Of a stretch of DNA of 64,000 nt, positions 1-64,000 are shown piece by piece. Each line of letters begins with the position of its first letter. Within the stretch, counting starts at the first letter, position 1. This stretch comes from Oscillospiraceae bacterium (GTDB taxonomy: Bacteria; Bacillota; Clostridia; Oscillospirales; Ruminococcaceae), in the NCBI GenBank assembly GCA_017427265.1, contig JAFRTG010000028.1, positions 1 to 64,000 of the forward strand, written 5' to 3'. The notes under the pieces are model-generated. The model had not been told where the DNA came from and did not search any database. It was given only the letters and a program-made list of their open reading frames with translations. The position numbers were made by a program, and so were the translations under genes.

Positions 1-46
1 AACAGCGGTTTCACTTGCTTTCAGTTTTCAGGGTATTGAGAGAAAT

Positions 47-164
<118 letters not shown>

Positions 165-196
165 CAAACCCAGAGTTTTTTGCTCTGGGTTTTGTT
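165..196 (+). terminator. Terminator after 5S rRNA
   Basis: AACCCAGAG, a short T-rich loop, then CTCTGGGTT followed by TTGTT, directly after the 5S gene. A typical rRNA-operon intrinsic terminator, although the tRNA begins only ten bases later and may be read through. Confidence 0.75.
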
Positions 197-204
197 CTAT
201 TTGC

Positions 205-278
205 GGGCCATTAGCTCAGTTGGTTAGAGCTCCCGGCTCATAACCGGTCGGTCCCGGGTTCGAGTCCCTGATGGCCCA
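205..278 (+). tRNA. tRNA with CAT anticodon (elongator Met or lysidine-type Ile2)
   Basis: Full cloverleaf: acceptor GGGCCAT pairs with ATGGCCC, the D arm holds AGCTCAGTTGGTTAGAGC, the anticodon loop is CTCATAA with anticodon CAT, and the T arm contains GGTTCGAGTCC. The first acceptor pair is G-C, so it is not the initiator tRNA. The D and anticodon arms look closest to tilS-modified tRNA-Ile2, but elongator Met cannot be excluded. The 3' CCA is not encoded, so maturation needs RNase Z and the CCA-adding enzyme, both encoded later in this window. Confidence 0.93.
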
Positions 279-302
279 TTACGGGTAATCCCAAAAAAAT
301 AA

Positions 303-336
303 TGGCGTTCCGTTTTTCGGAACGCTGTTGTTTTAT
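303..336 (+). terminator. Terminator after the CAT tRNA
   Basis: GGCGTTCCG - TTTTT - CGGAACGC hairpin followed by a T-rich run (TGTTGTTTTA). Confidence 0.7.
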
Positions 337-361
337 ATGAAAACAGACAGGAGGAAATTGC

Positions 362-862
362 ATGGAGCCTGTATGTGAAGTAATCTGGCGCGAGACAGAC
401 GCGAATTTTGCCAATCTGATGATTGCATTGAAAACCTATGACCGTGACGCGCTTGTCAAGGGCGCACCGGCCTGGCGCTTTGTGTATCATACGCTGCACT
501 CTGCGGATAAGTGGTTTTTTAATCCGTATCAGTATACCGAGCGGCCGGAGCATGAGGAAGGTTCAGATAACCCTTTCGCACCGATGTCCCGCGTATGGAG
601 TGATGAGGAATTACTGAAACTGCTTGAACAGGTGAAGCAAAAGACATTCCGTTATCTCGATCAGCTTGCAGACAGCGCGTTGAGCGAGTGTCCGCCGGAT
701 TGTCCGTTCACGCGGCTGGAGCTGATTTTGATGCAGTTCCGTCATATTTCTGTCCATATCGGAATGCTGCACGGTCTGACGGTCGAGAAAACCGGCCGGT
801 TCCCGGTCTATGTCAGTCCGCACTCGATGGATCGTCTGAAAAACGGATATTGGGATTCATAA
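362..862 (+). CDS. DinB/YfiT-like four-helix protein
   Basis: 166 residues with the DinB-superfamily layout: a helical bundle with a histidine pair near the first long helix (His43, His46) and a second motif RHISVHIGMLHG carrying His128 and His132. In this family three histidines bind a divalent metal, and some members are thiol-dependent transferases. No substrate can be read from the sequence. An AGGAGG-type ribosome site lies just upstream (about 348-354). It stands alone between the tRNA and the shared terminator with birA. A second, more distant DinB-like gene lies at 55 kb. Confidence 0.75.
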   Translation: MEPVCEVIWRETDANFANLMIALKTYDRDALVKGAPAWRFVYHTLHSADKWFFNPYQYTERPEHEEGSDNPFAPMSRVWSDEELLKLLEQVKQKTFRYLDQLADSALSECPPDCPFTRLELILMQFRHISVHIGMLHGLTVEKTGRFPVYVSPHSMDRLKNGYWDS

Positions 863-867
863 AAATA

Positions 868-904
868 AAATGTCCTGAATGTGAAAAAGCATTCAGGACA
901 TTTT
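868..904. terminator. Bidirectional terminator between the dinB-like gene and birA
   Basis: Perfect 10-bp stem TGTCCTGAAT (871-880) / ATTCAGGACA (891-900) with A-run on the left and T-run on the right, so it can stop convergent transcripts from both genes. Confidence 0.85.
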
Positions 905-916
905 GTTATCTTGTGG

Positions 917-1708
917 TCATGAAATTCTAATGCGGATTTCACCGGTTGAACGCCATTGTTCCGTGCCGTCAGCATATCGGACAAGCAGGCGGAGATCGTC
1001 ATCAACAGCCAGTGCAGTCGCAGGACGTTCTGCACCGTTTTCGTTGACCGTAATCGGCCGGTTCAGGACACACAGCCGCTCACGGTATCCCGTAAGATAG
1101 TGCTTTTCCGGGAGCTGCTTATATTCCTGCAGCATGGCGGAAATCAGTTCGGCAGCGCAATCTGTGAACGCTTTCCGCGGTTCTGTATCGGCCGGGAACA
1201 CAGCGCCGGCGATCTCCCGAAGCTCTGCCGGAAATCCTTCGGGCGGCGGAATCAGATTGATTCCGATTCCGACAATCACGTATTCCGGAGTCTGCTGTGA
1301 TGTATATTTCGCTTCTGCAAGGATTCCGCAGACTTTTTTTCCGCGGAGCAGGAGGTCGTTGACCCATTTGATCTGTATGGGCTGCCCGGTGCAGGCTTCG
1401 ATGGCCGTTGCTGCAGCAACGGCTGCCATCGGCGTCATCGCAAGGGTCTGCTCGGATGCCATCTGCGGACGGAACAGAAAGCTTGCGTAAAGCCCGGTCT
1501 GTGCAGGCGAGAAAAATGCGCGACCCTGACGTCCCTTTCCGGCAGTCTGGTGCTGCGCAAGATAAACCGTATATTCCGGGGCACCGTTCTCCGCAGCGGC
1601 GCGGAGCGCATCATTTGTGGAGGTGACCGTTTCCAGAACATGCAGACGGATGCGAGCAGCATCTTCGCCCAGCTGTTCTGTGATGCGGCGCTGCAAAGAT
1701 TCCTGCAT
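917..1708 (-). CDS. birA: Biotin--[acetyl-CoA-carboxylase] ligase, catalytic domain only
   Basis: 263 residues. It activates biotin to biotinyl-AMP and attaches it to the lysine of biotin carrier proteins. Visible motifs are TSTND (30-34), the adenylate-binding loop GKGRQGR (57-63), KWVND (114-118) and the catalytic lysine in KKVCGIL (124-130), followed by the small C-terminal domain. There is no N-terminal helix-turn-helix, so this is a group I ligase, unlike the repressor-type BirA of E. coli or B. subtilis. It is the last gene of the hprK-led operon, 15 bases after rapZ. Its place in this cell-wall/carbon-control operon is unusual. Confidence 0.93.
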   Translation of the reverse strand: MQESLQRRITEQLGEDAARIRLHVLETVTSTNDALRAAAENGAPEYTVYLAQHQTAGKGRQGRAFFSPAQTGLYASFLFRPQMASEQTLAMTPMAAVAAATAIEACTGQPIQIKWVNDLLLRGKKVCGILAEAKYTSQQTPEYVIVGIGINLIPPPEGFPAELREIAGAVFPADTEPRKAFTDCAAELISAMLQEYKQLPEKHYLTGYRERLCVLNRPITVNENGAERPATALAVDDDLRLLVRYADGTEQWRSTGEIRIRIS

Positions 1709-1722
1709 GACCCCGTCTCCTT

Positions 1723-2598
1723 TCAGTTTTTCTTATAATCCCGGTGATGCGTGATGACATGCATATTGCTCTTGCGCAGTTCTTCTGAGACCAGCTCTGC
1801 AAAGGTCACAGAGCGGTGATGTCCGCCGGTGCAGCCGAAGCCGACGACCAGCTGCGTCCGCCCCTCGCGGATATAGAGCGGAATCAGGAATTTCAGCAGG
1901 TCAATGACCTTATCAAAATATTCCTTTGATTCCGGCGCGTCCATGACATATTCCTGCACACAGGCCTCGACGCCGGTATGCGACTTGAGTGCGGGGACAT
2001 AGTACGGGTTCGGCAGGCAGCGCATATCAAATACGAGATCGGTTTCCAGCGGTGCGCCGTATTTGAAACCAAAGCTCATTACCTGAATCGGCATCGCATC
2101 TGCAATGCTGCGGACAAACGCTGTCTTGACCTGTTCTTTCAGCTCGGCCGCAGAGATCAGTGAGGAATCCAGCAGAAAATCCGCCGTAGCGCGGAGCACC
2201 TGCAGCTCGTCATGCTCAAAGCGAATGGCTTTTTCCAGATCCCCCTCAAACTTTTTTGCTGCGACCGGGTGAATCCGGCGTAGCGTCCGGAAGCGCTTGA
2301 GCAGCGTTTCGTCAGCCGCTTCCATACAGAGCATCCGGAACCGAATCTCATTGTGGTATTGTTCCCGCAGCAGGCAATATGCCTCTGCCAGTTCTGAATA
2401 CCGGTGACAGGAGCGCAGATCAATGACTGCTGCCGCGCGCGAATACCGTCCGCCTTTTTCCAGACAGTGCTGCAAAAACGGTTCCAGCATGTCAAGCGGC
2501 AGATTATCCACCGCATAATATCCGATATCCTCCAGTGCGTCCAGCGCGCTGGTTTTTCCGGCCCCGGCCATGCCGGTGACCAAGATCATTTCCATCAT
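1723..2598 (-). CDS. rapZ: RapZ/YvcJ-family nucleotide-binding RNase adapter
   Basis: 291 residues. An N-terminal P-loop GMAGAGKTSA (9-18) is followed by the family C-terminal domain ending in the signature CTGGHHRSVTFAELVSE. In Enterobacteria the protein guides RNase E to GlmZ and so controls glucosamine-6-phosphate synthase. In Bacillus the orthologue YvcJ binds GTP and affects competence and cell wall synthesis. In many Clostridia it sits with hprK, murB and whiA. Here hprK and murB are upstream but whiA does not follow. Two adjacent ATG codons begin the frame and I keep the first. Confidence 0.94.
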   Translation of the reverse strand: MMEMILVTGMAGAGKTSALDALEDIGYYAVDNLPLDMLEPFLQHCLEKGGRYSRAAAVIDLRSCHRYSELAEAYCLLREQYHNEIRFRMLCMEAADETLLKRFRTLRRIHPVAAKKFEGDLEKAIRFEHDELQVLRATADFLLDSSLISAAELKEQVKTAFVRSIADAMPIQVMSFGFKYGAPLETDLVFDMRCLPNPYYVPALKSHTGVEACVQEYVMDAPESKEYFDKVIDLLKFLIPLYIREGRTQLVVGFGCTGGHHRSVTFAELVSEELRKSNMHVITHHRDYKKN

Positions 2599-2628
2599 AT
2601 GTTATTGTTCCCAAGCATTTTTTCTGTG

Positions 2629-3381
2629 TTATCTGACATCATAATAAAAACGGTCTGCCGCACTGCGATCCTTTCCGGTGAAGATTGCTTTCGTCAGGGC
2701 GCGGTTTTTCAGCAGATACCAGTCTCCGAATTGATCGAATTTCCGTGCAGAGGTCAGAATGCGGGATTTTTTCAGCGTGCCGTAGCGCTTGCCGGAGCGT
2801 CTGCCGTGTTTCAGAAGGCGCTCGGCAAAATCGAGATCCTCCAGGCTGACAAGCGACTCGTTAAAGCCGCCGATCGCATCAAAATCGGTTTTTTTGCACC
2901 AGAATACCGCACCGGAAAGCATTGCGCGGTTTTTGAAAATGCGCGGCAGCATCAAAAGCAGAATATAAAAGGATGAAACTGCAATGCCGAGCGATGCGCG
3001 GTCAAATACCGGCATGGCACCGCCGCCGATAAACTTTCCGCCGGCAAGATTCTCCCGGATTTCGCGGAACGTACAGGTGTCGATAAAGGTATCGGCATCG
3101 ACCGTGACAAGGATTTTGCCCTTTGCAGCTTTCGCGCCCGCATTCCGGACGGACGCAATGCATCTGTCCTCATTTTCGATGACTTTCGCGCCGTATTCCG
3201 CTGCAATTTCCGCGGTACGGTCTGTGCAGCGGTTCGCTGCGACGATGATCTGCACGCGCCCGGCTGCGGACTCGGTTTCGGCTTTTCGGATGCATTGCAG
3301 GCATTTGCCGATATACTGTTCCTCATTGTGCGCCGGAACGACAACGGAAAAAAGCACGTCTTTTTCGGCGGCACTGTTCAT
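2629..3381 (-). CDS. Family 2 glycosyltransferase
   Basis: 250 residues with a GT-A fold. The N-terminal nucleotide-sugar motif is VVPAHNEEQYIGKCL (14-28), the metal-binding DAD is at 95-97, and an E/D-rich acceptor region SLEDLDFAERLL lies near 190. A short hydrophobic stretch near 130-150 may touch the membrane. The start overlaps the murB stop by 4 bp (ATGA), so the genes are translationally coupled. The substrate is unknown. The neighbourhood (murB, rapZ) suggests envelope glycan synthesis, which is inference. Confidence 0.85.
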   Translation of the reverse strand: MNSAAEKDVLFSVVVPAHNEEQYIGKCLQCIRKAETESAAGRVQIIVAANRCTDRTAEIAAEYGAKVIENEDRCIASVRNAGAKAAKGKILVTVDADTFIDTCTFREIRENLAGGKFIGGGAMPVFDRASLGIAVSSFYILLLMLPRIFKNRAMLSGAVFWCKKTDFDAIGGFNESLVSLEDLDFAERLLKHGRRSGKRYGTLKKSRILTSARKFDQFGDWYLLKNRALTKAIFTGKDRSAADRFYYDVR

Positions 3382-4295
3382 GATTCGTTTCCTATGATTT
3401 CAGGCTCCAGTTCCAGAACAAAGCCTGTCTGTTTGCGGACGGTATCCTGCACATGCCTGCAGACTGCCATGACGTCTGCAAAGGTCGCATTGCCGCGGTT
3501 GATGACAAAGCCGGCGTGCTTCTCGCTGACCTGTGCGCCGCCGACGGTATAGCCCTTGAGGCCGCATTCGTCGATCAGCTTGGAGGCGTAGCTGCCGGCC
3601 GGACGCTTGAAGGTGCTGCCGGCGCTCGGATATTCCAGCGGCTGCTTCGACTTTCGTCTGCCGATGAGATCCTGCATTTTGGCGCGGATTTCGTCCTGCA
3701 TACCCGGCTCCAGCATGACAGAGACCGTCAGGACGATCCAGTCGCGCTCCATGAGGATGCTGTGACGGTAGCTGAGATCAAGCGCCTCTGCCGGAACGGA
3801 GCGGATTTCGCCTGCTTCGTCCAGAACGGTGACGGAGAGCAGAATCTGCGAAAACTCGCCGTCATAGGCACCTGCGTTCATGAATACAGCGCCGCCGACC
3901 GAGCCGGGAATGCCGTATGCAAATTCGAGGCCTGTCAGGCAGTGCTCTGCCGCAGTCAGGCAGAGATTTTTCAGCGATTCGCCTGCGCCGCAGGTGAGGA
4001 TGCCGTCCGCACAGCGAATGCCCTCTGCGAGCTTGCCGCCGAGCTTCAGAATGACGCCGCGGAAGCCGGAATCTGCCGCGAGCAGATTGCTGCCGCGGCC
4101 GATCAGTGCGTAGGGGATGCTGTTTTCGCGCAGATAAGCAACGATATTTTGAGCAGCTGCTTCATCCGGCAGCGTGACGAGTGCATCGCACGGGCCGCCG
4201 ATCCGGAATGTTGTCAGAGCGGAGAGCGCAACCTGCGTTTCAATCTGTGCGCCGTTCTGTTCGCAGAGTGCTGTCAGTTTTGCGATATCGGTCAT
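3378..4295 (-). CDS. murB: UDP-N-acetylenolpyruvoylglucosamine reductase
   Basis: 305 residues. NADPH/FAD-dependent reduction of UDP-GlcNAc-enolpyruvate to UDP-MurNAc in the cytoplasm, the second committed step of peptidoglycan synthesis. FAD-binding motifs are TFRIGGPCDAL, LIGRGSNLL and GIPGSVGGAVFMNAGAY. The catalytic serine lies in AGSTFKRP and the C-terminal glutamate in ELEPEIIG. I chose ATG at 4295 because GGAAAGGA stands 9 bases upstream. An in-frame ATG at 4322 has no clear ribosome site and would add nine residues. It follows the PHP gene by about 30 bases. Confidence 0.95.
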   Translation of the reverse strand: MTDIAKLTALCEQNGAQIETQVALSALTTFRIGGPCDALVTLPDEAAAQNIVAYLRENSIPYALIGRGSNLLAADSGFRGVILKLGGKLAEGIRCADGILTCGAGESLKNLCLTAAEHCLTGLEFAYGIPGSVGGAVFMNAGAYDGEFSQILLSVTVLDEAGEIRSVPAEALDLSYRHSILMERDWIVLTVSVMLEPGMQDEIRAKMQDLIGRRKSKQPLEYPSAGSTFKRPAGSYASKLIDECGLKGYTVGGAQVSEKHAGFVINRGNATFADVMAVCRHVQDTVRKQTGFVLELEPEIIGNES

Positions 4296-4324
4296 GTTCG
4301 GGCGTCCTTTCCGTGTTCTCATGG

Positions 4325-5098
4325 TTATTCATTCTCAATGCCGAACGGAGATTGCTGCAGCGTACTGAACGAAATGCCGCGCTTTTTTTCCGCCATATCC
4401 ATGATGCGTCCTGCATCGAGATTGACGATCAGGCGTGCGGGGAAATCGAGATCCTGCAGCAGCCGGATTGCAACCGGCGTTTTGCCGACCTGTCCGGCAA
4501 AATGGGCATCGGTATTCAGAATGATCGGGATTTCATGCTTTTTGCAGAGTGCGTAAACAGTCTTAGCGTTTTCGAGTGCGCCCTGCTTCCACTGCAATGA
4601 GCTTTCGTTGATCTCAACGAGCTTGCCGGCTTCCTTGAACAGCTTCAGCACGGGCTCATAGTCAAACGGAAACATGGCGGTGGTCGGGTGGCCGATGACA
4701 TCGACGAGCGGATTCTCGCAGACCTTGCGGTAGCCCTGAGAGATCAGCTCCGGCGTGCGCTCAAAGTGTACACATGCCGTGTGATAGGACGCGATGACCC
4801 ATTCGCAGAACGAAAGCTCATATTCGTCCATGTCGAGCGTGCCGAACTCGTCCATAATATTGGCCTCCACGCCCTTGAGCAGATAGACGCCGTTGATGAT
4901 GCGCGGCAGAATCTTATAGTTATGGAAATGCCAGACATGCGGCGAATCGGGGGAACCGGGACCGTGGTCGGTAATGCCGAGCAGCTGCAGGCCGGTCTGA
5001 GCGGCGGCGGCAGCCATCTCGCTGACGGTGGAATATGCATGGGTCGAGGCAACGGTGTGCGTGTGCAGATCTGCACGGATTCGGAGTTTATTCAGCAT
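4325..5098 (-). CDS. PHP-domain metal-dependent phosphatase (YcdX-like)
   Basis: 257 residues. The PHP metal motifs are present in order: ADLHTHT (9-15), GITDHGP (near 42), the glutamate in LKGVEANI, the later IASYHTA and GHPTTAM, and the C-terminal NTDAHF. YcdX-type enzymes bind three metals and hydrolyse phosphate esters. The true substrate here is unknown. In Clostridia this gene is a regular neighbour of hprK and murB, so the placement is conserved. It starts a few bases after hprK ends. Confidence 0.88.
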   Translation of the reverse strand: MLNKLRIRADLHTHTVASTHAYSTVSEMAAAAAQTGLQLLGITDHGPGSPDSPHVWHFHNYKILPRIINGVYLLKGVEANIMDEFGTLDMDEYELSFCEWVIASYHTACVHFERTPELISQGYRKVCENPLVDVIGHPTTAMFPFDYEPVLKLFKEAGKLVEINESSLQWKQGALENAKTVYALCKKHEIPIILNTDAHFAGQVGKTPVAIRLLQDLDFPARLIVNLDAGRIMDMAEKKRGISFSTLQQSPFGIENE

Positions 5099-5106
5099 AC
5101 GGCGCC

Positions 5107-6069
5107 TCAGAATTTATCAAAGTCCTTGACAATCTCCTTGCCCTGGATGGACTCCATGCCGAGATTGTGCAGCAGCTCTTCGGTTGCGTTATAGCCCATT
5201 TTCTTCTGGCGGCTGTTCATGGCGGCTACCTCCATGATGACAGCGGTGTTACGGCCGGGTTTGACCGGAATCGTCATGGACGGAATCTTGACGCCGAGAA
5301 TATTGGCATACTGTTCGTCCACGCCCATGCGGTCATAATCCTTGTTGGAATCCCACGGCTCCAGCTCGATGATCATATCAATCTCCTGCTGCAGCTTGAC
5401 GGCGCCCATACCGAACAGGCGGCGGACATTGATGATGCCGATGCCGCGCAGCTCAAGGAAATGCCGGATGTTTTCCGGCGAGGTGCCGACCAGATTCGTA
5501 TTCGAGACCTTGCGCAGCTCGACGGCGTCATCCGCAACCAGACGGTGACCGCGCTTGACCAGCTCAATCGCGCATTCGCTCTTTCCGACGCCGCTTTCGC
5601 CGGTGATGAAAATACCCTCGCCGTAAATCTCAATCAGGACGCCGTGGCGCGTGACACGCGGTGCCAGATGCAGATTCAGGAAGGAGAGCAGATTGGACGT
5701 AAAATGCGAGGTCGATTCTGCGGTACGGAGCACCGGCACCTGATATTTCTGTGCAAGCGTCAGCATTTCCGCAAAGCAGGGGAGACCGCGGCTCAGGCAC
5801 AGGCATTTGATATGCTGTGCGAACAGCGCCGTGACATGCTCGATGCGTTCCTTCTCGTCGATTGTGGAAAGGTACGCGAATTCCATTTTACCGATAATCT
5901 GGATGCGCTCCGGATTGAAATATTCGTAAAAGCCCATCAGCTGCAGACCCGGACGGGTGATGTCGTTCTCGGAAATGAGAATGTTTGCAGGATCACCGGG
6001 GCAGTAGAGCACCTCAAGACGGAACTCGTCAATGATCTGTTTCAGCGTGACGGTAAAGCGTTCAGCCAT
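5107..6069 (-). CDS. hprK: HPr kinase/phosphorylase
   Basis: 320 residues. A bifunctional enzyme that phosphorylates and dephosphorylates Ser46 of HPr, setting CcpA-dependent carbon catabolite control. Visible features are the N-terminal domain (1-130), the active-site histidine RHGVLIE (His142), P-loop GESGVGKS (157-164) and the family signature LELRGIGIINV (206-216). It is first in the minus-strand operon, with AGGAGG directly before the ATG and a promoter at 6111-6139. Its presence supports a low-GC Gram-positive lineage. Confidence 0.97.
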   Translation of the reverse strand: MAERFTVTLKQIIDEFRLEVLYCPGDPANILISENDITRPGLQLMGFYEYFNPERIQIIGKMEFAYLSTIDEKERIEHVTALFAQHIKCLCLSRGLPCFAEMLTLAQKYQVPVLRTAESTSHFTSNLLSFLNLHLAPRVTRHGVLIEIYGEGIFITGESGVGKSECAIELVKRGHRLVADDAVELRKVSNTNLVGTSPENIRHFLELRGIGIINVRRLFGMGAVKLQQEIDMIIELEPWDSNKDYDRMGVDEQYANILGVKIPSMTIPVKPGRNTAVIMEVAAMNSRQKKMGYNATEELLHNLGMESIQGKEIVKDFDKF

Positions 6070-6110
6070 GATATTTCCTCCTTAAAAAGAATATGGGTGT
6101 ATACTTCATT

Positions 6111-6139
6111 ATTATACCACAAACCCCATGAAAATGCAA
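6111..6139 (-). promoter_or_regulatory. Promoter of the hprK operon
   Basis: Minus strand: TTGCAT (6134-6139), 17-bp spacer, TATAAT (6111-6116), with TGG before the -10 (extended -10). Confidence 0.85.
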
Positions 6140-6159
6140 GTGTTCTGTATAAATTTCAC

Positions 6160-6200
6160 AAAAATACGCCCGAAAGCAGCTGCATAAACCACTTTCGGGC
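6160..6200 (-). terminator. Terminator of the secreted lipoprotein gene
   Basis: GCCCGAAAG (6168-6176) / CTTTCGGGC (6192-6200) stem. Read on the minus strand it is followed by GTATTTTTG. It lies between the lipoprotein gene and the hprK promoter. Confidence 0.7.
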
Positions 6201-6238
6201 ATATGGATGACAGAGATCAGTCCGCGGGCTGCGGGCGA

Positions 6239-7105
6239 TCACGCAGTGAAGGTGATCGGGATGGTATTGCCGTCCTTGTCATAGAAGGTGATGTTGTCGA
6301 TGTAGAAGTCAACATCGTTTGCCTGTCCCCAGCGCATGATGACGAGCGTTGTGCCGGGATCGTTTTCCGCGTAGCCGTTTGCGGGAATTTTCTTTGCGGG
6401 AACCTCGGTCTCACAGCGCCAAGTATGTTCAGCGTTTTCCCAGTCCTCGTACTTGAATTCATAGTGCGTTGCCCATGAATTCTGTGTGATATTGCCGTCA
6501 GCGTCCTTGACCTTTTCCGAGGCGAGATTGCCGGCCAGCGCACCGAGGAAATTGCCGACGACCAGCGATTCCGTGCCGTCATCATTATGCCATGTTTCAT
6601 TTGCAATGCAGGTGAAATCCACGCTGATTTTGCCGATCTTGCCGACATTCTCCACGCCGATCATTTCCGGCAGGTTGAACACGATCTTCGGGACGCCGAA
6701 CTTTCCGGTGGATTCGTCGCGCAGGACATGCACCTTGAGCTTTTTGTCACCGTCGAGATCTGCAACGGAAAGCTCAATATCGGCTTCGTCGCCGCCCTCG
6801 CCCATCTGGTGTGCGGTATAGAGTGCGCCGTCGTCAAAGGTGATGGCATCCTGAGCGACCTCGCCGACTTCTCTTGCAGGCGGCTCAGCAGGTGCTTCCT
6901 CGGCCGCGTCAGAGGATTCCGGCTCGGATTCGGCTTCAGGGATTGTTTCCGCCTCGCTGCTTTCCTCTGCGGATGAATTTTCTTCGGTGCTCTTCACCGG
7001 GGAAACATCCGCGGAAGAATCCGGATGCGGAGCCGCCGTGCAGGCACAGAGCGTACCGGCGGCTGTCAGCGCGAGCAGCATGGCAGTGATTCTTTTGATT
7101 TGCAT
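6239..7105 (-). CDS. Secreted lipoprotein with a probable jelly-roll/carbohydrate-binding-like domain
   Basis: 288 residues. Lipoprotein signal peptide with the lipobox ending LCAC (Cys22), then a Ser/Glu/Ala/Pro-rich linker (about 28-78), then a globular domain rich in beta-like segments. It ends with VDFYIDNITFYDKDGN, a pattern common at the end of galactose-binding or CBM-like folds. I do not recognise a specific family. Surface anchoring and polysaccharide binding are inference. It is monocistronic with its own promoter (7168-7196) and terminator, divergent from the Cys-rich secreted protein. Confidence 0.75.
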   Translation of the reverse strand: MQIKRITAMLLALTAAGTLCACTAAPHPDSSADVSPVKSTEENSSAEESSEAETIPEAESEPESSDAAEEAPAEPPAREVGEVAQDAITFDDGALYTAHQMGEGGDEADIELSVADLDGDKKLKVHVLRDESTGKFGVPKIVFNLPEMIGVENVGKIGKISVDFTCIANETWHNDDGTESLVVGNFLGALAGNLASEKVKDADGNITQNSWATHYEFKYEDWENAEHTWRCETEVPAKKIPANGYAENDPGTTLVIMRWGQANDVDFYIDNITFYDKDGNTIPITFTA

Positions 7106-7167
7106 ATGGAACCTCCTGAATGGTATCGCCGCCGCAGAAGCGGCAGTCAGTTCTTATCTACAGCACC

Positions 7168-7196
7168 ATTATAGCATATAATAATGCAAAAAGCAA
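7168..7196 (-). promoter_or_regulatory. Promoter of the 7105 lipoprotein gene
   Basis: Minus strand: TTGCTT (7191-7196), 17-bp spacer, TATAAT (7168-7173), preceded by TGC. Confidence 0.7.
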
Positions 7197-7297
7197 GCAG
7201 AGCGTATGAAGTTTTATATTACGATCAACCAGCCGGGGGATTCAGGAACAGAATATGCGATTTTGTTATTATTTTTGTGGAAAATTTTATTATGATC

Positions 7298-7326
7298 TTG
7301 ACAAACATGGATTGCGTATGTATAAT
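7298..7326 (+). promoter_or_regulatory. Perfect consensus promoter of the Cys-rich secreted protein
   Basis: TTGACA (7298-7303), exactly 17 bp, TATAAT (7321-7326). Both boxes match the sigma-A consensus, implying strong constitutive initiation unless repressed. Confidence 0.85.
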
Positions 7327-7400
7327 AACAAATGGAGAGCAATTTTATCATATGCTCACCAATAAAATTCATCACTACAACGCAGAAAGGAATACGTACT

Positions 7401-7727
7401 ATGAAAAAAGCAATGAAACTCATCACTGGAATCGCACTGGCTGCAACAATGGCATTCTCCGGAACTGCCGGCTTTGCAGGCACCGCCGACATGCACGACA
7501 GCTGCAGATGTCTGACAGCACACGCTTATGCTCACTCATGCGGTCAGTTCGTCTATTCGTCAACCGGATGGAAGTATCTCGGATCCGGCTCGAAGCTCGG
7601 TTCCTATCACTGGGCCATCTATCAGAAGTATCACTGCAAGAGATGCCGGAATTGCGGCAAGGTGACTTCCTGGCAGAGCGCGGTAACACCTGCACAATAT
7701 GTGTTCGACTGCTATATCAATGCCTGA
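7401..7727 (+). CDS. Small secreted Cys-rich protein, unknown function
   Basis: 108 residues. The start at 7401 is fixed by AGAAAGGA upstream and by a classic signal peptide (MKKAMKLITG then a hydrophobic core, cleavage near GFAG). The mature chain of about 80 residues carries seven cysteines (35, 37, 47, 79, 82, 85, 104), with the run YHCKRCRNCGK forming CxxCxxC, plus several histidines. This could bind metal or form disulfides. I recognise no family. It has its own perfect promoter and a 15-bp-stem terminator, so it is an independent, probably highly expressed unit. A bacteriocin-like or metal-binding exoprotein is speculation. Confidence 0.8.
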   Translation: MKKAMKLITGIALAATMAFSGTAGFAGTADMHDSCRCLTAHAYAHSCGQFVYSSTGWKYLGSGSKLGSYHWAIYQKYHCKRCRNCGKVTSWQSAVTPAQYVFDCYINA

Positions 7728-7740
7728 TTATTATGCGTAA

Positions 7741-7778
7741 AAAGATCCTGTCCGGTTCAGCCGGACAGGATCTTTCTG
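7741..7778. terminator. Strong bidirectional terminator
   Basis: Perfect 15-bp stem AAAGATCCTGTCCGG (7741-7755) / CCGGACAGGATCTTT (7761-7775) between the Cys-rich gene and the convergent mfd gene. Confidence 0.9.
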
Positions 7779-7847
7779 TTGATAGAAAAAAGTGCAGTTA
7801 CGTACATTATATCAAACTGGGATTCCAAAGGGTTTGGCACGGCGGAT

Positions 7848-10800
7848 TTATGATGCATTTTTCTCAAACACTGCGATGACCTCGCGCATCAGATCAACGG
7901 ACAGCTCGCCTTTTTTCAGACGAACCGCAACAAAGTACGGCACCTCACGGTCATTGAACGCGATGCGGTCGTAATAATTGCGCATGAGCGCCTGCAGCTG
8001 TCTGGCGTTCGGCTGCGTGATGTAGAAGAACAGGGCGCCGCGCTTCTGCGAGATTTCCGAGATGCCGAGCCTGCCGGCGGTGTTGCGCAGGAGCGCCGCG
8101 TCAATCAGATTGATGAGGCTCTGGGGCGGGTCGCCGAAGCGGTCGATGAGCTCGTCAATGATTTCGGATTTGTCGTCATCGTTCCCGACGAGCGCAATTC
8201 TGCGGTAGATTTCGAGCCGCGAGGTCATGCTGGAAATATAGTTCTCCGGAATATGCGCCTCGACCTGAATATCAACCGCACAGGCCGGCGCTTTTTTCGG
8301 CTCGCCTTTTTCCTCGGCGATGGCTTCATTGAGCATTTTCAGATACATTTCGTAGCCGACCTGTTCCATCTGGCCGTGCTGCTGTCCGCCGAGAATGCTG
8401 CCTGCGCCGCGGATTTCGAGGTCGCGCAGTGCGATGCGGAAGCCGCTGCCGAACTGCGTAAATTCGCGCATGGCGGCAAGGCGCTTCTCTGCGATCTCGG
8501 TCAGCGAGCGGTTCGGCTGATAGGTGAAATAGGCGTATGCGCGGCGGGTGGAGCGTCCGACGCGGCCGCGCAGCTGATACAGCTGGGAGAGGCCGAAGCG
8601 GTCGGCCTGCTCCAGAATCAGCGTGTTGACATTCGGCACATCGACGCCGGTCTCAATGATCGTTGTGCAGACCAGAATGTCAATCTCATGCTCGACGAGC
8701 CGGTTCCAGATTTCGCTGATTTCCAGCTCGCTCATTCTGCCGTGCGCATAGCCGATGCGGGCATCCGGCAGCATATCCTGGAGCTTTGCGGCGCATTGCT
8801 GGATTGTTTCCACGCGGTTATGGATATAGTAGACCTGACCGCCGCGCTTCAGCTCTCGCTGGATGGCCTGTACAATCAGGCCGGCATTGTATTCGAGCAC
8901 AAAGCTCTGCACCGGATAGCGATCCTGCGGGGGCTCCTCAATGACGCTCATATCGCGGATGCCGGAAAGCGCCATGTTCAGCGTCCGGGGAATCGGCGTT
9001 GCAGAGAGCGTCAGCATATCGACGCCGTGGAAAACCTCCTTGAAGCGTTCCTTGTGCGCGACGCCGAAGCGCTGCTCCTCGTCGATGATGGCGAGACCGA
9101 GCGCGCCGAATTTCACATCCTTGGAGAGCAGCCGGTGCGTGCCGATCAGCAGATCGACGGTGCCGTTTGCGGTTTTTCTGAGGATTTCTGTCTGCTGCTT
9201 TTTTGTGCGGAAGCGGGAGAGCAGTTCAATATTGACCGGTACGGATTCAAACCGGCGCAGTGCCGTTTCATAATGCTGATGCGCCAGCACGGTCGTCGGT
9301 GCAAGCAGCACGCACTGCTTGCCGGACAGAATACATTTCAGCGCGGCGCGGAATGCGACCTCGGTTTTGCCGAATCCGACGTCGCCGCAGAGCAGCCGGT
9401 CCATCGGATGTGTGTTCTCCATGTCCTTTTTGATTTCCGCCGCGGCGCGCAGCTGGTCGTTTGTTTCGATATACGGGAAGCGCTCCTCAAAATCGTGCTG
9501 GATTTCGTCATCCGGCGCAAACGAAAAGCCCTCTGCCTTTTCCCGCGCCGCATAGAGGCGGATCAGCTCCGCGGCCATATCCTTGACTGCTTTTTTGACG
9601 GTCGTGCGTGTTTTCTGCCATTCCTGCGAGCCGAGCTTGTTCAGCCTGACCGCAACATCGTCCTTGCCGCCGATATAGCGGGAGACCAGATCAAGCTGTG
9701 TGACGGGCACATAGAGCACATCGCTTCCGGCGTATTCGATCGTGATATAATCCTTGGTGATGCCTTCCATTTCGAGCTTTTTGATGCCCATGAACCGGCC
9801 GATGCCGTGACCGGCATGCACGACCAGATCGCCCTCTGAGATTTCGGAGAGTGCGCGGATTTCCTGTCCCTTTTTGAATCTGCGCTTTTTGAGCACGGTG
9901 CTCTGTGCCTTGCTCTGCGCAATGCAGGCATACTGAATTGCGGGATATTCAAATCCGGCGGAAAGACCGCTGCGCATCAGCAGAACCTTGCCTGGCTCCG
10001 CTTCGGAATTTTCGTCCGCAAGTGCGCAGTCAATGCCGCTGTTCTGCAAATCCTGCAGCAGAATCGGCAGGGTTTTCTCGGTTCCGCCGCAGACCATCAC
10101 GCGGCATCCGCGCTTGCAGAGCTCCTGCAGATCCTCTGTCAGGATGCGCGTGCTGCCGCCCCACGGCGCATTCTGCGCGGCCTCGACGGAGAGCATCTTC
10201 TGAAACTGAAAGCTGCTTGTGCTGCTGAGAAACGCATTCATGCAGACGAGCGGATGCGATTTGGCTTCGTTCAGGACAGCGGCCGCATCCAGATAGTAAT
10301 CCGCAAGCTGCCGGCAGAGCGTGCCGTCCTCCAGCATCAGCTTGACATCCTCAAGATAGCGGGTCTGCAAGCCCTGCAGCGCATCGAGCAGCGCACCGGT
10401 CTCGCATAAAAAGATGCCGCCCCTGCAATAATCGAACAGCGTTGCGGGCGTGTCGTAGATCAGCCGGAAGTAGGTGTCAATATTGCGCAGCGCAACGCCG
10501 CTTTCGAGGCGCTCCGCATCGGCGTTCAGCTTCTCCTTCAGTGCGGGCGCATGTTTTCCGCGGACTGTCTTTGCCAGCGCGCGGATGCGTTCTGTGAGAA
10601 CAGCCGGATCGGGCAGCGCTTCGACGGCCGGTGCGATATCGACCTGCTCCAGAATTTCCGTGCGGCGCTGTGTTTCCGGCTCGAACCACGCCATGCTGTC
10701 GATCTCATCGCCCCAGAATTCCATGCGGACAGGCAGCGGATTCTGCGAGGAGAAGATGTCAAAGATTGAGCCGCGTACCGAAAACTGACAGGGTGCATCG

Positions 10801-11297
10801 ACCTGATCCGTGCGGACATAGCCGAGCGCAGTGAGCTGTTCCGTCAGTTCCTTCTGGTCGCAGCTGTCCCCGCAGGCGAGATGCAGTGTGCGTTCTTGCA
10901 GTATTTGCTGAGGAATCGTATACTGCATGGCCGCTTCCGCAGAGGCTGCCAGAACGCGGCACTGTCCGCTGCAAAGTGCGGACAGTGCCGTAATGCGCAG
11001 CTGTTCGTACTCGCGGGAGATGCCTGCCGCATCGAGAAAGTTCAGTTCCTTTGCCGGATACGGAAAGGCGGTCTTTCCGCCGGCCATGAAGTTGATGTCC
11101 TCACAGAGCTGACGGGCAGCGGCCTCATCCGGCACAATGGCGAGCACCGGCGCATCGGCAGAAACGGTCAGGAGAATCTGTGCGCGGTGAATCTGCGAAA
11201 CACCGGTCAGCGAAACCGGTGAGAGCCCCTTTGCAAGTGCCTTCCGGAGTTCCCTGACTGCCGGCAGCTTTGCAGCGGCTTCCGTAAAAAATTGCAT
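7848..11297 (-). CDS. mfd: Transcription-repair coupling factor
   Basis: 1149 residues, normal length for Mfd. It removes RNA polymerase stalled at DNA lesions and recruits UvrA. N-terminal UvrB-homology region (1-about 350), RNA-polymerase interaction domain around GDLVVHAGHGIGRFMGI, then RecG-like translocase with P-loop GDVGFGKTE, the DEEQRFGV box and SATPIPRTL, and a C-terminal TRCF domain. It is the last gene of the PHP-pth-lipoprotein-mfd unit. The pth-mfd pairing is conserved in Firmicutes, but here a lipoprotein gene separates them. Confidence 0.97.
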   Translation of the reverse strand: MQFFTEAAAKLPAVRELRKALAKGLSPVSLTGVSQIHRAQILLTVSADAPVLAIVPDEAAARQLCEDINFMAGGKTAFPYPAKELNFLDAAGISREYEQLRITALSALCSGQCRVLAASAEAAMQYTIPQQILQERTLHLACGDSCDQKELTEQLTALGYVRTDQVDAPCQFSVRGSIFDIFSSQNPLPVRMEFWGDEIDSMAWFEPETQRRTEILEQVDIAPAVEALPDPAVLTERIRALAKTVRGKHAPALKEKLNADAERLESGVALRNIDTYFRLIYDTPATLFDYCRGGIFLCETGALLDALQGLQTRYLEDVKLMLEDGTLCRQLADYYLDAAAVLNEAKSHPLVCMNAFLSSTSSFQFQKMLSVEAAQNAPWGGSTRILTEDLQELCKRGCRVMVCGGTEKTLPILLQDLQNSGIDCALADENSEAEPGKVLLMRSGLSAGFEYPAIQYACIAQSKAQSTVLKKRRFKKGQEIRALSEISEGDLVVHAGHGIGRFMGIKKLEMEGITKDYITIEYAGSDVLYVPVTQLDLVSRYIGGKDDVAVRLNKLGSQEWQKTRTTVKKAVKDMAAELIRLYAAREKAEGFSFAPDDEIQHDFEERFPYIETNDQLRAAAEIKKDMENTHPMDRLLCGDVGFGKTEVAFRAALKCILSGKQCVLLAPTTVLAHQHYETALRRFESVPVNIELLSRFRTKKQQTEILRKTANGTVDLLIGTHRLLSKDVKFGALGLAIIDEEQRFGVAHKERFKEVFHGVDMLTLSATPIPRTLNMALSGIRDMSVIEEPPQDRYPVQSFVLEYNAGLIVQAIQRELKRGGQVYYIHNRVETIQQCAAKLQDMLPDARIGYAHGRMSELEISEIWNRLVEHEIDILVCTTIIETGVDVPNVNTLILEQADRFGLSQLYQLRGRVGRSTRRAYAYFTYQPNRSLTEIAEKRLAAMREFTQFGSGFRIALRDLEIRGAGSILGGQQHGQMEQVGYEMYLKMLNEAIAEEKGEPKKAPACAVDIQVEAHIPENYISSMTSRLEIYRRIALVGNDDDKSEIIDELIDRFGDPPQSLINLIDAALLRNTAGRLGISEISQKRGALFFYITQPNARQLQALMRNYYDRIAFNDREVPYFVAVRLKKGELSVDLMREVIAVFEKNAS

Positions 11298-11373
11298 GAT
11301 CTTGCCCTTTCTCCGCTGCCGGTTTTTCTTCCGGCAGATTCAGGGGATATCCGGACGGATACCCCCTGTGTCA

Positions 11374-12564
11374 TTATTCAGATTTCGATGTGGTTTCGGT
11401 CTTGCCGCTGCTTTCGGCAGAGGTTCCGGTTTCTGCTGCATCCGGCGGTGCGGTGGTTTCCGGTGCGGAGGATTCGTCCTCCTCCTTGTTCGCTTTCGTC
11501 AGTGCGCGGATGCGTTCCTGCTGCTGCCGGCGCTCAAACTCGTCGGTATCCTCAAAGCGGAAGCTGAGCTTCTTCGCAAATTTCTCTGCGGTGGAATCCG
11601 GAATGCCGTAGATGATGCCGCGGTAGAAATCCCTGGTCGCGCCGTTCAGCTTGTTGCTGATCGTAGATTTTTCGGCCGGAATTTCACACTCAGGATTCAG
11701 AAACACGACCGAGCGCAGATCCGGACAGTCACAGAATGCATATTTTCCGACGGTTTTGACGCTTTCCGGCAGAATAACCGCCTGCAGACCGGTGCAGGAA
11801 TAGAACGCATAATCACCGATTGCGACGACATAATCCGGCACGGTGATCGTTCCGGTGCAGCGCCGTCCGGCGTCATAAACCTTGCCGTTGAAAATCACAA
11901 GGTCGCGGTGGAACAGCAGGCTGTCATACCACGGCGTCAGTGAGAATGCGCTGTCCCCGATGCTTTCGATCGCGGCCGGAATCGTCATTTTGCTGAGATT
12001 TGAGCACATTGCGAATGCACGGTCGCCGATGCGGGCAACGCTCTCCGGCAGCCCGATCTCCTTGAGATTCTTGCAGCCGTAGAAGGCATAGTTGCCGATA
12101 TCGGTCATGCCTTCCGGTACGGTGACGGTTTTCAGCGAATAGCAGCTGTAAAAGCCGCCGTTTTTGTCGATTTCAAAGATGCTGTTGCTTTCAGCCTGCA
12201 CATGCGCGATTTTGGTGACCGGCAGGCCTTCGATTTCATCCGGGATGACGAATTCTTCAGCACTGAAATCGTCGGTGTGGCCGATAATCTCGGCGTGCTT
12301 CTGATAGAGCGCATAGCGGACGCCGTCTTTTTCGGTATCCTTGCTGTGCTCGGTATCATCTTTGTACGGATCGGGCTTGGTCTCGTGAACGGTCTGGGAC
12401 AGATAGGTGCCGTCCTCGAATTTGGCAGAATCCTCCGATTCGCTGTCGGCGGAAATGCCGACCCAGAGACCCTCCGCATTGCCCTGATTCTGCGCGCAGC
12501 CGCTCAGAACGGTGCAGAGCATCGCACCGAGGACGAGTCCGGCGCACAAGCGTTTCAGCTGCAT
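11374..12564 (-). CDS. BspA-type leucine-rich-repeat lipoprotein
   Basis: 396 residues. Lipobox LSGC (Cys23), a charged Glu/Asp-rich stretch, then about five LRR_5 repeats (IGNYAFYGCKNLKEIGLP, IGDRAFAMCSNL..., IGDYAFYSCTGLQ..., VGKYAFCDCPDLR...) across roughly 145-310, followed by a Ser/Thr/Glu/Ala-rich tail. BspA-like repeats usually mediate surface protein-protein or host binding. The start overlaps the end of pth by 10 bases, so it is translated from the pth-mfd transcript. An extracytoplasmic lipoprotein wedged between two housekeeping cytosolic genes is odd. Confidence 0.85.
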   Translation of the reverse strand: MQLKRLCAGLVLGAMLCTVLSGCAQNQGNAEGLWVGISADSESEDSAKFEDGTYLSQTVHETKPDPYKDDTEHSKDTEKDGVRYALYQKHAEIIGHTDDFSAEEFVIPDEIEGLPVTKIAHVQAESNSIFEIDKNGGFYSCYSLKTVTVPEGMTDIGNYAFYGCKNLKEIGLPESVARIGDRAFAMCSNLSKMTIPAAIESIGDSAFSLTPWYDSLLFHRDLVIFNGKVYDAGRRCTGTITVPDYVVAIGDYAFYSCTGLQAVILPESVKTVGKYAFCDCPDLRSVVFLNPECEIPAEKSTISNKLNGATRDFYRGIIYGIPDSTAEKFAKKLSFRFEDTDEFERRQQQERIRALTKANKEEDESSAPETTAPPDAAETGTSAESSGKTETTSKSE

Positions 12565-13259
12565 GACGGCGCCTCCTGTTCTGCCGGCGCATCGGCGGGT
12601 TTGGCTTTTTCCGGCTTCGGCTTTTTCTGTTTTCCGGTATTGAAGCGGTTCATGGCAAGGTCGGTATTGCCCTTCAGCATCAGCGGGAGTGCTTCTCCGA
12701 CAGTTTCAGCGGTTTCCGCGAGCTTTTTCAGATCATCCTGCGAGAATGCAGAGAGCACCCAGTCTGCCAGATCATAGTCCGGATGCGGCTTCTGACCGAT
12801 GCCGACACGGATCCGCGGAAAGGTATCCGCGCCGGAAAGATAGATGATATTCTTCATGCCGTTATGGCCGCCGTCGCTGCCTTTTTTGCGGATGCGCAGT
12901 TCTCCGACGCCGAGATTGATGTCATCATAGATAACAATGACATGCTCCGGCGGAATCTGATAAAACTGCATGGCTTCCGTCACGGCCTGTCCGCTGAGGT
13001 TCATGAAGGTGTCCGGCTTGAGCAGCAGGCAGCGGATGCCCCCGCATTCTGTCATTGCGGTATCGGATTTGAACTGGTGCTTGCCGAATTTTGCGCCGCA
13101 CTTTTCCGCAAAGGCGTCGATCATCATGAATCCGGCGTTGTGACGGGTACCTTTATACTTATCACCGATGTTGCCGAGACCTGCGATGATCCATTCCGGC
13201 GGACCGGTCACGGCGGGCTTTTGTGACTCGATTTGCTTGAAAAGGTCGAAAATACTCAC
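12555..13259 (-). CDS. pth: Peptidyl-tRNA hydrolase
   Basis: 234 residues. Cleaves peptidyl-tRNA released from stalled ribosomes. Motifs are IIAGLGNIGDKY (24-35), catalytic His40 in TRHNAGF, KPDTFMNLSG (81-90), YDDINL (111-116) and GSDGGHNGMKNI (127-138). It is longer than typical Pth (about 190): it has an N-terminal extension of some 22 residues and a C-terminal Lys/Pro/Ala tail of about 40. The extensions may be lineage-specific. The ATG start at 13259 lies 20 bases after the PHP gene. Confidence 0.95.
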   Translation of the reverse strand: MSIFDLFKQIESQKPAVTGPPEWIIAGLGNIGDKYKGTRHNAGFMMIDAFAEKCGAKFGKHQFKSDTAMTECGGIRCLLLKPDTFMNLSGQAVTEAMQFYQIPPEHVIVIYDDINLGVGELRIRKKGSDGGHNGMKNIIYLSGADTFPRIRVGIGQKPHPDYDLADWVLSAFSQDDLKKLAETAETVGEALPLMLKGNTDLAMNRFNTGKQKKPKPEKAKPADAPAEQEAPSCS

Positions 13260-13278
13260 TTTTGGTGTGCTCCCATCC

Positions 13279-14106
13279 TCAGAGATTTACAAAGCAGGGT
13301 TCGTGCCTGCGGAAAACAGTCAGCCGATCGAAGCCGGCTGTCCGCGCCATGTCCTCGAGCAGATCCACGCCGAAGCCCAGATATTTGGTATCGTGCGCGT
13401 CGGTGCTGATCGTCAGATGCTCGCCGCCGAGTTCGCGGAATCGCTTGATGAGCATCAGATCCGGGTCGATATAGGGCTGCGGCTTGCGCAGTCCGGAGCC
13501 GTTCAGTTCGATGGCCTTGCCCTTGCGGATGACGGTCATCAGAATTTCGTCGATCAGCCCGCGGTGCGGCGTGAGGTCGTAGGCTCTGCGGTTCGGCAGA
13601 TAGCGCAGCCCGTAGGTCAGGTGCGCCAGAATATCGTAGCAGTCGGTCTGTGCAAGGCGTAGCACCTCTTCAAAATAGGCGGTAACCAGTGCAGGAATAT
13701 CTTCCTTCGCGTAATCCAGAAAATAAAAATCCGGTCTGCCGGGCAGCTCGTGCACAGAGCCGAGAATCAGATCGACACGCGGATCATTGTAAATCAGCGC
13801 AGACTTTTCGATATCCTGCGGAATCTGTCCGATCTCCGCACCGGTGAGCAGCGTCAGCGGCGCGCAGGTTGCTTTGAGCGATTCGGTTTCGGCGGCAGAG
13901 GCCTCAAAGACGCCCTTGCCGTTGTAGAAATATTCCTCGGTCTCCTCCGCATGATAGTATTCTGCGGGGTAATACCGGTTGATCTCAACATGGTCTGTGA
14001 TTGCCATATATTTCAGTCCGAGTGCATTGGCAGCTGTGATGCGCTCTGCGACAGTCTGCGCAGCATCCGGAGAATGGTGTGTGTGCGTGTGCAGATTCAT
14101 AATCAT
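13279..14106 (-). CDS. PHP-domain histidinol-phosphatase-like phosphoesterase
   Basis: 275 residues. PHP motifs: NLHTHTHHSPDA (4-15), MAITDHVE (36-43), the glutamate in LTGAEIG, ILGSVHELPG and LTISTDAHD. HisK-type members hydrolyse histidinol phosphate, but no other his genes are near, so another phosphoester is possible. An AGGAG site lies 10 bases before the ATG. It is first in the operon, from the promoter at 14144-14172. A distant paralogue is at 4325-5098. Confidence 0.85.
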   Translation of the reverse strand: MIMNLHTHTHHSPDAAQTVAERITAANALGLKYMAITDHVEINRYYPAEYYHAEETEEYFYNGKGVFEASAAETESLKATCAPLTLLTGAEIGQIPQDIEKSALIYNDPRVDLILGSVHELPGRPDFYFLDYAKEDIPALVTAYFEEVLRLAQTDCYDILAHLTYGLRYLPNRRAYDLTPHRGLIDEILMTVIRKGKAIELNGSGLRKPQPYIDPDLMLIKRFRELGGEHLTISTDAHDTKYLGFGVDLLEDMARTAGFDRLTVFRRHEPCFVNL

Positions 14107-14143
14107 AGACGATTGTTCTCCTTATCATTTACATACAGAAAAT

Positions 14144-14172
14144 ATTATACCACAACCGCGGGTATTTTGCAA
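14144..14172 (-). promoter_or_regulatory. Promoter of the PHP-pth-LRR-mfd operon
   Basis: Minus strand: TTGCAA (14167-14172), 17-bp spacer, TATAAT (14144-14149), with TGG before the -10. Confidence 0.8.
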
Positions 14173-14237
14173 GGGGAGCAGTGCACAGAAAATGCGGGCA
14201 TCCGGGCCGGATTTTTGCCGCGCTGAACACACGTTGC

Positions 14238-14267
14238 TTGACAAGTCCGGCATATACGTGGTATACT
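14238..14267 (+). promoter_or_regulatory. Promoter of the bPH membrane protein
   Basis: TTGACA (14238-14243), 18-bp spacer, TATACT (14262-14267), preceded by TGG. Confidence 0.75.
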
Positions 14268-14333
14268 GTATGAACAGATTGCAAAAGTCCGGCCGCGGAC
14301 TGCTGCTGTGGGGTATATGAAAGGAGCTGGCTT

Positions 14334-15449
14334 ATGAAACTGCAGGATCAAATCGGAAAGGACGAGACCATTCTCTGGTCGGGAAAAAAACATGTCTTTG
14401 TATCTTTTCTGGAATCCATCTTCAATCCGCTGATGCCGTTTGCATTGATCTGGGGACTGTTTGATTTTTCGTTCATTCATCTTATAGGTTCGACCGAGGC
14501 TGACGTCGGCACAGGATTCGGATTCATCCCTGTCTTTTTCCTGATTCATCTGATGCCTGTATGGCTTTATCTGGGCGGCATTCTGAGCTCTGCCTTTCGT
14601 GCCAAGCATACGGAATACTGCGTGACGGACAAAGCGGTCTATGTGCAGCACGGTCTGTTCAGCACCACGGTTGACCGGCGCGAGTTTTCAGATTTTACGC
14701 TGATTTCACTGAAGCAGGGACTGTTTGACAAGATGTTCTCTACCGGCGACGTCGTTGCGATGTGCAATGATTTCTCGACAGTACGGTCAAGACGCGGCAC
14801 GCGGACGGTTCAGAATAAGCTGGAAATCTGCAATGTGGCGGATTATCAGGCTGTTTATGATATTGTCAGGGATCAGCAGTCAGCGTTTTCGCCTGCACGC
14901 AATCCCGTTTTGCCGGATGCCGGTTACGGTACACCGAATCCGGGTTTTCAGATGCAGAGTCCGGGCTACGGTACACCGAATCCGGGTTTTCAGATGCAGA
15001 GTCCGGGCTACGGCACACCGAACCCCGGCTTTCAGACCCAGACGCCCGGCTACGGCACGCCGAATCCCGGCTTCAATATGACGAATCCTGCTGCAGCACC
15101 GCGGCCTGCTGCTGTCTCCAATCCGCAGGAAGTCATGCACGCCCGTTCGGGCAATATGCAGTTTTTCACGCAGCCTCAGCCGCAGCCGGTACCGCCCGCG
15201 CAGCCCGCGCCCAGACCCGGCGAAATGGCAGAGCTTGATATGTCAATGCTCTCCGCAGCGCCTTCCGCAGTACAGCAGCCGGCACAGCAGCCGGCAGCGC
15301 CGGTGTCTGCGTTTGATCCGGCGCAGTTCGGCGAAACCACGCCCTTTGAGCAGGATCCGCTTTCCGGTTTCAGCGATCCGACGCTGCGCTTTGCAGACCC
15401 CGATCAGTTCCGTGATCCGACGCTCGATTACTTCGATCAGGAACAGTAA
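14334..15449 (+). CDS. bPH (DUF304-like) membrane protein with a repetitive Gly/Pro/Gln tail
   Basis: 371 residues. Two hydrophobic segments (about 19-45 and 60-85) lead into a bacterial PH-like domain starting HTEYCVTDKAVYVQHG, running to about 180. The remaining half is low complexity: four tandem 14-residue repeats GYGTPNPGFQMQSP (197-252), then Pro/Ala/Gln-rich sequence with acidic DPTL motifs at the end. The PH-like domain is cytoplasmic in this family and its ligand is unknown. The tail may be a flexible interaction arm. An AAAGGAG ribosome site precedes the ATG. Confidence 0.8.
   Translation: MKLQDQIGKDETILWSGKKHVFVSFLESIFNPLMPFALIWGLFDFSFIHLIGSTEADVGTGFGFIPVFFLIHLMPVWLYLGGILSSAFRAKHTEYCVTDKAVYVQHGLFSTTVDRREFSDFTLISLKQGLFDKMFSTGDVVAMCNDFSTVRSRRGTRTVQNKLEICNVADYQAVYDIVRDQQSAFSPARNPVLPDAGYGTPNPGFQMQSPGYGTPNPGFQMQSPGYGTPNPGFQTQTPGYGTPNPGFNMTNPAAAPRPAAVSNPQEVMHARSGNMQFFTQPQPQPVPPAQPAPRPGEMAELDMSMLSAAPSAVQQPAQQPAAPVSAFDPAQFGETTPFEQDPLSGFSDPTLRFADPDQFRDPTLDYFDQEQ
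14922..15089 (+). repeat. Four tandem copies of a 42-bp coding repeat
   Basis: In-frame 42-bp units encoding GYGTPNPGFQMQSP. The first two copies are almost identical at DNA level, while the third and fourth diverge (QTQTP, NMTNP). This indicates recent duplication and probable copy-number variation. Confidence 0.9.
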
Positions 15450-15495
15450 ACGGGCTTGACAGATCCATCGGAGATATCTGTGCAAAGGAGATAAC

Positions 15496-17208
15496 ATGAA
15501 CCGAACAAGACGCATTTTATGCGGCGGAATTGCAGCGGCGGCGGGCTTCTTGACGGCCGCCCTGCTTTCTTTGTCAGCGGCCGCCGCGGAAGCATATGAA
15601 GCAGGCTGGCGGACAGAGGACGGCAAGCGCTATTACACGCTGGCTGACGGCAGTCCGGCGGCGGGTGTTGTCGAGGTCGATGATCTGCCCTATGTCTTTG
15701 CACCGAACGGCGCGCAGCAGACCGGCTGGCAGAATATCGGCGACAAGCGCTATTACTATGACCCGAAAACCGGTGCGCCCGTATTCGGGCAGCTGCACTG
15801 GCGGGGCGAGGATTACTATGTCACGCGGGAATCCGGCAAGCAGACCGGTCTGACGGAGACTGAAGCCGGCAGCGTGTTCGCGGATGATTACGGCGTGATT
15901 CTGCATGAGACATGGATCCCGGACGGCGATGTTCTGCGTTATGCCGGTGCTGACAGGTATCTTGTCAGCGGGGAAACGGTCATTGGCGGACAGCCCTTTC
16001 TGTTTGATGCAGACTGCACACTCCTGACCGGCTGGCAGACCGCCTCTGACGGTGTGACGCGGTACTATGCTGCCGAAGCGGCTGCGCCGGAAATCCGGAC
16101 AGGCTGGCTGGAGCTGCCGGAAGGAACTTATTATGCCGATCCCGATGCAGGCAGACTGTGCGGAATGCATGAGCTGGACGGGAAGTACTATGATTTTGCG
16201 GAGACCGGCGAGATGCTGACCGGCCTGTATGCGGTCGGCGGCGTGCGGTACTGGTTCACCGCGGAAGGCCGTGCGGAGAACTGCTGGCAGGAATCCGAAG
16301 GGCAGCGGTATTATTTCGGTGCGGACGGAGCAGCTGTCCGCGGGCTTTGTGAAATTGACGGAGACACGTACTATTTTGATGAGAACGGCGTCATGCAGAC
16401 CGGCAGCATCACACTGGATCAGCCGCGGTTCTTTAACACGGAAACAGGAAAATGCATTTCCGGCTGGCAGCAGACCGATGCCGGAACCGTTTATCTGGAC
16501 GGCCTGACGGGCACGCGCCTGACCGGTTGGCAGACAATCGGAGAATCGCAGTATTATTTCAGTCAGGAGGGCATCATGCAGACCGGTTCGGCGGAAATCG
16601 ACGGGAAACAGTGCCGCTTCGGGGCGGACGGCGTTTACCGTCCTGTGACAATCTGTCTGGATGCCGGGCATTACGGCAAATACAATCGCAGCCCGGTCAA
16701 CAATGCCTACTGGGAATCCGATTTCACATGGAAGATGCATCTGTATCTGAAGGAAGAATTGGAACAGTACGGCATTCAGGTTATCACGACGCGCACGGAT
16801 AAAGATACGGATCTGGCGCTGGAGAATCGCGGTCTGACCGCAAAGGGCTGTGACCTCTTCCTGAGTATTCACAGCAATGCCTGCGATTCTGCGGCGGAAG
16901 ATGCGCCGCTTGCATGCTGCGCGATCAACGGCTCTGCGGACGAGCTTGGGCTGATGCTTGCAAACTGCGTCGCGGATGTGATGCAGACAAAACAGCGCGG
17001 ACATATCTGGAAGCGCGAGGGCCTGCGCGGAGACTGGTACGGCGTGCTGCGCGGCGCGACCAAGGCCGGAACGCCTGCGATTCTGCTGGAACACAGCTTC
17101 CACACGAATCCGCGTGCAACGGCGTGGCTTCTGGTCGATGCAAACGTCCGGCGGATGGCGAAGGCGGAAGCTGAATTGCTCGCGCGGTACTTCGGACAGA
17201 TTCCATAG
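15496..17208 (+). CDS. Secreted N-acetylmuramoyl-L-alanine amidase with cell-wall-binding repeats
   Basis: 570 residues. Signal peptide (1-about 33), then roughly fifteen choline-binding-type repeats of about 20 residues (GWQNIGDKRYYYDPKTG and similar) to about 385, then an Amidase_3 domain (391-570). Zinc ligands and catalytic residues are visible: DAGHYG, the glutamate of WESDF, SIHSNA and LLEHSFHTNP. It cuts the MurNAc-L-Ala bond. The repeats should hold it to wall glycans or teichoic acids. It follows the bPH gene by 46 bases, with its own AAAGGAG site. Confidence 0.92.
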   Translation: MNRTRRILCGGIAAAAGFLTAALLSLSAAAAEAYEAGWRTEDGKRYYTLADGSPAAGVVEVDDLPYVFAPNGAQQTGWQNIGDKRYYYDPKTGAPVFGQLHWRGEDYYVTRESGKQTGLTETEAGSVFADDYGVILHETWIPDGDVLRYAGADRYLVSGETVIGGQPFLFDADCTLLTGWQTASDGVTRYYAAEAAAPEIRTGWLELPEGTYYADPDAGRLCGMHELDGKYYDFAETGEMLTGLYAVGGVRYWFTAEGRAENCWQESEGQRYYFGADGAAVRGLCEIDGDTYYFDENGVMQTGSITLDQPRFFNTETGKCISGWQQTDAGTVYLDGLTGTRLTGWQTIGESQYYFSQEGIMQTGSAEIDGKQCRFGADGVYRPVTICLDAGHYGKYNRSPVNNAYWESDFTWKMHLYLKEELEQYGIQVITTRTDKDTDLALENRGLTAKGCDLFLSIHSNACDSAAEDAPLACCAINGSADELGLMLANCVADVMQTKQRGHIWKREGLRGDWYGVLRGATKAGTPAILLEHSFHTNPRATAWLLVDANVRRMAKAEAELLARYFGQIP

Positions 17209-17233
17209 CGGGCGGCATATAAAGGAGTTCGAT

Positions 17234-17605
17234 ATGATATTGTACAGACCCGTCGGGACTGCGGAGCTGGAGCTGATTGCACAGAGCGGATACAGATGCT
17301 TTCCGCCCAGACTGCCGGAGCAGCCGATCTTTTATCCGGTACTGCATGAGGAATATGCAATCGAAATTGCGGAAAAATGGAATGCCAGAGATCATTCTGA
17401 CCATAAGGGCTATGTGACGGCCTTTGAGATTGACGACGAATACGGGTCACAGTTTGCGGTTCAGACCGTCGGCAGAAACTGCCATCAGGAATTGTGGATT
17501 CCGGCGGAAGAGCTTGAAAACTTCAACTGGAATATCATCGGAACAATCCGCGTGATTCATACGTTTTCAAAGGGAACAGAACCTGTCCGTGAAGGAGAAA
17601 TATAA
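17234..17605 (+). CDS. Small conserved protein often labelled ADP-ribosylation/crystallin J1
   Basis: 123 residues. The start at 17234 is set by AAAGGAG eight bases upstream. The family pattern is clear from memory: LYRPVGTAELELI near the N terminus, FPPRLPEQPIFYPVL in the middle, and ELWIPAEELENFN near the C terminus. Such proteins are widespread but their biochemical function is not established, and the database name may be misleading. It runs into the YbaK gene with no gap (stop then ATG), so it is probably co-translated. Confidence 0.7.
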   Translation: MILYRPVGTAELELIAQSGYRCFPPRLPEQPIFYPVLHEEYAIEIAEKWNARDHSDHKGYVTAFEIDDEYGSQFAVQTVGRNCHQELWIPAEELENFNWNIIGTIRVIHTFSKGTEPVREGEI

Positions 17606-18088
17606 ATGGCAAAACAGCAGCAGAAAACAAATGCGATGCGGATTCTGGAGCAGAAGGCGCTGCCGCACCGCGTCAATTTCTATGAATGCGGCGAATTCAC
17701 CGATGCCGTGCAGATCGCGGAGATGCTCGGACAGGATCCGGAGCAGACCTTCAAAACGCTGATGTGCGTCGGGAAAAGCGGCGGACACTATGCGTTCGTG
17801 ATGCAGGGCACGGCAGAGATGGATCTGAAAAAAGCCGCGGCCGCAGCCGGGGAGAAGTCGATCCAGCTGCTGCCGGTCAAGGAGATTCTTGCCGTGACCG
17901 GCTATATCCGCGGCGGCTGCACTGCAATCGGCATGAAAAAGGATTATCCGGTTTTCCTCGACGAAACGGCAATGCTCTACGACGAGATCATTGTCAGCGG
18001 CGGCAGGCTTGGCACGCAGATTTTTCTTTCGCCGGATGTGCTTCTGGAAGCGACCGGCGGAGCATACGCCGATCTGCAAACGGACTGA
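17606..18088 (+). CDS. ybaK: YbaK/EbsC-family Cys-tRNA(Pro) deacylase
   Basis: 160 residues. Trans-editing enzyme that hydrolyses mischarged Cys-tRNA(Pro). Family features: FKTLMCVGKSGGHYAFVM, the central YIRGGCTAIGMKK and the C-terminal GGRLGTQIFLSP. Full length. Co-directional with the preceding small gene. Confidence 0.9.
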   Translation: MAKQQQKTNAMRILEQKALPHRVNFYECGEFTDAVQIAEMLGQDPEQTFKTLMCVGKSGGHYAFVMQGTAEMDLKKAAAAAGEKSIQLLPVKEILAVTGYIRGGCTAIGMKKDYPVFLDETAMLYDEIIVSGGRLGTQIFLSPDVLLEATGGAYADLQTD

Positions 18089-18205
18089 TACGCATATTTT
18101 CCTTTTTTTTCCGTGTATGACTGCGCGGTCTGCGGGCAGACTGAAAGTGTCCGGCATCTGTCGGGCAGCATTGCAGAGAAATCTGCGGAAAGGAACGGCA
18201 TCAAT

Positions 18206-18526
18206 ATGAATCATGATACAGCAGCGGTACTGCTGGCGGCTGCCGCCGCAGGTCTGCTGACCGGCTGCGGCACAGATCACCGCACGGCAAATGAAAGCTC
18301 CGCGGCATACACCGTTACGGAAGAAGCGGTGCCGGATGACGGCAACTCGCTCTATGAGCCGGACGATGTGCACCGCAGCACGGATCGCTCGGAGCCTGAT
18401 GTGATCGACCGCGCGGAATCCGCATTGGATTCTGCAAAGGATGCGGCAGAGGAAATGGTGACGGATGCTTCGCGGGCGGTCTCGGATGCAGCGCGCGATC
18501 TGACGGAAACCGACCGTCAGCAATAA
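18206..18526 (+). CDS. Small lipoprotein, unknown function
   Basis: 106 residues. The start at 18206 has GGAAAGGA upstream. Short signal peptide with lipobox LTGC near residue 22, then a hydrophilic, acidic, probably disordered or helical chain with repeated DAA/SDAARD segments. No known domain. Probably anchored to the outer face of the membrane. Confidence 0.65.
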   Translation: MNHDTAAVLLAAAAAGLLTGCGTDHRTANESSAAYTVTEEAVPDDGNSLYEPDDVHRSTDRSEPDVIDRAESALDSAKDAAEEMVTDASRAVSDAARDLTETDRQQ

Positions 18527-18547
18527 GCCGGTTTTTCCGGAAAAAAG

Positions 18548-18602
18548 AATCTCCGGAGCGCAGGCGGAAAACGGTTCCGCATTGCTGCTCCGGAGATTTT
18601 TT
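18548..18602 (+). terminator. Terminator after the small lipoprotein
   Basis: Two-part stem: AATCTCCGGAGC (18548-18559) / GCTCCGGAGATT (18587-18598), with inner GCGGAA (18664 is outside; the pair is 18564-18569 / 18575-18580 TTCCGC), followed by TTTTTTG. Confidence 0.85.
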
Positions 18603-18618
18603 GCTTCCGGCGATTTGC

Positions 18619-18647
18619 TTGACATTTCAGGGTACCCATGATATAAT
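18619..18647 (+). promoter_or_regulatory. Perfect consensus promoter driving a non-coding transcript
   Basis: TTGACA (18619-18624), 17 bp, TATAAT (18642-18647), with TGA before the -10 (extended -10). No plus-strand reading frame follows within the next 90 bases before a terminator. Confidence 0.85.
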
Positions 18648-18653
18648 AGAAAC

Positions 18654-18744
18654 TGAAATTGCCTGAGAACAGGCAGTCCGGCCGGGCATATCCGGCAGCC
18701 GGATAAATGCTCCCGCAGATTCGGCGGGGGCGTTATTTATTTTT
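18654..18744 (+). ncRNA. Candidate small RNA of about 90 nt
   Basis: Downstream of the consensus promoter come three hairpins in a row: TGCCTG-AGAA-CAGGCA (18660-18675), a Cys-free C/G-rich stem TCCGG/CCGGA with an inner CCGG/CCGG (18677-18703), and an intrinsic terminator GCTCCCGC (18709-18716) / GCGGGGGC (18724-18731) followed by GTTATTTATTTTT. No start codon with a ribosome site is present. The 3' end overlaps the last codons of the convergent DUF896 gene. It does not match SRP, 6S, tmRNA or riboswitch consensus I know. Confidence 0.6.
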
Positions 18745-18945
18745 GGCATCTGCAACGCGGCGGATGACATTGCCGTCCTTGTCCACAATGACGGTATGCT
18801 CCAGCGTTCCGATGAGATTTTTGCGGAACAGTTCGCGGTACTGATTCCGGAGCACTTCACGCTCCGCGATTTCGGCTTCATCGAGACCGACGGTCTTGGC
18901 CTTGTGTGCCAGCTCGTTGATCCGGTCAAGCAGTCCCTGATCCAT
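18733..18945 (-). CDS. DUF896 family protein (YnzC-like)
   Basis: 70 residues with the family pattern: LLDRINELAHKAKTVGLDEAEIAEREVLRNQY, a three-helix bundle motif, then EHTVIVDKDGNVI. B. subtilis YnzC is induced with the SOS operon yneA, but function is unknown. I prefer ATG at 18945 by length match with the family. GTG at 18954 is in frame and also near a GGAAAGG site. Its 3' end overlaps the terminator of the plus-strand small RNA candidate. Confidence 0.85.
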   Translation of the reverse strand: MDQGLLDRINELAHKAKTVGLDEAEIAEREVLRNQYRELFRKNLIGTLEHTVIVDKDGNVIRRVADAKNK

Positions 18946-18970
18946 GCGGGTCACTTCCTTTCCTTTTTGT

Positions 18971-18999
18971 ATTATAGCATATTATCCTACAAAATGCAA
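18971..18999 (-). promoter_or_regulatory. Promoter of the DUF896 gene
   Basis: Minus strand: TTGCAT (18994-18999), 17 bp, TATAAT (18971-18976), with TGC before the -10. Confidence 0.8.
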
Positions 19000-19103
19000 G
19001 CGGAGTGTATCATGCTTTATGATACGGATTGCCTGCCGGCGGGCTTCAGATCAATGCAGGCGGGCGCTGCCCGCAAGCGGAAAAAACAGCGGGAGATACA
19101 GAT

Positions 19104-19817
19104 ATGATTGCTCTTGTAACCGGTGCGTCGGGCGGAATCGGCGCAGCAGCTGCACGGCGTCTGGCTGCGGAAGGCTATACGGTCATCGTGCATTATCACA
19201 GCGCAAAGCAGAAGGCGGAGCAGCTCGCCGCGGAAATCGGCGGCGCAGCATGGCAGGCCGATCTCGGCGATTTTGCGCAGATTGACGCGATGATCGACGG
19301 CATTTTCAGCCGGTACGGCCGGATTGATGTACTTGTCAACAATGCGGGCATCGCGCTTTCGGGGCTGTATCAGGAGATTTCCGATGCGGATGCGCTGCGG
19401 CTGTTTGCGGTCAATCTGGGCGGCACGATGCACACATCCAAGCGCGTGCTCCCGCAGATGATCCGGGAACACCGCGGCTGCATCATCAATATTGCCTCTG
19501 TCTGGGGCGAGGTCGGCGCGGCCTGCGAGGTGCATTATTCTGCCGCAAAGGCAGCGGTCATCGGCTTTACGAAAGCGCTGGCCAAGGAGACAGGCCCGTC
19601 CGGCATCCGCGTGAACTGCGTGTCGCCGGGTGTGATCGACACCGAAATGAACCGGATGCACGATGCAGAGACCATGCAGGCGCTCGCAGAGGAGACACCG
19701 CTCGGCTGCATCGGAAAACCGGAGGATGTTGCGGAAGCGATTGCGTTTCTGGCCTCGGAGCGCGCAGCGTTCATCACCGGTCAGATTCTGCCCGTGAACG
19801 GAGGATTCAACATATGA
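19104..19817 (+). CDS. Short-chain dehydrogenase/reductase (FabG-like)
   Basis: 237 residues. Rossmann motif TGASGGIG near the N terminus, NNAG, the catalytic Ser in NIASVWGE, YSAAK (Tyr-x3-Lys) and the NVSPG-like segment NCVSPGVIDTEM, ending with PVNGGF. NAD(P)-dependent. The length and motifs resemble 3-oxoacyl-ACP reductase, but no fatty-acid genes are adjacent, so the substrate is uncertain. ATG at 19104 has GGGAG upstream. The last codons overlap the next gene by 4 bp. Confidence 0.88.
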   Translation: MIALVTGASGGIGAAAARRLAAEGYTVIVHYHSAKQKAEQLAAEIGGAAWQADLGDFAQIDAMIDGIFSRYGRIDVLVNNAGIALSGLYQEISDADALRLFAVNLGGTMHTSKRVLPQMIREHRGCIINIASVWGEVGAACEVHYSAAKAAVIGFTKALAKETGPSGIRVNCVSPGVIDTEMNRMHDAETMQALAEETPLGCIGKPEDVAEAIAFLASERAAFITGQILPVNGGFNI

Positions 19818-20413
19818 ACGAACAGGAAGAAGCACGTTTTTCACAGCAGATAGCATTTCTGCTTGAGATGGATAAGATGAAGAATATCTACCGGCAGACC
19901 CGTGTGCTGCATGAGGACCGCGCCGAAAACGATGCGGAACATGCGTGGCATCTTGCGATGCTGGCGCTCGTGCTGCATGAATATGCAAATGAGCCGGTCG
20001 ATCTGCAGAAGGTGCTTGCGACCGTCCTGATTCATGATGTTGTGGAGATTGACGCCGGAGATACCTATGCCTATGATGCGGCAGGCAATGCGACAAAGGC
20101 CGAACGGGAGCAGAAGGCTGCCGACCGGCTCTACGGACTGCTTCCGCCGGAGCAGGGTGCTTATCTGCGGAAGCTCTGGGACGAATTTGAGGCGCAGTCT
20201 ACGCCGGAGGCGCGCTTTGCCAATGCGCTCGACCGCGTGCAGCCGCTTTTGCTGAACTATACCAAGCACGGCGAATCGTGGAAAACGCACGGCACGAGAA
20301 AGGAACAGGTCATGCAGCGGATGCAGCCGGTCTATGACGGTTCGCAGACGCTCGGTGCATTTGCGTCAGAGATCATCCGGCGCGCAGCGGAAGAAGGCTT
20401 GCTGAAGGAATAA
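19814..20413 (+). CDS. HD-domain phosphohydrolase (YfbR/5'-deoxynucleotidase-like)
   Basis: 199 residues. HD-fold motifs: DAEHAWHLAMLAL (His then later), LIHDVVEIDAGDT with the HD pair and the following E/D residues. YfbR-like and HDDC2-like enzymes dephosphorylate deoxynucleoside monophosphates, which is plausible here. Overlaps the SDR gene by ATGA, so expression is coupled. Confidence 0.82.
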   Translation: MNEQEEARFSQQIAFLLEMDKMKNIYRQTRVLHEDRAENDAEHAWHLAMLALVLHEYANEPVDLQKVLATVLIHDVVEIDAGDTYAYDAAGNATKAEREQKAADRLYGLLPPEQGAYLRKLWDEFEAQSTPEARFANALDRVQPLLLNYTKHGESWKTHGTRKEQVMQRMQPVYDGSQTLGAFASEIIRRAAEEGLLKE

Positions 20414-20440
20414 CCGCAGCCGGAAGAAGGGGGAAACAGC

Positions 20441-23026
20441 ATGAAACAACTGACCGTCGGGCTGATGGCACATGTCGATGCCGGAAAGACGACGCTTGCG
20501 GAGGCGCTGCTGTTCCGCACGGGCGAGATCCGGAAATGCGGCCGTGTCGATCACGGGGATTCATGGCTGGATACCAATGAGATCGAGCGCAGCCGCGGCA
20601 TTACGGTGTTTGCGCATCAGGCGTCGATCACGGCAGGTGATACCGTGTTCACGCTGCTGGATACGCCGGGGCATGTCGATTTTTCCGCGGAGACCGAACG
20701 CACCATGCAGGTGCTGGATTATGCGGTGCTGGTTATCAGCGGCACGGACGGCGTACAGAGCCATACGCGGACGCTCTGGCGGCTGCTGGAGCGCTACGGC
20801 GTGCCGGTGATCCTGTTTGTCAATAAAATGGATCTTTCCGACCGCACGGAAACGGCGCTGATGCAGGAATTACAGGGCAGACTCTCACCGAACTGCGTGC
20901 AGTTTGATACCGATTACGGCACGGTCTGCGAGAATGCCGCGGCCTGTTCGGAAACGCTCATGACCGAGTATTTTGATACGGATACGCTGCCGCAGGAGAT
21001 GCTGCGGGCAGCTGTTGCAGAGCGGAGGATTTTCCCGGTCTGCTTCGGGGCTGCGCGGAATCTGGACGGCGTGGAATCGCTGCTGCAGATTCTGGTGCAG
21101 TATACAAAGGAGCCGGCGCGCACACCGGCATTCGGGGCGCATGTGTTCAAGATTTCCGCAGATGCCAAGGGCAGCCGTCTGACCTTCCTCAAGGTGCGCG
21201 GCGGGACGCTCCGGAACCGCGACGAGATTCGTTATACCGGCAAGGATCATGCGGAGCATGTTGAAAAGATCACCGGAATCCGGTTTTATTCCGGTGCAAA
21301 ATACATTGCTTCCGACGAGGCGGAGGCGGGGGCGGTCTGTGCGGTGATCGGTCTTTCCGCGGCCTATGCGGGCATGGGAATCGGCTGCTGTGCGGATACG
21401 GCAGAGGCTGCGCTGACGCCGGTCATGCGGTATCGCGTGCTGCTGCCGGAGGAGATTGCGCCGCAGGACGCGATGGCGCATTTTCAGCAGCTCGAAGCCG
21501 AGGATCCGCAGCTGCATGTGCAGTGGGACAGCCACAGCCGCGCAATGTTTGTCCAGCTGATGGGCGCTGTGCAGCTTGAGGTACTGACCAAGCAGATTGC
21601 AATGCGGTTCGGCTATGACGTCGGGTTTGACAGCGGTGCCGTGACCTACCGCGAAACCATTGCAGAGGCGGTCGAGGGCGTCGGGCATTATGAGCCGCTC
21701 CGGCATTATGCAGAGGTGCATTTCCTGATGGAGCCGCTGCCGGAGGGAAGCGGGCTGCAATGCGGGACGAGCTGCTCCGAGGATGCGCTTGACCGCAACT
21801 GGCAGCGCTTGATTCTGACGAATCTGCTTGAAAAAACACATGTCGGCGTGCTGACCGGCTCGCCGATTACGGATATGAAGATCACCCTTGTGAGCGGAAA
21901 GGCACATCTCAAGCACACCGAGGGCGGCGACTTCCGGCAGGCGACCTACCGCGCCGTGCGGCAGGGTCTGCGTTCGGCAGAGAGCATTCTGCTCGAACCG
22001 TATTACGATTTTACGCTGGAGATTCCGGCAGACTGCGTCGGCCGTGCCATGACGGATATTCAGCAGCGCGCCGGACAGTTTGAGCCGCCGGAGATCGACG
22101 GCGACCGCGCTGTGCTGACGGGCAGCGCGCCGGTCTCGGAGCTGAACGATTATGCGTCCGAGGTGCTGGGCTATACCAAGGGCAGGGGAACGCTGACGCT
22201 TTCCGTAGCGGGATACCGTCCCTGCCACAACGCGGAGCAGGTGATTGAGCAGATCGGCTACGATGCGGACAGTGATCTTGAAAACAGCGCAGATTCTGTG
22301 TTTTGCTCGCACGGAGCGGGCTTTGTTGTCGGCTGGCAGGAGGTGCCGATGTATATGCATCTGCCGTCGATGCTGCCGCACCGCTACGACTTTCCGGAGG
22401 AGGAGATTGCTGCGGAGCCTGCGGTTCGTGCGGCTGCACTTCCGACGGCAGGCGATGACGAGCTCATGGCGATCTATGAACGCACCTACGGCAAAATTCA
22501 GCGCGACAAGCCAAAGGCAATGCGGCGCAATCCGGCCGCGGAGCTGGCGGAGGGCGATGTGCATGTTCCGCCGCCGCCGGAAAAGGAATATCTGCTGGTG
22601 GACGGCTACAACATTATTTTTGCGTGGGATTCGCTGAAGCAGCTTGCGCAGGAGCATCTTGACTATGCGCGGGAGCGTCTGCTGCATCTGCTGCAGAATT
22701 ATCAGGGCTACCGGAAATGCGAGGTGATTCTCGTGTTTGATGCGTATAAGATCAAGGGGCACGGAACGGAAATCGAGCAGCACGGCGGTGTCAGCGTGGT
22801 CTATACGAAAGAGGCGGAAACGGCAGATGCCTATATTGAGCGGGTCTCAAAGCAGCTTCTGAAGCAGAACCGCGTCCGTGTTGCGACATCGGACGGGCTT
22901 GAGCAGCTGATTATTCTCGGAAACGGCGCCGTGCGGATTTCTGCACGGGAATTTGAAGCGGAGATCCGGGCGGCCGAGCAGGAGATCCGTGCGTTGATCG
23001 GAGGGCAGAAGGAATGGAACCGATAA
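20441..23026 (+). CDS. TetM-like translational GTPase fused to a C-terminal YacP/Rae1-type NYN nuclease domain
   Basis: 861 residues. The N-terminal 650 or so is an EF-G/TetM-class factor: G1 AHVDAGKT (10-17), switch RGITV, G3 DTPGHVDF, G4 NKMD, then domains II, III, IV and V (YRETI, RQATYRAVRQGLRS, GRAMTDIQQRAG). After a Pro/Glu-rich linker, residues about 716-855 form an NYN/PIN domain: LVDGYNIIFAWD, LVFDAYKIKG, the acidic ETADAYIE and VATSDG, as in B. subtilis Rae1 (YacP), a ribosome-associated A-site mRNA endonuclease. TetM binds the same A-site region. Whether it gives tetracycline resistance is unknown; ordinary ribosome-rescue activity is as likely. Confidence 0.87.
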   Translation: MKQLTVGLMAHVDAGKTTLAEALLFRTGEIRKCGRVDHGDSWLDTNEIERSRGITVFAHQASITAGDTVFTLLDTPGHVDFSAETERTMQVLDYAVLVISGTDGVQSHTRTLWRLLERYGVPVILFVNKMDLSDRTETALMQELQGRLSPNCVQFDTDYGTVCENAAACSETLMTEYFDTDTLPQEMLRAAVAERRIFPVCFGAARNLDGVESLLQILVQYTKEPARTPAFGAHVFKISADAKGSRLTFLKVRGGTLRNRDEIRYTGKDHAEHVEKITGIRFYSGAKYIASDEAEAGAVCAVIGLSAAYAGMGIGCCADTAEAALTPVMRYRVLLPEEIAPQDAMAHFQQLEAEDPQLHVQWDSHSRAMFVQLMGAVQLEVLTKQIAMRFGYDVGFDSGAVTYRETIAEAVEGVGHYEPLRHYAEVHFLMEPLPEGSGLQCGTSCSEDALDRNWQRLILTNLLEKTHVGVLTGSPITDMKITLVSGKAHLKHTEGGDFRQATYRAVRQGLRSAESILLEPYYDFTLEIPADCVGRAMTDIQQRAGQFEPPEIDGDRAVLTGSAPVSELNDYASEVLGYTKGRGTLTLSVAGYRPCHNAEQVIEQIGYDADSDLENSADSVFCSHGAGFVVGWQEVPMYMHLPSMLPHRYDFPEEEIAAEPAVRAAALPTAGDDELMAIYERTYGKIQRDKPKAMRRNPAAELAEGDVHVPPPPEKEYLLVDGYNIIFAWDSLKQLAQEHLDYARERLLHLLQNYQGYRKCEVILVFDAYKIKGHGTEIEQHGGVSVVYTKEAETADAYIERVSKQLLKQNRVRVATSDGLEQLIILGNGAVRISAREFEAEIRAAEQEIRALIGGQKEWNR

Positions 23027-23496
23027 CACCCGATGAGATGAGACTGAAGCGCGTGTATTATCACACGGAGCACACCGAATGCATGACCTATTTCCGGATC
23101 ACCGGCAATTTTGATCCGGATGTGATTACAGAGTATCTCCGGCTGGTGCCGGAGCAGATTCACCGGGTCGGGGAGCTGCGCCCGAACGGCACATCCTACG
23201 GCGAAGCGGTCTGGCGTTTCGGAACCGTCAAAAGCGAACGGCCGGACACCGCCAATCAGATGATGCAGACGATCGACCCGCTGCTGACCAAGGCCGATCT
23301 GCTGCGGAAGATCAAGCTGACCTACGACGCACGGCTCTGGCTGATTGTGGTGCCGCTTGTGCGCTATGACGAGCCGGTTCCGATGCTGGCGCCGTCGCTT
23401 GCGGTGATGCGCTTCTGCATGGAGACGGGTACGGAAATCGACATTGATCTGTATGTCGGATGTCCGGACGAAATGACGGGAAACGCCGGCTTCTGA
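23014..23496 (+). CDS. DUF4279 family protein
   Basis: 160 residues. The ATG overlaps the end of the GTPase-nuclease gene by 13 bases, with AGAAGGA upstream, so translation is coupled. Family features: an N-terminal YFRITGNFDPDVITEYLRLVPEQIHRVGE segment and the later WLIVVPLVRY ... EIDIDLYV. DUF4279 proteins have no firmly known function. Some occur near toxin-immunity genes. Coupling to a ribosome-acting protein is worth noting but the link is unproven. Confidence 0.8.
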   Translation: MEPITPDEMRLKRVYYHTEHTECMTYFRITGNFDPDVITEYLRLVPEQIHRVGELRPNGTSYGEAVWRFGTVKSERPDTANQMMQTIDPLLTKADLLRKIKLTYDARLWLIVVPLVRYDEPVPMLAPSLAVMRFCMETGTEIDIDLYVGCPDEMTGNAGF

Positions 23497-23533
23497 GCAC
23501 GGACGGTACAGTATGGATAAGTGAGGAATACCA

Positions 23534-23971
23534 ATGAATATAAAGGTCATCCGGGCAACCGAAACATGGCAGCAGGCCGGTGCGTACTATGTCCGCATTC
23601 AGGGCATGGCAAAGCAGCACGGGATCACGCTGCGCCGGGAGTTCGATGAATATGATACGCCGGATACGAAATATATCGTTCTGACCGACGACGATTTTCC
23701 TGTTGCGACCTGCCGCTTCTATCCGCTTGACGCGCATTCTGCGATGATCGGCAGAGTTGTCGTGCTGCCGGAATACCGCGGAACGGGTCTTGGAAAGCAG
23801 GTGATGACGGAAGCCGAGCAGTGGCTCCGGGAGCTTGGCTTTGCAGAAGCTGTGATTGAAAGCCGCGACGTTGCCGTCGGGTTCTATGAAAAAATCGGGT
23901 ATGCCGTTGCGGACTCGCATATTATTCACGGGGATACCTTTGCGTGCATCCGGATGGAAAAGGCGATCTGA
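23534..23971 (+). CDS. GNAT family N-acetyltransferase
   Basis: 145 residues. Acetyl-CoA motif VVVLPEYRGTGLGKQVMTEAEQWL and the flanking beta-strand segments VATCRFYP and AVIESRDVAVGFYEKIGY. Resembles ElaA/YjdJ-like small GNATs. The substrate is unknown. Confidence 0.88.
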   Translation: MNIKVIRATETWQQAGAYYVRIQGMAKQHGITLRREFDEYDTPDTKYIVLTDDDFPVATCRFYPLDAHSAMIGRVVVLPEYRGTGLGKQVMTEAEQWLRELGFAEAVIESRDVAVGFYEKIGYAVADSHIIHGDTFACIRMEKAI

Positions 23972-24046
23972 CGCGCCCGGACAGGCTGTGATACAAACGA
24001 AAAATATGCCTGCGGGTTTACCCTGCTGCTGTACGGAGTTGATAAA

Positions 24047-24955
24047 ATGTTAGAAGTTGCATTGCTCGGCACGGGCGGAACCATGCCGATGAAAAACCGT
24101 TGGCTGACGAGCTGCCTTGTCCGGAATGAGGGACAAGGCGTGCTGATCGACTGCGGTGAGGGAACGCAAATTGCTCTGAAGTGTGCCGGACGTTCCGTGC
24201 AGAAGCTCGATCTGCTCTGCTTTACGCATTATCATGCAGACCATATCAGCGGACTGCCCGGTCTGCTGCTTTCGATGGGACTGGAAGGCCGCACCGATCC
24301 GCTGACGCTCTGCGGGCCGAAGGGGCTGCGCAGAACGGTCGAGGGGCTGCGCGTCATTGCGCCGGAGCTGCCGTTCCCGCTTTCCTATCTTGAATTTGAA
24401 CAGCCGGTCGAGACACTGCAGTTTGCAGGGCTTGAGATCACGGCGTTTGCGGTGCAGCATACGATTGCCTGCTACGGCTACCGGCTGCATCTGCCGCGCA
24501 TCGGCAAGTTTGACCCGGAGCGCGCAAAAGCGGCGGGTATTCCCGTGCGCGCATGGGGTCTGCTGCAGAAGCAGGCCTCCGTCACACTCGACGGCGTGAC
24601 CTATTATCAGGAGCAGGTGCTCGGTGCGCCGCGGCGCGGACTGACCGTGACCTACTGCACCGACACGCGCCCGGTTCCGGCCATTACCAAATATGCGGAT
24701 GATGCAGACCTCCTGATTCTGGAAGGCATGTACGGCGAACCGGAAAAGCTGGACAAGGCACTGGAGACCCGGCACATGATGTTTGAAGAGGCCGCACAGA
24801 TCGCCGCGGACGCCTGTGCACACCGGCTCTGGCTGACGCATTACAGCCCGTCGCTGCCGAATCCGCAGGATTATCTGCCGCTGGCGCGTGCCGTCTTTCC
24901 GCAGACAGTCTGTCCCGTTGACGGGCAGCAGATTGACCTGCAGTATACGGACTGA
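24047..24955 (+). CDS. rnz: Ribonuclease Z
   Basis: 302 residues. Metallo-beta-lactamase fold with the tRNase Z motif FTHYHADHISGLPGLLLSMG, further metal ligands in VQHTIACYGYRL and TYCTDTRP, and the terminal LWLTHYSPSLPNP. It cuts the 3' trailer of tRNA precursors lacking encoded CCA. Two such tRNAs (CAT and Thr) are in this window, and the CCA-adding enzyme lies 1.1 kb downstream on the same strand. Confidence 0.95.
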   Translation: MLEVALLGTGGTMPMKNRWLTSCLVRNEGQGVLIDCGEGTQIALKCAGRSVQKLDLLCFTHYHADHISGLPGLLLSMGLEGRTDPLTLCGPKGLRRTVEGLRVIAPELPFPLSYLEFEQPVETLQFAGLEITAFAVQHTIACYGYRLHLPRIGKFDPERAKAAGIPVRAWGLLQKQASVTLDGVTYYQEQVLGAPRRGLTVTYCTDTRPVPAITKYADDADLLILEGMYGEPEKLDKALETRHMMFEEAAQIAADACAHRLWLTHYSPSLPNPQDYLPLARAVFPQTVCPVDGQQIDLQYTD

Positions 24956-24981
24956 GCAGAAAACCGGAGGAAGGCAGAAAT

Positions 24982-26070
24982 ATGGATGTGATTGATGAAA
25001 TCCGCGCACTTGCGGAGGAATACGATTCGTGCGGCGGGAACGACGGCTGGTTCGCCCGGAAAAGGCTGTTCAATCCGCCCGCCGCAATCGAGGAGGTGCG
25101 TGCGTTTGAGCAGGAAATGCATGTCACCTTGCCGGAAGATTTTGTACGCTATCTCACGGAGCTCGGTAACGGCGGTATCGGTCCGGATTACGGGATCTGG
25201 TCGCTGGACGAGATGCGGAAGCACAATCCCTATGCGCCCCAAAGCGGCGATCTGCCGCCGATGATCGGGGGCGGACTTTCCGCGGAGGAATGGAAGATGT
25301 TTGCTGAGAAGGCTGAGGATGCGGACGACGATGACGAAATTGAGGCACTTGAACAGCAGCTCATCGCGGGCGGCATCTTCATCGGTACGCCGGGCTGCAC
25401 CATGGATACGCTGCTGATGTGCAGAGGCGCTGCGGCAGGCGAAACGCTGGTTGTCGATTTTGATTATCTTTCCTACTATAACAAGCCCATTGAAAAAGGT
25501 TTCCCGTTTGCGGACTGGATGATCGAGGGGCTGAACGACAGAATCGCGGGCAAGAAATACGGCATGGATGTCGAAATGGTCACACGGTACAACGAAAACG
25601 GTCACGGCATGGCGGGTGAAAAGCTGACAGATTTCCTCATTGATCTCCGGATTGCGCAGCTGATTGATGAGGGTGACGCAAATGCAGCGAACCTTGCGCC
25701 GGCAATCCGCGCCTTTTATGAGCATGCGTTCGGGAACGGTTCATTCCAGATGTGGGTTGCGATACATGATGGGAAGGTGATCGGCACGGTCGGGCTGACG
25801 CTGACCGAAAAGCCGCCCTATTCCGCCAATCCGAGCGGAAAGATCGGGCTGCTTTCCAGCATGTATGTTGTACCGGAATTCCGGCGGCGCGGCATCGCAA
25901 AATTTCTGCTGGGATATGTTCTGCGCTGGGCGAAGCGAAACGGCATCGGCACGGTGCAGATTACGGCCTCTGAACAGGGCGTGAAGCTCTATGAGGCGTG
26001 TGGCTTCACACACAACGATCGGTTTTTGCAGTATAATATATCAGCAATGCAGAAGGATGTGACGATTTGA
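24982..26070 (+). CDS. SMI1/KNR4 (SUKH)-GNAT fusion protein
   Basis: 362 residues. Residues 1-about 190 resemble SMI1/KNR4: LTLPEDFVRYLTELGNGGIGPDYGIWSL-type start, then an acidic insert, PGCTMDTLLMC and VVDFDYLSYYN. Residues about 205-355 form a GNAT acetyltransferase with the acetyl-CoA motif VVPEFRRRGIAKFLLGYVL and ASEQGVKLYEACGF. SUKH domains often serve as immunity or adaptor modules, and GNAT modifies small molecules or proteins. A role cannot be assigned. It overlaps the following cca start (TTGA). Confidence 0.83.
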   Translation: MDVIDEIRALAEEYDSCGGNDGWFARKRLFNPPAAIEEVRAFEQEMHVTLPEDFVRYLTELGNGGIGPDYGIWSLDEMRKHNPYAPQSGDLPPMIGGGLSAEEWKMFAEKAEDADDDDEIEALEQQLIAGGIFIGTPGCTMDTLLMCRGAAAGETLVVDFDYLSYYNKPIEKGFPFADWMIEGLNDRIAGKKYGMDVEMVTRYNENGHGMAGEKLTDFLIDLRIAQLIDEGDANAANLAPAIRAFYEHAFGNGSFQMWVAIHDGKVIGTVGLTLTEKPPYSANPSGKIGLLSSMYVVPEFRRRGIAKFLLGYVLRWAKRNGIGTVQITASEQGVKLYEACGFTHNDRFLQYNISAMQKDVTI

Positions 26071-27416
26071 ATTTCACGATTTCGCCGCCCGCGCCGGTGC
26101 AGAAGGCTCTGGATACGCTTTCGGCAGCGGGCTTTGAGGCGTTTGTTGTCGGCGGCTGCGTGCGCGATGCACTGCGCGGTGCAGAGCCGCATGACTGGGA
26201 CTGCACGACAAATGCCAAGCCGGATATGATCTGCAAATGCTTCCGGGATTATCATGTGATCGAAACAGGCCTGCAGCACGGAACGGTCACGGTCGTCATT
26301 GACCGGATGCCGATTGAGATTACGACCTACCGCATTGACGGGGTCTATGCCGATCACCGCAGGCCGGATTCGGTGACGTTTACGGATTCGCTGACCGACG
26401 ATCTGGCGCGCCGCGATTTTACGGTCAATGCAATGGCCTATCATCCGGAACGCGGTCTGATCGACCCGTTCGGCGGGACAGACGACCTGAAAGAAGGCGT
26501 GATCCGCTGCGTCGGCAATCCGCAGGACAGATTTGATGAGGACGGCCTGCGGATTCTGCGTGCCATGCGGTTTGCGTCCGTGCTGAATTTTGCCGTTGCG
26601 CCGGAAACTGCGGACGCAATTCACACGCAGAAAGACCTCTTGAAGCACATTTCGGCGGAGCGGATCGACACGGAGCTGACAAAGCTGCTCTGCGGCACCG
26701 GTGCGGAGACGGTCTTGCAGACGTTTGCCGATGTGCTGTTTACAGTTCTGCCGGAGCTTGCGCCGATGTATCAGTTCGATCAGAAGAATCCGCATCACGA
26801 TTACGATGTTTATACGCACACGCTGAAGGCCGTTTCGGCCTGTCCGCCGGAACCGGTTCTGCGCTGGGCGGCGCTGCTGCATGATACAGGAAAGCCGCAC
26901 ACATTCACAGAGGATGTGCGCGGCGGACATTTTTACGGCCATGCAGTTGTCAGCAAGCAGATTGCAGCGCGTGCGCTCAAGGCGATGAAATGCGACCGCA
27001 AACGCTATGACAGGGTGCTGCTGCTGGTCGAGAAGCATGATCTTGTTCTGACACCGAACGAAAAGCAGATCAAGCGAATCGTCCGGCAGATCGGGGATGA
27101 GGCGGCGGAGCAGCTGCTTCTGCTGCACAAAGCCGATGTGACGGCACAGGCGGCCTGTCACCGCGCAGAGCGAATCGAAGAATCCGACCGGCTGCTCACA
27201 CTGCTGCAGGAGCTCCGTGCGGCCGATGCCTGCATGAGCCTGAAACAGCTTGCAGTTTCCGGAAAGGATTTGCTGGATGCGGGCGTTCCGCAGGGAAAGC
27301 AGATTGGCTTAACCCTGAACCGCCTGCTGGAAGCTGTCATCGAAGGCGCGCTGCCGAATGAGAAACGGGAGCTGCTGCAATATGCGGAGAAGCTGCGGGA
27401 GACCGGCTCTCTGTGA
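26067..27416 (+). CDS. cca: CCA tRNA nucleotidyltransferase with HD domain
   Basis: 449 residues. Class II poly(A)/CCA polymerase: N-terminal VVGGCVRDALRGAEPHDWDCTT (metal-binding GG and DxD), ERM-like RDFTVNAMAYHP and DPFGGTDDL, then the RNA-binding region (DEDGLRILRAMRFAS). An HD domain follows (LLHDTGKPHTF), with a further C-terminal helical segment. It adds CCA to tRNA 3' ends. The start is a TTG overlapping the SMI1-GNAT stop, with AGAAGG about 12 bases upstream. Confidence 0.95.
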   Translation: MNFTISPPAPVQKALDTLSAAGFEAFVVGGCVRDALRGAEPHDWDCTTNAKPDMICKCFRDYHVIETGLQHGTVTVVIDRMPIEITTYRIDGVYADHRRPDSVTFTDSLTDDLARRDFTVNAMAYHPERGLIDPFGGTDDLKEGVIRCVGNPQDRFDEDGLRILRAMRFASVLNFAVAPETADAIHTQKDLLKHISAERIDTELTKLLCGTGAETVLQTFADVLFTVLPELAPMYQFDQKNPHHDYDVYTHTLKAVSACPPEPVLRWAALLHDTGKPHTFTEDVRGGHFYGHAVVSKQIAARALKAMKCDRKRYDRVLLLVEKHDLVLTPNEKQIKRIVRQIGDEAAEQLLLLHKADVTAQAACHRAERIEESDRLLTLLQELRAADACMSLKQLAVSGKDLLDAGVPQGKQIGLTLNRLLEAVIEGALPNEKRELLQYAEKLRETGSL

Positions 27417-27801
27417 GGCGGTTCTGCATCCGTTCGGAACCCGGAATGCGTTCCATAATCGGCATTTTGACCATATGAATCATACTGTTTTTGAGGCTTG
27501 AAGGCACAGAAAGCATCAATATTGCACAAATCAATCCGGGAATTTTCAGGCCGGATTTGTGGAATCAGTACATCATATAAAAATTGTTTAATCTTTGAAA
27601 AGCGCTTGCATTTCTGCGTAATATGTGGTATAATATAAAAAAGTGCGTATTAGTCGTTTCATGTAATTATTATCTGCGGCCTGCAGCGCTGCTTTGCCGG
27701 CTGCCGGATCGTACTGAAACGGCAGGTATACGAAACAGGAATTGGTATTATCTTGACGGATGAGCCGGAATATTCCGCTGCAGATCCGAGGTGGGCACTG
27801 A
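27417..27801. other. Intergenic region before the pilus operon
   Basis: 385 bases. A weak stem AATCCGG (27533-27539) / CCGGATT (27551-27557) may end cca transcription. The pilus promoter is at 27606-27634, then a roughly 165-base leader with a CTGCCG (27701-27706) / CGGCAG (27720-27725) hairpin and the GAGGTGGG ribosome site. No further gene is visible. Confidence 0.6.
27606..27634 (+). promoter_or_regulatory. Promoter of the pilus operon
   Basis: TTGCAT (27606-27611), 17 bp, TATAAT (27629-27634), with TGG before the -10. Confidence 0.8.
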
Positions 27802-28374
27802 ATGGACGATCCGAATATAACAGCTGCTGCGGATCCGGTATCTGCCGGGGCAGCGCCGGCAAATGCAAGGGAAAAACCGCAGAAAAAGCGGACTGCCGGG
27901 TATTATGCGGCAGCATTCTTTTTGAAGATCGGCCTTACGGCTGCTGTTCTCTGGCTTTTGCTGACGTTTGCGGCAGGTGTTTACATCTGCCATACCAACA
28001 GCGCATATCCCTCGATCAGGGACGGCGATTTCTGCCTGACCAATCGTCTGGCCAAGCCGGAGCAGGGAACCATGATCGTCTACAGACATGACGGCGCGAT
28101 CCGGTTCGGGCGTATTATTGCGTTCGGCGGAGACAGGGTCAGCCTCTTCACGGACTATATTTCCGTGAATGATTCCTGCATATCCGATCAAACCGTTTAT
28201 CCCAATTTACTGGACGGATCAGCGGTCAGCTATCCGTACACTGTACCGGAAAACTGTGTGTTCGTTCTGAACGATTTCCGCAGCGACCTTTCCGACAGCA
28301 GAACCTTCGGCGGCATACCGCTCGAAGAGCTGCAGGGCGCTGTTGTGTTCACAATGCGAATGCGCGGCATATAA
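27802..28374 (+). CDS. Signal-peptidase-I-like pilus assembly protein (SipA-like), catalytic lysine missing
   Basis: 190 residues. One membrane segment (about 43-62), then the type I signal peptidase fold. Box B NSAYPSIRDGD keeps the serine (Ser67), and box E VFVLNDFRSDLSDSRTFG is intact. Box D reads FGRIIAFGGD, which puts Gly103 at the position of the catalytic lysine (usual YVKRVIGLPGD). Streptococcus pyogenes SipA/Spy0127, needed for pilus polymerisation, also has glycine there and no canonical dyad. So this is probably a pilus chaperone, not an active peptidase. It is first in the pilus operon. Confidence 0.83.
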   Translation: MDDPNITAAADPVSAGAAPANAREKPQKKRTAGYYAAAFFLKIGLTAAVLWLLLTFAAGVYICHTNSAYPSIRDGDFCLTNRLAKPEQGTMIVYRHDGAIRFGRIIAFGGDRVSLFTDYISVNDSCISDQTVYPNLLDGSAVSYPYTVPENCVFVLNDFRSDLSDSRTFGGIPLEELQGAVVFTMRMRGI

Positions 28375-28407
28375 GAACTGAATTCAAAGTTAAAGGAGGA
28401 TTTTTAT

Positions 28408-29862
28408 ATGAAAATGAAGAAGAAAACGGCTGTGTCTGTTTCACTCGGCCTGATTGCTGCTGCACTGGCAGCTGCTCCCATGCATGTTACAGCGGCCGGA
28501 ACCGGCTATACGCCCGGATTGACTTCAGCAACGGACGGTACGGATCCTGTCAGCATAAATACAACTTCTTTCGACAAATATCTCGTCATGGATGTAAATG
28601 CAAATGTACCGAATGCGACATTTGATTTCTCCATTGATAAGTATGACAGCACGAAGGACCCGAAGGCTGTCCTTGTTGATGCGGCAGGAGGCAATCTTGC
28701 CATTATCAACGGTGTGACTGCACAGAGCAGCGGAACACTGGACTTCAAGGCCGGTGACGCTGCGAACACCGGATCTGCAGCTGCCGGAGAAGTCAAATTT
28801 GTGGTTTCTGATCCGACTGTAACAGAAGGTGCGTCCGGTGCAGATACTGCTGTTGACTGGCAGGATGCTGCTTCCGGAAATGAAAAGTATGCAAAGAAAA
28901 AACTGACGCTCGATTTCAGCACTGTGCAGTTTACCGAGCCGGGCGTTTACCGTTATCTGATTACGGAAACCGGTACAAATCAGGGCATTTCCAATGACAC
29001 CGGCGTGACCGGCGCAAACAATACATACAGAACACTGGATGTTTATGTCGAGGATTATGCCGATTACTATGCGAAGCTTTCCGACAATACCGGCTATACT
29101 GAGCCGACCGGAAAAGAGCTTTTCATCGCCGGTTACGTTCTCTATGAAGGCAAGCACGATGATGCGCCTTCTGCAACTGCAACGTCCGCGACACCGAAGA
29201 GCACAAGCTACACAAACGCCTATACATCCTATGACCTGACGTTCAGCAAGACCGTTACGGGCAATCAGGGCTCCAAGGATAAGTATTTTGCATTTACCGT
29301 GAAGATTGAAAATGCTGTTGCGGGTGCTGTGTATGATGTTTCGTATGAGAATGCGGATCAGACGATCAGTGCGAATCCGAATGCGGCAACAACCTGCATT
29401 ACAGCGGATGTCACGCAGCCTGCCAAGCTGTATATGACAACTGACGGCACAAGTGCAATGAGCGAAACGAATACCGGTGTGACGACGAAGGAATTTACGT
29501 TCTATCTCCAGCACGGTCAGAGCATCGAGATCAAGGGTCTTGCCGAGGGAACAAAGTATACCGTCACGGAAGCACCGGAGGACTATACGCCTTCCGCAGC
29601 AATCACAGGCGATAAGCAGACCGGCGACGGAACCGGTGACGGCACTCTGATCGAGCTTGCAGACAATGCGATGAGCGATGATTACATCAAAGACGATACC
29701 GTGATCGACTTCACCAACAACCGGCAGGGCGTAATCCCGACCGGTATCCTCTCGACCCTTGCGGGTTCTCTCGGCCTGACGGCGGTCGGTGTTGCAGGCA
29801 TCGCAGGCTGCATGTTCTGCATGAAGAAAAAGAAGAAATCCGGGGCTGATGAGAAAGAATAA
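28408..29862 (+). CDS. Major pilin with FctA-like isopeptide domain and VIPTG sorting signal
   Basis: 484 residues. Signal peptide (1-about 30, cut near VTAAG), then a first domain with TFDFSIDKYDSTKD and the FctA element FTEPGVYRYLITETG (glutamate for a Lys-Asn isopeptide). A second domain starts near DLTFSKTVTGNQGSKDKYFAF and includes YTVTEAPEDY. The C terminus reads GVIPTGILSTL, a hydrophobic segment and KKKKKS. VIPTG matches the (E/Q)VPTG-type signal of FCT pilins used by class B sortases. AAAGGAGG lies 8 bases before ATG. The sortase gene follows directly. Confidence 0.88.
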   Translation: MKMKKKTAVSVSLGLIAAALAAAPMHVTAAGTGYTPGLTSATDGTDPVSINTTSFDKYLVMDVNANVPNATFDFSIDKYDSTKDPKAVLVDAAGGNLAIINGVTAQSSGTLDFKAGDAANTGSAAAGEVKFVVSDPTVTEGASGADTAVDWQDAASGNEKYAKKKLTLDFSTVQFTEPGVYRYLITETGTNQGISNDTGVTGANNTYRTLDVYVEDYADYYAKLSDNTGYTEPTGKELFIAGYVLYEGKHDDAPSATATSATPKSTSYTNAYTSYDLTFSKTVTGNQGSKDKYFAFTVKIENAVAGAVYDVSYENADQTISANPNAATTCITADVTQPAKLYMTTDGTSAMSETNTGVTTKEFTFYLQHGQSIEIKGLAEGTKYTVTEAPEDYTPSAAITGDKQTGDGTGDGTLIELADNAMSDDYIKDDTVIDFTNNRQGVIPTGILSTLAGSLGLTAVGVAGIAGCMFCMKKKKKSGADEKE

Positions 29863-29867
29863 CCACC

Positions 29868-30566
29868 TTGCTGAAATTCTGGAAACGGCTGAATGATCTG
29901 TACGGCTGGCTTTTGACAGCATTATTCGGCTTTATCATGCTGATCGGTTTCTGGCAGGTTTACGATAACTATTATCTGTTCCACCATACGCTGGATTACA
30001 GCGTGCGGAAATATAAGCCGGATCCGACCAATGCTGCTGCCGCATCGGAATCTCCGATCACCGGGGAAATGGTCGCATGGCTGACCGTTGACGGCACGCA
30101 GATTGATTATCCCGTGATGCAGGGAAAGGATAATGTCCGGTTCCTGAATACGGATCCCTTCGGACAGTATTCCCTGACAGGCAGTATTTTTCTTGACAGC
30201 AGAAGTTCCCCGGATTTTTCAGACAGCTTTTCCGTGGTGTACGGTCATCATATGGATTACGGCAGAATGTTCGGCGCGCTGGACGAATTTCTGGACGAAT
30301 CCTATCTGAAACAGCATGTCTCCGGAACGCTCTTGCTCGGCAGAAATGCCGAAAAGGCCTGCGGGTTGGAGGTGTTCGCTTCGATGCGCGTCAGCGCAAA
30401 GGAATCAATCGTATTTGATATGGAACAGGAGAACATCCGGCAGTATATTCACGATCATGCCGCTGTTCTGACGGCTGAGAAGGAGGATCGTATACTCGGC
30501 TTATCAACTTGCACCGATGCAAATTCAGTGACAAGAGTGGTTGTATTCTGCTATATGACTGAATAG
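29868..30566 (+). CDS. Class B sortase (pilus polymerase)
   Basis: 232 residues. N-terminal membrane segment (about 11-31), then VAWLTVDGTQIDYPVMQGKDN, a hallmark of class B sortases. Catalytic residues visible: His127 (VYGHHM), Cys215 (LSTCTD) and Arg223 (VTRVVVF). Joins pilin subunits through the sorting signals and lysines. TTG is the likely start, only a few bases after the pilin stop, with a weak ribosome site, so expression may depend on coupling to the pilin. Confidence 0.93.
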   Translation: MLKFWKRLNDLYGWLLTALFGFIMLIGFWQVYDNYYLFHHTLDYSVRKYKPDPTNAAAASESPITGEMVAWLTVDGTQIDYPVMQGKDNVRFLNTDPFGQYSLTGSIFLDSRSSPDFSDSFSVVYGHHMDYGRMFGALDEFLDESYLKQHVSGTLLLGRNAEKACGLEVFASMRVSAKESIVFDMEQENIRQYIHDHAAVLTAEKEDRILGLSTCTDANSVTRVVVFCYMTE

Positions 30567-30592
30567 TTTTTCGCAGTGAGGAGGGTTGGCAT

Positions 30593-31315
30593 ATGAAAGC
30601 AAGTCAGATCACAGCATCTGTTTTTGTCGAATGCCTGCTCTCCTTATATTTTTTTGCACAGGGCGCATTCATGGCACAGGCATATGCACCCCTGAAAGCG
30701 GAGATTCCGGTGCTTTGTCAGGATGTCACCGCACGGGAAACGCAGATTTATCAGATTGAAATCAATCCTGAAAACGAGCTGATGCCGGCTCCGGTTTCCG
30801 ACTCGATTGCGGTAGCCGAGAACAGCACCGGCAAATTTGAAATCGAAATCACGGAGCCGGGAACCTACCGGTATCTGATTTCTGAGAACGCGGGCAGTGA
30901 TACCGATATCCGGTATGATGACAGCGTCTATGAGGTGACCGTGTTCGTTGAGAACGGCGCCGGGGACTCGCTGGTCTGTGCGGTCATTGCAAATACGTTA
31001 GGCCGTGCGGAGAAAGCTGAACAGATTAGCTTTCAGAATATCGCGGAGGAGATTCCGGGCTCTGTCACCACAGCAACATCTACGACAGCGGCGGTCACAA
31101 CCGAAACGACGACGACTGTAACTGAACCGGTTACGACTGCTGCAGTCACATCTGCGACGCAGCCGGCAGGGCCGATCACAAGCATCATCAACAGTCTCAG
31201 AACCGGAGACCGCTTTCCGGCCGGTGCACTGTGTGCGGGGCTGGCTGCACTGACTGCATTGCTTTCCGCTTTCCTTTTCAGGCGCAAAAAGACGGAGAAG
31301 GAGGGAGGCAAATGA
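30593..31315 (+). CDS. Minor/basal pilin with FctA-like domain
   Basis: 240 residues. Signal peptide (1-about 30), one FctA-like domain (about 45-150) with EPGTYRYLISENAG carrying the isopeptide glutamate, a Thr/Val/Ala-rich linker (157-190) and a C-terminal anchor: SLRTGD (201-206), a hydrophobic segment and RRKK. The signal resembles LPxTG class D/E motifs more than the PTG signals of the other two pilins, so it may be the base subunit fixed by a different sortase. Its stop overlaps the tip gene (ATGA). Confidence 0.82.
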   Translation: MKASQITASVFVECLLSLYFFAQGAFMAQAYAPLKAEIPVLCQDVTARETQIYQIEINPENELMPAPVSDSIAVAENSTGKFEIEITEPGTYRYLISENAGSDTDIRYDDSVYEVTVFVENGAGDSLVCAVIANTLGRAEKAEQISFQNIAEEIPGSVTTATSTTAAVTTETTTTVTEPVTTAAVTSATQPAGPITSIINSLRTGDRFPAGALCAGLAALTALLSAFLFRRKKTEKEGGK

Positions 31316-34300
31316 GAAATCACATCTTCCGGAAGCTGACAGCTGCTGCTGCTTCCGCAGTGCTGTTCCTTTCTTCGAGTGTTTATCCTTCGGTTCTCCC
31401 TGCGTTTCAGGCGAATGCGGATGCGTCTGAGCAGAAGGAATTCTGCGAGACAAAGCTCTCTCTGTTCCCTGACGGCACGGAATCTGAAACAGTCGTCACG
31501 CTCAGCGGCATGATGCCGGAGGGGGCAACCGCCGAGGCTGTGAACGTGACAGCCGATTATGCGGCGATGGACAATTCCTATGCAAACGGAAGCGATGCGG
31601 CCTTTACAGAGACACAGGATGTTTCGGTTCTGGCTGCTTACGATATCACGATTTCAGACGGCAGGGAGACATATCAGCCCGACGGCAGCCGCCCGATTAC
31701 CGTCACGATCACCCATGCACAGATTACGGCCGATGCTGCCATTCAGGTCTGGCATATTTCGGATGACGGAACCCGCGTGCAGATTCCGGAGTTCACGCAG
31801 GAGGAAGGCAAGATTACCTTTTCGGCGGAGGGCTTTTCGGTTTATGAAATCGTCGAGGTCAGTGAGCCGGAGGAGATTGTTCTGACAAATGCGCAGATCC
31901 TTGACGAGCTGGACGGCAATCCGTTCTACATGTCGATCTTCAAGTCCGGAACGGGCTCATACTGGGCAATGAACTATATCAACGGAACTTCTCCGCCCTC
32001 GATTGCCAAAACTCTGGACAGTGACAATGCGGCTGTCTGGTACTTTGAAAAGGTCGGAGAAAGCGGAAATCAGTTCCGGCTTTATACGTATATCAACGGG
32101 ACAAAGACATACGCTGCGATGACAATTCAGAATTTCAGCGGTAAAAACCGCGGCGCAATGTCTTTAACCACGGATGAAACCGTTCCGGAGACCGTATTTG
32201 ATGTGACGCTGTTCCAAGGAAATGACGGCGCGTTCTATATTGCCCGTGAGAGCTACGGCCTGAATCTGGTATCAAGCGGTACCGGACCCGGAATTGCGGG
32301 CTGGAAAAACGAAACCGATGTCGGTTCCAAGGTCATTCTGACCCATGTGCCGCAGATTGACGATGATCCTGCGGGGCTTGATGAGAAAACCTACGGCCTG
32401 ATGATTTTTCCCTCTGCGAATAATGCATCTGCCGGCGCAGCTCTGATGGCTGATCCGTTCAGCAACAGCAATTCCAACAGGCGCAAGGCGCAGGAGGTCG
32501 CTGTCAGACTGAATCCGATGACGCTGGGGGAACTGTTTGTCCCAAAGACCAGTGACATCACGATGTGGACGTTCCATAATATTTCCGGCGATCAGTACTA
32601 CATCACGGCAGAAGTTGACGGAAGCACAAAATATCTGCGGCTGGAAGGAACCGCAAACAACAATTCCAAGCTGCAGCTTGCAGATACGCCTGATGCGGAA
32701 TGCATTCTGAAGGTTTCACAGGGCACCGGTACGAATGCCGGAAAGATCCGGATTACGAATGAAAACGGCCTTGCAATCCGCCTGCACGACGGTAAAATCA
32801 CAAGCGGCTTCAACGGCAATAACCGCAGCGACAGCTATGAATGGCTGAACCTTGCAGCGCTTTCGGATATCACAGAGGATGATTTTGTCGCAAACAGTGC
32901 ACAGAAGGTCAGTGTTTCCGATACCGAAAATGTGGCAAACGGCAAGCAGATCATCGTCTATACGAGAGTGTGGAATCCGGATAAGCCGGGCTATGATTTC
33001 TATATTGTTGACCATGCCGGCAGACTGTTCCCGGCCTATGAGGTCGGAGACAACATTGAATGGTACAGCCTGCGGGTCGAGAATCTGCTCTGGGATTTCA
33101 AAGAATATTATTTTGAGGGCACGGACACACTGAATTATTATTATGATCTGCAGAATACGTACTCAGACAAGTATTTTGCACCGCAGATTGATAACGGTCA
33201 GGTGCTGTCTGCCAATAAAAAAGGTATCAATCTGAACGGCAGAAAGGACGGCAATTACAGCACGACAATTCTTGCATGGGATGACAAGTATTATCAGTAT
33301 GCAGGTCTGAAAGCGGATCCCGCATCCGGAAAGATTGTCTCCTGTCCGATGTCGCAGGCAAGTGATTTCTTCTTCGCGGTAGTCGAACCGAGCAGCAGCG
33401 AGCTGACGGTCGCAAAGACAATCGACAACGATGATTACAGCATCAAAATGCGGATGGTCGATTTCGGCAATATCCAGAAGATTTACGGAAATAACAGAAG
33501 TCAGACACAGTACGATGTGCTGCAGGACGATAAGGATTTTGACCGCGGAAAAAGCGGCAATGAGCCGTACCGTGATCTGATCCGTGCATGGCTTGACGAA
33601 AGCGGCTCCGATGCAGGATACCCGACAGCGAACAATACCGGCCGAAGCCTCAGCGAGCTGTTCGCATCTGCGGCAACAGTCAATCATCTGTTCCTCGAAA
33701 AGACACATGACGAGAGCGGTTATTTTGAATATAACTGCACGAATAATTTTGCGCATCTGAACGCGAACGGCGATTTCACAGTGTACGATCAGGTCGGTAC
33801 GATCGAAACGAGCGCCAACAAGCTGACGCTGAAGCACGGACAGTTTATGCCTTACAACGATCTGACGCCGGGCTCGTATTCTCAGATTCATGCAAACGAA
33901 ACAGATGCCAAGGCTGCTTACCTTCCGGCTGATGATCCGCGGAGAGATAAGCCGCTGTATCAGATCCCGTATAACAGTGCGGATTATTTCTTCGGCATGG
34001 AACTGGAAGCCGGCTTTACGCAGACACACAGCGGTCTGGATGCGTGGGGCAATGACATGATCTTTGAGTTCACCGGAGATGATGACTTCTGGTTCTATGT
34101 TGACGGTGTTCGCGTGATCGACCTCGGCGGCATTCACAGTGCACTTTCCGGCTCGGTCAATTTCCGGACCGGCGAGGTCAAGGTGGATACCTTCCAGCCT
34201 ACCACGCTGAGAGCGATCTTTACCGAAACTTTTATTGCAAAGTATAAGGCTGAACATAACAACGAAGCGCCGTCAGAAACCGAGCTCAATGAATATCTTG

Positions 34301-37089
34301 CGAATTATTTTGCACCCGGTGAGGAAATGTTCAAGGACTTTTCCGCGCACAAAATGAAGGTGTTCTACATGGAGCGCGGCGAAGGCGCTTCCAATCTGCA
34401 CCTGCGCTTCAACCTCAGTGCGGTCAAGCCCGGACAAGTGCTTCTGAGCAAAGAGGTCACCGGCTCGTCTGAGATCGACTTTTCCCTTGTTGATTACCCG
34501 TTCCAGATCTGGTACAAGCTCGCAGACGGGGAATATAAGCTGCTCGATCCGGATGAAAGCAGTACGACGGACAAAATTGAGGTCTATTACGCGAATTCTC
34601 AGTCCGATGTCAAATACGCGAAAACCTATACGGCGCCCGGAACGACCCAGAGCTATGACAATGTATTTTTCCTCAGTGCCGGAGAGAGCGCATATATTGA
34701 CTTCCCGGACAACATTTTCAAGTATTATATCAAGGAATGCGGCATCAATACTGAGGTTTACAGTGCCGTTGCATGCAACGGCACAACACTGACGGGCAAT
34801 GCGGTTTCCGGCTCGTCAACGCGGAAGGACTATGTCTGCGGGGAATCCAGTATTGAGGACCGTCCTGCCGTGACATATGAAAACCGCGTTGATCCGAACA
34901 GATTCCGTACATGGGATATCACCAAACGGCTTTATGACAACAGCGGAACCGCGATCCATGACGATGACAGGACGACATTTGATTACAGAATTTATCTGGA
35001 CTCTGAGGACGTTCCGTTCCCGGATCTTCAGTATGCGCATATGCATAAATACAGAGTCAAGACACCGGATGGCTGTTACTGTATCTGGGATCCGGAAACG
35101 GAGACCTTCGTTTCAACCGGCGAAACAGATGCCAGCCAGCTTGATGCTGAGAAGATTGTGTTCTACACATCTCCGAACGGTTCGATTTCCAAGATTCCGG
35201 CCTGGTATACCGTCGAGATTCTGTATCTGCCGGTCGGAACCAGATTCAAGGTGGAGGAAAAGGAAACCGAAATGCCGCTCGGTTATCATCTCTGGAGATA
35301 TGACAGCAATAAGAACACATACTATTCCATTGATAATGCGACGCACAATGCCGGAACCGTCAGACCGGCGCAGTCTCCGGAAACCTATGTGGACAACAAG
35401 CGCGGCTTCGGCATCGCAGCAACAAAGGTTTGGACTGACAACAGCTCGGTGAGCAGTCATGCACCGGTTTATATGGCGGTCTATCTGAACGATTCCGAAA
35501 CAGAAACGCTGACGCAGGTCGGTGAGGTCAGGCAGCTTGCATATCCGGTATCTTCTGTCAGCTGGTTCCTTGACAGGCTCGCTGCGGGAAAAACACTGGC
35601 GGATTATGTCGTGCGGGAGGTCAGACTGACAGGCGCCCGCTTGGATGAGGACGGCAATCTGACCGGATACGACGCCGCGGAGCCGGTCGGGGAAGGGCAT
35701 CCGCTGACGGTTGCTGCAACCCTGAAGGGCTCTGACACGCCGGAGGATATTATCTATACCGCTTCGTATACGACAGGTGTTCCGACAGGCAAGGCAACCG
35801 GCGTTGCCAATACCAGAAAGGATACGGTTACCAACCGGCGCAGCAGCGGCATCAAGCTCATGCTCGGCGTGTGGAACGGTACAGCGGCTGACAGAACTGT
35901 TGAGACGCCGCTGGCAGGCGGTACATTTACGCTGACGCTGACGAAGGAAAACGGCGATACGGTAGACTACGGCGAATTTGTTTCTGACAGCACCGGACTC
36001 ATTATGCTGCTGTATGATTATCCGCTGGGTGAACACAATGTCTATACCCTGACCGAAACACAGGCGCCGTCCGGATATACCGGTATTCCGCAGACCGTAC
36101 AGTTCTATATTACGGCGGAAGGCGGCGAAAAGCAGATTCACTTCATTCAGCCCGAAACCCCGGACGGCTGGCATAACACGAACCCCGGTACAGGCGACAT
36201 CGACGCGGTCATCAATATCTACAACAAGCAGTATACACTGGAAGCAGTCAAGTATGATGCAAGTACAAACGCGCCGCTGCCGAGTGCAAAATTCGCGCTG
36301 TATAAAGGCAGAATGAACGGAACTGTATATATCAAGGATTATATCCCGGTTGAGGGCTATGATACCGATGTGCTGATTTCCGGTGCGGACGGCGTGATCC
36401 CGAAAATCGACAACACACTCCCTGCGGGCAGATATTATCTGACTGAGAAAACGCCGCCGGACAATTTTGAAGGAATCGGTGCGGATATCGTGTTTGAAAT
36501 CACCGCAACAGGGGAAGTGGTGCTGGTCAGTGCCACGGCTGCCGTGCAGCTCCTCACCGATACGGAAACGGAAGGACGCACAGAATACCGGCTCACGATC
36601 AACAACGCGAGAGCGGATGATCCGAATGCAGAGCTGACCGTTACCAAAATTGTGAACGGCTCGTTCGGAGATAAAACAGAGGACTTTTCCTTTACGCTGA
36701 CCGTGGACGGCGCAGGTGCGGATGACAGCTATGCATGGCGCAAAAACGGTGAGGAACAGACGCCGATCCGATCCGGCGGTATCTTTACCATGCGGCATAA
36801 TGATACTGTTGTGCTCACGCTGCCGAAGGAGACGAACATCACGCTTGCAGAGGACAATGACGGCTATCGCACGACGTTCCGTTTCGGGGATGCCGAGGCT
36901 GAGGAATGTGCATCCAAGCAGTTTGTTCTGACAGAGGCAGCGGATCTGACCGTCACGAACACATGCAGCGGAATCCTCCCGACGGGAATTGCCGGTTCAG
37001 CTGTTCCTGCAGTTCTGCTGGTGATTCTTCCGCTTTTCCCGCTCGGGTGCATTTTGTACTGCAAAAAGCGCAGAAGATCTGTCGCCTGA
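31312..37089 (+). CDS. Giant pilus tip adhesin (fibro-slime, Cna_B and SpaA domains), ILPTG anchor
   Basis: 1925 residues. ATG at 31312 overlaps the minor pilin stop and has GGAGGGAGG upstream. Signal peptide with cut near residue 40, a long N-terminal beta-rich region, a fibro-slime domain (about 880-1040, with FEFTGDDDFWFYVDGVRVIDLGG), Cna_B-type FGIAATKVWTD (about 1366), SpaA-like domains from about 1512 and 1641 (LTETQAPSGYTGIP; YYLTEKTPPDNFEG), a final pilin-like domain near 1773 and the sorting signal ILPTG (1888-1892) with hydrophobic segment and KKRRR. Most likely the adhesive tip. The ligand is unknown. Confidence 0.87.
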   Translation: MRNHIFRKLTAAAASAVLFLSSSVYPSVLPAFQANADASEQKEFCETKLSLFPDGTESETVVTLSGMMPEGATAEAVNVTADYAAMDNSYANGSDAAFTETQDVSVLAAYDITISDGRETYQPDGSRPITVTITHAQITADAAIQVWHISDDGTRVQIPEFTQEEGKITFSAEGFSVYEIVEVSEPEEIVLTNAQILDELDGNPFYMSIFKSGTGSYWAMNYINGTSPPSIAKTLDSDNAAVWYFEKVGESGNQFRLYTYINGTKTYAAMTIQNFSGKNRGAMSLTTDETVPETVFDVTLFQGNDGAFYIARESYGLNLVSSGTGPGIAGWKNETDVGSKVILTHVPQIDDDPAGLDEKTYGLMIFPSANNASAGAALMADPFSNSNSNRRKAQEVAVRLNPMTLGELFVPKTSDITMWTFHNISGDQYYITAEVDGSTKYLRLEGTANNNSKLQLADTPDAECILKVSQGTGTNAGKIRITNENGLAIRLHDGKITSGFNGNNRSDSYEWLNLAALSDITEDDFVANSAQKVSVSDTENVANGKQIIVYTRVWNPDKPGYDFYIVDHAGRLFPAYEVGDNIEWYSLRVENLLWDFKEYYFEGTDTLNYYYDLQNTYSDKYFAPQIDNGQVLSANKKGINLNGRKDGNYSTTILAWDDKYYQYAGLKADPASGKIVSCPMSQASDFFFAVVEPSSSELTVAKTIDNDDYSIKMRMVDFGNIQKIYGNNRSQTQYDVLQDDKDFDRGKSGNEPYRDLIRAWLDESGSDAGYPTANNTGRSLSELFASAATVNHLFLEKTHDESGYFEYNCTNNFAHLNANGDFTVYDQVGTIETSANKLTLKHGQFMPYNDLTPGSYSQIHANETDAKAAYLPADDPRRDKPLYQIPYNSADYFFGMELEAGFTQTHSGLDAWGNDMIFEFTGDDDFWFYVDGVRVIDLGGIHSALSGSVNFRTGEVKVDTFQPTTLRAIFTETFIAKYKAEHNNEAPSETELNEYLANYFAPGEEMFKDFSAHKMKVFYMERGEGASNLHLRFNLSAVKPGQVLLSKEVTGSSEIDFSLVDYPFQIWYKLADGEYKLLDPDESSTTDKIEVYYANSQSDVKYAKTYTAPGTTQSYDNVFFLSAGESAYIDFPDNIFKYYIKECGINTEVYSAVACNGTTLTGNAVSGSSTRKDYVCGESSIEDRPAVTYENRVDPNRFRTWDITKRLYDNSGTAIHDDDRTTFDYRIYLDSEDVPFPDLQYAHMHKYRVKTPDGCYCIWDPETETFVSTGETDASQLDAEKIVFYTSPNGSISKIPAWYTVEILYLPVGTRFKVEEKETEMPLGYHLWRYDSNKNTYYSIDNATHNAGTVRPAQSPETYVDNKRGFGIAATKVWTDNSSVSSHAPVYMAVYLNDSETETLTQVGEVRQLAYPVSSVSWFLDRLAAGKTLADYVVREVRLTGARLDEDGNLTGYDAAEPVGEGHPLTVAATLKGSDTPEDIIYTASYTTGVPTGKATGVANTRKDTVTNRRSSGIKLMLGVWNGTAADRTVETPLAGGTFTLTLTKENGDTVDYGEFVSDSTGLIMLLYDYPLGEHNVYTLTETQAPSGYTGIPQTVQFYITAEGGEKQIHFIQPETPDGWHNTNPGTGDIDAVINIYNKQYTLEAVKYDASTNAPLPSAKFALYKGRMNGTVYIKDYIPVEGYDTDVLISGADGVIPKIDNTLPAGRYYLTEKTPPDNFEGIGADIVFEITATGEVVLVSATAAVQLLTDTETEGRTEYRLTINNARADDPNAELTVTKIVNGSFGDKTEDFSFTLTVDGAGADDSYAWRKNGEEQTPIRSGGIFTMRHNDTVVLTLPKETNITLAEDNDGYRTTFRFGDAEAEECASKQFVLTEAADLTVTNTCSGILPTGIAGSAVPAVLLVILPLFPLGCILYCKKRRRSVA

Positions 37090-37129
37090 AAAACAGCACG
37101 GTGATAAAAGACAGTACGCAAAAAAATGA

Positions 37130-37173
37130 GCCATAGTATTTCTGACGGCACGTCAGAAGTACTATGGCTTTTT
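37130..37173 (+). terminator. Terminator of the pilus operon
   Basis: Nested inverted repeat: GCCATAGTA (37130-37138) / TACTATGGC (37160-37168) around TCTGACG (37141-37147) / CGTCAGA (37151-37157), followed by TTTTTG. It directly abuts the next promoter. Confidence 0.85.
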
Positions 37174-37174
37174 G

Positions 37175-37203
37175 TTGACATCATAGCGATGTCATGCTAT
37201 AAT
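37175..37203 (+). promoter_or_regulatory. Consensus promoter of the SUKH-like gene
   Basis: TTGACA (37175-37180), 17 bp, TATAAT (37198-37203), with TGC before the -10. The -35 starts two bases after the T-run of the terminator. Confidence 0.85.
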
Positions 37204-37225
37204 CGAAATGAAGAGGTGACTGACA

Positions 37226-37819
37226 TTGAAGGACGCACTGATGAACTACCGAAAAAAAGCGATTGCGCATTCGGCCTGTAACAGCGCTCGTCAGTTTGAG
37301 GGCGTTGTCCCTGAACTGATTGCGGAGATTCAAAAAAATATTCTTGTTCCGCGGACAGCTCAGACAAATTTTGCACCCTTTCGTGAAAGGTTTGGATTTG
37401 AGCTTCCTGACGATATCAAGGATTATATCAATTTGTTTTGGCATCCGTATATTTCCGGCGCATATGATTGTTACAAGCAAAATGAAGAAGGCGGATACTA
37501 TCAATTTGACGAGGGGCCGGTGCTTTTTTCGGTGCTGAAACATATCGGTGAATCAGATGATGATGTGCTGCTTCAGAAGTACGGTGTGTATGATCTTACC
37601 GCGGAATTATACGACGATTATGAGGAATGCAGCGAAGTAAAGGAATATATCAGCATCGGCTGGACAGGCTATGCTGCCCATGCGGTCTTGTACCGGATTG
37701 CAACCGGAGAAATCTATCTTCAAAGCTGGAGAGAAGACAGAGTCGCCGACGATAAACCGATTGCGGGCTCTTTCGCCGAATTGATAAACGGAATATACTT
37801 TCCGGTAATCAATCGCTGA
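37226..37819 (+). CDS. SUKH/SMI1-KNR4-like protein
   Basis: 197 residues. TTG start at 37226 preceded by AAGAGGTG with good spacing. An in-frame ATG at 37241 is the alternative. FGFELPDDIKDYINLFWHPYISG and the later GYAAHAVLYRIATGEIYLQSWRED look like the SUKH fold, with a DGxxELINGI end. SUKH proteins are often immunity proteins or adaptors. No toxin gene is adjacent. Assignment rests on pattern only. Confidence 0.5.
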   Translation: MKDALMNYRKKAIAHSACNSARQFEGVVPELIAEIQKNILVPRTAQTNFAPFRERFGFELPDDIKDYINLFWHPYISGAYDCYKQNEEGGYYQFDEGPVLFSVLKHIGESDDDVLLQKYGVYDLTAELYDDYEECSEVKEYISIGWTGYAAHAVLYRIATGEIYLQSWREDRVADDKPIAGSFAELINGIYFPVINR

Positions 37820-37890
37820 GAGCAATATTATTGATCCCTGTACGCTTCCGGAATGCTTTCGGTCACCGGGGGCGGGCACTGCCTGAAGGC

Positions 37891-38961
37891 TCAGAGCGTT
37901 TCTCCGAGCTCCTGTGCAAGAAACGCGGGCAGCGACAGGCCGGCGGCTTCGCAGTCTGCGAGAATATGTGCGCGCTGTGCGGCATTCTGCCTGTCAATCT
38001 TTTGTAACAGCAGCCATACGAGCAATTCAAATGCGGAGATCACCGCGAAAAAGCAGAGCGCATTGAGCAGATCATATTTCCGCAGCGCATCAATACCGTT
38101 ATAGACTGCTATGCCGATGAACATCACCACATAACACCATCTGATAATGGTATTGATGCTTTCCAGCCGGTTGATCTCATCACGGAAGGTCGCCTCCGTG
38201 GTCTTGCCGCGCCTGGACAGCTTGCGGTAGCGCTTGAGCCAGCCCTTTTCAATGATCCGGCGGACATCTTTGTCCTCCAGATTTTTGTAATAGCTGTCTT
38301 TGTAGGGGTTCTCCTGCTTTTTTGCAAGGATGCTTCCGGTTTTGCGATACCGGAGCACTGCGCTGACAAGCAGATACAGCACGGCATATGCAGCGGATCC
38401 GATCAGAAGGGGCGCGCCCGGAAGCGAAATGCGGTTGCCCTTCATCAGGACGGTGGCCGCAGTCACTGCAGCGATAAGCATGACACAATAGATCACAGCC
38501 CATGCGCCTGCGCTGATTTTTTTGGCCTTCATCACAAGCGGCTGCACCATACGGAACAAAGCGGCCAGAACTGCTCCGGAACCGAGTCCGCAGAGAATCG
38601 GCGAGCCGTTTATCCGGAATTCCCCAAACGGGAGCGTTTCCTCCACACACCGCCAGTCCACAAGTCCGAAGAGCACAAAGACAACTGCAATGCCGAACAG
38701 ACTTTTCAGTGAACCGGCAAGGCGGTTCTCCGGCTCGAAGTCAGAGAAATAATCTTTGCAGAATGTCTCGATATCCGTACCGACAATCTTTTCCGCAGGC
38801 TTTCCGTCCGTCTGTGCGGTCAGCAGCAGATCGTAAAGCTCTGCCATTTTTTCATCGAAATACGACGCGGGAAAGCTCTGCGTCAGAACATATTTATATG
38901 CGCCGTCAAATGCCTCGCGGTAATCACCGGAGAATTGCGATTTCATTGTTTCCAGATTCAT
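37891..38961 (-). CDS. PadR-associated membrane protein (DUF1700/DUF1048-like)
   Basis: 356 residues. N-terminal helical region (1-about 95: FDGAYKYVLTQSFPASYFDEKMAELYDLLL), followed by several membrane segments (near 95-115, 130-150, 160-180, 190-205), a cytoplasmic region rich in KKQENPYKDSYYKNLEDKD, then two further membrane segments. It overlaps the padR gene stop by 4 bp, the usual arrangement for PadR-controlled membrane proteins. Function unknown; this pair type often responds to envelope stress or antimicrobials. Confidence 0.8.
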   Translation of the reverse strand: MNLETMKSQFSGDYREAFDGAYKYVLTQSFPASYFDEKMAELYDLLLTAQTDGKPAEKIVGTDIETFCKDYFSDFEPENRLAGSLKSLFGIAVVFVLFGLVDWRCVEETLPFGEFRINGSPILCGLGSGAVLAALFRMVQPLVMKAKKISAGAWAVIYCVMLIAAVTAATVLMKGNRISLPGAPLLIGSAAYAVLYLLVSAVLRYRKTGSILAKKQENPYKDSYYKNLEDKDVRRIIEKGWLKRYRKLSRRGKTTEATFRDEINRLESINTIIRWCYVVMFIGIAVYNGIDALRKYDLLNALCFFAVISAFELLVWLLLQKIDRQNAAQRAHILADCEAAGLSLPAFLAQELGETL

Positions 38962-39287
38962 GATTCAGACTCCTTTCCGAGTATTGCTTCTGCGCTCTGT
39001 GTCAGCAGGCGATAGCGTTTCAGAAAATCCTGCAGTTCTTGCCGCCCTTTTTCTGTCACGGAATAGTATTTGCGGATCGGTCCCAGCGGGGACTTGGCTT
39101 TCCGGCACGCGATCAGACCGTTTTTGTCGAGCCGTGTCAGCACCGGATACAGTGTGCCCTCGCCGAGCGATTCAAAGCCCGCTTCTTCCAGAATTCCGAG
39201 GATTTCATAGCCGTAGGTTTCACCGCGTGCCACAATGCTCAGCACGCAGCCTTCGAGAACGCCTTTCATCAGCTGTGCGTTATCCAT
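38958..39287 (-). CDS. PadR-family transcriptional regulator
   Basis: 109 residues. Winged helix: LEGCVLSIVARGETYGYEILGILEEAGFESLGEGTLYPVLTRLDKNGLI, typical PadR DNA-binding region, then RKYYSVTEKGRQELQDFLKR. Likely autorepressor: two copies of an imperfect palindrome lie over its promoter (39302-39364). Pairs with the downstream membrane protein. The ligand is unknown. Confidence 0.93.
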   Translation of the reverse strand: MDNAQLMKGVLEGCVLSIVARGETYGYEILGILEEAGFESLGEGTLYPVLTRLDKNGLIACRKAKSPLGPIRKYYSVTEKGRQELQDFLKRYRLLTQSAEAILGKESES

Positions 39288-39301
39288 CCGATCACCTCCA
39301 A

Positions 39302-39364
39302 CTACTTTGCATTGCCAAGTATCTTACCTGTATTATACCGCATCTACTTTGTATTGTCAAGTAG
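39302..39364 (-). promoter_or_regulatory. padR promoter with two operator-like palindromes
   Basis: Minus strand promoter TTGACA (39355-39360), 17 bp, TATAAT (39332-39337). Two copies of CTACTTTGyATTGyCAAGTAk lie at 39302-39322 and 39344-39364 (CTACTT/AAGTAG arms), one over the -35 and one downstream of the -10. They are the probable PadR binding sites. Confidence 0.75.
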
Positions 39365-39576
39365 TTCTGATATAATTGGTAAGTTTGCACGGGTTTAGCG
39401 CCGAGTATCTCGATTTGATTGTACGGTTTGTATATATTTTCGCGGGTTTTCGCCTGTGTGTCTGCGCAGCGCCGATCTGTGCTGCTGCCGGCAGCCTCGT
39501 TTCAGAGATAATCAGAAATGCCGCCTTCATAATTGAAAGCGGCATGATGTGATCTTGATGCACAGAGCATAATACA

Positions 39577-39616
39577 GAAAAAGCGCCGTCAAATTTTCAT
39601 TTGATGGCGCTTTCTT
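39577..39616 (-). terminator. Terminator of tRNA-Gln
   Basis: AAAGCGCCGTCAAA / TTTGATGGCGCTTT hairpin with short loop. On the minus strand it is followed by TTTTTCTG, right after the tRNA 3' end. Confidence 0.8.
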
Positions 39617-39619
39617 TAT

Positions 39620-39695
39620 TGGTTGGGGTGGAAGGATTTGAACCCTCGAAATAACGGAGTCAGAGTCCGCTGCCTTACCGCTTGGCGACACCCCA
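39620..39695 (-). tRNA. tRNA-Gln (CTG)
   Basis: Minus strand 76 bases: acceptor TGGGGTG pairs with CACCCCA, anticodon loop CTCTGAC with anticodon CTG, T arm GAGGGTTCAAATCC. The CCA end is encoded (39620-39622). Own promoter at 39727-39755. Confidence 0.95.
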
Positions 39696-39726
39696 ATGTT
39701 TAGCCGCTTCGTTTGGCGACTTGTAT

Positions 39727-39755
39727 ATTATAGCATAAAACGCATTGTTTGTAAA
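39727..39755 (-). promoter_or_regulatory. Promoter of tRNA-Gln
   Basis: Minus strand: TTTACA (39750-39755), 17 bp, TATAAT (39727-39732), with TGC before the -10. Confidence 0.75.
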
Positions 39756-39803
39756 GCCCTTTTTACGAATTTTTTGAAATTTTTGGGTTTTCACAAAAAA
39801 GAC

Positions 39804-39832
39804 TTGCATTTTTCGTGCAAATTTGCTATAAT
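39804..39832 (+). promoter_or_regulatory. Promoter of the lipid kinase gene
   Basis: TTGCAT (39804-39809), 17 bp, TATAAT (39827-39832), with TGC before the -10. The leader is about 130 bases. Confidence 0.75.
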
Positions 39833-39967
39833 GATATCATGGGAGCAGAATACCTGTCTGTTCCCATGCAGAGAAGGATGTCTCCCGGCGGCTGCCTGCG
39901 GAGCTTCGTGCGTTCTGCAGTCAGATTGGCTGTGCATCCTGAAAACGGCATAGAGGAAATGAATGCA

Positions 39968-40930
39968 ATGAAGAAGCTATACTTTATTACGAATCTTCGC
40001 TCCGGCAAAAATGCAATGCGCGGAAAGCTCGCTTCCGTCATTGATATTTTTACGGCAGCGGGCTATCAGGTAACGGTTCGTACCACGCAGGGACCCAAGG
40101 ATGCAACGGCCGCCGCAGAATATGCATGTCTGACCGGCGGATATGATCTGATCGTCTGCTCCGGCGGCGACGGGACGCTGAACGAGGTTGTGCAGGGACT
40201 GATGCACAGCCAGGATCCGCTGCCTGTCGGCTATATTCCCTGCGGCTCCACCAATGACTTCGGAAGATCGCTCAAAATTCCTTCTGATATTGAAAAAGCT
40301 GCCCGCCAGATCGTGGACGGTCATCCGTTCCGCTGTGATATCGGCAGCTTCAACAACAGGAATTTCCTTTATGTTGCAGCCTTCGGCGCGTTTACGGAGG
40401 CAGTTTACGATACGCCGCAGAATGTGAAGAATGTAATCGGTCACATGGCGTATCTGCTGCACGGACTCACGCTGATTCCGTCCATTCGCTCGCTCCATAT
40501 GAAAATTGAGTACAACGGCAAGGTCACAGAGGATGACTTTCTGTTCGGCATGGTCAGCAACACCGCCTCGGTCGGCGGCATGCTGAAGCTCAATAACTTC
40601 CGTCTGGATGACGGCATGTTTGAGGTCATGCTGATCCGCCGTCCGCCGAATGTCCTGCAGCTCAATAAGATTATCACGCAGCTGCTGGATATCAATATGG
40701 ATATTGACGAGGAATACGTTTCCTATTTCCGCGCAAGTCATCTGCGGTTTATTTCCAATGAGGAGATCCCGTGGACGCTGGACGGCGAATACGGCGGCGC
40801 ATCCTGCGACACAGAGGTCGGAATCTGCAATCATGCAGTCACCTTTATGGTCGGTGACGATGCGACGTATAACGATGACGAGATCCGGAGGCTGTTCACA
40901 CAGGAGCAGGAGGAGGCACCTCATTTTTAA
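39968..40930 (+). CDS. Diacylglycerol/lipid kinase (YegS/DgkB-like)
   Basis: 320 residues from ATG 39968. GAGG at 39953-39956 fits this start better than the ATG at 39959, which is only two bases away. Kinase motifs: TNLRSGKN, the GGDGT loop in VCSGGDGTLNEVV, and GYIPCGSTNDFGRSL. The C-terminal beta-sandwich ends in the DDGMFEVMLI and DGEYGG-type regions. It phosphorylates diacylglycerol or a related lipid at the membrane face. Phosphatidic acid recycling is the expected role. Followed at 13 bases by the NYN protein. Confidence 0.9.
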   Translation: MKKLYFITNLRSGKNAMRGKLASVIDIFTAAGYQVTVRTTQGPKDATAAAEYACLTGGYDLIVCSGGDGTLNEVVQGLMHSQDPLPVGYIPCGSTNDFGRSLKIPSDIEKAARQIVDGHPFRCDIGSFNNRNFLYVAAFGAFTEAVYDTPQNVKNVIGHMAYLLHGLTLIPSIRSLHMKIEYNGKVTEDDFLFGMVSNTASVGGMLKLNNFRLDDGMFEVMLIRRPPNVLQLNKIITQLLDINMDIDEEYVSYFRASHLRFISNEEIPWTLDGEYGGASCDTEVGICNHAVTFMVGDDATYNDDEIRRLFTQEQEEAPHF

Positions 40931-40943
40931 AAAGGAGGAATGC

Positions 40944-41768
40944 GTGCCGACCCCACCGGAACGCATCAACACTATGCGACTCTTTTTAATTGATTATGAA
41001 AATGTCAACTCGGCAGGTCTGCACGGCATCGGGCAGGCAGAAACGGATGACCGGTTCATTCTGTTTTACAGCCGGGAGGCAAACACGCTTTCGTTCGAGA
41101 TTATGGACGAAATGCTGGAAGCAGGCATTATGCCGGAGCGCGTCTGTCTGGAGCATACCGGCAAGAACGCACTGGATTTTCAGCTCGTCACATTTCTCGG
41201 ATATCTGATTGCGAAGGAGAAGGCTGATTCCTACTATATTATCAGCCGGGATTCCGGTTTTCAGTCTGCGGTGGTGTTCTGCCAGACCTATCTTGGCATC
41301 AAGGTGCATCTGAAGCCGTCGATCAAAATTGCAATCGGAAACAAACCGAAGAAAGCAAAGAAGAATGATGTGCAGAATGAAGCTGCAGTCATAACAAAGC
41401 ACTCTGCCAAGGCAAAGCCTGTGCTGAAAAAAGCCAAAAAGACCGAGGAAAAGCCGGAGCCGAAAAAGAAGGGCAAGCCCGCCGCCGTCAGTTTGCGGAA
41501 AAAGGCAACCGTGATTCAGGTGCAGCCGTTCAGCGGGCCGGTACACACCGCGGTGCAGGCGGACAGGGTTCCGATTGATCTGGAAACCGTGCTGAGCCTT
41601 GTGCAGCCGGCCGTCAACGCCGATACCGCTGCGGAGATCCTGCACTGCCTGCAGGAAAGCCACAGCAAAACAGAGTTTCACAATGCACTGCAGCAGCATT
41701 TCGACAATGACAATGTCAAGCAGTATTACCATTGCATGAAGCCCTGCTTTATCACATTTGTAGAATGA
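40944..41768 (+). CDS. NYN/PIN-like domain protein with a Lys-rich linker
   Basis: 274 residues. The GTG start at 40944 is preferred because AAAGGAGG lies six bases upstream. ATG at 40974 is internal and lacks a site. Residues 11-130 form a NYN/PIN-type nuclease domain with acidic residues Asp18 (LIDYEN), Asp79 (NALDFQL) and Asp103 (SRDSGF). A basic, low-complexity linker (134-200) follows, and then a helical C-terminal domain. NYN proteins are often RNases. The substrate is unknown. It lies in an operon with the lipid kinase. Confidence 0.82.
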   Translation: MPTPPERINTMRLFLIDYENVNSAGLHGIGQAETDDRFILFYSREANTLSFEIMDEMLEAGIMPERVCLEHTGKNALDFQLVTFLGYLIAKEKADSYYIISRDSGFQSAVVFCQTYLGIKVHLKPSIKIAIGNKPKKAKKNDVQNEAAVITKHSAKAKPVLKKAKKTEEKPEPKKKGKPAAVSLRKKATVIQVQPFSGPVHTAVQADRVPIDLETVLSLVQPAVNADTAAEILHCLQESHSKTEFHNALQQHFDNDNVKQYYHCMKPCFITFVE

Positions 41769-41772
41769 AGAA

Positions 41773-41808
41773 GAGAGCCGTGTTCAGTCCGCACGGCTCT
41801 CTTTTTTG
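41773..41808 (+). terminator. Terminator after the NYN gene
   Basis: GAGAGCCGTG (41773-41782) / CACGGCTCTC (41792-41801) followed by TTTTTTG. Confidence 0.88.
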
Positions 41809-41918
41809 TGTTCCGGAAAAGAATGCTGACGGAATCGAAACAGCAACGCGGCGGAGCAGTGCAAATCCTTAATGTTTTCTTAAATTCTGTAAACAGAGAT
41901 TAAGATTTTTATTTGGAA

Positions 41919-41947
41919 TTGACAAGCGGATATTGCTGTGCTATAAT
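41919..41947 (+). promoter_or_regulatory. Consensus promoter of the dockerin-CotH gene
   Basis: TTGACA (41919-41924), 17 bp, TATAAT (41942-41947), with TGC before the -10. Confidence 0.85.
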
Positions 41948-41953
41948 AAAATT

Positions 41954-42044
41954 GATCTGCCGGACAGCAGATGCCGCAGCTTGCGAAATATCGCAGCGGA
42001 TGGATCCTGCACGGGGGAGAAATCTGCGGAAAGCCTGACAGATC
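41954..42044 (+). promoter_or_regulatory. Structured 5' leader, possible riboswitch
   Basis: Nested pairings: GATCTG (41954-41959) / CAGATC (42039-42044), GCAGAT (41967-41972) / ATCTGC (42022-42027), then CCGC (41974-41977) / GCGG (41996-41999) and TGCGA (41982-41986) / TCGCA (41991-41995) with an AATA loop. This closed multi-helix layout is riboswitch-like, but no known consensus is recognisable and the ligand is unknown. Confidence 0.45.
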
Positions 42045-42082
42045 ACAGTACGGGAATTAAATTTGATAGGGAGCGAGAAAAG

Positions 42083-44404
42083 ATGAAAAAACGATTGTCT
42101 ATGCGATCATGTACCACACTGCTCATCGCAGCCTTTGTTCTGCTGCCTGCGCAAAAAGCGTATGCGGCGGACAAGCCGGATGCAGAATCAGTCTACGCAC
42201 TGCAGCAGTATCTGCTGACCGGGGAGACGCCGGATGCATATGCGGATGCCGACGAAAACGGCATTCTGAATGCGGCGGATCTGACTTTGCTGAAGCGCAC
42301 CGTACTGGAGGGCGGTACGCCGGGGACGCTGCCGGGCGAGCTTGCTGCGCTGAAGCTGAACGAAATCTGTGCGTCCAATCAGAATTCCTTCCTGCTTTCA
42401 GACGGCAGTGCCCCGGACTGGATTGAGCTTTACAACAGCGGAGAAACACCGCTGCTGCTGGACGGCGTCGGACTTTCCGACAGCAAAAAAGACCGCTACA
42501 GCTTTGAATTCCATGACGGGATTACGCTGAATCCGCATGAATATCTGCTTGTGCTCTGTGACGGCAAGGAAAATGCGGACGGCGAACTGCACGCGCCGTT
42601 CAAGCTGAGTGCTTCCGGTGAGACGGTCTATCTGACCGCGCCGAAAAACCATGACAGTACCGACGGCGAGACACTGGAAAAGATCGAATTTCCGCTGCTG
42701 GATCCTGACATGACCTACGCGAAGAATCCGGACGGCACCGGCGAATGGAAGCTCCTTGCTGCGACGGCCGGCCGTTCCAATACCGATGCGCAGCAGCTGC
42801 GCGTCTCAGAGCCGGAATTCTCAGAGAAAGCAGGCTTTTACGACGATGCCTTCGAGCTGACACTTTCCGCGCAGGCGGGCGATACCATCCTGTATACAAC
42901 GGACTGTTCGGATCCGACGACGTCCCCGACCGCGCAGACCTATACAGACGGCATCCGGATCCGTGACCTCGCCGGAGAACCCTGCACGCTGCTGGAGAAA
43001 TGCGGCATGCTGGATGACTGGTATCATTGTCCGAGCAGTATGGCTGACCGGGGCATGGTAATCCGTGCGGTCTGCAAAAACGAAAAGACCGGCAATTTCA
43101 GCCGCGTGGTCTCAAATACATATTTCGTGAAGCAGGATGAACCGTTCTATCAGACGCTGAAGGTCATTTCCATCTCAACGGATGAAGCCAATCTGGCAGA
43201 CCCCGTTACGGGCATTTATACTTCATATAACTATTACAATCAGGGCAAGGAATGGGAACGCCCGGTCAATATTCAGGTGTTTGAAAAGGGCAAGCCGCGC
43301 TATTCCGAGGATGTCGGTATGCGGCTCGCCGGCAGCTATTCCCGCACGAATACCCAGAAGAGCATGACATTCTTTGCACGCAGCGAATACGGCGCCTCCA
43401 AGATGAAATATGATTTCTTTGACGGCGAAGCAGTTGACTGTGACGGCAACAAGATCAAGGAATTTGAAAAGATCACGCTCCGCAACGGCGGCTGTGCATT
43501 TGAGGAGCTGCGCTTCCGGGATGACATGAACGCATATTTCGCCAAGGGGCTGGACATTGCCGTGCAGGCAAAGGCCGACTGCGTTGTATTCCTGAACGGC
43601 GAATTCTGGGGCGAATACTCTTTGCAGGAAAAGCTGGACGAAAACTACTGTGCATCACATTACCATGTGAAAAAGAGCAATGTCACGACTGCCAAAAACA
43701 ATGTGGCAGACGGCGATGCCGATCTGTTCAACGTGGATTTTTATGATCTTTATAAATGGGCGCTGACAGTGGATATGTCTGATGATGAGAATTATCAGAA
43801 GGTCTGCGATGCGCTCGATGTCCAGAGCTTTGCAGAATATGCGGCGGTGGAAAGCTATGTCAGCAACTGGGATTCCTTCCAGACCAATAATAATATCATG
43901 CTCTGGCGTGCAAATGAAATAATCCCGGAGAATCCTTACGCGGACGGCCGCTGGCGGTTCATGCTGTTTGATACGGAGTGGTCTGCAAACTTCCAGGGTG
44001 AGATCCCGCCGGAAAATAACTATCTGGAGGTAATGGATGATCCGAACATGTGGTTCGATCCCTGGGGTTCGTCAGATATCCCGGATATCCATTACGGAAG
44101 GCTGTTCAATAAGCTGATTGACAATGCGGATTTTGCGGCGCGGTTCCGGGCAGCCAATGTGCGGCTTGCAACGGAGATTTTTGAGCCGCAGCGCGTCCAT
44201 GAACGCATTGACTACTATATGGAGCGGCTGACAGGCGCATATCTTGCAACCGGTGAACGGTACGGAATTGATTTCAATCTGAGTCAGCGCGAAGAGTGGA
44301 TCCGTTCGTTTTTTGCGGAACGTCCGCATTATGCGATTGCACACTGCGATCATCTGCTGAAAATGCACGGGCACGGGAATCTGGTGCCTGATACGCAGGA
44401 ATAA
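42083..44404 (+). CDS. Secreted dockerin-containing CotH kinase-family protein
   Basis: 773 residues. Signal peptide (cleavage near KAYAAD, about 27), a dockerin-like module (about 33-81) in which the second calcium loop DADENGILNAADLTLLKR is good but the first is degenerate, a lamin-tail-like domain (about 88-200: LNEICASNQNSFLL), a chitobiase C-terminal-type segment (about 235-320) and a CotH kinase-like domain (about 350-745: YSEDVGMRLAGSYSR). CotH proteins phosphorylate other proteins in some systems. A cellulosome-attached surface kinase or structural protein is inference. ATG at 42083 has TAGGGAG upstream. Confidence 0.87.
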   Translation: MKKRLSMRSCTTLLIAAFVLLPAQKAYAADKPDAESVYALQQYLLTGETPDAYADADENGILNAADLTLLKRTVLEGGTPGTLPGELAALKLNEICASNQNSFLLSDGSAPDWIELYNSGETPLLLDGVGLSDSKKDRYSFEFHDGITLNPHEYLLVLCDGKENADGELHAPFKLSASGETVYLTAPKNHDSTDGETLEKIEFPLLDPDMTYAKNPDGTGEWKLLAATAGRSNTDAQQLRVSEPEFSEKAGFYDDAFELTLSAQAGDTILYTTDCSDPTTSPTAQTYTDGIRIRDLAGEPCTLLEKCGMLDDWYHCPSSMADRGMVIRAVCKNEKTGNFSRVVSNTYFVKQDEPFYQTLKVISISTDEANLADPVTGIYTSYNYYNQGKEWERPVNIQVFEKGKPRYSEDVGMRLAGSYSRTNTQKSMTFFARSEYGASKMKYDFFDGEAVDCDGNKIKEFEKITLRNGGCAFEELRFRDDMNAYFAKGLDIAVQAKADCVVFLNGEFWGEYSLQEKLDENYCASHYHVKKSNVTTAKNNVADGDADLFNVDFYDLYKWALTVDMSDDENYQKVCDALDVQSFAEYAAVESYVSNWDSFQTNNNIMLWRANEIIPENPYADGRWRFMLFDTEWSANFQGEIPPENNYLEVMDDPNMWFDPWGSSDIPDIHYGRLFNKLIDNADFAARFRAANVRLATEIFEPQRVHERIDYYMERLTGAYLATGERYGIDFNLSQREEWIRSFFAERPHYAIAHCDHLLKMHGHGNLVPDTQE

Positions 44405-44440
44405 CGGCGGTTAAGTGCCTATTTATTTGTATTTTAAGTA

Positions 44441-44474
44441 AAGGATACAGTATTCGTGTGAATACTGTATCCTT
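44441..44474. terminator. 15-bp perfect inverted repeat after the dockerin-CotH gene
   Basis: AAGGATACAGTATTC (44441-44455) / GAATACTGTATCCTT (44460-44474) with a GTGT loop. Only short T-runs follow. It is a probable terminator in either direction and also marks the left border of the AT-rich region. Confidence 0.75.
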
Positions 44475-44560
44475 TATGAATACTTTGTTGTTTAAGATAT
44501 GAATTTGATAACTGGCTGTTGTCAGATTGCGACTAATTAGAGAGGAATGTGTATTGAGTT

Positions 44561-45685
44561 ATGGACGAGAAAATGGAAATTTTTACATTAAATTGCAGAG
44601 ATAATGTTCTTTACGACGTTGTTAGAAATATCTTCGATCTTTCCGAGGCGAAAACTAATGAATTCATTCATCATGAGTATCAGACGATGAGAGAACGGCT
44701 AAAAAAAAAAGGAATCGAATACGAAACATTAAAAAGAGCATTAGTACCTTGTCAAGAAAAAAAGAAAACGGAAGTATGCCTAGTATTTGATTCTGTTGCT
44801 ACTGGGTCTGATTTTTACGGATTATTTATTTTTGATTTGCTAATCCCATTATTGGATAAAAAGAGTACATATAGTATTTTGATAGGAGATTATTGTAATG
44901 TATTGGAAGGAGAAAGAAATTCTGAAAAGGTTTTGAAAAAAATGATGTTTGATCCTGATGATAATAATTTTATTGGTATAAATTCATCCGAATACTATAA
45001 CAGTAATCAGTATTTTTTAGTTTATATCAACAGTATCACGGAATTTCAATTAAATACAATCGTTGAAGGAATGAAAGAATATGGCTTTTTTACAGGATAT
45101 GTAAGAATAAAGACAGCTTCGAGATTCAAAGCGTATTTGGCCAGCATTTTGACGCCTTTATGTATTAAAGCAAAAGAAACTGTAATTCTTATGAATAGTG
45201 ATGAAATTGATGATGAGGATAATATCAATGAAAGAGGTTATCCATTTGAGAAAAGCGGTTTTAGAGTTATAAGTATAAATGAGATGAGCTTTCTTCCTTT
45301 TTTGAGTTATAAAATTGAATCTGTTTTTGCAGACGAGGATGATAATTCCTTTGCATTTAATGCACTGTATCCGCAAGCGTGTTCACTAAAGGGGATGAAG
45401 CTAATTCTTAAAGATAGAAGATGGGAATACCTTCAAAAGGAGAAGGGAGGAATAATAGAATCATTTGGAGAGTTGTCACAAGATAAGAAATCTTTCTGTG
45501 ATTTAATTCTCCTTAAAGTGAGAAAAAATTATATATACAGATTGAGACAAGACGAACATGATGGTGCCTTGATGTTTGATGTTTGTGTCGATATTCCAAC
45601 AAATAACAAAGGCATTAGAAAAAGTACAGTGGGATTGAAATATTATCCGAAGGATAAAACTATGGAGATTGTTACTATTACCTAA
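44561..45685 (+). CDS. AT-rich orphan protein, unknown function
   Basis: 374 residues. The frame is full of AAA, AAT, ATA and TTT codons. Two 60-base lines sampled (44581-44640 and 45001-45060) have 17 and 14 G/C bases, against about half or more in neighbouring genes. The chain shows alternating hydrophobic and charged stretches (VCLVFDSVATGSDFYGLFIFDLLIPLLD; EYGFFTGYVRIKTASRFKAYL), with no signal peptide or convincing membrane run, and no motif I recognise. AGAGG precedes ATG 44561 at about 15 bases. Base composition suggests recent acquisition. Confidence 0.72.
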   Translation: MDEKMEIFTLNCRDNVLYDVVRNIFDLSEAKTNEFIHHEYQTMRERLKKKGIEYETLKRALVPCQEKKKTEVCLVFDSVATGSDFYGLFIFDLLIPLLDKKSTYSILIGDYCNVLEGERNSEKVLKKMMFDPDDNNFIGINSSEYYNSNQYFLVYINSITEFQLNTIVEGMKEYGFFTGYVRIKTASRFKAYLASILTPLCIKAKETVILMNSDEIDDEDNINERGYPFEKSGFRVISINEMSFLPFLSYKIESVFADEDDNSFAFNALYPQACSLKGMKLILKDRRWEYLQKEKGGIIESFGELSQDKKSFCDLILLKVRKNYIYRLRQDEHDGALMFDVCVDIPTNNKGIRKSTVGLKYYPKDKTMEIVTIT

Positions 45686-45748
45686 TGATTTGGGACGCAT
45701 ATAAGTTTTAAATGCATCGATAAGAATTGTTATAGTTAAAATGATGGT

Positions 45749-45777
45749 TTGACTTTTTCTTTTTGTTGTGTTATAAT
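45749..45777 (+). promoter_or_regulatory. Promoter of the FAD oxidoreductase gene
   Basis: TTGACT (45749-45754), 17 bp, TATAAT (45772-45777), with TGT before the -10. Confidence 0.75.
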
Positions 45778-45842
45778 AGACACAGTTCGTTTGCGGAATG
45801 CATGTATCTTAAACGAATGATGAGGATAAAGGGGCTTATGAT

Positions 45843-47237
45843 ATGAGTCAGAATACAAACGGGATGGATTATGATGTGCTGATCGTCGGCGCAGGGCCGG
45901 GCGGCATCTTTACCGCCTATGAGCTTTGTCAGGCGAACCGCGGTCTGCGGATCGGCGTGTTTGAATGCGGAAATCCGCTGCACGCGCGCAAGTGTCCGAT
46001 CGACGGCAAAAAGATCAAAAGCTGCATCGGATGCAGAACCTGCGCGATCATGAACGGCTTCGGCGGTGCCGGGGCGTTCTCGGACGGCAAGTACAATATC
46101 ACGAACCAGTTCGGCGGCACGCTCTATGAATATGTCGGCAAGGCGGAAGCGCTGGAGCTGATGCGCTATGTCGATCAGATCAATCTGTCACACGGCGGCG
46201 ACGGCACAAAGCTCTATTCAACCGCGAATACCGCGATCAAGAAGAAATGCTTTGAAAATGATCTGCATCTGCTGGATGCGCAGGTGCGGCATCTCGGTAC
46301 GGACAAGAACTATATTGTTTTACAGAACCTTTACGATGAATTAAAGGATCAGGTAGACTTTTACTTCTCGACGGAAATCGACATGGTGGAGCGGCTGGAA
46401 TCCGGCTATGCGCTGGTCTCCGGACAGAAGCGCTTTACCGGCAGGCGCTGCGTGATTTCGGTCGGCAGAAGCGGCAGCAAGTGGATGGAAAGCGTCTGTG
46501 CGGCGCTGGAAATTCCGACGCGCTCGAACCGTGTGGATATCGGTGTGCGCGTGGAGCTGCCTGCGGCGGTTTTCTCGCATCTGACAGACGAGCTCTACGA
46601 GAGCAAGATCGTCTACCGCACGAAGCAGTTTGAGGATCTGGTGCGCACCTTCTGCATGAATCCGCACGGCGTTGTGGTCAATGAGAATACCAACGGCATC
46701 GTGACGGTCAACGGCCACAGCTATGAGGATCCTGCGCTGCACACGGAGAATACGAATTTTGCGCTGCTTGTCAGCAAGCATTTTTCGGAGCCCTTCCGGG
46801 ACAGCAACGGCTACGGCGAGAGCATCGCAAGGCTCTCGAATATGCTCGGCGGCGGCGTGATCGTGCAGCGCTTCGGCGATCTGATCCGCGGACGGCGCAG
46901 CAATGTGCAGCGCATCTCCGAGAGCTTTGTCGTGCCGACGCTGGCTGCACAGCCCGGTGATCTGAGCCTCGTGATTCCCAAGCGGATTCTTGACGGCATC
47001 ATCGAGATGATCTATGCACTGGACAAGATTGCGCCCGGTACGGCCAATGACGATACGCTGCTTTACGGCGTGGAGGTCAAGTTCTACAATATGGAGGTCG
47101 AGATAGACCGCAATCTCCAGACAAAACACAAGGGACTGTATGTCATCGGCGACTGCTCCGGTGTCACGCATTCGCTTTCCCATGCTTCGGCTTCGGGTGT
47201 CTATGTCGCAAGACATATCCTCGGAACGCAGGCGTGA
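45843..47237 (+). CDS. NAD(P)/FAD-dependent oxidoreductase (COG2509-like)
   Basis: 464 residues. N-terminal FAD-binding DVLIVGAGPGGIFTAYEL (12-29), a cysteine cluster KCPIDGKKIKSCIGCRTC that may hold a redox centre, NGFGGAGAFSDGKYN, and a C-terminal IGDCSGVTHSLSHASASGVYVARHIL. Family members are predicted dehydrogenases of uncertain substrate. AAAGGGG precedes ATG 45843. Independent promoter. Confidence 0.88.
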   Translation: MSQNTNGMDYDVLIVGAGPGGIFTAYELCQANRGLRIGVFECGNPLHARKCPIDGKKIKSCIGCRTCAIMNGFGGAGAFSDGKYNITNQFGGTLYEYVGKAEALELMRYVDQINLSHGGDGTKLYSTANTAIKKKCFENDLHLLDAQVRHLGTDKNYIVLQNLYDELKDQVDFYFSTEIDMVERLESGYALVSGQKRFTGRRCVISVGRSGSKWMESVCAALEIPTRSNRVDIGVRVELPAAVFSHLTDELYESKIVYRTKQFEDLVRTFCMNPHGVVVNENTNGIVTVNGHSYEDPALHTENTNFALLVSKHFSEPFRDSNGYGESIARLSNMLGGGVIVQRFGDLIRGRRSNVQRISESFVVPTLAAQPGDLSLVIPKRILDGIIEMIYALDKIAPGTANDDTLLYGVEVKFYNMEVEIDRNLQTKHKGLYVIGDCSGVTHSLSHASASGVYVARHILGTQA

Positions 47238-47286
47238 ACCGTCAGAAAGAAAAAATCAGAAAGAAATAAGAAAGTAAGAGGATAGT

Positions 47287-47778
47287 ATGATGGAAGAGGT
47301 TAACAAGTCTGAGGTTATGAAGAAAGTGGAACGCAGAATGGGCATTCTGATGGGTGTTTCCCTGAGCCTTTGCCTGTCGCTGTTCGGCTGCTGGTTTTCC
47401 GGGCATTTTTCACTCGGCGCATTTGTCACCAGCTTTCTCATCAGCACGGTAATCAGCCTGCTGATCGGGTTTCTGATCCCGACGCATAAAATCGGCATTG
47501 CAGCCTGCCGGAAGCTCCGGGCGCAGGAGCACAGTCTGAAGGGCGGAGCCGTCACAAGTCTGGTCTCCGATCTGATCTACACGCCGCTGATTTCGCTGGT
47601 GATGACTGCACATGCCTTCAACAATGCGCTGAAGCACGGCGCTTCGATCTCGTTCGGCGGCATGTTTGTGACTTCGCTGCTGCCTTCGCTGCTGATCGGC
47701 TTTGTGCTGATTTTCATTCTGACGCCGCTGTTTGTAAAGATGCTGCTGAAAAAAGAGGGCATTCAGAAACCGGAGTAA
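47287..47778 (+). CDS. Small membrane protein with four predicted helices
   Basis: 163 residues. Hydrophobic segments at about 20-40, 46-66, 95-110 and 124-150, with a basic cytoplasmic loop GIAACRKLRAQEHSLKGG. Resembles DUF2798-type proteins only loosely. No known function. Follows the FAD enzyme by about 50 bases. Confidence 0.6.
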   Translation: MMEEVNKSEVMKKVERRMGILMGVSLSLCLSLFGCWFSGHFSLGAFVTSFLISTVISLLIGFLIPTHKIGIAACRKLRAQEHSLKGGAVTSLVSDLIYTPLISLVMTAHAFNNALKHGASISFGGMFVTSLLPSLLIGFVLIFILTPLFVKMLLKKEGIQKPE

Positions 47779-47798
47779 TCAGCTGCAAAAAGCATCCT

Positions 47799-47836
47799 GC
47801 ATCCCGTGAAAACGCGGGGGACGGGATGCTTTTTCT
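47799..47836 (+). terminator. Terminator after the small membrane gene
   Basis: GCATCCCGT (47799-47807) / ACGGGATGC (47821-47829) followed by TTTTTC. Confidence 0.85.
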
Positions 47837-47925
47837 GTAGGCTGCGGCGGATTGCCTTTCAGACTTTTTGTGCAGAGTTGCTAAAACCGGGCGGGATATA
47901 CAGACAATTTCGCTGAAATGCCGTC

Positions 47926-47954
47926 TTGCATTTTCTGCCAAATTCCGATATAAT
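47926..47954 (+). promoter_or_regulatory. Promoter of xpt
   Basis: TTGCAT (47926-47931), 17 bp, TATAAT (47949-47954). This promoter lacks the TGn extended -10 common elsewhere here. Confidence 0.75.
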
Positions 47955-47979
47955 AAAATTATAGCATTAGCGCCGGATT

Positions 47980-48023
47980 CAGACCTTTGCACAGTGGATG
48001 TCAATAGTCTGTTTTTTTATTTT
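47980..48023 (+). promoter_or_regulatory. Terminator-like attenuator in the xpt leader
   Basis: CAGAC (47980-47984) / GTCTG (48007-48011), with an inner TTGCAC (47987-47992) / GTCAA (48000-48004), followed by TTTTTTTATTTT before the xpt ribosome site. A hairpin plus U-run between promoter and start codon suggests transcription attenuation. The purine-riboswitch core is not visible. Confidence 0.5.
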
Positions 48024-48046
48024 CCGGTGAAAAGGGGTGTACGGAT

Positions 48047-48628
48047 ATGAAGGCTCTGGAAGACAAAATCCGGGCAGAGGGAAAGATTCTTCCCGGTCCT
48101 GTCCTGAAGGTTTCCTCGTTTCTGAATCATCAGATCGACGCGGATTTCATGATGGAGATCGGCAGAGAGCTTGCGGCGCGCTTTCAGGATGCAGGCGCGA
48201 CGAAGATTCTGACGATCGAATCCTCCGGCATTGCAGTTGCGACGGCCGTCGGCGCGGCGCTGCACATTCCGGTGCTGTTTGCGAAAAAACACCGTACCAG
48301 CAATGTTTCCGGTATGCTCTATCAGACGCTTGTGCACTCCTATACTCACGGAACGGATTATACCGTTGTTGTGGAGCGGGACTATCTGAAGGCGGGCGAC
48401 CGCGTACTGATGATCGACGATTTTCTGGCGAACGGCAAGGCGGTCGAAGGCCTGCTCGACCTGATTGCACAGGCCGGGGCTGAGGCCGTCGGCGCGGGCA
48501 TTGTCATTGAAAAGGGCTTTCAGGAGGGAGGCGCGCTGCTGCGTGCCGCCGGACTGCGCGTCGAATCGCTTGCAGTCATTGACAGCATGGACGAAAACGG
48601 CATCGTGTTCCGGAATGAAAACGTATAA
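48047..48628 (+). CDS. xpt: Xanthine phosphoribosyltransferase
   Basis: 193 residues. PRPP-binding motif VLMIDDFLANGKAVEGLLDLI (in about 125-145), family N terminus KALEDKIRAEG, and HRTSNVSGMLYQTLVHSYT. Converts xanthine and PRPP to XMP. AAAAGGGG precedes the ATG. It stands directly upstream of a nucleoside ABC importer, consistent with purine salvage. Confidence 0.94.
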   Translation: MKALEDKIRAEGKILPGPVLKVSSFLNHQIDADFMMEIGRELAARFQDAGATKILTIESSGIAVATAVGAALHIPVLFAKKHRTSNVSGMLYQTLVHSYTHGTDYTVVVERDYLKAGDRVLMIDDFLANGKAVEGLLDLIAQAGAEAVGAGIVIEKGFQEGGALLRAAGLRVESLAVIDSMDENGIVFRNENV

Positions 48629-48705
48629 ACTATGCGGCAATGCTGCATGATCCTGCAATGCCGCATATAAAATCATTATGCTGAAAATGCAGAAGGAGTA
48701 AAAAA

Positions 48706-49929
48706 ATGAAAAAGAATCTGATTCGTCTTGTCTCGGCTGTACTGGCCGGTTCGGTCTGCATGGGGCTTTCCGCCTGCGGAGAGCCGGGCAACGGCGGCGG
48801 CGACACGGAAAAATCCGGCATCAAGGTCGGTCTGATCTGCCTGCACGACGAGAATTCGACCTATGACCTCAACTTCCTCAACGCGATGGACGAGGCGAAA
48901 AAGCAGCTCGGCCTCTCGGACGATCAGGTTATCATCAAGAAGAATATTCCGGAATCGAACGACTGCAAGGAGGCAGCTGCCGATCTTGCCGACCGCGGCT
49001 GCAACATCATCTTTGCCGATTCCTTCGGCCATGAGCCCTATCTGCTGGAGGCTGCCGAGTCCAATCCGGATGTGCAGTTCTGCCACGCGACCGGCACCAT
49101 GGCGCATACGGAAAAGAAGGCGAATTTCCACAATGCCTTTGCCTCGATCTATCAGGGCAGATATCTTGCCGGCATCGCGGCCGGTCTCAAGCTCAATGAG
49201 ATGATCGACGACGGCAAAATCAAGCCGGAGGAGGCCGTCATGGGCTATGTCGGCGCATATACCTACGCAGAGGTGATCTCCGGTTATACTTCGTTCTATC
49301 TCGGTGCAAAGTCGGTCTGCCCGAGCACGACCATGAAGGTGCAGTTCACCGGCTCGTGGTACGACGAGACCGCCGAAAAGGAAGCCGCAACCACGCTGCT
49401 CAGCAAGGACTGTGTGCTGATCTCGCAGCACGCGGACTCGATGGGCGCTCCGACGGCCTGCGAGAACGCCGGTGTTCCGAATGTTTCCTATAACGGCTCC
49501 ACGAAGGATGCCTGCCCGAATACCTTTATCGTCTCCTCGCGCATTGACTGGGCTCCGTATTATGTTTACGCCATTCAGTGCGTGCTCGACGGCAAGGATA
49601 TCGGCTATGACTGGACGGGCGACCTCGCTGCGGGCTCCGTCAAGCTGACCGAGGTCAATGAGCAGGCCGCGGCTCCCGGTACGCAGGCTGCAATCGACGA
49701 AGCTGCTGCAAAGCTCAAGAGCGGCGAGATCCATGTTTTTGATACGGCAAACTTTACCGTCGGCGGCAAGGTGCTGGAATCCTATCTGGCTGACGTCGAT
49801 ACCGATCCGGAATATCAGCCGGATACCGAGGCAATCAAGGACGGCTATTTCCACGAATCCGAGTTCCGCTCTGCACCGTATTTCGATGTGCAGATCGACG
49901 GCATCGAGCAGCTGAACACAATGTTCTGA
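48706..49929 (+). CDS. BMP-family nucleoside-binding lipoprotein (ABC importer)
   Basis: 407 residues. Lipobox LSAC (Cys24), then IKVGLICLHDENSTYDLNFLNAMDEAKKQLG, the ABC substrate-binding fold of the BMP/PnrA family, with ADSFGHEPYLLEAAESNP and PNTFIVSSRIDWAPYYVYAIQ. Binds nucleosides at the cell surface and delivers them to the permeases downstream. It follows xpt, with a GGAG-type site. Together with the ATPase and two permeases it forms a NupNOPQ-like importer. Confidence 0.9.
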   Translation: MKKNLIRLVSAVLAGSVCMGLSACGEPGNGGGDTEKSGIKVGLICLHDENSTYDLNFLNAMDEAKKQLGLSDDQVIIKKNIPESNDCKEAAADLADRGCNIIFADSFGHEPYLLEAAESNPDVQFCHATGTMAHTEKKANFHNAFASIYQGRYLAGIAAGLKLNEMIDDGKIKPEEAVMGYVGAYTYAEVISGYTSFYLGAKSVCPSTTMKVQFTGSWYDETAEKEAATTLLSKDCVLISQHADSMGAPTACENAGVPNVSYNGSTKDACPNTFIVSSRIDWAPYYVYAIQCVLDGKDIGYDWTGDLAAGSVKLTEVNEQAAAPGTQAAIDEAAAKLKSGEIHVFDTANFTVGGKVLESYLADVDTDPEYQPDTEAIKDGYFHESEFRSAPYFDVQIDGIEQLNTMF

Positions 49930-49937
49930 GTCATTAT

Positions 49938-49966
49938 CAGGCGGGGCAGCGATGCTGTCCCGCCTG
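49938..49966 (+). promoter_or_regulatory. Strong intergenic hairpin between binding protein and ATPase genes
   Basis: CAGGCGGGGCAGC (49938-49950) / GCTGTCCCGCCTG (49954-49966), one mismatch, no U-run. Such stems often protect the binding-protein mRNA and lower downstream expression. Confidence 0.6.
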
Positions 49967-50030
49967 CGGTGTTTTCACTGAAAACGGAAGTCAGACCGCA
50001 GGTGCGCCTGCGGCTGCGAAAGGAAAAATC

Positions 50031-51611
50031 ATGAGCAAAGCAGTCTCACAGGAAGAACAGGTTCCGGCAATCCGGCTGCAGCATATTACCAAACGGTTCG
50101 GCAGTGTCGTCGCAAATGATGATGTCAGCCTTTCCGTTGCGCACGGGCAGATTCTCTCTGTCCTTGGCGAAAACGGCAGCGGCAAGACAACGCTGATGAA
50201 TATGATCGCCGGCATTTATTTCCCCGATCACGGGCAGATTTTTGTGGACGGCAAAGAGGTGCTGATCCGTTCGCCGAAGGATGCGTTCCGATACGGCATC
50301 GGCATGATTCATCAGCATTTCAAGCTGGTGGATGTGTTCTCCGCAACGGAAAATATCGTGCTCGGTCTTGATGAAGCAGAGCGGTTCAGCCTGAAGCGCT
50401 CCGCCGGCCGCGTGCGTGAGATCACCGCGCAGTATGGCTTTGAGCTGGATCCGGACAAGAAAATCTATGAGATGTCCGTTTCGGAAAAGCAGACCGTCGA
50501 GATCATCAAGGTGCTCTACCGCGGTGCGGATATCCTGATTCTCGATGAGCCGACCGCCGTGCTGACCCCGCAGGAAACGCAGAAGCTGTTTGCGGTGCTC
50601 CGCAGAATGCGCGACAGCGGCAAGGCCATTATCATCATCACGCACAAGCTGAACGAGGTGCTCTCGCTCTCGGACAGAGTGGCGGTGCTCTGCAAGGGAA
50701 AGTATATCGGTACGGTCAATACGGCGGAGACAAGCGAAAGCGAGCTCACCGAAATGATGGTCGGCAAAAAGGTCGATCTCAACATTGAACGCTCTGAGCC
50801 GAAGGATTCTGTTGACCGTCTGACCGTCGAGGGCATCAGCTGCAAAAACCGCGAGGGTACGGAGCTGCTGCATGATATCAGCTTTACAGCGCGCTCCGGC
50901 GAAATCCTCGGTATTGCGGGCATTGCGGGCAGCGGCCAGCGCGAGCTGCTCGAAGCGATTGCCGGCTTGCAGCATGTGGACGGCAAAATCCTTTATCTCA
51001 ACCCGAAAACCGGGCAGACGGACAATCTGCGGGACAAGACCCCGATGCAGATCCGTGAGCTCGGCGTGCGGCTCTCCTTTGTGCCGGAGGACCGTCTCGG
51101 CATGGGTCTGGTCGGCAATATGGACATTGTCGATAACATCATGCTCCGCAGCTATAAAAAGGGAAAATCGGTCTTTCTGGAGCGGAAAAAGCCGCGCTCA
51201 CTGGCAGAGAAGATCATCAAGGAGCTGGAGGTCGTAACGCCGAGCGCGAATACGCCGGTGCGGCGGCTTTCCGGGGGCAATGTGCAGAAGGTGCTCGTCG
51301 GACGCGAAATCGCAGCATCTCCGACGGTTCTGATGGCAGCCTATCCCGTCCGCGGACTGGATATCAACGCTTCCTTTACGATTTATAACCTGCTCAATCA
51401 GCAGAAGGAGAACGGCGTCGCGGTCATTTTCGTCGGCGAGGATCTGGATGTGCTGCTGGCGCTGTGTGACCGGATTATGGTCATCAGCTCCGGCCGGATT
51501 TCCGGAACGGTCGATGCAAGAACGGCAACAAAAGAGGAGATCGGCCTGCTCATGACGAAGAATGCGGCAGCGCCGGAACCGGAGGGAGGTGCGGCAGATG
51601 GAAACGCATAA
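50031..51611 (+). CDS. nupO: Nucleoside ABC importer ATPase (two domains)
   Basis: 526 residues. First domain: P-loop GENGSGKTT, LILDEPTAVLTPQE. Second domain is the degenerate half usual for this family: GIAGIAGSGQRELLEA, LSGGNVQKVLVGREI and VLMAAYPVRGLD in place of a canonical Walker B. Energises nucleoside uptake. Stop lies just past the start of the first permease. Confidence 0.92.
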   Translation: MSKAVSQEEQVPAIRLQHITKRFGSVVANDDVSLSVAHGQILSVLGENGSGKTTLMNMIAGIYFPDHGQIFVDGKEVLIRSPKDAFRYGIGMIHQHFKLVDVFSATENIVLGLDEAERFSLKRSAGRVREITAQYGFELDPDKKIYEMSVSEKQTVEIIKVLYRGADILILDEPTAVLTPQETQKLFAVLRRMRDSGKAIIIITHKLNEVLSLSDRVAVLCKGKYIGTVNTAETSESELTEMMVGKKVDLNIERSEPKDSVDRLTVEGISCKNREGTELLHDISFTARSGEILGIAGIAGSGQRELLEAIAGLQHVDGKILYLNPKTGQTDNLRDKTPMQIRELGVRLSFVPEDRLGMGLVGNMDIVDNIMLRSYKKGKSVFLERKKPRSLAEKIIKELEVVTPSANTPVRRLSGGNVQKVLVGREIAASPTVLMAAYPVRGLDINASFTIYNLLNQQKENGVAVIFVGEDLDVLLALCDRIMVISSGRISGTVDARTATKEEIGLLMTKNAAAPEPEGGAADGNA

Positions 51612-52698
51612 GCCAAAGGAGCCGCTGTTCCGCATTGCCAAACGGGACAGCATTGTCTGGTGGAAGGCATGGGGCATCCGTGCAGCGGCGATTCTGGCCG
51701 CACTGGTGTTCAGCGGGCTTGTCGCATTTTTGCTGACAAAGGAGAATCCGCTGAAAATCTATGCGACGATGCTGGACGGCGCATTCGGGACACAGCGCCG
51801 CATCTGGGGTCTGCTGCAGAATCTGGCAATGCTGCTTTGTGTCTCGGTCGCAGTGACGCCGGCGTTCAAGATGCGCTTCTGGAACATCGGCGCCGAGGGG
51901 CAGGTGCTGGTCGGCGGACTGGCCTCTGCCGCGTGCATGATTCTGCTCGGCGATCAGCTGCCGAATGCCGTGCTGCTGCTCGTGATCGCTGCAGTGAGCA
52001 TTCTGGCGGGCGCACTCTGGGCGGTGATTCCGGCCTTTTTCCGGGCGCACTGGCAGACGAACGAAACGCTCTTCACTTTGATGATGAACTATATTGCGAT
52101 TCAGCTGGTTGCGTTTTTCGTCTATAAATGGTCGGTGCCGAAGGGCTCCGGACAGGTCGGCGTCATCAACCGCGCAACCCATGCGGGATGGCTCCCGGCA
52201 ATCGGAAAATACGACTATCTGCTGAATATTCTGATTGTTGCAGTCATTACGGCATTCATGTATATCTATCTGAAATACAGCAAGCACGGCTATGAAATTG
52301 CCGTTGTCGGCGAGAGCGAGAACACCGCGCGGTATATCGGCATTCCGGTGAAAAAGGTCATCATCCGGACGATGCTGATTTCCGGCGCGCTCTGCGGCAT
52401 TGCCGGCATGCTGCTGGTATCCGGCACGGATCACACAATCTCCCGCGATACAGCGGCCGGGCGCGGCTTTACTGCCATCATGGTCTCATGGCTTGCAAAG
52501 TTCAATCCGGTGTTCATGGTGCTGACGTCGTTCCTGATTGTCTTTCTGCAAAAGGGCGCAACGGAGATTTCCACGGCCTTTGCGCTGAATGAATCCTTCT
52601 CGGAGATTATCACGGGCATCATCATTTTCTTTATCATCGGCTGCGAATTCTTCATTCAGTATACGGTCAGATTCCGGGAAAAGGAGGCGGCAAAATGA
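51598..52698 (+). CDS. nupP: Nucleoside ABC importer permease
   Basis: 366 residues. ATG 51598 with GGAGGT upstream overlaps the ATPase end. About ten membrane segments. Branched-chain-type permease segment MRFWNIGAEGQVLVGGLASAA and the later GYEIAVVGESENTARYIGI (EAA-like loop), plus a basic N terminus on the inside. Confidence 0.9.
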   Translation: METHKPKEPLFRIAKRDSIVWWKAWGIRAAAILAALVFSGLVAFLLTKENPLKIYATMLDGAFGTQRRIWGLLQNLAMLLCVSVAVTPAFKMRFWNIGAEGQVLVGGLASAACMILLGDQLPNAVLLLVIAAVSILAGALWAVIPAFFRAHWQTNETLFTLMMNYIAIQLVAFFVYKWSVPKGSGQVGVINRATHAGWLPAIGKYDYLLNILIVAVITAFMYIYLKYSKHGYEIAVVGESENTARYIGIPVKKVIIRTMLISGALCGIAGMLLVSGTDHTISRDTAAGRGFTAIMVSWLAKFNPVFMVLTSFLIVFLQKGATEISTAFALNESFSEIITGIIIFFIIGCEFFIQYTVRFREKEAAK

Positions 52699-53675
52699 TG
52701 TGGGCAGGTTTTTTGCAGCGCGCGATCATGCAGGGCATTCCGCTGCTGTTCGGTTCGACCGGTGAGATCATCACCGAAAAATCCGGCAATCTGAACCTCG
52801 GCATTCCGGGCATTATGTATGTCGGCGGCATCAGCGGTGTCATCGGCGCATTTCTCTACGAGCAGAATGCAGCCGCGATGAATCCGTTTCTGGCTGTGCT
52901 GATTCCGCTGCTTTGCTCGGTGACCGGTTCGCTGCTGATGGGGCTGCTTTACAGCTTCCTGACGGTTACGCTGCGGGCGAATCAGAACGTCACGGGTCTG
53001 GCGCTGACGACCTTCGGCGTCGGCTTCGGCAATTTCTTCGGCGGCTCGCTGGTCAAGCTGACCGGCAGCGACATCCCGTCAATCAACCTCACCGCAACGA
53101 GCAATTATTTCCGCACCTCGCTGCCGTTTGCCGGAAAGCTCGGCTGGTTCGGACAGGTGTTCCTGTCGCACAGCTTTCTTGCGTATACGGCGGTCATCAT
53201 TGCGGTTGTGACGGCGGTCATCCTTTCCCGCACGCGCGTCGGTCTGCATCTGCGGGCTGTCGGCGAAAATCCCGCAACGGCGGATGCAGCCGGCATCAAT
53301 GTCGGAAAATACAAGTATCTTGCAACATGCATCGGCAGCGTAATCGCCGGACTCGGCGGCCTGTATTACGTGATGGACTATGCAAACGGCGTCTGGTCGA
53401 ACGACGGCTTCGGCGACCGCGGCTGGCTTGCGATTGCGCTGGTCATTTTCGCAGTCTGGCGGCCGAATATCAGTATTTTCGGCTCGATTCTGTTCGGCGG
53501 ACTTTATATCGTGCACAACTACATCCCCGGTCTGGATGTCAGCGGACAGGAGCTGTTCAAGATGCTCCCGTATGCCGTGACGATCCTGTTCCTTGTGTTT
53601 ATCAGTATGCGCCGCAAGCGCGAGGCGCAGCCGCCGGCCCATCTCGGACTGCCGTATTTCCGCGAGGAGCGCTGA
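52695..53675 (+). CDS. nupQ: Nucleoside ABC importer permease
   Basis: 326 residues. Overlaps the preceding permease by 4 bp. Multiple membrane helices, motif LTEKSGNLNLGIPGIMYVGGISGV-like start (EKSGNLNLGIPGIM) and the EAA-like RVGLHLRAVGENPATADAAGINVGKYKY. Second channel subunit of the importer. Confidence 0.9.
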   Translation: MMWAGFLQRAIMQGIPLLFGSTGEIITEKSGNLNLGIPGIMYVGGISGVIGAFLYEQNAAAMNPFLAVLIPLLCSVTGSLLMGLLYSFLTVTLRANQNVTGLALTTFGVGFGNFFGGSLVKLTGSDIPSINLTATSNYFRTSLPFAGKLGWFGQVFLSHSFLAYTAVIIAVVTAVILSRTRVGLHLRAVGENPATADAAGINVGKYKYLATCIGSVIAGLGGLYYVMDYANGVWSNDGFGDRGWLAIALVIFAVWRPNISIFGSILFGGLYIVHNYIPGLDVSGQELFKMLPYAVTILFLVFISMRRKREAQPPAHLGLPYFREER

Positions 53676-53690
53676 CAAGAGGAGAGACTT

Positions 53691-54038
53691 ATGAGAAAAC
53701 TGTTCTGGACACTGACTGCCTTGTTCGGCGGCTTTTCGCTGTTCCGTCTGGTGCTGGGGCTGCTGACGCTGCGTTTTTCGCTTCCGCTGACGGGACAGAA
53801 TCAACTGCTGATTACCGCGGCAGCTTCGGCGCTGTTTGCGCTGATCGCACTGCTCGCCGCCGGCAGCCGGAATCATCGGCGGCAGCAGCTTGCTGAATAT
53901 GCAAAGCAGGCCTGTGCGCCGGACTCCGACCGCAGACGGCTGAAACGGCAGCTGACCGCAGAGATTGTTGTTCTGATTCTGCTCAATCTGCTGTTTGCCG
54001 CCGCTGCACTGTACCTTCCGGTGCTCCGGCACGGCTGA
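53691..54038 (+). CDS. Small membrane protein with two helices
   Basis: 115 residues: membrane segments at about 1-30 and 45-65, a basic cytoplasmic loop NHRRQQLAEYAKQACAPDSDRRRLKRQ, and a final hydrophobic helix (about 88-108). GGAGAG precedes the ATG. No family recognised. It lies right after the importer and is probably the tail of that transcript. Confidence 0.6.
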   Translation: MRKLFWTLTALFGGFSLFRLVLGLLTLRFSLPLTGQNQLLITAAASALFALIALLAAGSRNHRRQQLAEYAKQACAPDSDRRRLKRQLTAEIVVLILLNLLFAAAALYLPVLRHG

Positions 54039-54109
54039 ATCACAGATCCGGATTCTGCGGAACCGGAAACAATCACCGCGGGGAAGCCCGCAGAGAGGAA
54101 ACCCATACC

Positions 54110-54985
54110 TTGGATACAACCAGACAAAAGGACTACCGGCTCGGCGTTTTGTTTATTCTGACTTCGGCGTTCTGCTTTGCGCTGATGAATCTGTTCATCC
54201 GTCTGACCGGCGATGTTCCCACACTGCAAAAATGCTTTTTCCGCAATTTGTTTGCATTGCTGATTGCAGCGGGCACATTGTTCCGGAGCAAGGCGCCGCT
54301 CAAAATCGGAAAAGGAAATTTCAAGTATCTGCTGGCACGTTCGGCAGCAGGTGCGCTCGGCATGGTCTGCCATTTTTATGCCGTCGATCACATGGCGCTC
54401 CCGGACGCATCCATTCTCAATAAGCTGTCGCCGTTTTTTGCGATCATCTTTTCGGTATTGCTGCTGAAGGAAAAGGCAGGGCTATACGAATGGATTTCCG
54501 TCGTGGTCGCATTTGCGGGTGCAGTATTCGTCGTCAAGCCGACATTCAGCTTTGCGGTGCTTCCGGCGGCCTCCGGCGTGCTGGGCGGACTCGGCGCCGG
54601 TCTTGCGTATACCTTCGTGCGGAAGCTCGGTATGCGCGGGGAAAACAGCATGATGATCGTGACGTTTTTCTCCGGCTTCACGACGCTGATGCTGACGCCC
54701 TATCTGCTGTTCCGGCATGTGCCGATGACCGGCAGGCAATGGCTGTTTCTGGTGCTGACCGGACTTGCCGCGGCAGGCGGACAGATCTTCATCACCAAGG
54801 CCTATGCCAAGGCGCCTGCAAAGGAAATCTCGGTCTACGATTTTTCCATTGTCATTTTTGCAGCCGTATTCGGCATGATGTTCCTCGGACAGAAGCCGGA
54901 CTGGCTCAGCGTCATCGGCTATGTCATCATCGTCGGAACGGCCGTCTGGAAATGGCGCTGCATGATGCGGCAGAATCACGCATAA
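54110..54985 (+). CDS. EamA/DMT-family transporter
   Basis: 291 residues, two EamA repeats: about ten membrane helices, with DYRLGVLFILTSAFCFALMNL at the start and the repeat beginning near LGGLGAGLAYTFVRKLG. Family members export metabolites. The substrate is unknown. TTG start at 54110 with AGAGAGG about 11 bases upstream. Confidence 0.85.
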   Translation: MDTTRQKDYRLGVLFILTSAFCFALMNLFIRLTGDVPTLQKCFFRNLFALLIAAGTLFRSKAPLKIGKGNFKYLLARSAAGALGMVCHFYAVDHMALPDASILNKLSPFFAIIFSVLLLKEKAGLYEWISVVVAFAGAVFVVKPTFSFAVLPAASGVLGGLGAGLAYTFVRKLGMRGENSMMIVTFFSGFTTLMLTPYLLFRHVPMTGRQWLFLVLTGLAAAGGQIFITKAYAKAPAKEISVYDFSIVIFAAVFGMMFLGQKPDWLSVIGYVIIVGTAVWKWRCMMRQNHA

Positions 54986-54989
54986 ACAG

Positions 54990-55028
54990 AATCCCCGCGG
55001 CAGAAAAACGCTCTGCTGCGGGGATTTT
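54990..55028. terminator. Bidirectional terminator between the EamA gene and the DinB-like gene
   Basis: AATCCCCGC (54990-54998) / GCGGGGATT (55018-55026) with inner GCAGA/TCTGC, T-run on the right (TTTTTT) and A-run equivalent for the minus strand. Confidence 0.85.
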
Positions 55029-55029
55029 T

Positions 55030-55689
55030 TCAGGATTTCTGAATCCGTTCTTTGATTCTGAGGCCGGCTTCAATATGCATGATCCAGTGCCGCGAAAACG
55101 GCATCCGGATGAGCCCGCGGATATCTTTTTCACACCAGTAGTCAATCAGCCATGCGGCGGATTCCTGTTCGCTGACAACATGCAGTGCGCGCAGGGCTTC
55201 CTTTTTTTCGTCCGGGATTTTGCGGCGCAGATCGTCAAAGGAAAGCGATTGCAGCAGCTGCTCGGTGCTCTCCCTGACTTCGGCAATATAGTCATACAGA
55301 GCAGGGAGATTCAGCTGCCCGGAGAACGCTGCAATTTCCGCGCCCTGCAGCTCATTGCCCGTGGTGATAACCGGTGCGCCGATCCGCCCGCGGTAACCGC
55401 TGCGGAAGAAGATCTGTGCATCGCCTTTTATCAGCGTGTGTGCGACGATATCCTCAATGCGGAAGATATGCCAGAGCGAATAGGCGATCGTCTTGCTGTG
55501 ACAGCCGTTTGCATTCGGAAAAGGCATTGCGCTGAAATCTTCCCTTTGCAGCTCGCCCCGGAATGACAAGATCGTTTCATTCAGCTGGCTGCGCAGCGCA
55601 AAAAGCGTCTGCAGTCCGGCAGGATAGGTCTCCCGCTTCATGATCTGCTGCTGCATGGTTTTGTTCAGCTCTGACCATTCCCTGTTCAT
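55030..55689 (-). CDS. DinB-like protein
   Basis: 219 residues from ATG 55689, with CAGGAGA about 7 bases upstream. Four-helix bundle with His74 (LWHIFRIED) and a C-terminal RHWIMHIEAGLRI. Possibly a DinB-superfamily metal-dependent protein. The assignment is weaker than for the gene at 362. Runs after the ABC-F gene in the same minus-strand unit. Confidence 0.6.
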   Translation of the reverse strand: MNREWSELNKTMQQQIMKRETYPAGLQTLFALRSQLNETILSFRGELQREDFSAMPFPNANGCHSKTIAYSLWHIFRIEDIVAHTLIKGDAQIFFRSGYRGRIGAPVITTGNELQGAEIAAFSGQLNLPALYDYIAEVRESTEQLLQSLSFDDLRRKIPDEKKEALRALHVVSEQESAAWLIDYWCEKDIRGLIRMPFSRHWIMHIEAGLRIKERIQKS

Positions 55690-55703
55690 ATCTGTTCTCC
55701 TGT

Positions 55704-57257
55704 TCAGATGATCTTCGTTGACCACTCCTCAATATTCCAGACGGTGTCCGCAATATCCATATAGAATTCCGGCTCATGGCTGACGATGAGCACGGTGCCT
55801 TTATAGTCCCGGAGCGCCTGTTTGAGTGCATCCTTGGCGTCGGTATCGAGGTGATTGGTCGGCTCGTCGAGCACCAGCAGATTGACCTCCCGCAGCATGA
55901 TTCTGCAAAGGCGGACCTTGGCGTTCTCGCCGCCGGATAAAACACGCATCTGCGAGGAAATATGCTCGGTTGTCAGGCCGCACTGTGCAAGCGCGCCGCG
56001 CACCTCTGCATTTGTCATTGCGGGAAATTCATTCCAGATGACCTCCAGCGGCGTCTGCGCGGTGCTTTCCTCCTCCTGCTCGAAATAGCCGGGAATGACA
56101 AAATGGTCATGCTCGACCGTGCCGGAGACCGGCGGAATCAGCTTCAGCAGGGTTTTCAGCAGCGTGGACTTGCCGATGCCGTTGACGCCGCGAATTGCAA
56201 TTTTCTTGCCCTGCTCGACCTGCACGGAGACCGGTTTGGTCAGCGGTTCGTCATAGCCGAGGACAAGATCCTTGCATTCAATGACGATCCGGCCGGGCGT
56301 TCTGGCCTTCCGGAACACAAAGACCGGCTTCGGCTTTTCGCGCATCAGCGTGATTTTGTCCATCTTGTCGAGCTTTTTCTGGCGGGATTTGGCCATGTTC
56401 GTCGTTGCGACGCGCGCCTTGTTCCGCGCAATAAAATCCTCAAGCTCAGCAATTTCCTTCTGCTGCTTTTCGTAGGCCTGCTCGGTCTGGCGTTTTTTCA
56501 GCTCGTACATGCGCATGAAATTGTCATAGTCGCCGGTATAGCGCGACATGACGGCGTTTTCCACATGGTAGACCACATTGATGACGCTGTTCAGGAACGG
56601 AATATCATGCGAAACGAGAATAAACGCATTTTCGTAGTTTTTCAGGAATTCGGTCAGCCATGCGATATGGTTCTCGTCGAGGAAGTTCGTCGGCTCGTCG
56701 AGAATCAGGATCATCGGGTTTTCGAGCAGCACCTTGGCGAGCAGAACCTTCGCGCGCTGTCCGCCGGAAAGCTCCGAGACATCGCGGTCAAGGCCGATCT
56801 CGTTCAGGCCGAGACCGTTGGCGTATTCCGAGATTTTGGCGTCGATCGTGTAGTAGCCGCTGTAGTCGAGAATGCTCTGGATTTCGCCGACCTCGTCCAT
56901 CAGCTCCGCCATTTCCTCCTCGGAGCAGTCGGACATCTTGTCGTAGAGGCCGATCATTTCGGCTTCCAGCTCCGCGAGATGCAGGAAGGCATCCCGCAGC
57001 ACATCGCGGATGGTTTTGCCCTTTTCCAGCGTGCTGTACTGGTCGAGATAGCCGGTTGTGATGTGCCGGCACCATTCGACCTTGCCCTCATCGGGCATCA
57101 GCTTGCCGGTGATGATGTTGAGAAAGGTCGATTTGCCTTCTCCGTTTGCGCCGACAAGTCCCACATGCTCGCCGCGCAGCAGCCGGAAGGAGGCGTCGTT
57201 CAGAATCTGTCTTGCACCGAAGCCGTGCGTGACATGCTCTACATTCAGAATACTCAT
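55704..57257 (-). CDS. ABC-F family ATPase (YkpA/YbiT-like)
   Basis: 517 residues. Two ATP-binding domains without membrane segments: P-loop 1 GANGEGKSTFLN, signature LSGGQRAKVLLAKVLLENPMILILDEPTNFLD, then a long linker, P-loop 2 GVNGIGKSTLLK and signature LSGGENAKVRLCRIML with DEPTNHLD. ABC-F proteins bind the ribosome. Most are housekeeping translation factors; some protect from antibiotics. Nothing here shows which. Confidence 0.92.
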   Translation of the reverse strand: MSILNVEHVTHGFGARQILNDASFRLLRGEHVGLVGANGEGKSTFLNIITGKLMPDEGKVEWCRHITTGYLDQYSTLEKGKTIRDVLRDAFLHLAELEAEMIGLYDKMSDCSEEEMAELMDEVGEIQSILDYSGYYTIDAKISEYANGLGLNEIGLDRDVSELSGGQRAKVLLAKVLLENPMILILDEPTNFLDENHIAWLTEFLKNYENAFILVSHDIPFLNSVINVVYHVENAVMSRYTGDYDNFMRMYELKKRQTEQAYEKQQKEIAELEDFIARNKARVATTNMAKSRQKKLDKMDKITLMREKPKPVFVFRKARTPGRIVIECKDLVLGYDEPLTKPVSVQVEQGKKIAIRGVNGIGKSTLLKTLLKLIPPVSGTVEHDHFVIPGYFEQEEESTAQTPLEVIWNEFPAMTNAEVRGALAQCGLTTEHISSQMRVLSGGENAKVRLCRIMLREVNLLVLDEPTNHLDTDAKDALKQALRDYKGTVLIVSHEPEFYMDIADTVWNIEEWSTKII

Positions 57258-57288
57258 AGCTCATTCTCCGTTTTTCATATTTCTCCTT

Positions 57289-57317
57289 ATTATACCATAC
57301 CGGATGTGAAATTGCAA
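57289..57317 (-). promoter_or_regulatory. Promoter of the ABC-F/DinB-like unit
   Basis: Minus strand: TTGCAA (57312-57317), 17 bp, TATAAT (57289-57294), with TGG before the -10. Confidence 0.8.
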
Positions 57318-57383
57318 GCGGATGCCGTGCGGGGGAGAACCGCTGCCGCTGGATGCATTCTGCTGCGTTTTTTCAAAATACGG

Positions 57384-57412
57384 TTGACAACACAGATTGG
57401 ATATGTTATACT
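57384..57412 (+). promoter_or_regulatory. Promoter of the dockerin esterase
   Basis: TTGACA (57384-57389), 17 bp, TATACT (57407-57412), with TGT before the -10. Confidence 0.75.
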
Positions 57413-57519
57413 AGAAACCGTCGGAAGCAAAAGATTCACTTGTTTATTTTGCTAAAAACGTGATCAAATCGCTTCTTGTTTGGGGATTTTATATGATTTT
57501 ATTTCAGGGGAGATGTCAA

Positions 57520-58644
57520 ATGAAAAAGAAAATCCTTTCCGCACTGGCAGCGGTGCTGACCGTCTGCACCGTGACGGCTGCGCCGGCGAACATGACCGTT
57601 CCTGCTGCAGCCGCAGAACAGAGCCTTTCCGGCGACCTTGACGGCAACGGCAAGCTGGAGAAAAACGATGTGACCGCGCTCACGGACTACCTGCTCTGCA
57701 AAAGCAGTCAGGCGGAACGGGCGGATCTGGACGGCAACAGCGTTCTGAATGCCGCCGATCTTTCCCGGCTGAAGGCCGCTGTGCTCAATCCCAAGCCGAT
57801 TGAACAGCAGCACACCGATCCGAAAACGTATATGGAGCAGGTGCGCAGCAGCTATACGCACAGCATCCCGGAGAGTGCGCAGCATGCACAGGGCGGTGAG
57901 CTCTCGCATATCACCTATTTTTCCAAGAAGGCCAACAAGCAGAAGGGCGCAAATGTCTGGCTCCCGCCCGGATATTCGGAGTCGGAATCGTATCCGGTTT
58001 TCTATGTCAATCACGGCATTCAGAACAATGAATATTCGATGCTGCAGGGCTTCAATATCCTTGAAAGCGCAAATGCACTGATCGCAAGCGGCGAGGCCGT
58101 TCCCATGATTATCGTCTTTACCTATATGTATACGAACCCGAACAAGGACAGCTGCGACGGCATCAATGCAAGCGAAGTGCCGTTCTATGATGCGTTCCTT
58201 GATGACCTGACCGACAGCCTCATGCCCTATATCGAGGAGCATTATTCCTGCAAGACCGGACGCGAAAATACGGCAATCGGCGGCTTTTCGATGGGCGGCA
58301 GAGAGTCGCTGTACATCGGCATCATGCGGCCGGATCTGTTCGGCTATATCGCAGCAAGCTCTCCGGCACCGGGCGTTGTCCCTGCACATGATAACTTCAT
58401 GGATCATGTCGGCAGCATCAGTGAAAGCGAGTTCCGGATGTCAGAGCCGTATCTCCCGTATCTGCTGATGATTGCAGGCGGAACCGCTGACGGCATGGTG
58501 CAGGATTTCCCGGAGCAGTATCACAAGCTGTTCGAGCGGAACAATACCGACCATATCTGGATTTCCGTGCCGAACGGCGGTCATGACGGCGGCGTCGGCG
58601 GTCCGCTGTTCTATCACTTTATTCGCGCATTGTTCAAAGCATAA
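57520..58644 (+). CDS. Secreted dockerin-containing esterase (CE1/feruloyl-esterase-like)
   Basis: 374 residues from ATG 57520, with GGGGAGA upstream. Signal peptide, then a complete N-terminal dockerin (about 37-87) with two calcium loops (DLDGNGKLEKND and DLDGNSVLNAAD). The alpha/beta hydrolase domain has nucleophile Ser257 in GGFSMGG, an oxyanion region VFYVNHGIQNNE, and the catalytic histidine in NGGHDGGVGG. CE1 enzymes remove ferulic or acetyl groups from plant xylan. The dockerin implies docking to a scaffold cohesin, not encoded here. Confidence 0.93.
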   Translation: MKKKILSALAAVLTVCTVTAAPANMTVPAAAAEQSLSGDLDGNGKLEKNDVTALTDYLLCKSSQAERADLDGNSVLNAADLSRLKAAVLNPKPIEQQHTDPKTYMEQVRSSYTHSIPESAQHAQGGELSHITYFSKKANKQKGANVWLPPGYSESESYPVFYVNHGIQNNEYSMLQGFNILESANALIASGEAVPMIIVFTYMYTNPNKDSCDGINASEVPFYDAFLDDLTDSLMPYIEEHYSCKTGRENTAIGGFSMGGRESLYIGIMRPDLFGYIAASSPAPGVVPAHDNFMDHVGSISESEFRMSEPYLPYLLMIAGGTADGMVQDFPEQYHKLFERNNTDHIWISVPNGGHDGGVGGPLFYHFIRALFKA

Positions 58645-58652
58645 ACCGTTCA

Positions 58653-58684
58653 GAGCCGGTATCTTCCGCGGATACCGGCTCTCT
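58653..58684 (+). terminator. Terminator of the dockerin esterase
   Basis: AGAGCCGGTATC / GATACCGGCTCT stem with TTCCGCG loop, followed by CTGTTTGT. Confidence 0.8.
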
Positions 58685-58695
58685 GTTTGTAGAAA

Positions 58696-58778
58696 AAGGT
58701 ATCGCTGCGCGATGATTTTTGATGAGGGCTTTGCCCTCAAACTCCCACCGGGGACGTATCCCCGGACCCCATTTTGTA
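58696..58778. repeat. Compound inverted-repeat element (MITE-like)
   Basis: Two hairpins in a row: GAGGGC-TTT-GCCCTC (58724-58738) and CCGGGG-ACGTAT-CCCCGG (58748-58765), in a CTCCCACC/GACCCC context. This resembles short palindromic intergenic repeats common in Ruminococcaceae. Only one copy is in the window, so repeat status is inferred from memory. Confidence 0.45.
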
Positions 58779-59029
58779 TAACAGATAGCAGTCATTCACA
58801 TTTCATCAAAGCGGATGAGCTTGTGAATCGCTATTACGGGAACATGCTCGATAAAGAAAGTGAGAAAGTGAATCATGAGTAACATAATCGTAAGTAACAA
58901 ATTGCCGTGGCATATTCGTGGTACAGAGAATCACCTTTTCAGGTGTTTAGTCACCACATCAGGTGATAAATCAATATATTTCGGCAAATAAAAATCACGT
59001 ACCTGCAAAACAGATACGTGACTCTGAGA

Positions 59030-59115
59030 TGGTGGGAGAGGGTGGATTCGAACCACCGAAGTTAAAGAACAACAGATTTACAGTCTGCCCCCTTTGGCCA
59101 CTCGGGAACTCTCCC
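59030..59115 (-). tRNA. tRNA-Tyr (GTA)
   Basis: Minus strand, 86 bases, class II with long variable arm: acceptor GGGAGAG / CTCTCCC, anticodon GTA in CTGTAAA, CCA end encoded (59030-59032). Located next to tRNA-Thr, probably one transcript. Confidence 0.95.
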
Positions 59116-59131
59116 ATATGAAATTTTATGA

Positions 59132-59204
59132 AGCTGGTGGACGGACTCGAACCCCCGACCTGCTGATTACAAATCAGCTGCTCTACCAACTGAGCTACAC
59201 CAGC
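59132..59204 (-). tRNA. tRNA-Thr (TGT)
   Basis: Minus strand, 73 bases: acceptor GCTGGTG / CACCAGC, D arm AGCTCAGTTGGTAGAGC, anticodon TGT in TTTGTAA, T arm GGTTCGAGTCC. No CCA encoded. First gene of the tRNA pair. Confidence 0.95.
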
Positions 59205-59242
59205 ACTTGGTTGCGTTCGCGTGTCCCGCGGTCAGCTTGTTT

Positions 59243-59271
59243 ATTATAGCACAGGTAAAGGGGAAAGTCAA
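59243..59271 (-). promoter_or_regulatory. Promoter of tRNA-Thr/tRNA-Tyr
   Basis: Minus strand: TTGACT (59266-59271), 17 bp, TATAAT (59243-59248), with TGC before the -10. Confidence 0.8.
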
Positions 59272-59353
59272 GCATTTTTTTGAAAATTGGCAAAAACCGT
59301 CAGATTGCACAAATACGGTTCACAAGTGGAGAAGATTGCATCATTGCGGCGTG

Positions 59354-60139
59354 CTATTCCGCATGAAGCTCCAGCTCCGAGAACCGGGAGCTGCGCCGCG
59401 GCTGCAGATGCCGCTGCGCACGCGCACAGCGTACCTGCTCGGCGGCAAGCAGAATGGGCAGCGCCCGGACGGCCGGATACGGCAGCAGCAGAAGCGGCAG
59501 AACCGTCAGCCGTGTGCAGAGAATCCGCGCAGACTGTCCCCGTGTGAGCCGGAATGCCTGCCGGATTACCGTATGCAGCGGCATGTGCGGGGATTTAAGA
59601 AAGCAATAGGGGAGCGCGGCAGAGGCTGCACAGACCCGCAGCGGAAGCAGCGCCGCAAAGACCGCGAGTATGCCGGTATGCAGCACGGTCAGCAGCTCCG
59701 TGAGGCGTTCGCCGTCCGCGGGAATCAGCAGCCAGAGTCCCTTGGTACATGCTGTGAGCAGCAGCGGCGGGATACACGAGGCCGCCTGCAGCAGCGCTGT
59801 CAGGATTTGCAGCGCATAGGCTCTGCACCAGAGCCACAGCGGATTGCTGCATGCAAGGAATCCGAGATCGTTTGCGTTCAGCGTGCCTGCAAGCTCGCCG
59901 ATCAGACGGTCCGTCCGGAACCGCAGCGGCGTATAGCCCGCAAGCAGCGCCGCAAGTACCCCGATGCACCACAGATCCTGCCGGAGCGAGCCGGCGTCTG
60001 AAAAGGGCGGCATCCGCTTCAGGAGAAACACGGTCAGGATGCACAGAATCAGGGAGATGAGTCTTGCGGCCCCTGCCGCAGCCGCACTGCGCCGGCAGGA
60101 ACGCAGACGGCGTGCCGATTCATGCCAGACGCGCATCAT
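59354..60139 (-). CDS. Multi-helix membrane protein, unknown function
   Basis: 261 residues, with about five hydrophobic helices (near 27-45, 60-78, 105-128, 150-172, 210-225) and basic ends. Overlaps the preceding BofC-like gene by 4 bp (ATGA). No recognisable domain. The basic cytoplasmic ends suggest inside-rich positive charge, as usual for bacterial membrane proteins. Confidence 0.6.
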   Translation of the reverse strand: MMRVWHESARRLRSCRRSAAAAGAARLISLILCILTVFLLKRMPPFSDAGSLRQDLWCIGVLAALLAGYTPLRFRTDRLIGELAGTLNANDLGFLACSNPLWLWCRAYALQILTALLQAASCIPPLLLTACTKGLWLLIPADGERLTELLTVLHTGILAVFAALLPLRVCAASAALPYCFLKSPHMPLHTVIRQAFRLTRGQSARILCTRLTVLPLLLLPYPAVRALPILLAAEQVRCARAQRHLQPRRSSRFSELELHAE

Positions 60140-60513
60140 GATACGTAGTCCTCAAGCAGACGGCGGAGCTCCCTTGCATTGCCGGCGCGCAGACCGTATT
60201 CCAGCAGGATCCGGTCATAATCCGGGAGCCAGCCTGCCGGGAGATCATATTCCGCAACAGGATTGCGTTCCCCCTCTGCAAAAACGGACAGCCGGTCGCC
60301 GCTGAGCTTCAGCAGATAGGCCGTGTCCGGCAGCGATTCCGGCGCTGCGGCGGGTGCAGACTGCGTCTCTGCGGCCTGTGCGGCTGCATATTCCATGGGG
60401 AGAACGGGCTGCGGGAGCAGGGGCGCCGGAACGGTCAGAATGGTTGCTGCAATCGCAGTTGCGGCTGCGATCATCGCGGCAATGCATGTCCAGAGCCATC
60501 TGTTATTTGTCAT
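60136..60513 (-). CDS. Membrane-anchored protein with BofC C-terminal-like domain
   Basis: 125 residues. N-terminal membrane anchor (about 8-30), Ala/Pro-rich linker, then a C-terminal domain YLLKLSGDRLSVFAEG ... LPDYDRILLEYGLRAGNARELRRLLEDY, which matches the BofC_C pattern seen in many Clostridia. BofC controls sigma-K activation in sporulating Bacillus; here the role is unknown. First of a coupled two-gene unit. Confidence 0.65.
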   Translation of the reverse strand: MTNNRWLWTCIAAMIAAATAIAATILTVPAPLLPQPVLPMEYAAAQAAETQSAPAAAPESLPDTAYLLKLSGDRLSVFAEGERNPVAEYDLPAGWLPDYDRILLEYGLRAGNARELRRLLEDYVS

Positions 60514-60622
60514 AAACGATACTTCCTTTCGGTGTTTTTGGGCGGAGCTATGGTCATTATGCTGTATTTTTTCCGGAAATATTCTGAAACACTAAAAAAA
60601 GATGAAAATTTCCTGAAAGTGC

Positions 60623-60651
60623 TTAACATGCCGCCGATTTTGTGCTATAAT
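60623..60651 (+). promoter_or_regulatory. Promoter of the penicillin-binding protein
   Basis: TTAACA (60623-60628), 17 bp, TATAAT (60646-60651), with TGC before the -10. Confidence 0.7.
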
Positions 60652-60771
60652 ATACGGTGTACGATTATGGAATCTGCGCGCCCGTGCCGGAATGAGCGGC
60701 TTTCGGGTGCGATGATGCGACGGCAGAGCAGCCTGTTTCCGGCGCTGCCGTCTCCGAAAGGAGTTCTGTTC

Positions 60772-63210
60772 ATGAGTGTTTCTACCCGAACCCGGCGGCC
60801 TTCATCCGGCAGGAAGCAATCTTCCGGAAAACGGAAAAAATCCAACCGCAAGCCCTGGATCCTGCGCTTCCTCAGAGGCACCGGAACTGTGATCCTGACG
60901 ACGTTCCTTTCCCTGTTCCTGCTGTTCGCCGTCACGGGCACGATCTGCGCGATCGCGGCGACAATCTATGTGACGAACTATATGGAATCGACGCAGAAGG
61001 TCAGCATCACGGAGCTTTCCGCGAGCTTTGAGACCAATATCTGGGAGCGCGACAAGAAGGGCAAGTGGGTCAAGGCCTACACGGTGCCGAGTGAGATCAA
61101 GCGTCTGCCGGTCGATCTGGAAAGGATCCCGCAGCATGTGCGCGATGCGTTTGTCTACGGTGAGGACGAGCGTTTCTATTCGCATGAGGGCGTGGACTAC
61201 AAGCGTACTGCCGCTTCCTTCGCAAACATGATCCTCAAGTTCTGGGCGACTGACCAGGGCGGTTCCACGATCACGCAGCAGCTCATCAAGAACCTCACCG
61301 GCGACGACGAGACGAGCCCGCAGCGTAAGATCCGCGAGATCAAGCGCGCCATGCTGCTTGAGAAGGAATACTCCAAGGACGAGATCCTTGAGGCTTACAT
61401 GAACTATATCGGCTTCGGCGGTGCTGCAAACGGCATCCAGATGGCCGCAAACAAGTATTTTGACAAGGACGTTTCCGAGCTGTCCATCGCGGAGGCTGCA
61501 TGTCTTGCCGCAATTCCGCAGAGCCCGGAGAAAAACAACCCGTTTGCAGGCAAAAACGAAAAGGCCTATAACGACGTTACCCATACGTATTATTATACGG
61601 ATACGTTCAACAACACCGGCCGTGAGGTCAACCGCAAGCGTATGGAGTACATTCTGATGCAGATGTACAAGAACGGTGCCATCACCTTTGACGAGTATCA
61701 GGAGGCGCTGAACGAGCATCTGGTCTTTACGGATTCCGCTGAATATCTGATGGCACATCCGGACAAGCAGAAGGTCGAGGATGACGGTACCATCGTGCTG
61801 AACAACGACTACGAGCAGGAAGCAACCTCGTGGGCTGTCGATGAGGCGCTGAACGAGTTTGCGGAGATGCTGATGGAGGAGCGCGGTATCTCCAAGGAGC
61901 GCGCCATGACTCTCATCAACAACGGCGGCTATCAGATCTATACGACGATCGACCGCGAGATGCAGGACTATATCGAAGCAAAATACTCTGACCTGGACAA
62001 CCTGCTCGCCGGCATGACGAATACGCAGGCGACGACGTTCTTCCGTGACCTCGACGGCGACGGTGAGTATGAGGACGAGGAGAATATGACGCTGCAGTCG
62101 GGCTTCTCCGCCATCGACTATAAGGGCAGAGTGCTCTGCACGGTCGGCGGCATCGGCGAAAAGACCTCCTCGCTCGGTACGAACTTTGCCTCCGGCGAGC
62201 CGCAGCAGCCGGGTTCTGCCATCAAGCCGGTCACGGCCTATGGCTTTGCCCTGCAGAATGACCTCATCACATGGGGTACGCAGGTGCTCGACGCGCCCTG
62301 TATCGAGGTCGATGACCCGAAGCGGCCGGGACAGAAAAAATGGTGGCCGACAAACTATGCGGACACAAATGACGTCACGGTCTATACAAACCAGATGGTC
62401 AACATCTATTATGCCCTGCAGGTCTCCAAGAACACCATCCCGGCGCTCATTACCAAGACCTACGGCAGAAACCGCGTTTACGACTTTGCAAAGAATACCC
62501 TCGGCCTGAAGCTCGATGCCAAGGACGAGGACTATGCACCGCTCTCCGTGGGCGCTCTGCGCTACGGCGTTACGGTCAAGAATCTGGCCAATGCTTATAT
62601 GGTATACGGCAACGGCGGTTACTATGCGCCGGCACATGTCATCGAGCGCATCACGACCTCTGACGGCATCGACGTCCCGGTTCCGGGCGATGAATACAAG
62701 CAGGTCATCGACGCCGATACCTCCTATATCATGAACAAGCTGCTGCAGAACGTCGTGCAGAACGGTACCGGTACCGCTGCACAGATGATGCACAACGGCA
62801 AGTTCATCCCGATTGCCGGCAAGACCGGTACAACCTCCGACTGGTTCGACCTGATGTTCGTCGGCCTGAACCCGCACTTCGTCAGTGCAGTCTGGATCGG
62901 CTATCCGCAGAACAAGGAAATCCGGAATCACTGGTCGATCAAGTCGCCGCTGATCTGGAAGAACGCCATCGGCGAATGGATTCAGCAGCACTACGATGAC
63001 GAGGACTTTGAAAAGGACTTCCCGGAATGCGAGGAGGTCATGGCAATCCCGGTCTGCATGGCGACCGGTAAGGCTGCAAACAATGCCTGCCCGAAGGGCG
63101 AGATCGGCTACTGGAAAACCAAGAATATTCCGTGGTGCGACAACCGCCAGCTCGGCCTCGGCTACAACGCCTTCGACGATTACGCTGAGGAAGATGAAGT
63201 GCAGGAATGA
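60772..63210 (+). CDS. Class A penicillin-binding protein (transglycosylase/transpeptidase)
   Basis: 812 residues from ATG 60772, with AAAGGAG upstream. One membrane segment (about 37-70). GT51 transglycosylase: EDERFYSHEGVDY and GGSTITQQLIKNL. Transpeptidase: Ser482 in SAIK, SKN-type ALQVSKNTIPA, KTGTTSDW. Polymerises and cross-links peptidoglycan outside the membrane. Acidic C terminus. The next gene begins inside its last codons. Confidence 0.95.
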   Translation: MSVSTRTRRPSSGRKQSSGKRKKSNRKPWILRFLRGTGTVILTTFLSLFLLFAVTGTICAIAATIYVTNYMESTQKVSITELSASFETNIWERDKKGKWVKAYTVPSEIKRLPVDLERIPQHVRDAFVYGEDERFYSHEGVDYKRTAASFANMILKFWATDQGGSTITQQLIKNLTGDDETSPQRKIREIKRAMLLEKEYSKDEILEAYMNYIGFGGAANGIQMAANKYFDKDVSELSIAEAACLAAIPQSPEKNNPFAGKNEKAYNDVTHTYYYTDTFNNTGREVNRKRMEYILMQMYKNGAITFDEYQEALNEHLVFTDSAEYLMAHPDKQKVEDDGTIVLNNDYEQEATSWAVDEALNEFAEMLMEERGISKERAMTLINNGGYQIYTTIDREMQDYIEAKYSDLDNLLAGMTNTQATTFFRDLDGDGEYEDEENMTLQSGFSAIDYKGRVLCTVGGIGEKTSSLGTNFASGEPQQPGSAIKPVTAYGFALQNDLITWGTQVLDAPCIEVDDPKRPGQKKWWPTNYADTNDVTVYTNQMVNIYYALQVSKNTIPALITKTYGRNRVYDFAKNTLGLKLDAKDEDYAPLSVGALRYGVTVKNLANAYMVYGNGGYYAPAHVIERITTSDGIDVPVPGDEYKQVIDADTSYIMNKLLQNVVQNGTGTAAQMMHNGKFIPIAGKTGTTSDWFDLMFVGLNPHFVSAVWIGYPQNKEIRNHWSIKSPLIWKNAIGEWIQQHYDDEDFEKDFPECEEVMAIPVCMATGKAANNACPKGEIGYWKTKNIPWCDNRQLGLGYNAFDDYAEEDEVQE

Positions 63211-64000
63211 GGCTTCAGGAAACGGCACGCAGAGCCGTCTCCTGAAGCGAAAATGGTATCTGTATCTCACCGAGTTCTTCGCCGGCATGTCCGTCATGGC
63301 GGTGGAGCTCGGTGCAAGCAGACTGCTCGCGCCGTACTTCAGCTCCTCCCAGATCGTCTGGACAATCATCATCGGCACGATCATGATTGCGATGGCGCTG
63401 GGCAATGTCTGGGGCGGACGCGCGGCCGACAAAAATCCGGATCCGGATAAGCTCTACAGTCGGATGCTGGTCGCAGCGGTCTGGATTGCTGCGATTCCGT
63501 TCGCCGGAAAAATGGTCATTGCCCTGATTTCGGGGCTGCTGGTTGTCACAATCAGCACGAACTTCCTGATTTGGGCGGCGTTCCTTTCCTGCATGATCGT
63601 GTTTGTCTATCCGCTGTTTCTGCTCGGCACCGTGACGCCCTCGCTGGTCAAGTACACGGTCAGCAGCCTCGATGACAGCGGCAAGACCGTCGGCACGCTC
63701 GGTGCTGCGAATACGGTCGGCAGCATCATCGGTACCTTTGTGCCGACCTTTCTTTCGATTCCGGCCGTCGGAACGGCAGCGACCTTCGTGATCTTTTCCG
63801 GGATCCTGCTGCTGCTCTCAGCGGTATATTTTCTCTCACAGCGGCGCGGCATCGTCAAAACGGTGATCGCCGCCGTGCTGTTTGCAGGCGCCTCTGCTGC
63901 GGCACTTTCGCTTGGATTTGCGTTCTGGGAGAAGGGGCTGACGCTTGAGGACGAATCGGTTTACAATTATTTGCAGGTGCGTGAGGATGACGACCGTGTC
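63194..64000 (+). CDS. MFS/spermidine-synthase-type membrane protein (partial, cut by window end)
   Basis: Open at the right edge: 269 codons seen, no stop. ATG 63194 overlaps the PBP end by 17 bases, with GAGGAAG just upstream. Membrane helices from about 24 on (LTEFFAGMSVMAVELGASRLLAPYF), typical of the N-terminal half of fused MFS/spermidine synthase proteins. The catalytic aminopropyltransferase part would lie beyond 64000. Identity is judged from the membrane part only. Confidence 0.7.
   Translation, partial: MKCRNEASGNGTQSRLLKRKWYLYLTEFFAGMSVMAVELGASRLLAPYFSSSQIVWTIIIGTIMIAMALGNVWGGRAADKNPDPDKLYSRMLVAAVWIAAIPFAGKMVIALISGLLVVTISTNFLIWAAFLSCMIVFVYPLFLLGTVTPSLVKYTVSSLDDSGKTVGTLGAANTVGSIIGTFVPTFLSIPAVGTAATFVIFSGILLLLSAVYFLSQRRGIVKTVIAAVLFAGASAAALSLGFAFWEKGLTLEDESVYNYLQVREDDDRV

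Follow-up and report, generated by a model that had tools for sequence, protein, structure and literature searches.

A translational GTPase joined to a Rae1-type nuclease on one chain: a protein of Clostridia that probably cuts mRNA in stuck ribosomes

What is the task of a protein in which a translational GTPase and a nuclease of the Rae1 type share one polypeptide chain? This question is raised by a gene in the stretch of DNA analysed here (the window, 64,000 nucleotides of contig JAFRTG010000028.1), which stems from an Oscillospiraceae bacterium with a genome of 3.82 Mb (99.3% complete). The frame listed first in Table 1 is open throughout and starts with an ATG, upstream of which lies a Shine-Dalgarno-like stretch. 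Pfam matches in the 861-aa protein were GTP_EFTU at residues 4-223 (1e-49), EFG_IV at 400-513, EFG_C at 517-598 and NYN_YacP at 718-853 (2e-49). Among the loci encoding a relative, the best 80 of 579 were compared, which are 52-87% identical to the window protein; all 80 possess both halves in one frame of at least 843 residues. Because this frame is kept in each of them, the fusion is not a product of chance or of an assembly join. The original prediction that one frame joins a complete GTPase to a C-terminal NYN domain is thus borne out by Pfam and by the conservation in relatives. The closest named relatives are gut and rumen Oscillospiraceae and Ruminococcus MAGs; the identity to L012, one of these best 80 of 579 loci, is 87%. 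In comparison with eight close relatives, dN/dS values were 0.12-0.18 for residues 1-597 and 0.05-0.20 for residues 715-850: purifying selection acts on the GTPase part and the NYN part alike.

Table 1. Parts of the fused gene and the ORF at its 3' end (positions in the window)
Feature	Position	Strand	Basis
Fused CDS: translational GTPase, C-terminal element, linker, Rae1-type NYN nuclease; 861 aa	20441..23026	+	
GTPase domains G, II, III, IV and V, residues 1-597	20441..22231	+	Pfam, alignments, structure model, fold match
Domain-IV tip loop KHTEGGDF, residues 491-498, subfamily hallmark	21911..21934	+	alignment
C-terminal element of the GTPase, residues 598-641, ...SVFCSHGAGF...W.EV..YMH	22232..22363	+	alignments; secondary structure of model
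Linker, residues 642-714, largely of low confidence; one helix is conserved (DDELMAIYERTYG, 672-683 in the model)	22364..22582	+	
NYN endonuclease domain of the Rae1/YacP type, residues 715-861; C-terminal motif of free Rae1 absent	22583..23023	+	
D721 = B. subtilis Rae1 D7	22601..22603	+	
D767 = B. subtilis Rae1 D53	22739..22741	+	
D796 = B. subtilis Rae1 D81	22826..22828	+	
D818 = B. subtilis Rae1 D104	22892..22894	+	
DUF4279 ORF, overlaps the fusion stop by 13 bases	23014..23496	+	

The C-terminal domain scored 168.1 bits with the NYN_YacP profile (cut-off 24.6) and 173.3 bits in the genome search. It has the fold of Rae1/YacP of B. subtilis (PF05991 NYN_YacP; PDB 5mq8, 5mq9) and shares with this enzyme the acidic residues D7, D53, D81 and D104 as well as N10 and Q108. 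The acidic residues had been predicted, together with two checks, namely a structural comparison with Rae1 and a search for their loss in close relatives. All four are kept, the comparison revealed the Rae1 fold, and no such loss was found. We infer that the window protein would cleave mRNA in the A site as Rae1/YacP does. The profile search found no second NYN_YacP match in the host genome, and other matches of this genome to the full protein were far weaker, each with at most 102 bits.

In the structure model of the whole protein (pTM 0.54), the pLDDT values of the linker are mostly below 50 and the two halves are not fixed relative to each other. EF-G-like chains fill the list of a fold search with this model, since the GTPase dominates; there was no Tet(M) chain among the fold matches listed, which is not evidence against kinship. 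Mitochondrial EF-G2, bound with a recycling factor, was among the matches. Alignments to archaeal EF2 and Snu114 structures extend to residues 617-636 of the window protein, so that the C-terminal element (residues 598-641) may resemble the C-terminus of EF2.

The G domain contains an intact P-loop (AHVDAGKTT), switch II (DTPGHVDF) and NKMD motif, i.e. the P-loop, DTPGH and NKxD elements that characterize the translational GTPase superfamily, and the five EF-G-like domains are also those of Tet(M) and Tet(O). Assigning the protein to the TetM class, as originally predicted, proved too loose: the score with the Tet model NF012153 (NCBIfam) was 400.5 bits and thus below the cut-off of 775, residues 1-592 are 28.5% identical to one Tet(M), and both the domain-IV tip and the C-terminus differ. 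The EF-G model TIGR00484 was missed likewise (295 bits, cut-off 659.4). The tip reads KHTEGGDF in the window protein, YSPVSTPADF in Tet(M) and VDSSEMAF in a separate EF-G-like gene of the genome (C24, named by likeness). The pattern HTxGGDF (any x) occurs in 85 of 86 fused members, 83 of them having HTEGGDF and L157 being the exception with HTEPPDF, and in 20 of 20 unfused GTPases; conservation of the domain-IV stretches equals that of the P-loop stretch. Unfused members share the C-terminal element, which is missing from the one Tet(M) and the one EF-G compared (the EF-G rows of the alignment are a single gene, present twice). In a quick GTPase tree of 75 rows, which contained one Tet(M) and one EF-G on long outgroup branches, the subfamily formed its own clade with an SH-aLRT value of 100%. 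The 20 unfused chromosomal or contig-borne GTPases formed one clade with the same value; a Ligilactobacillus salivarius plasmid homologue fell outside this unfused clade, and the base of the tree was without resolution. Judged by sequence, the GTPase half is a subfamily distinct from Tet(M) in the narrow sense.

These findings bear on a proposal from the literature. Excerpts of Atkinson 2015 (PMC4342817) describe Tet proteins of ten Clostridiales species that carry a YacP-like NYN domain, and suggest RNase-based resistance and a possible role as an rRNA RNase. The architecture is the same as that of the window protein, and, judged by this architecture, both very likely represent one family. 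According to this proposal, a tetracycline ribosomal-protection protein would have acquired an RNase and with it a new mechanism of resistance. It agrees with the domain order, which is that of Tet(M)/Tet(O), with the placement of such proteins in Tet in these excerpts, and with the Tet-family annotation of the unfused, 46% identical plasmid homologue. However, the Tet cut-off was missed (400.5 versus 775), and the tip loops, which in Tet proteins dislodge the drug (PMC4342817, in excerpts), are different and conserved as KHTEGGDF; moreover, the subfamily stands apart from the single, long-branched Tet(M) of the quick tree (100% SH-aLRT). Matches of any kind occurred in 1278 plasmid records, but coverage of the query reached 80% or more in only two. 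Among the plasmid matches listed, one has at least this coverage, a 518-kb Monoglobus replicon typed as non-mobilizable, whose fusion is annotated as 'translation factor GTPase family protein'. A presence in about one third of the class sample resembles that of a lineage gene rather than that of a spreading resistance gene. We therefore consider the resistance proposal very unlikely. The unfused GTPase on the L. salivarius plasmid pMP1046A (L162, positions 1486-3420; tip HTVGGDF) is annotated as TetM/TetW/TetO/TetS tetracycline resistance protein, and its sequence suggests that it is possibly a mislabelled resistance gene.

The distribution was determined in a class sample of 341 genomes, where the class is Clostridia going by the named relatives and a fusion-length frame has at least 780 residues. 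Such a frame was found in 112 genomes (G276, cut by a contig end, is among them). A free NYN gene plus a free GTPase of the subfamily occur in 12 genomes, a free NYN gene only in 83 (82 plus G515, where a free NYN with an extended tail occupies a frame of 342 residues), and a free GTPase only in seven (L122-L128), which have no NYN_YacP match in the genome. The GTPase is only partial in two genomes (broken in G425, at a contig edge in G324), and in ten the fusion is broken, split between contigs or located at a contig edge; of these ten, five (G246, G410, G413, G371, G511) were examined as loci and five (G332, G404, G494, G503, G265) were judged from coordinates alone. The other 115 genomes have neither part, counting G435 with its sub-cut-off match. 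GTPases were called in 143 of the 163 genomes matching at 1e-60; the weaker matches in the remaining 20 (best 3e-98) were taken as other GTPases by score. Two fusions were found in G326, and weak second matches below the cut-off in G329, G391 and G430. In an order sample, 60 of 197 genomes had one copy of the domain each, 57 of them in frames of 833-1334 residues and three in shorter frames (465, 478 and 160, the last one, in G107, running off the contig end). A phylum sample gave a match in 134 of 249 genomes; in 16 of them the frame was of fusion length, and 11 of the 16 lie outside the class.

A free NYN gene is also present in one of the 112 fusion genomes versus 95 of 219 genomes without any fusion (counts uncorrected for kinship): fusion and free Rae1 nearly exclude each other. 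The sole genome with both is G513 (L154, L155). The 12 genomes in which the partners co-occur unfused provide, though few, the classic argument for a shared pathway; there, the partner GTPase is encoded on a different contig or at a distance of hundreds of kilobases. Each part can do without the other, because seven genomes have the GTPase with no NYN gene and 83 a free NYN gene without a GTPase assigned to the subfamily.

According to excerpts of PMC6613710, rae1 of B. subtilis adjoins and follows the rlmB homologue yacO. Six neighbourhoods of free NYN genes were inspected. In L151 the gene is flanked by an rRNA-methylase gene on one side and a sigma factor on the other (Pfam), akin to rae1 after yacO; for L143, L144 and L154, the free copy of G513, a similar arrangement was recognised by eye alone. 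L145 and L147 deviate from this context, the latter having a sigma factor on one side and FeoB on the other. Unlike B. subtilis rae1, the fusion of the window is not beside an rlmB homologue; the rlmB-type gene of its own genome (L215) is flanked by a recombinase and by an unmatched 889-aa frame. The rRNA-methylase neighbour in L151 would suit a factor for stable-RNA maturation or ribosome assembly, in which precursors of rRNA or tRNA would be trimmed by the NYN domain, with the GTPase serving as a checkpoint for assembly or recycling. A role of NYN domains in rRNA and tRNA maturation has been proposed (Anantharaman and Aravind 2006, as cited in excerpts of PMC4342817), and the EF-G2 match mentioned above, with its recycling factor, points in the same direction. 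Nevertheless, this explanation appears unlikely: Rae1, the characterised relative, cuts mRNA in the A site according to the literature (PMC6613710, PMC12320835, both in excerpts), and the 115 of 341 genomes with neither part argue against a core maturation step.

The fused and the free nucleases differ at their C-termini. Rae1/YacP is a free protein of about 170 residues that ends with an FEKxRR-type motif, whereas the NYN domain of the window protein lies behind the GTPase and is devoid of this motif. From the DGYN motif to the end, 28 of 28 free Rae1-type proteins have 162-166 residues; 85 of 121 fused proteins have fewer than 150, and the window protein has 141. The terminal motif [LF]-[EDQ]-x-[ILMFWY]-R-[RKL], which was drawn afterwards from the free sequences, occurs within the last 30 residues of 28/28 free and 0/124 fused proteins (the window protein, L163, 91 unique fused proteins and 31 others). 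A stricter form was found in 24/28 and 0/124, respectively; the looser form given above occurs elsewhere within the NYN domain in two of the 124. Longer fused tails have ends without the two basic residues. The last arginine of the motif is residue 166 of B. subtilis Rae1; one of the 28 free proteins, L110, has leucine there. The exchange R166P was isolated, along with frameshifts, as a suppressor of an efp mutant, and loss of function was inferred by the authors (excerpts of PMC6613710); the argument for a function of the tail has this one B. subtilis allele behind it.

In a tree of the NYN domains, computed without L156, which could not be cut, free Rae1 formed one clade (100/99), save L145 and L147 of the split genomes G431 and G449; the fused domains were divided into two groups, one with weak support (78/92), with L175 standing separately. 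The free NYN genes L145 and L147, placed outside the free-Rae1 clade and nearer to fused-type domains, are candidates for a fission or a pre-fusion state.

It is conceivable that one chain combines two independent functions, the GTPase being a translation factor and the NYN domain an ordinary Rae1, with the fusion setting only their dosage. The genomes with the GTPase only (7) or the free NYN gene only (83) would fit, as would the linker, which is long and, save one helix, poorly conserved. On the other hand, the tail motif of free Rae1 is missing in 124/124 fused NYN domains, so that Rae1 was not simply appended, the linker does contain this conserved helix, and free Rae1 is nearly excluded by the fusion. 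We thus regard two independent functions as rather unlikely.

We lean towards the view that the fused protein represents a form of Rae1, the ribosome-associated mRNA endonuclease, that is delivered by a GTPase and probably finds stuck ribosomes and cuts the mRNA in them. Two findings raise the probability of such a one-piece surveillance role: the near-exclusion of free Rae1 and the 12 genomes having both proteins as separate genes. Points against it are the genomes that possess only one of the parts (7 and 83) or neither (115 of 341), the loose placement of the halves in the model, the exclusion counts being uncorrected for kinship, and the tail motif being drawn afterwards. EF-G-type factors place domain IV in the A site. 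Since domain IV and Rae1 cannot both occupy the A site together, we propose a sequential action. The EF-G-shaped half would dock at the factor site of ribosomes whose A site is either free or wrongly occupied, and this A site would be probed by the domain-IV tip KHTEGGDF. Upon GTP hydrolysis domain IV would withdraw, and the tethered NYN domain would then enter the A site and cut the exposed codon; the linker of about 70 residues is in principle long enough for this. The truncated mRNA would be left for rescue by tmRNA and SmpB, both of which are encoded in the host genome (161.7 bits, above the gathering score, and 184.5 bits, respectively). The GTPase would take the place of the C-terminal tail of free Rae1. 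Tentatively, one may go further: it is possible that a dedicated GTPase subfamily took over ribosome docking from the tail and made A-site mRNA cutting GTP-gated. The result would be a single-polypeptide no-go-decay factor, a stand-in for free Rae1 in about one third of the class, which acts in trans as GTPase plus Rae1 in the split-gene species. In eukaryotic no-go decay (Hbs1-Dom34 plus an endonuclease) and in bacterial SmrB/MutS2 systems, factors help to recognise the stalled ribosome and mRNA is cut. The likeness concerns the way of working only, homology is not claimed; unlike these systems, the window protein has GTPase and nuclease on one chain.

The architecture as such is not new, because it is contained in the excerpts of Atkinson 2015 (PMC4342817); these use the Tet label, whereas the present data separate the protein from Tet(M) and tie it to Rae1. 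The present analysis adds that free Rae1 is nearly excluded, that the two proteins also occur in split form, that the GTPase is separate from Tet(M), and that the tail has been lost. A literature search, whose coverage did not include the main Rae1 papers, found no experiment or functional paper on the fused protein. How bacteria recognise a stalled ribosome before the mRNA is cut is only partly understood, and excerpts of a recent review (PMC12320835) call the list of nucleases acting on stalled ribosomes incomplete. In the present protein, which is common across the sampled class, a cutter sits on the same chain as a module that is likely to perform the recognition. Two relatives are annotated as a generic translation GTPase (fused) and as a Tet resistance protein (unfused). 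If the proposed role is true, false resistance calls could be corrected, Rae1 would gain a partner factor, and GTP control of A-site cleavage would become directly testable.

The gene neighbourhood is variable. A DUF4279 gene had been predicted to be coupled to the fusion. Its 13-base overlap was confirmed, but not its membership in the device: it was matched in only 7 of 80 related loci (L012-L015 and L017-L019, not L016; best 80 of 579), all among the eight closest, and at least 800 bases downstream were available in 75 of the 80. It was rejected as a working partner and is probably outside the device. An HD-domain ORF ends 27 bases upstream of the fusion ATG; high-identity HD, SDR and RNase Z neighbours were each found in 4 of these 80 loci, again the closest only. 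Frames listed without annotation for 17 loci revealed no obvious fixed gene context. There was no Rfam match at E 0.5 in 14000-32000 and no tandem repeat in 19000-25000. A role in anti-phage defence was rejected, as PADLOC gave no match for the fused protein at 0.001. Carriage by phages was considered as well, since two 'Bacteriophage sp.' scaffolds, MT835563 (L165) and MT835514 (L216), cover 96% of the protein. The six frames of MT835514 encode FeoB, MraW, a class I tRNA synthetase and other housekeeping genes, and it looks like bacterial DNA; MT835563 (four frames: NAD(P)H-hydrate dehydratase, a peptidoglycan-binding protein and two without match) is less clear.

Three further observations concern the surroundings of the fusion in the window. 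The ORF at 24982-26070, which had no match in the 80 related loci (best 80 of 579), begins with an SMI1/KNR4 (SUKH) domain and ends with a GNAT acetyltransferase, which is an unusual pairing. At 18619-18744, a perfect sigma-70 consensus promoter (12/12, extended -10) is followed after about 60 bases by a strong terminator-like hairpin without Rfam match; DNA similarity to four relatives starts only near 18733, and the segment possibly encodes a short RNA. Finally, the gene at 15496-17208 gives this kind of gut bacterium an Amidase_3 protein with choline-binding-type repeats.
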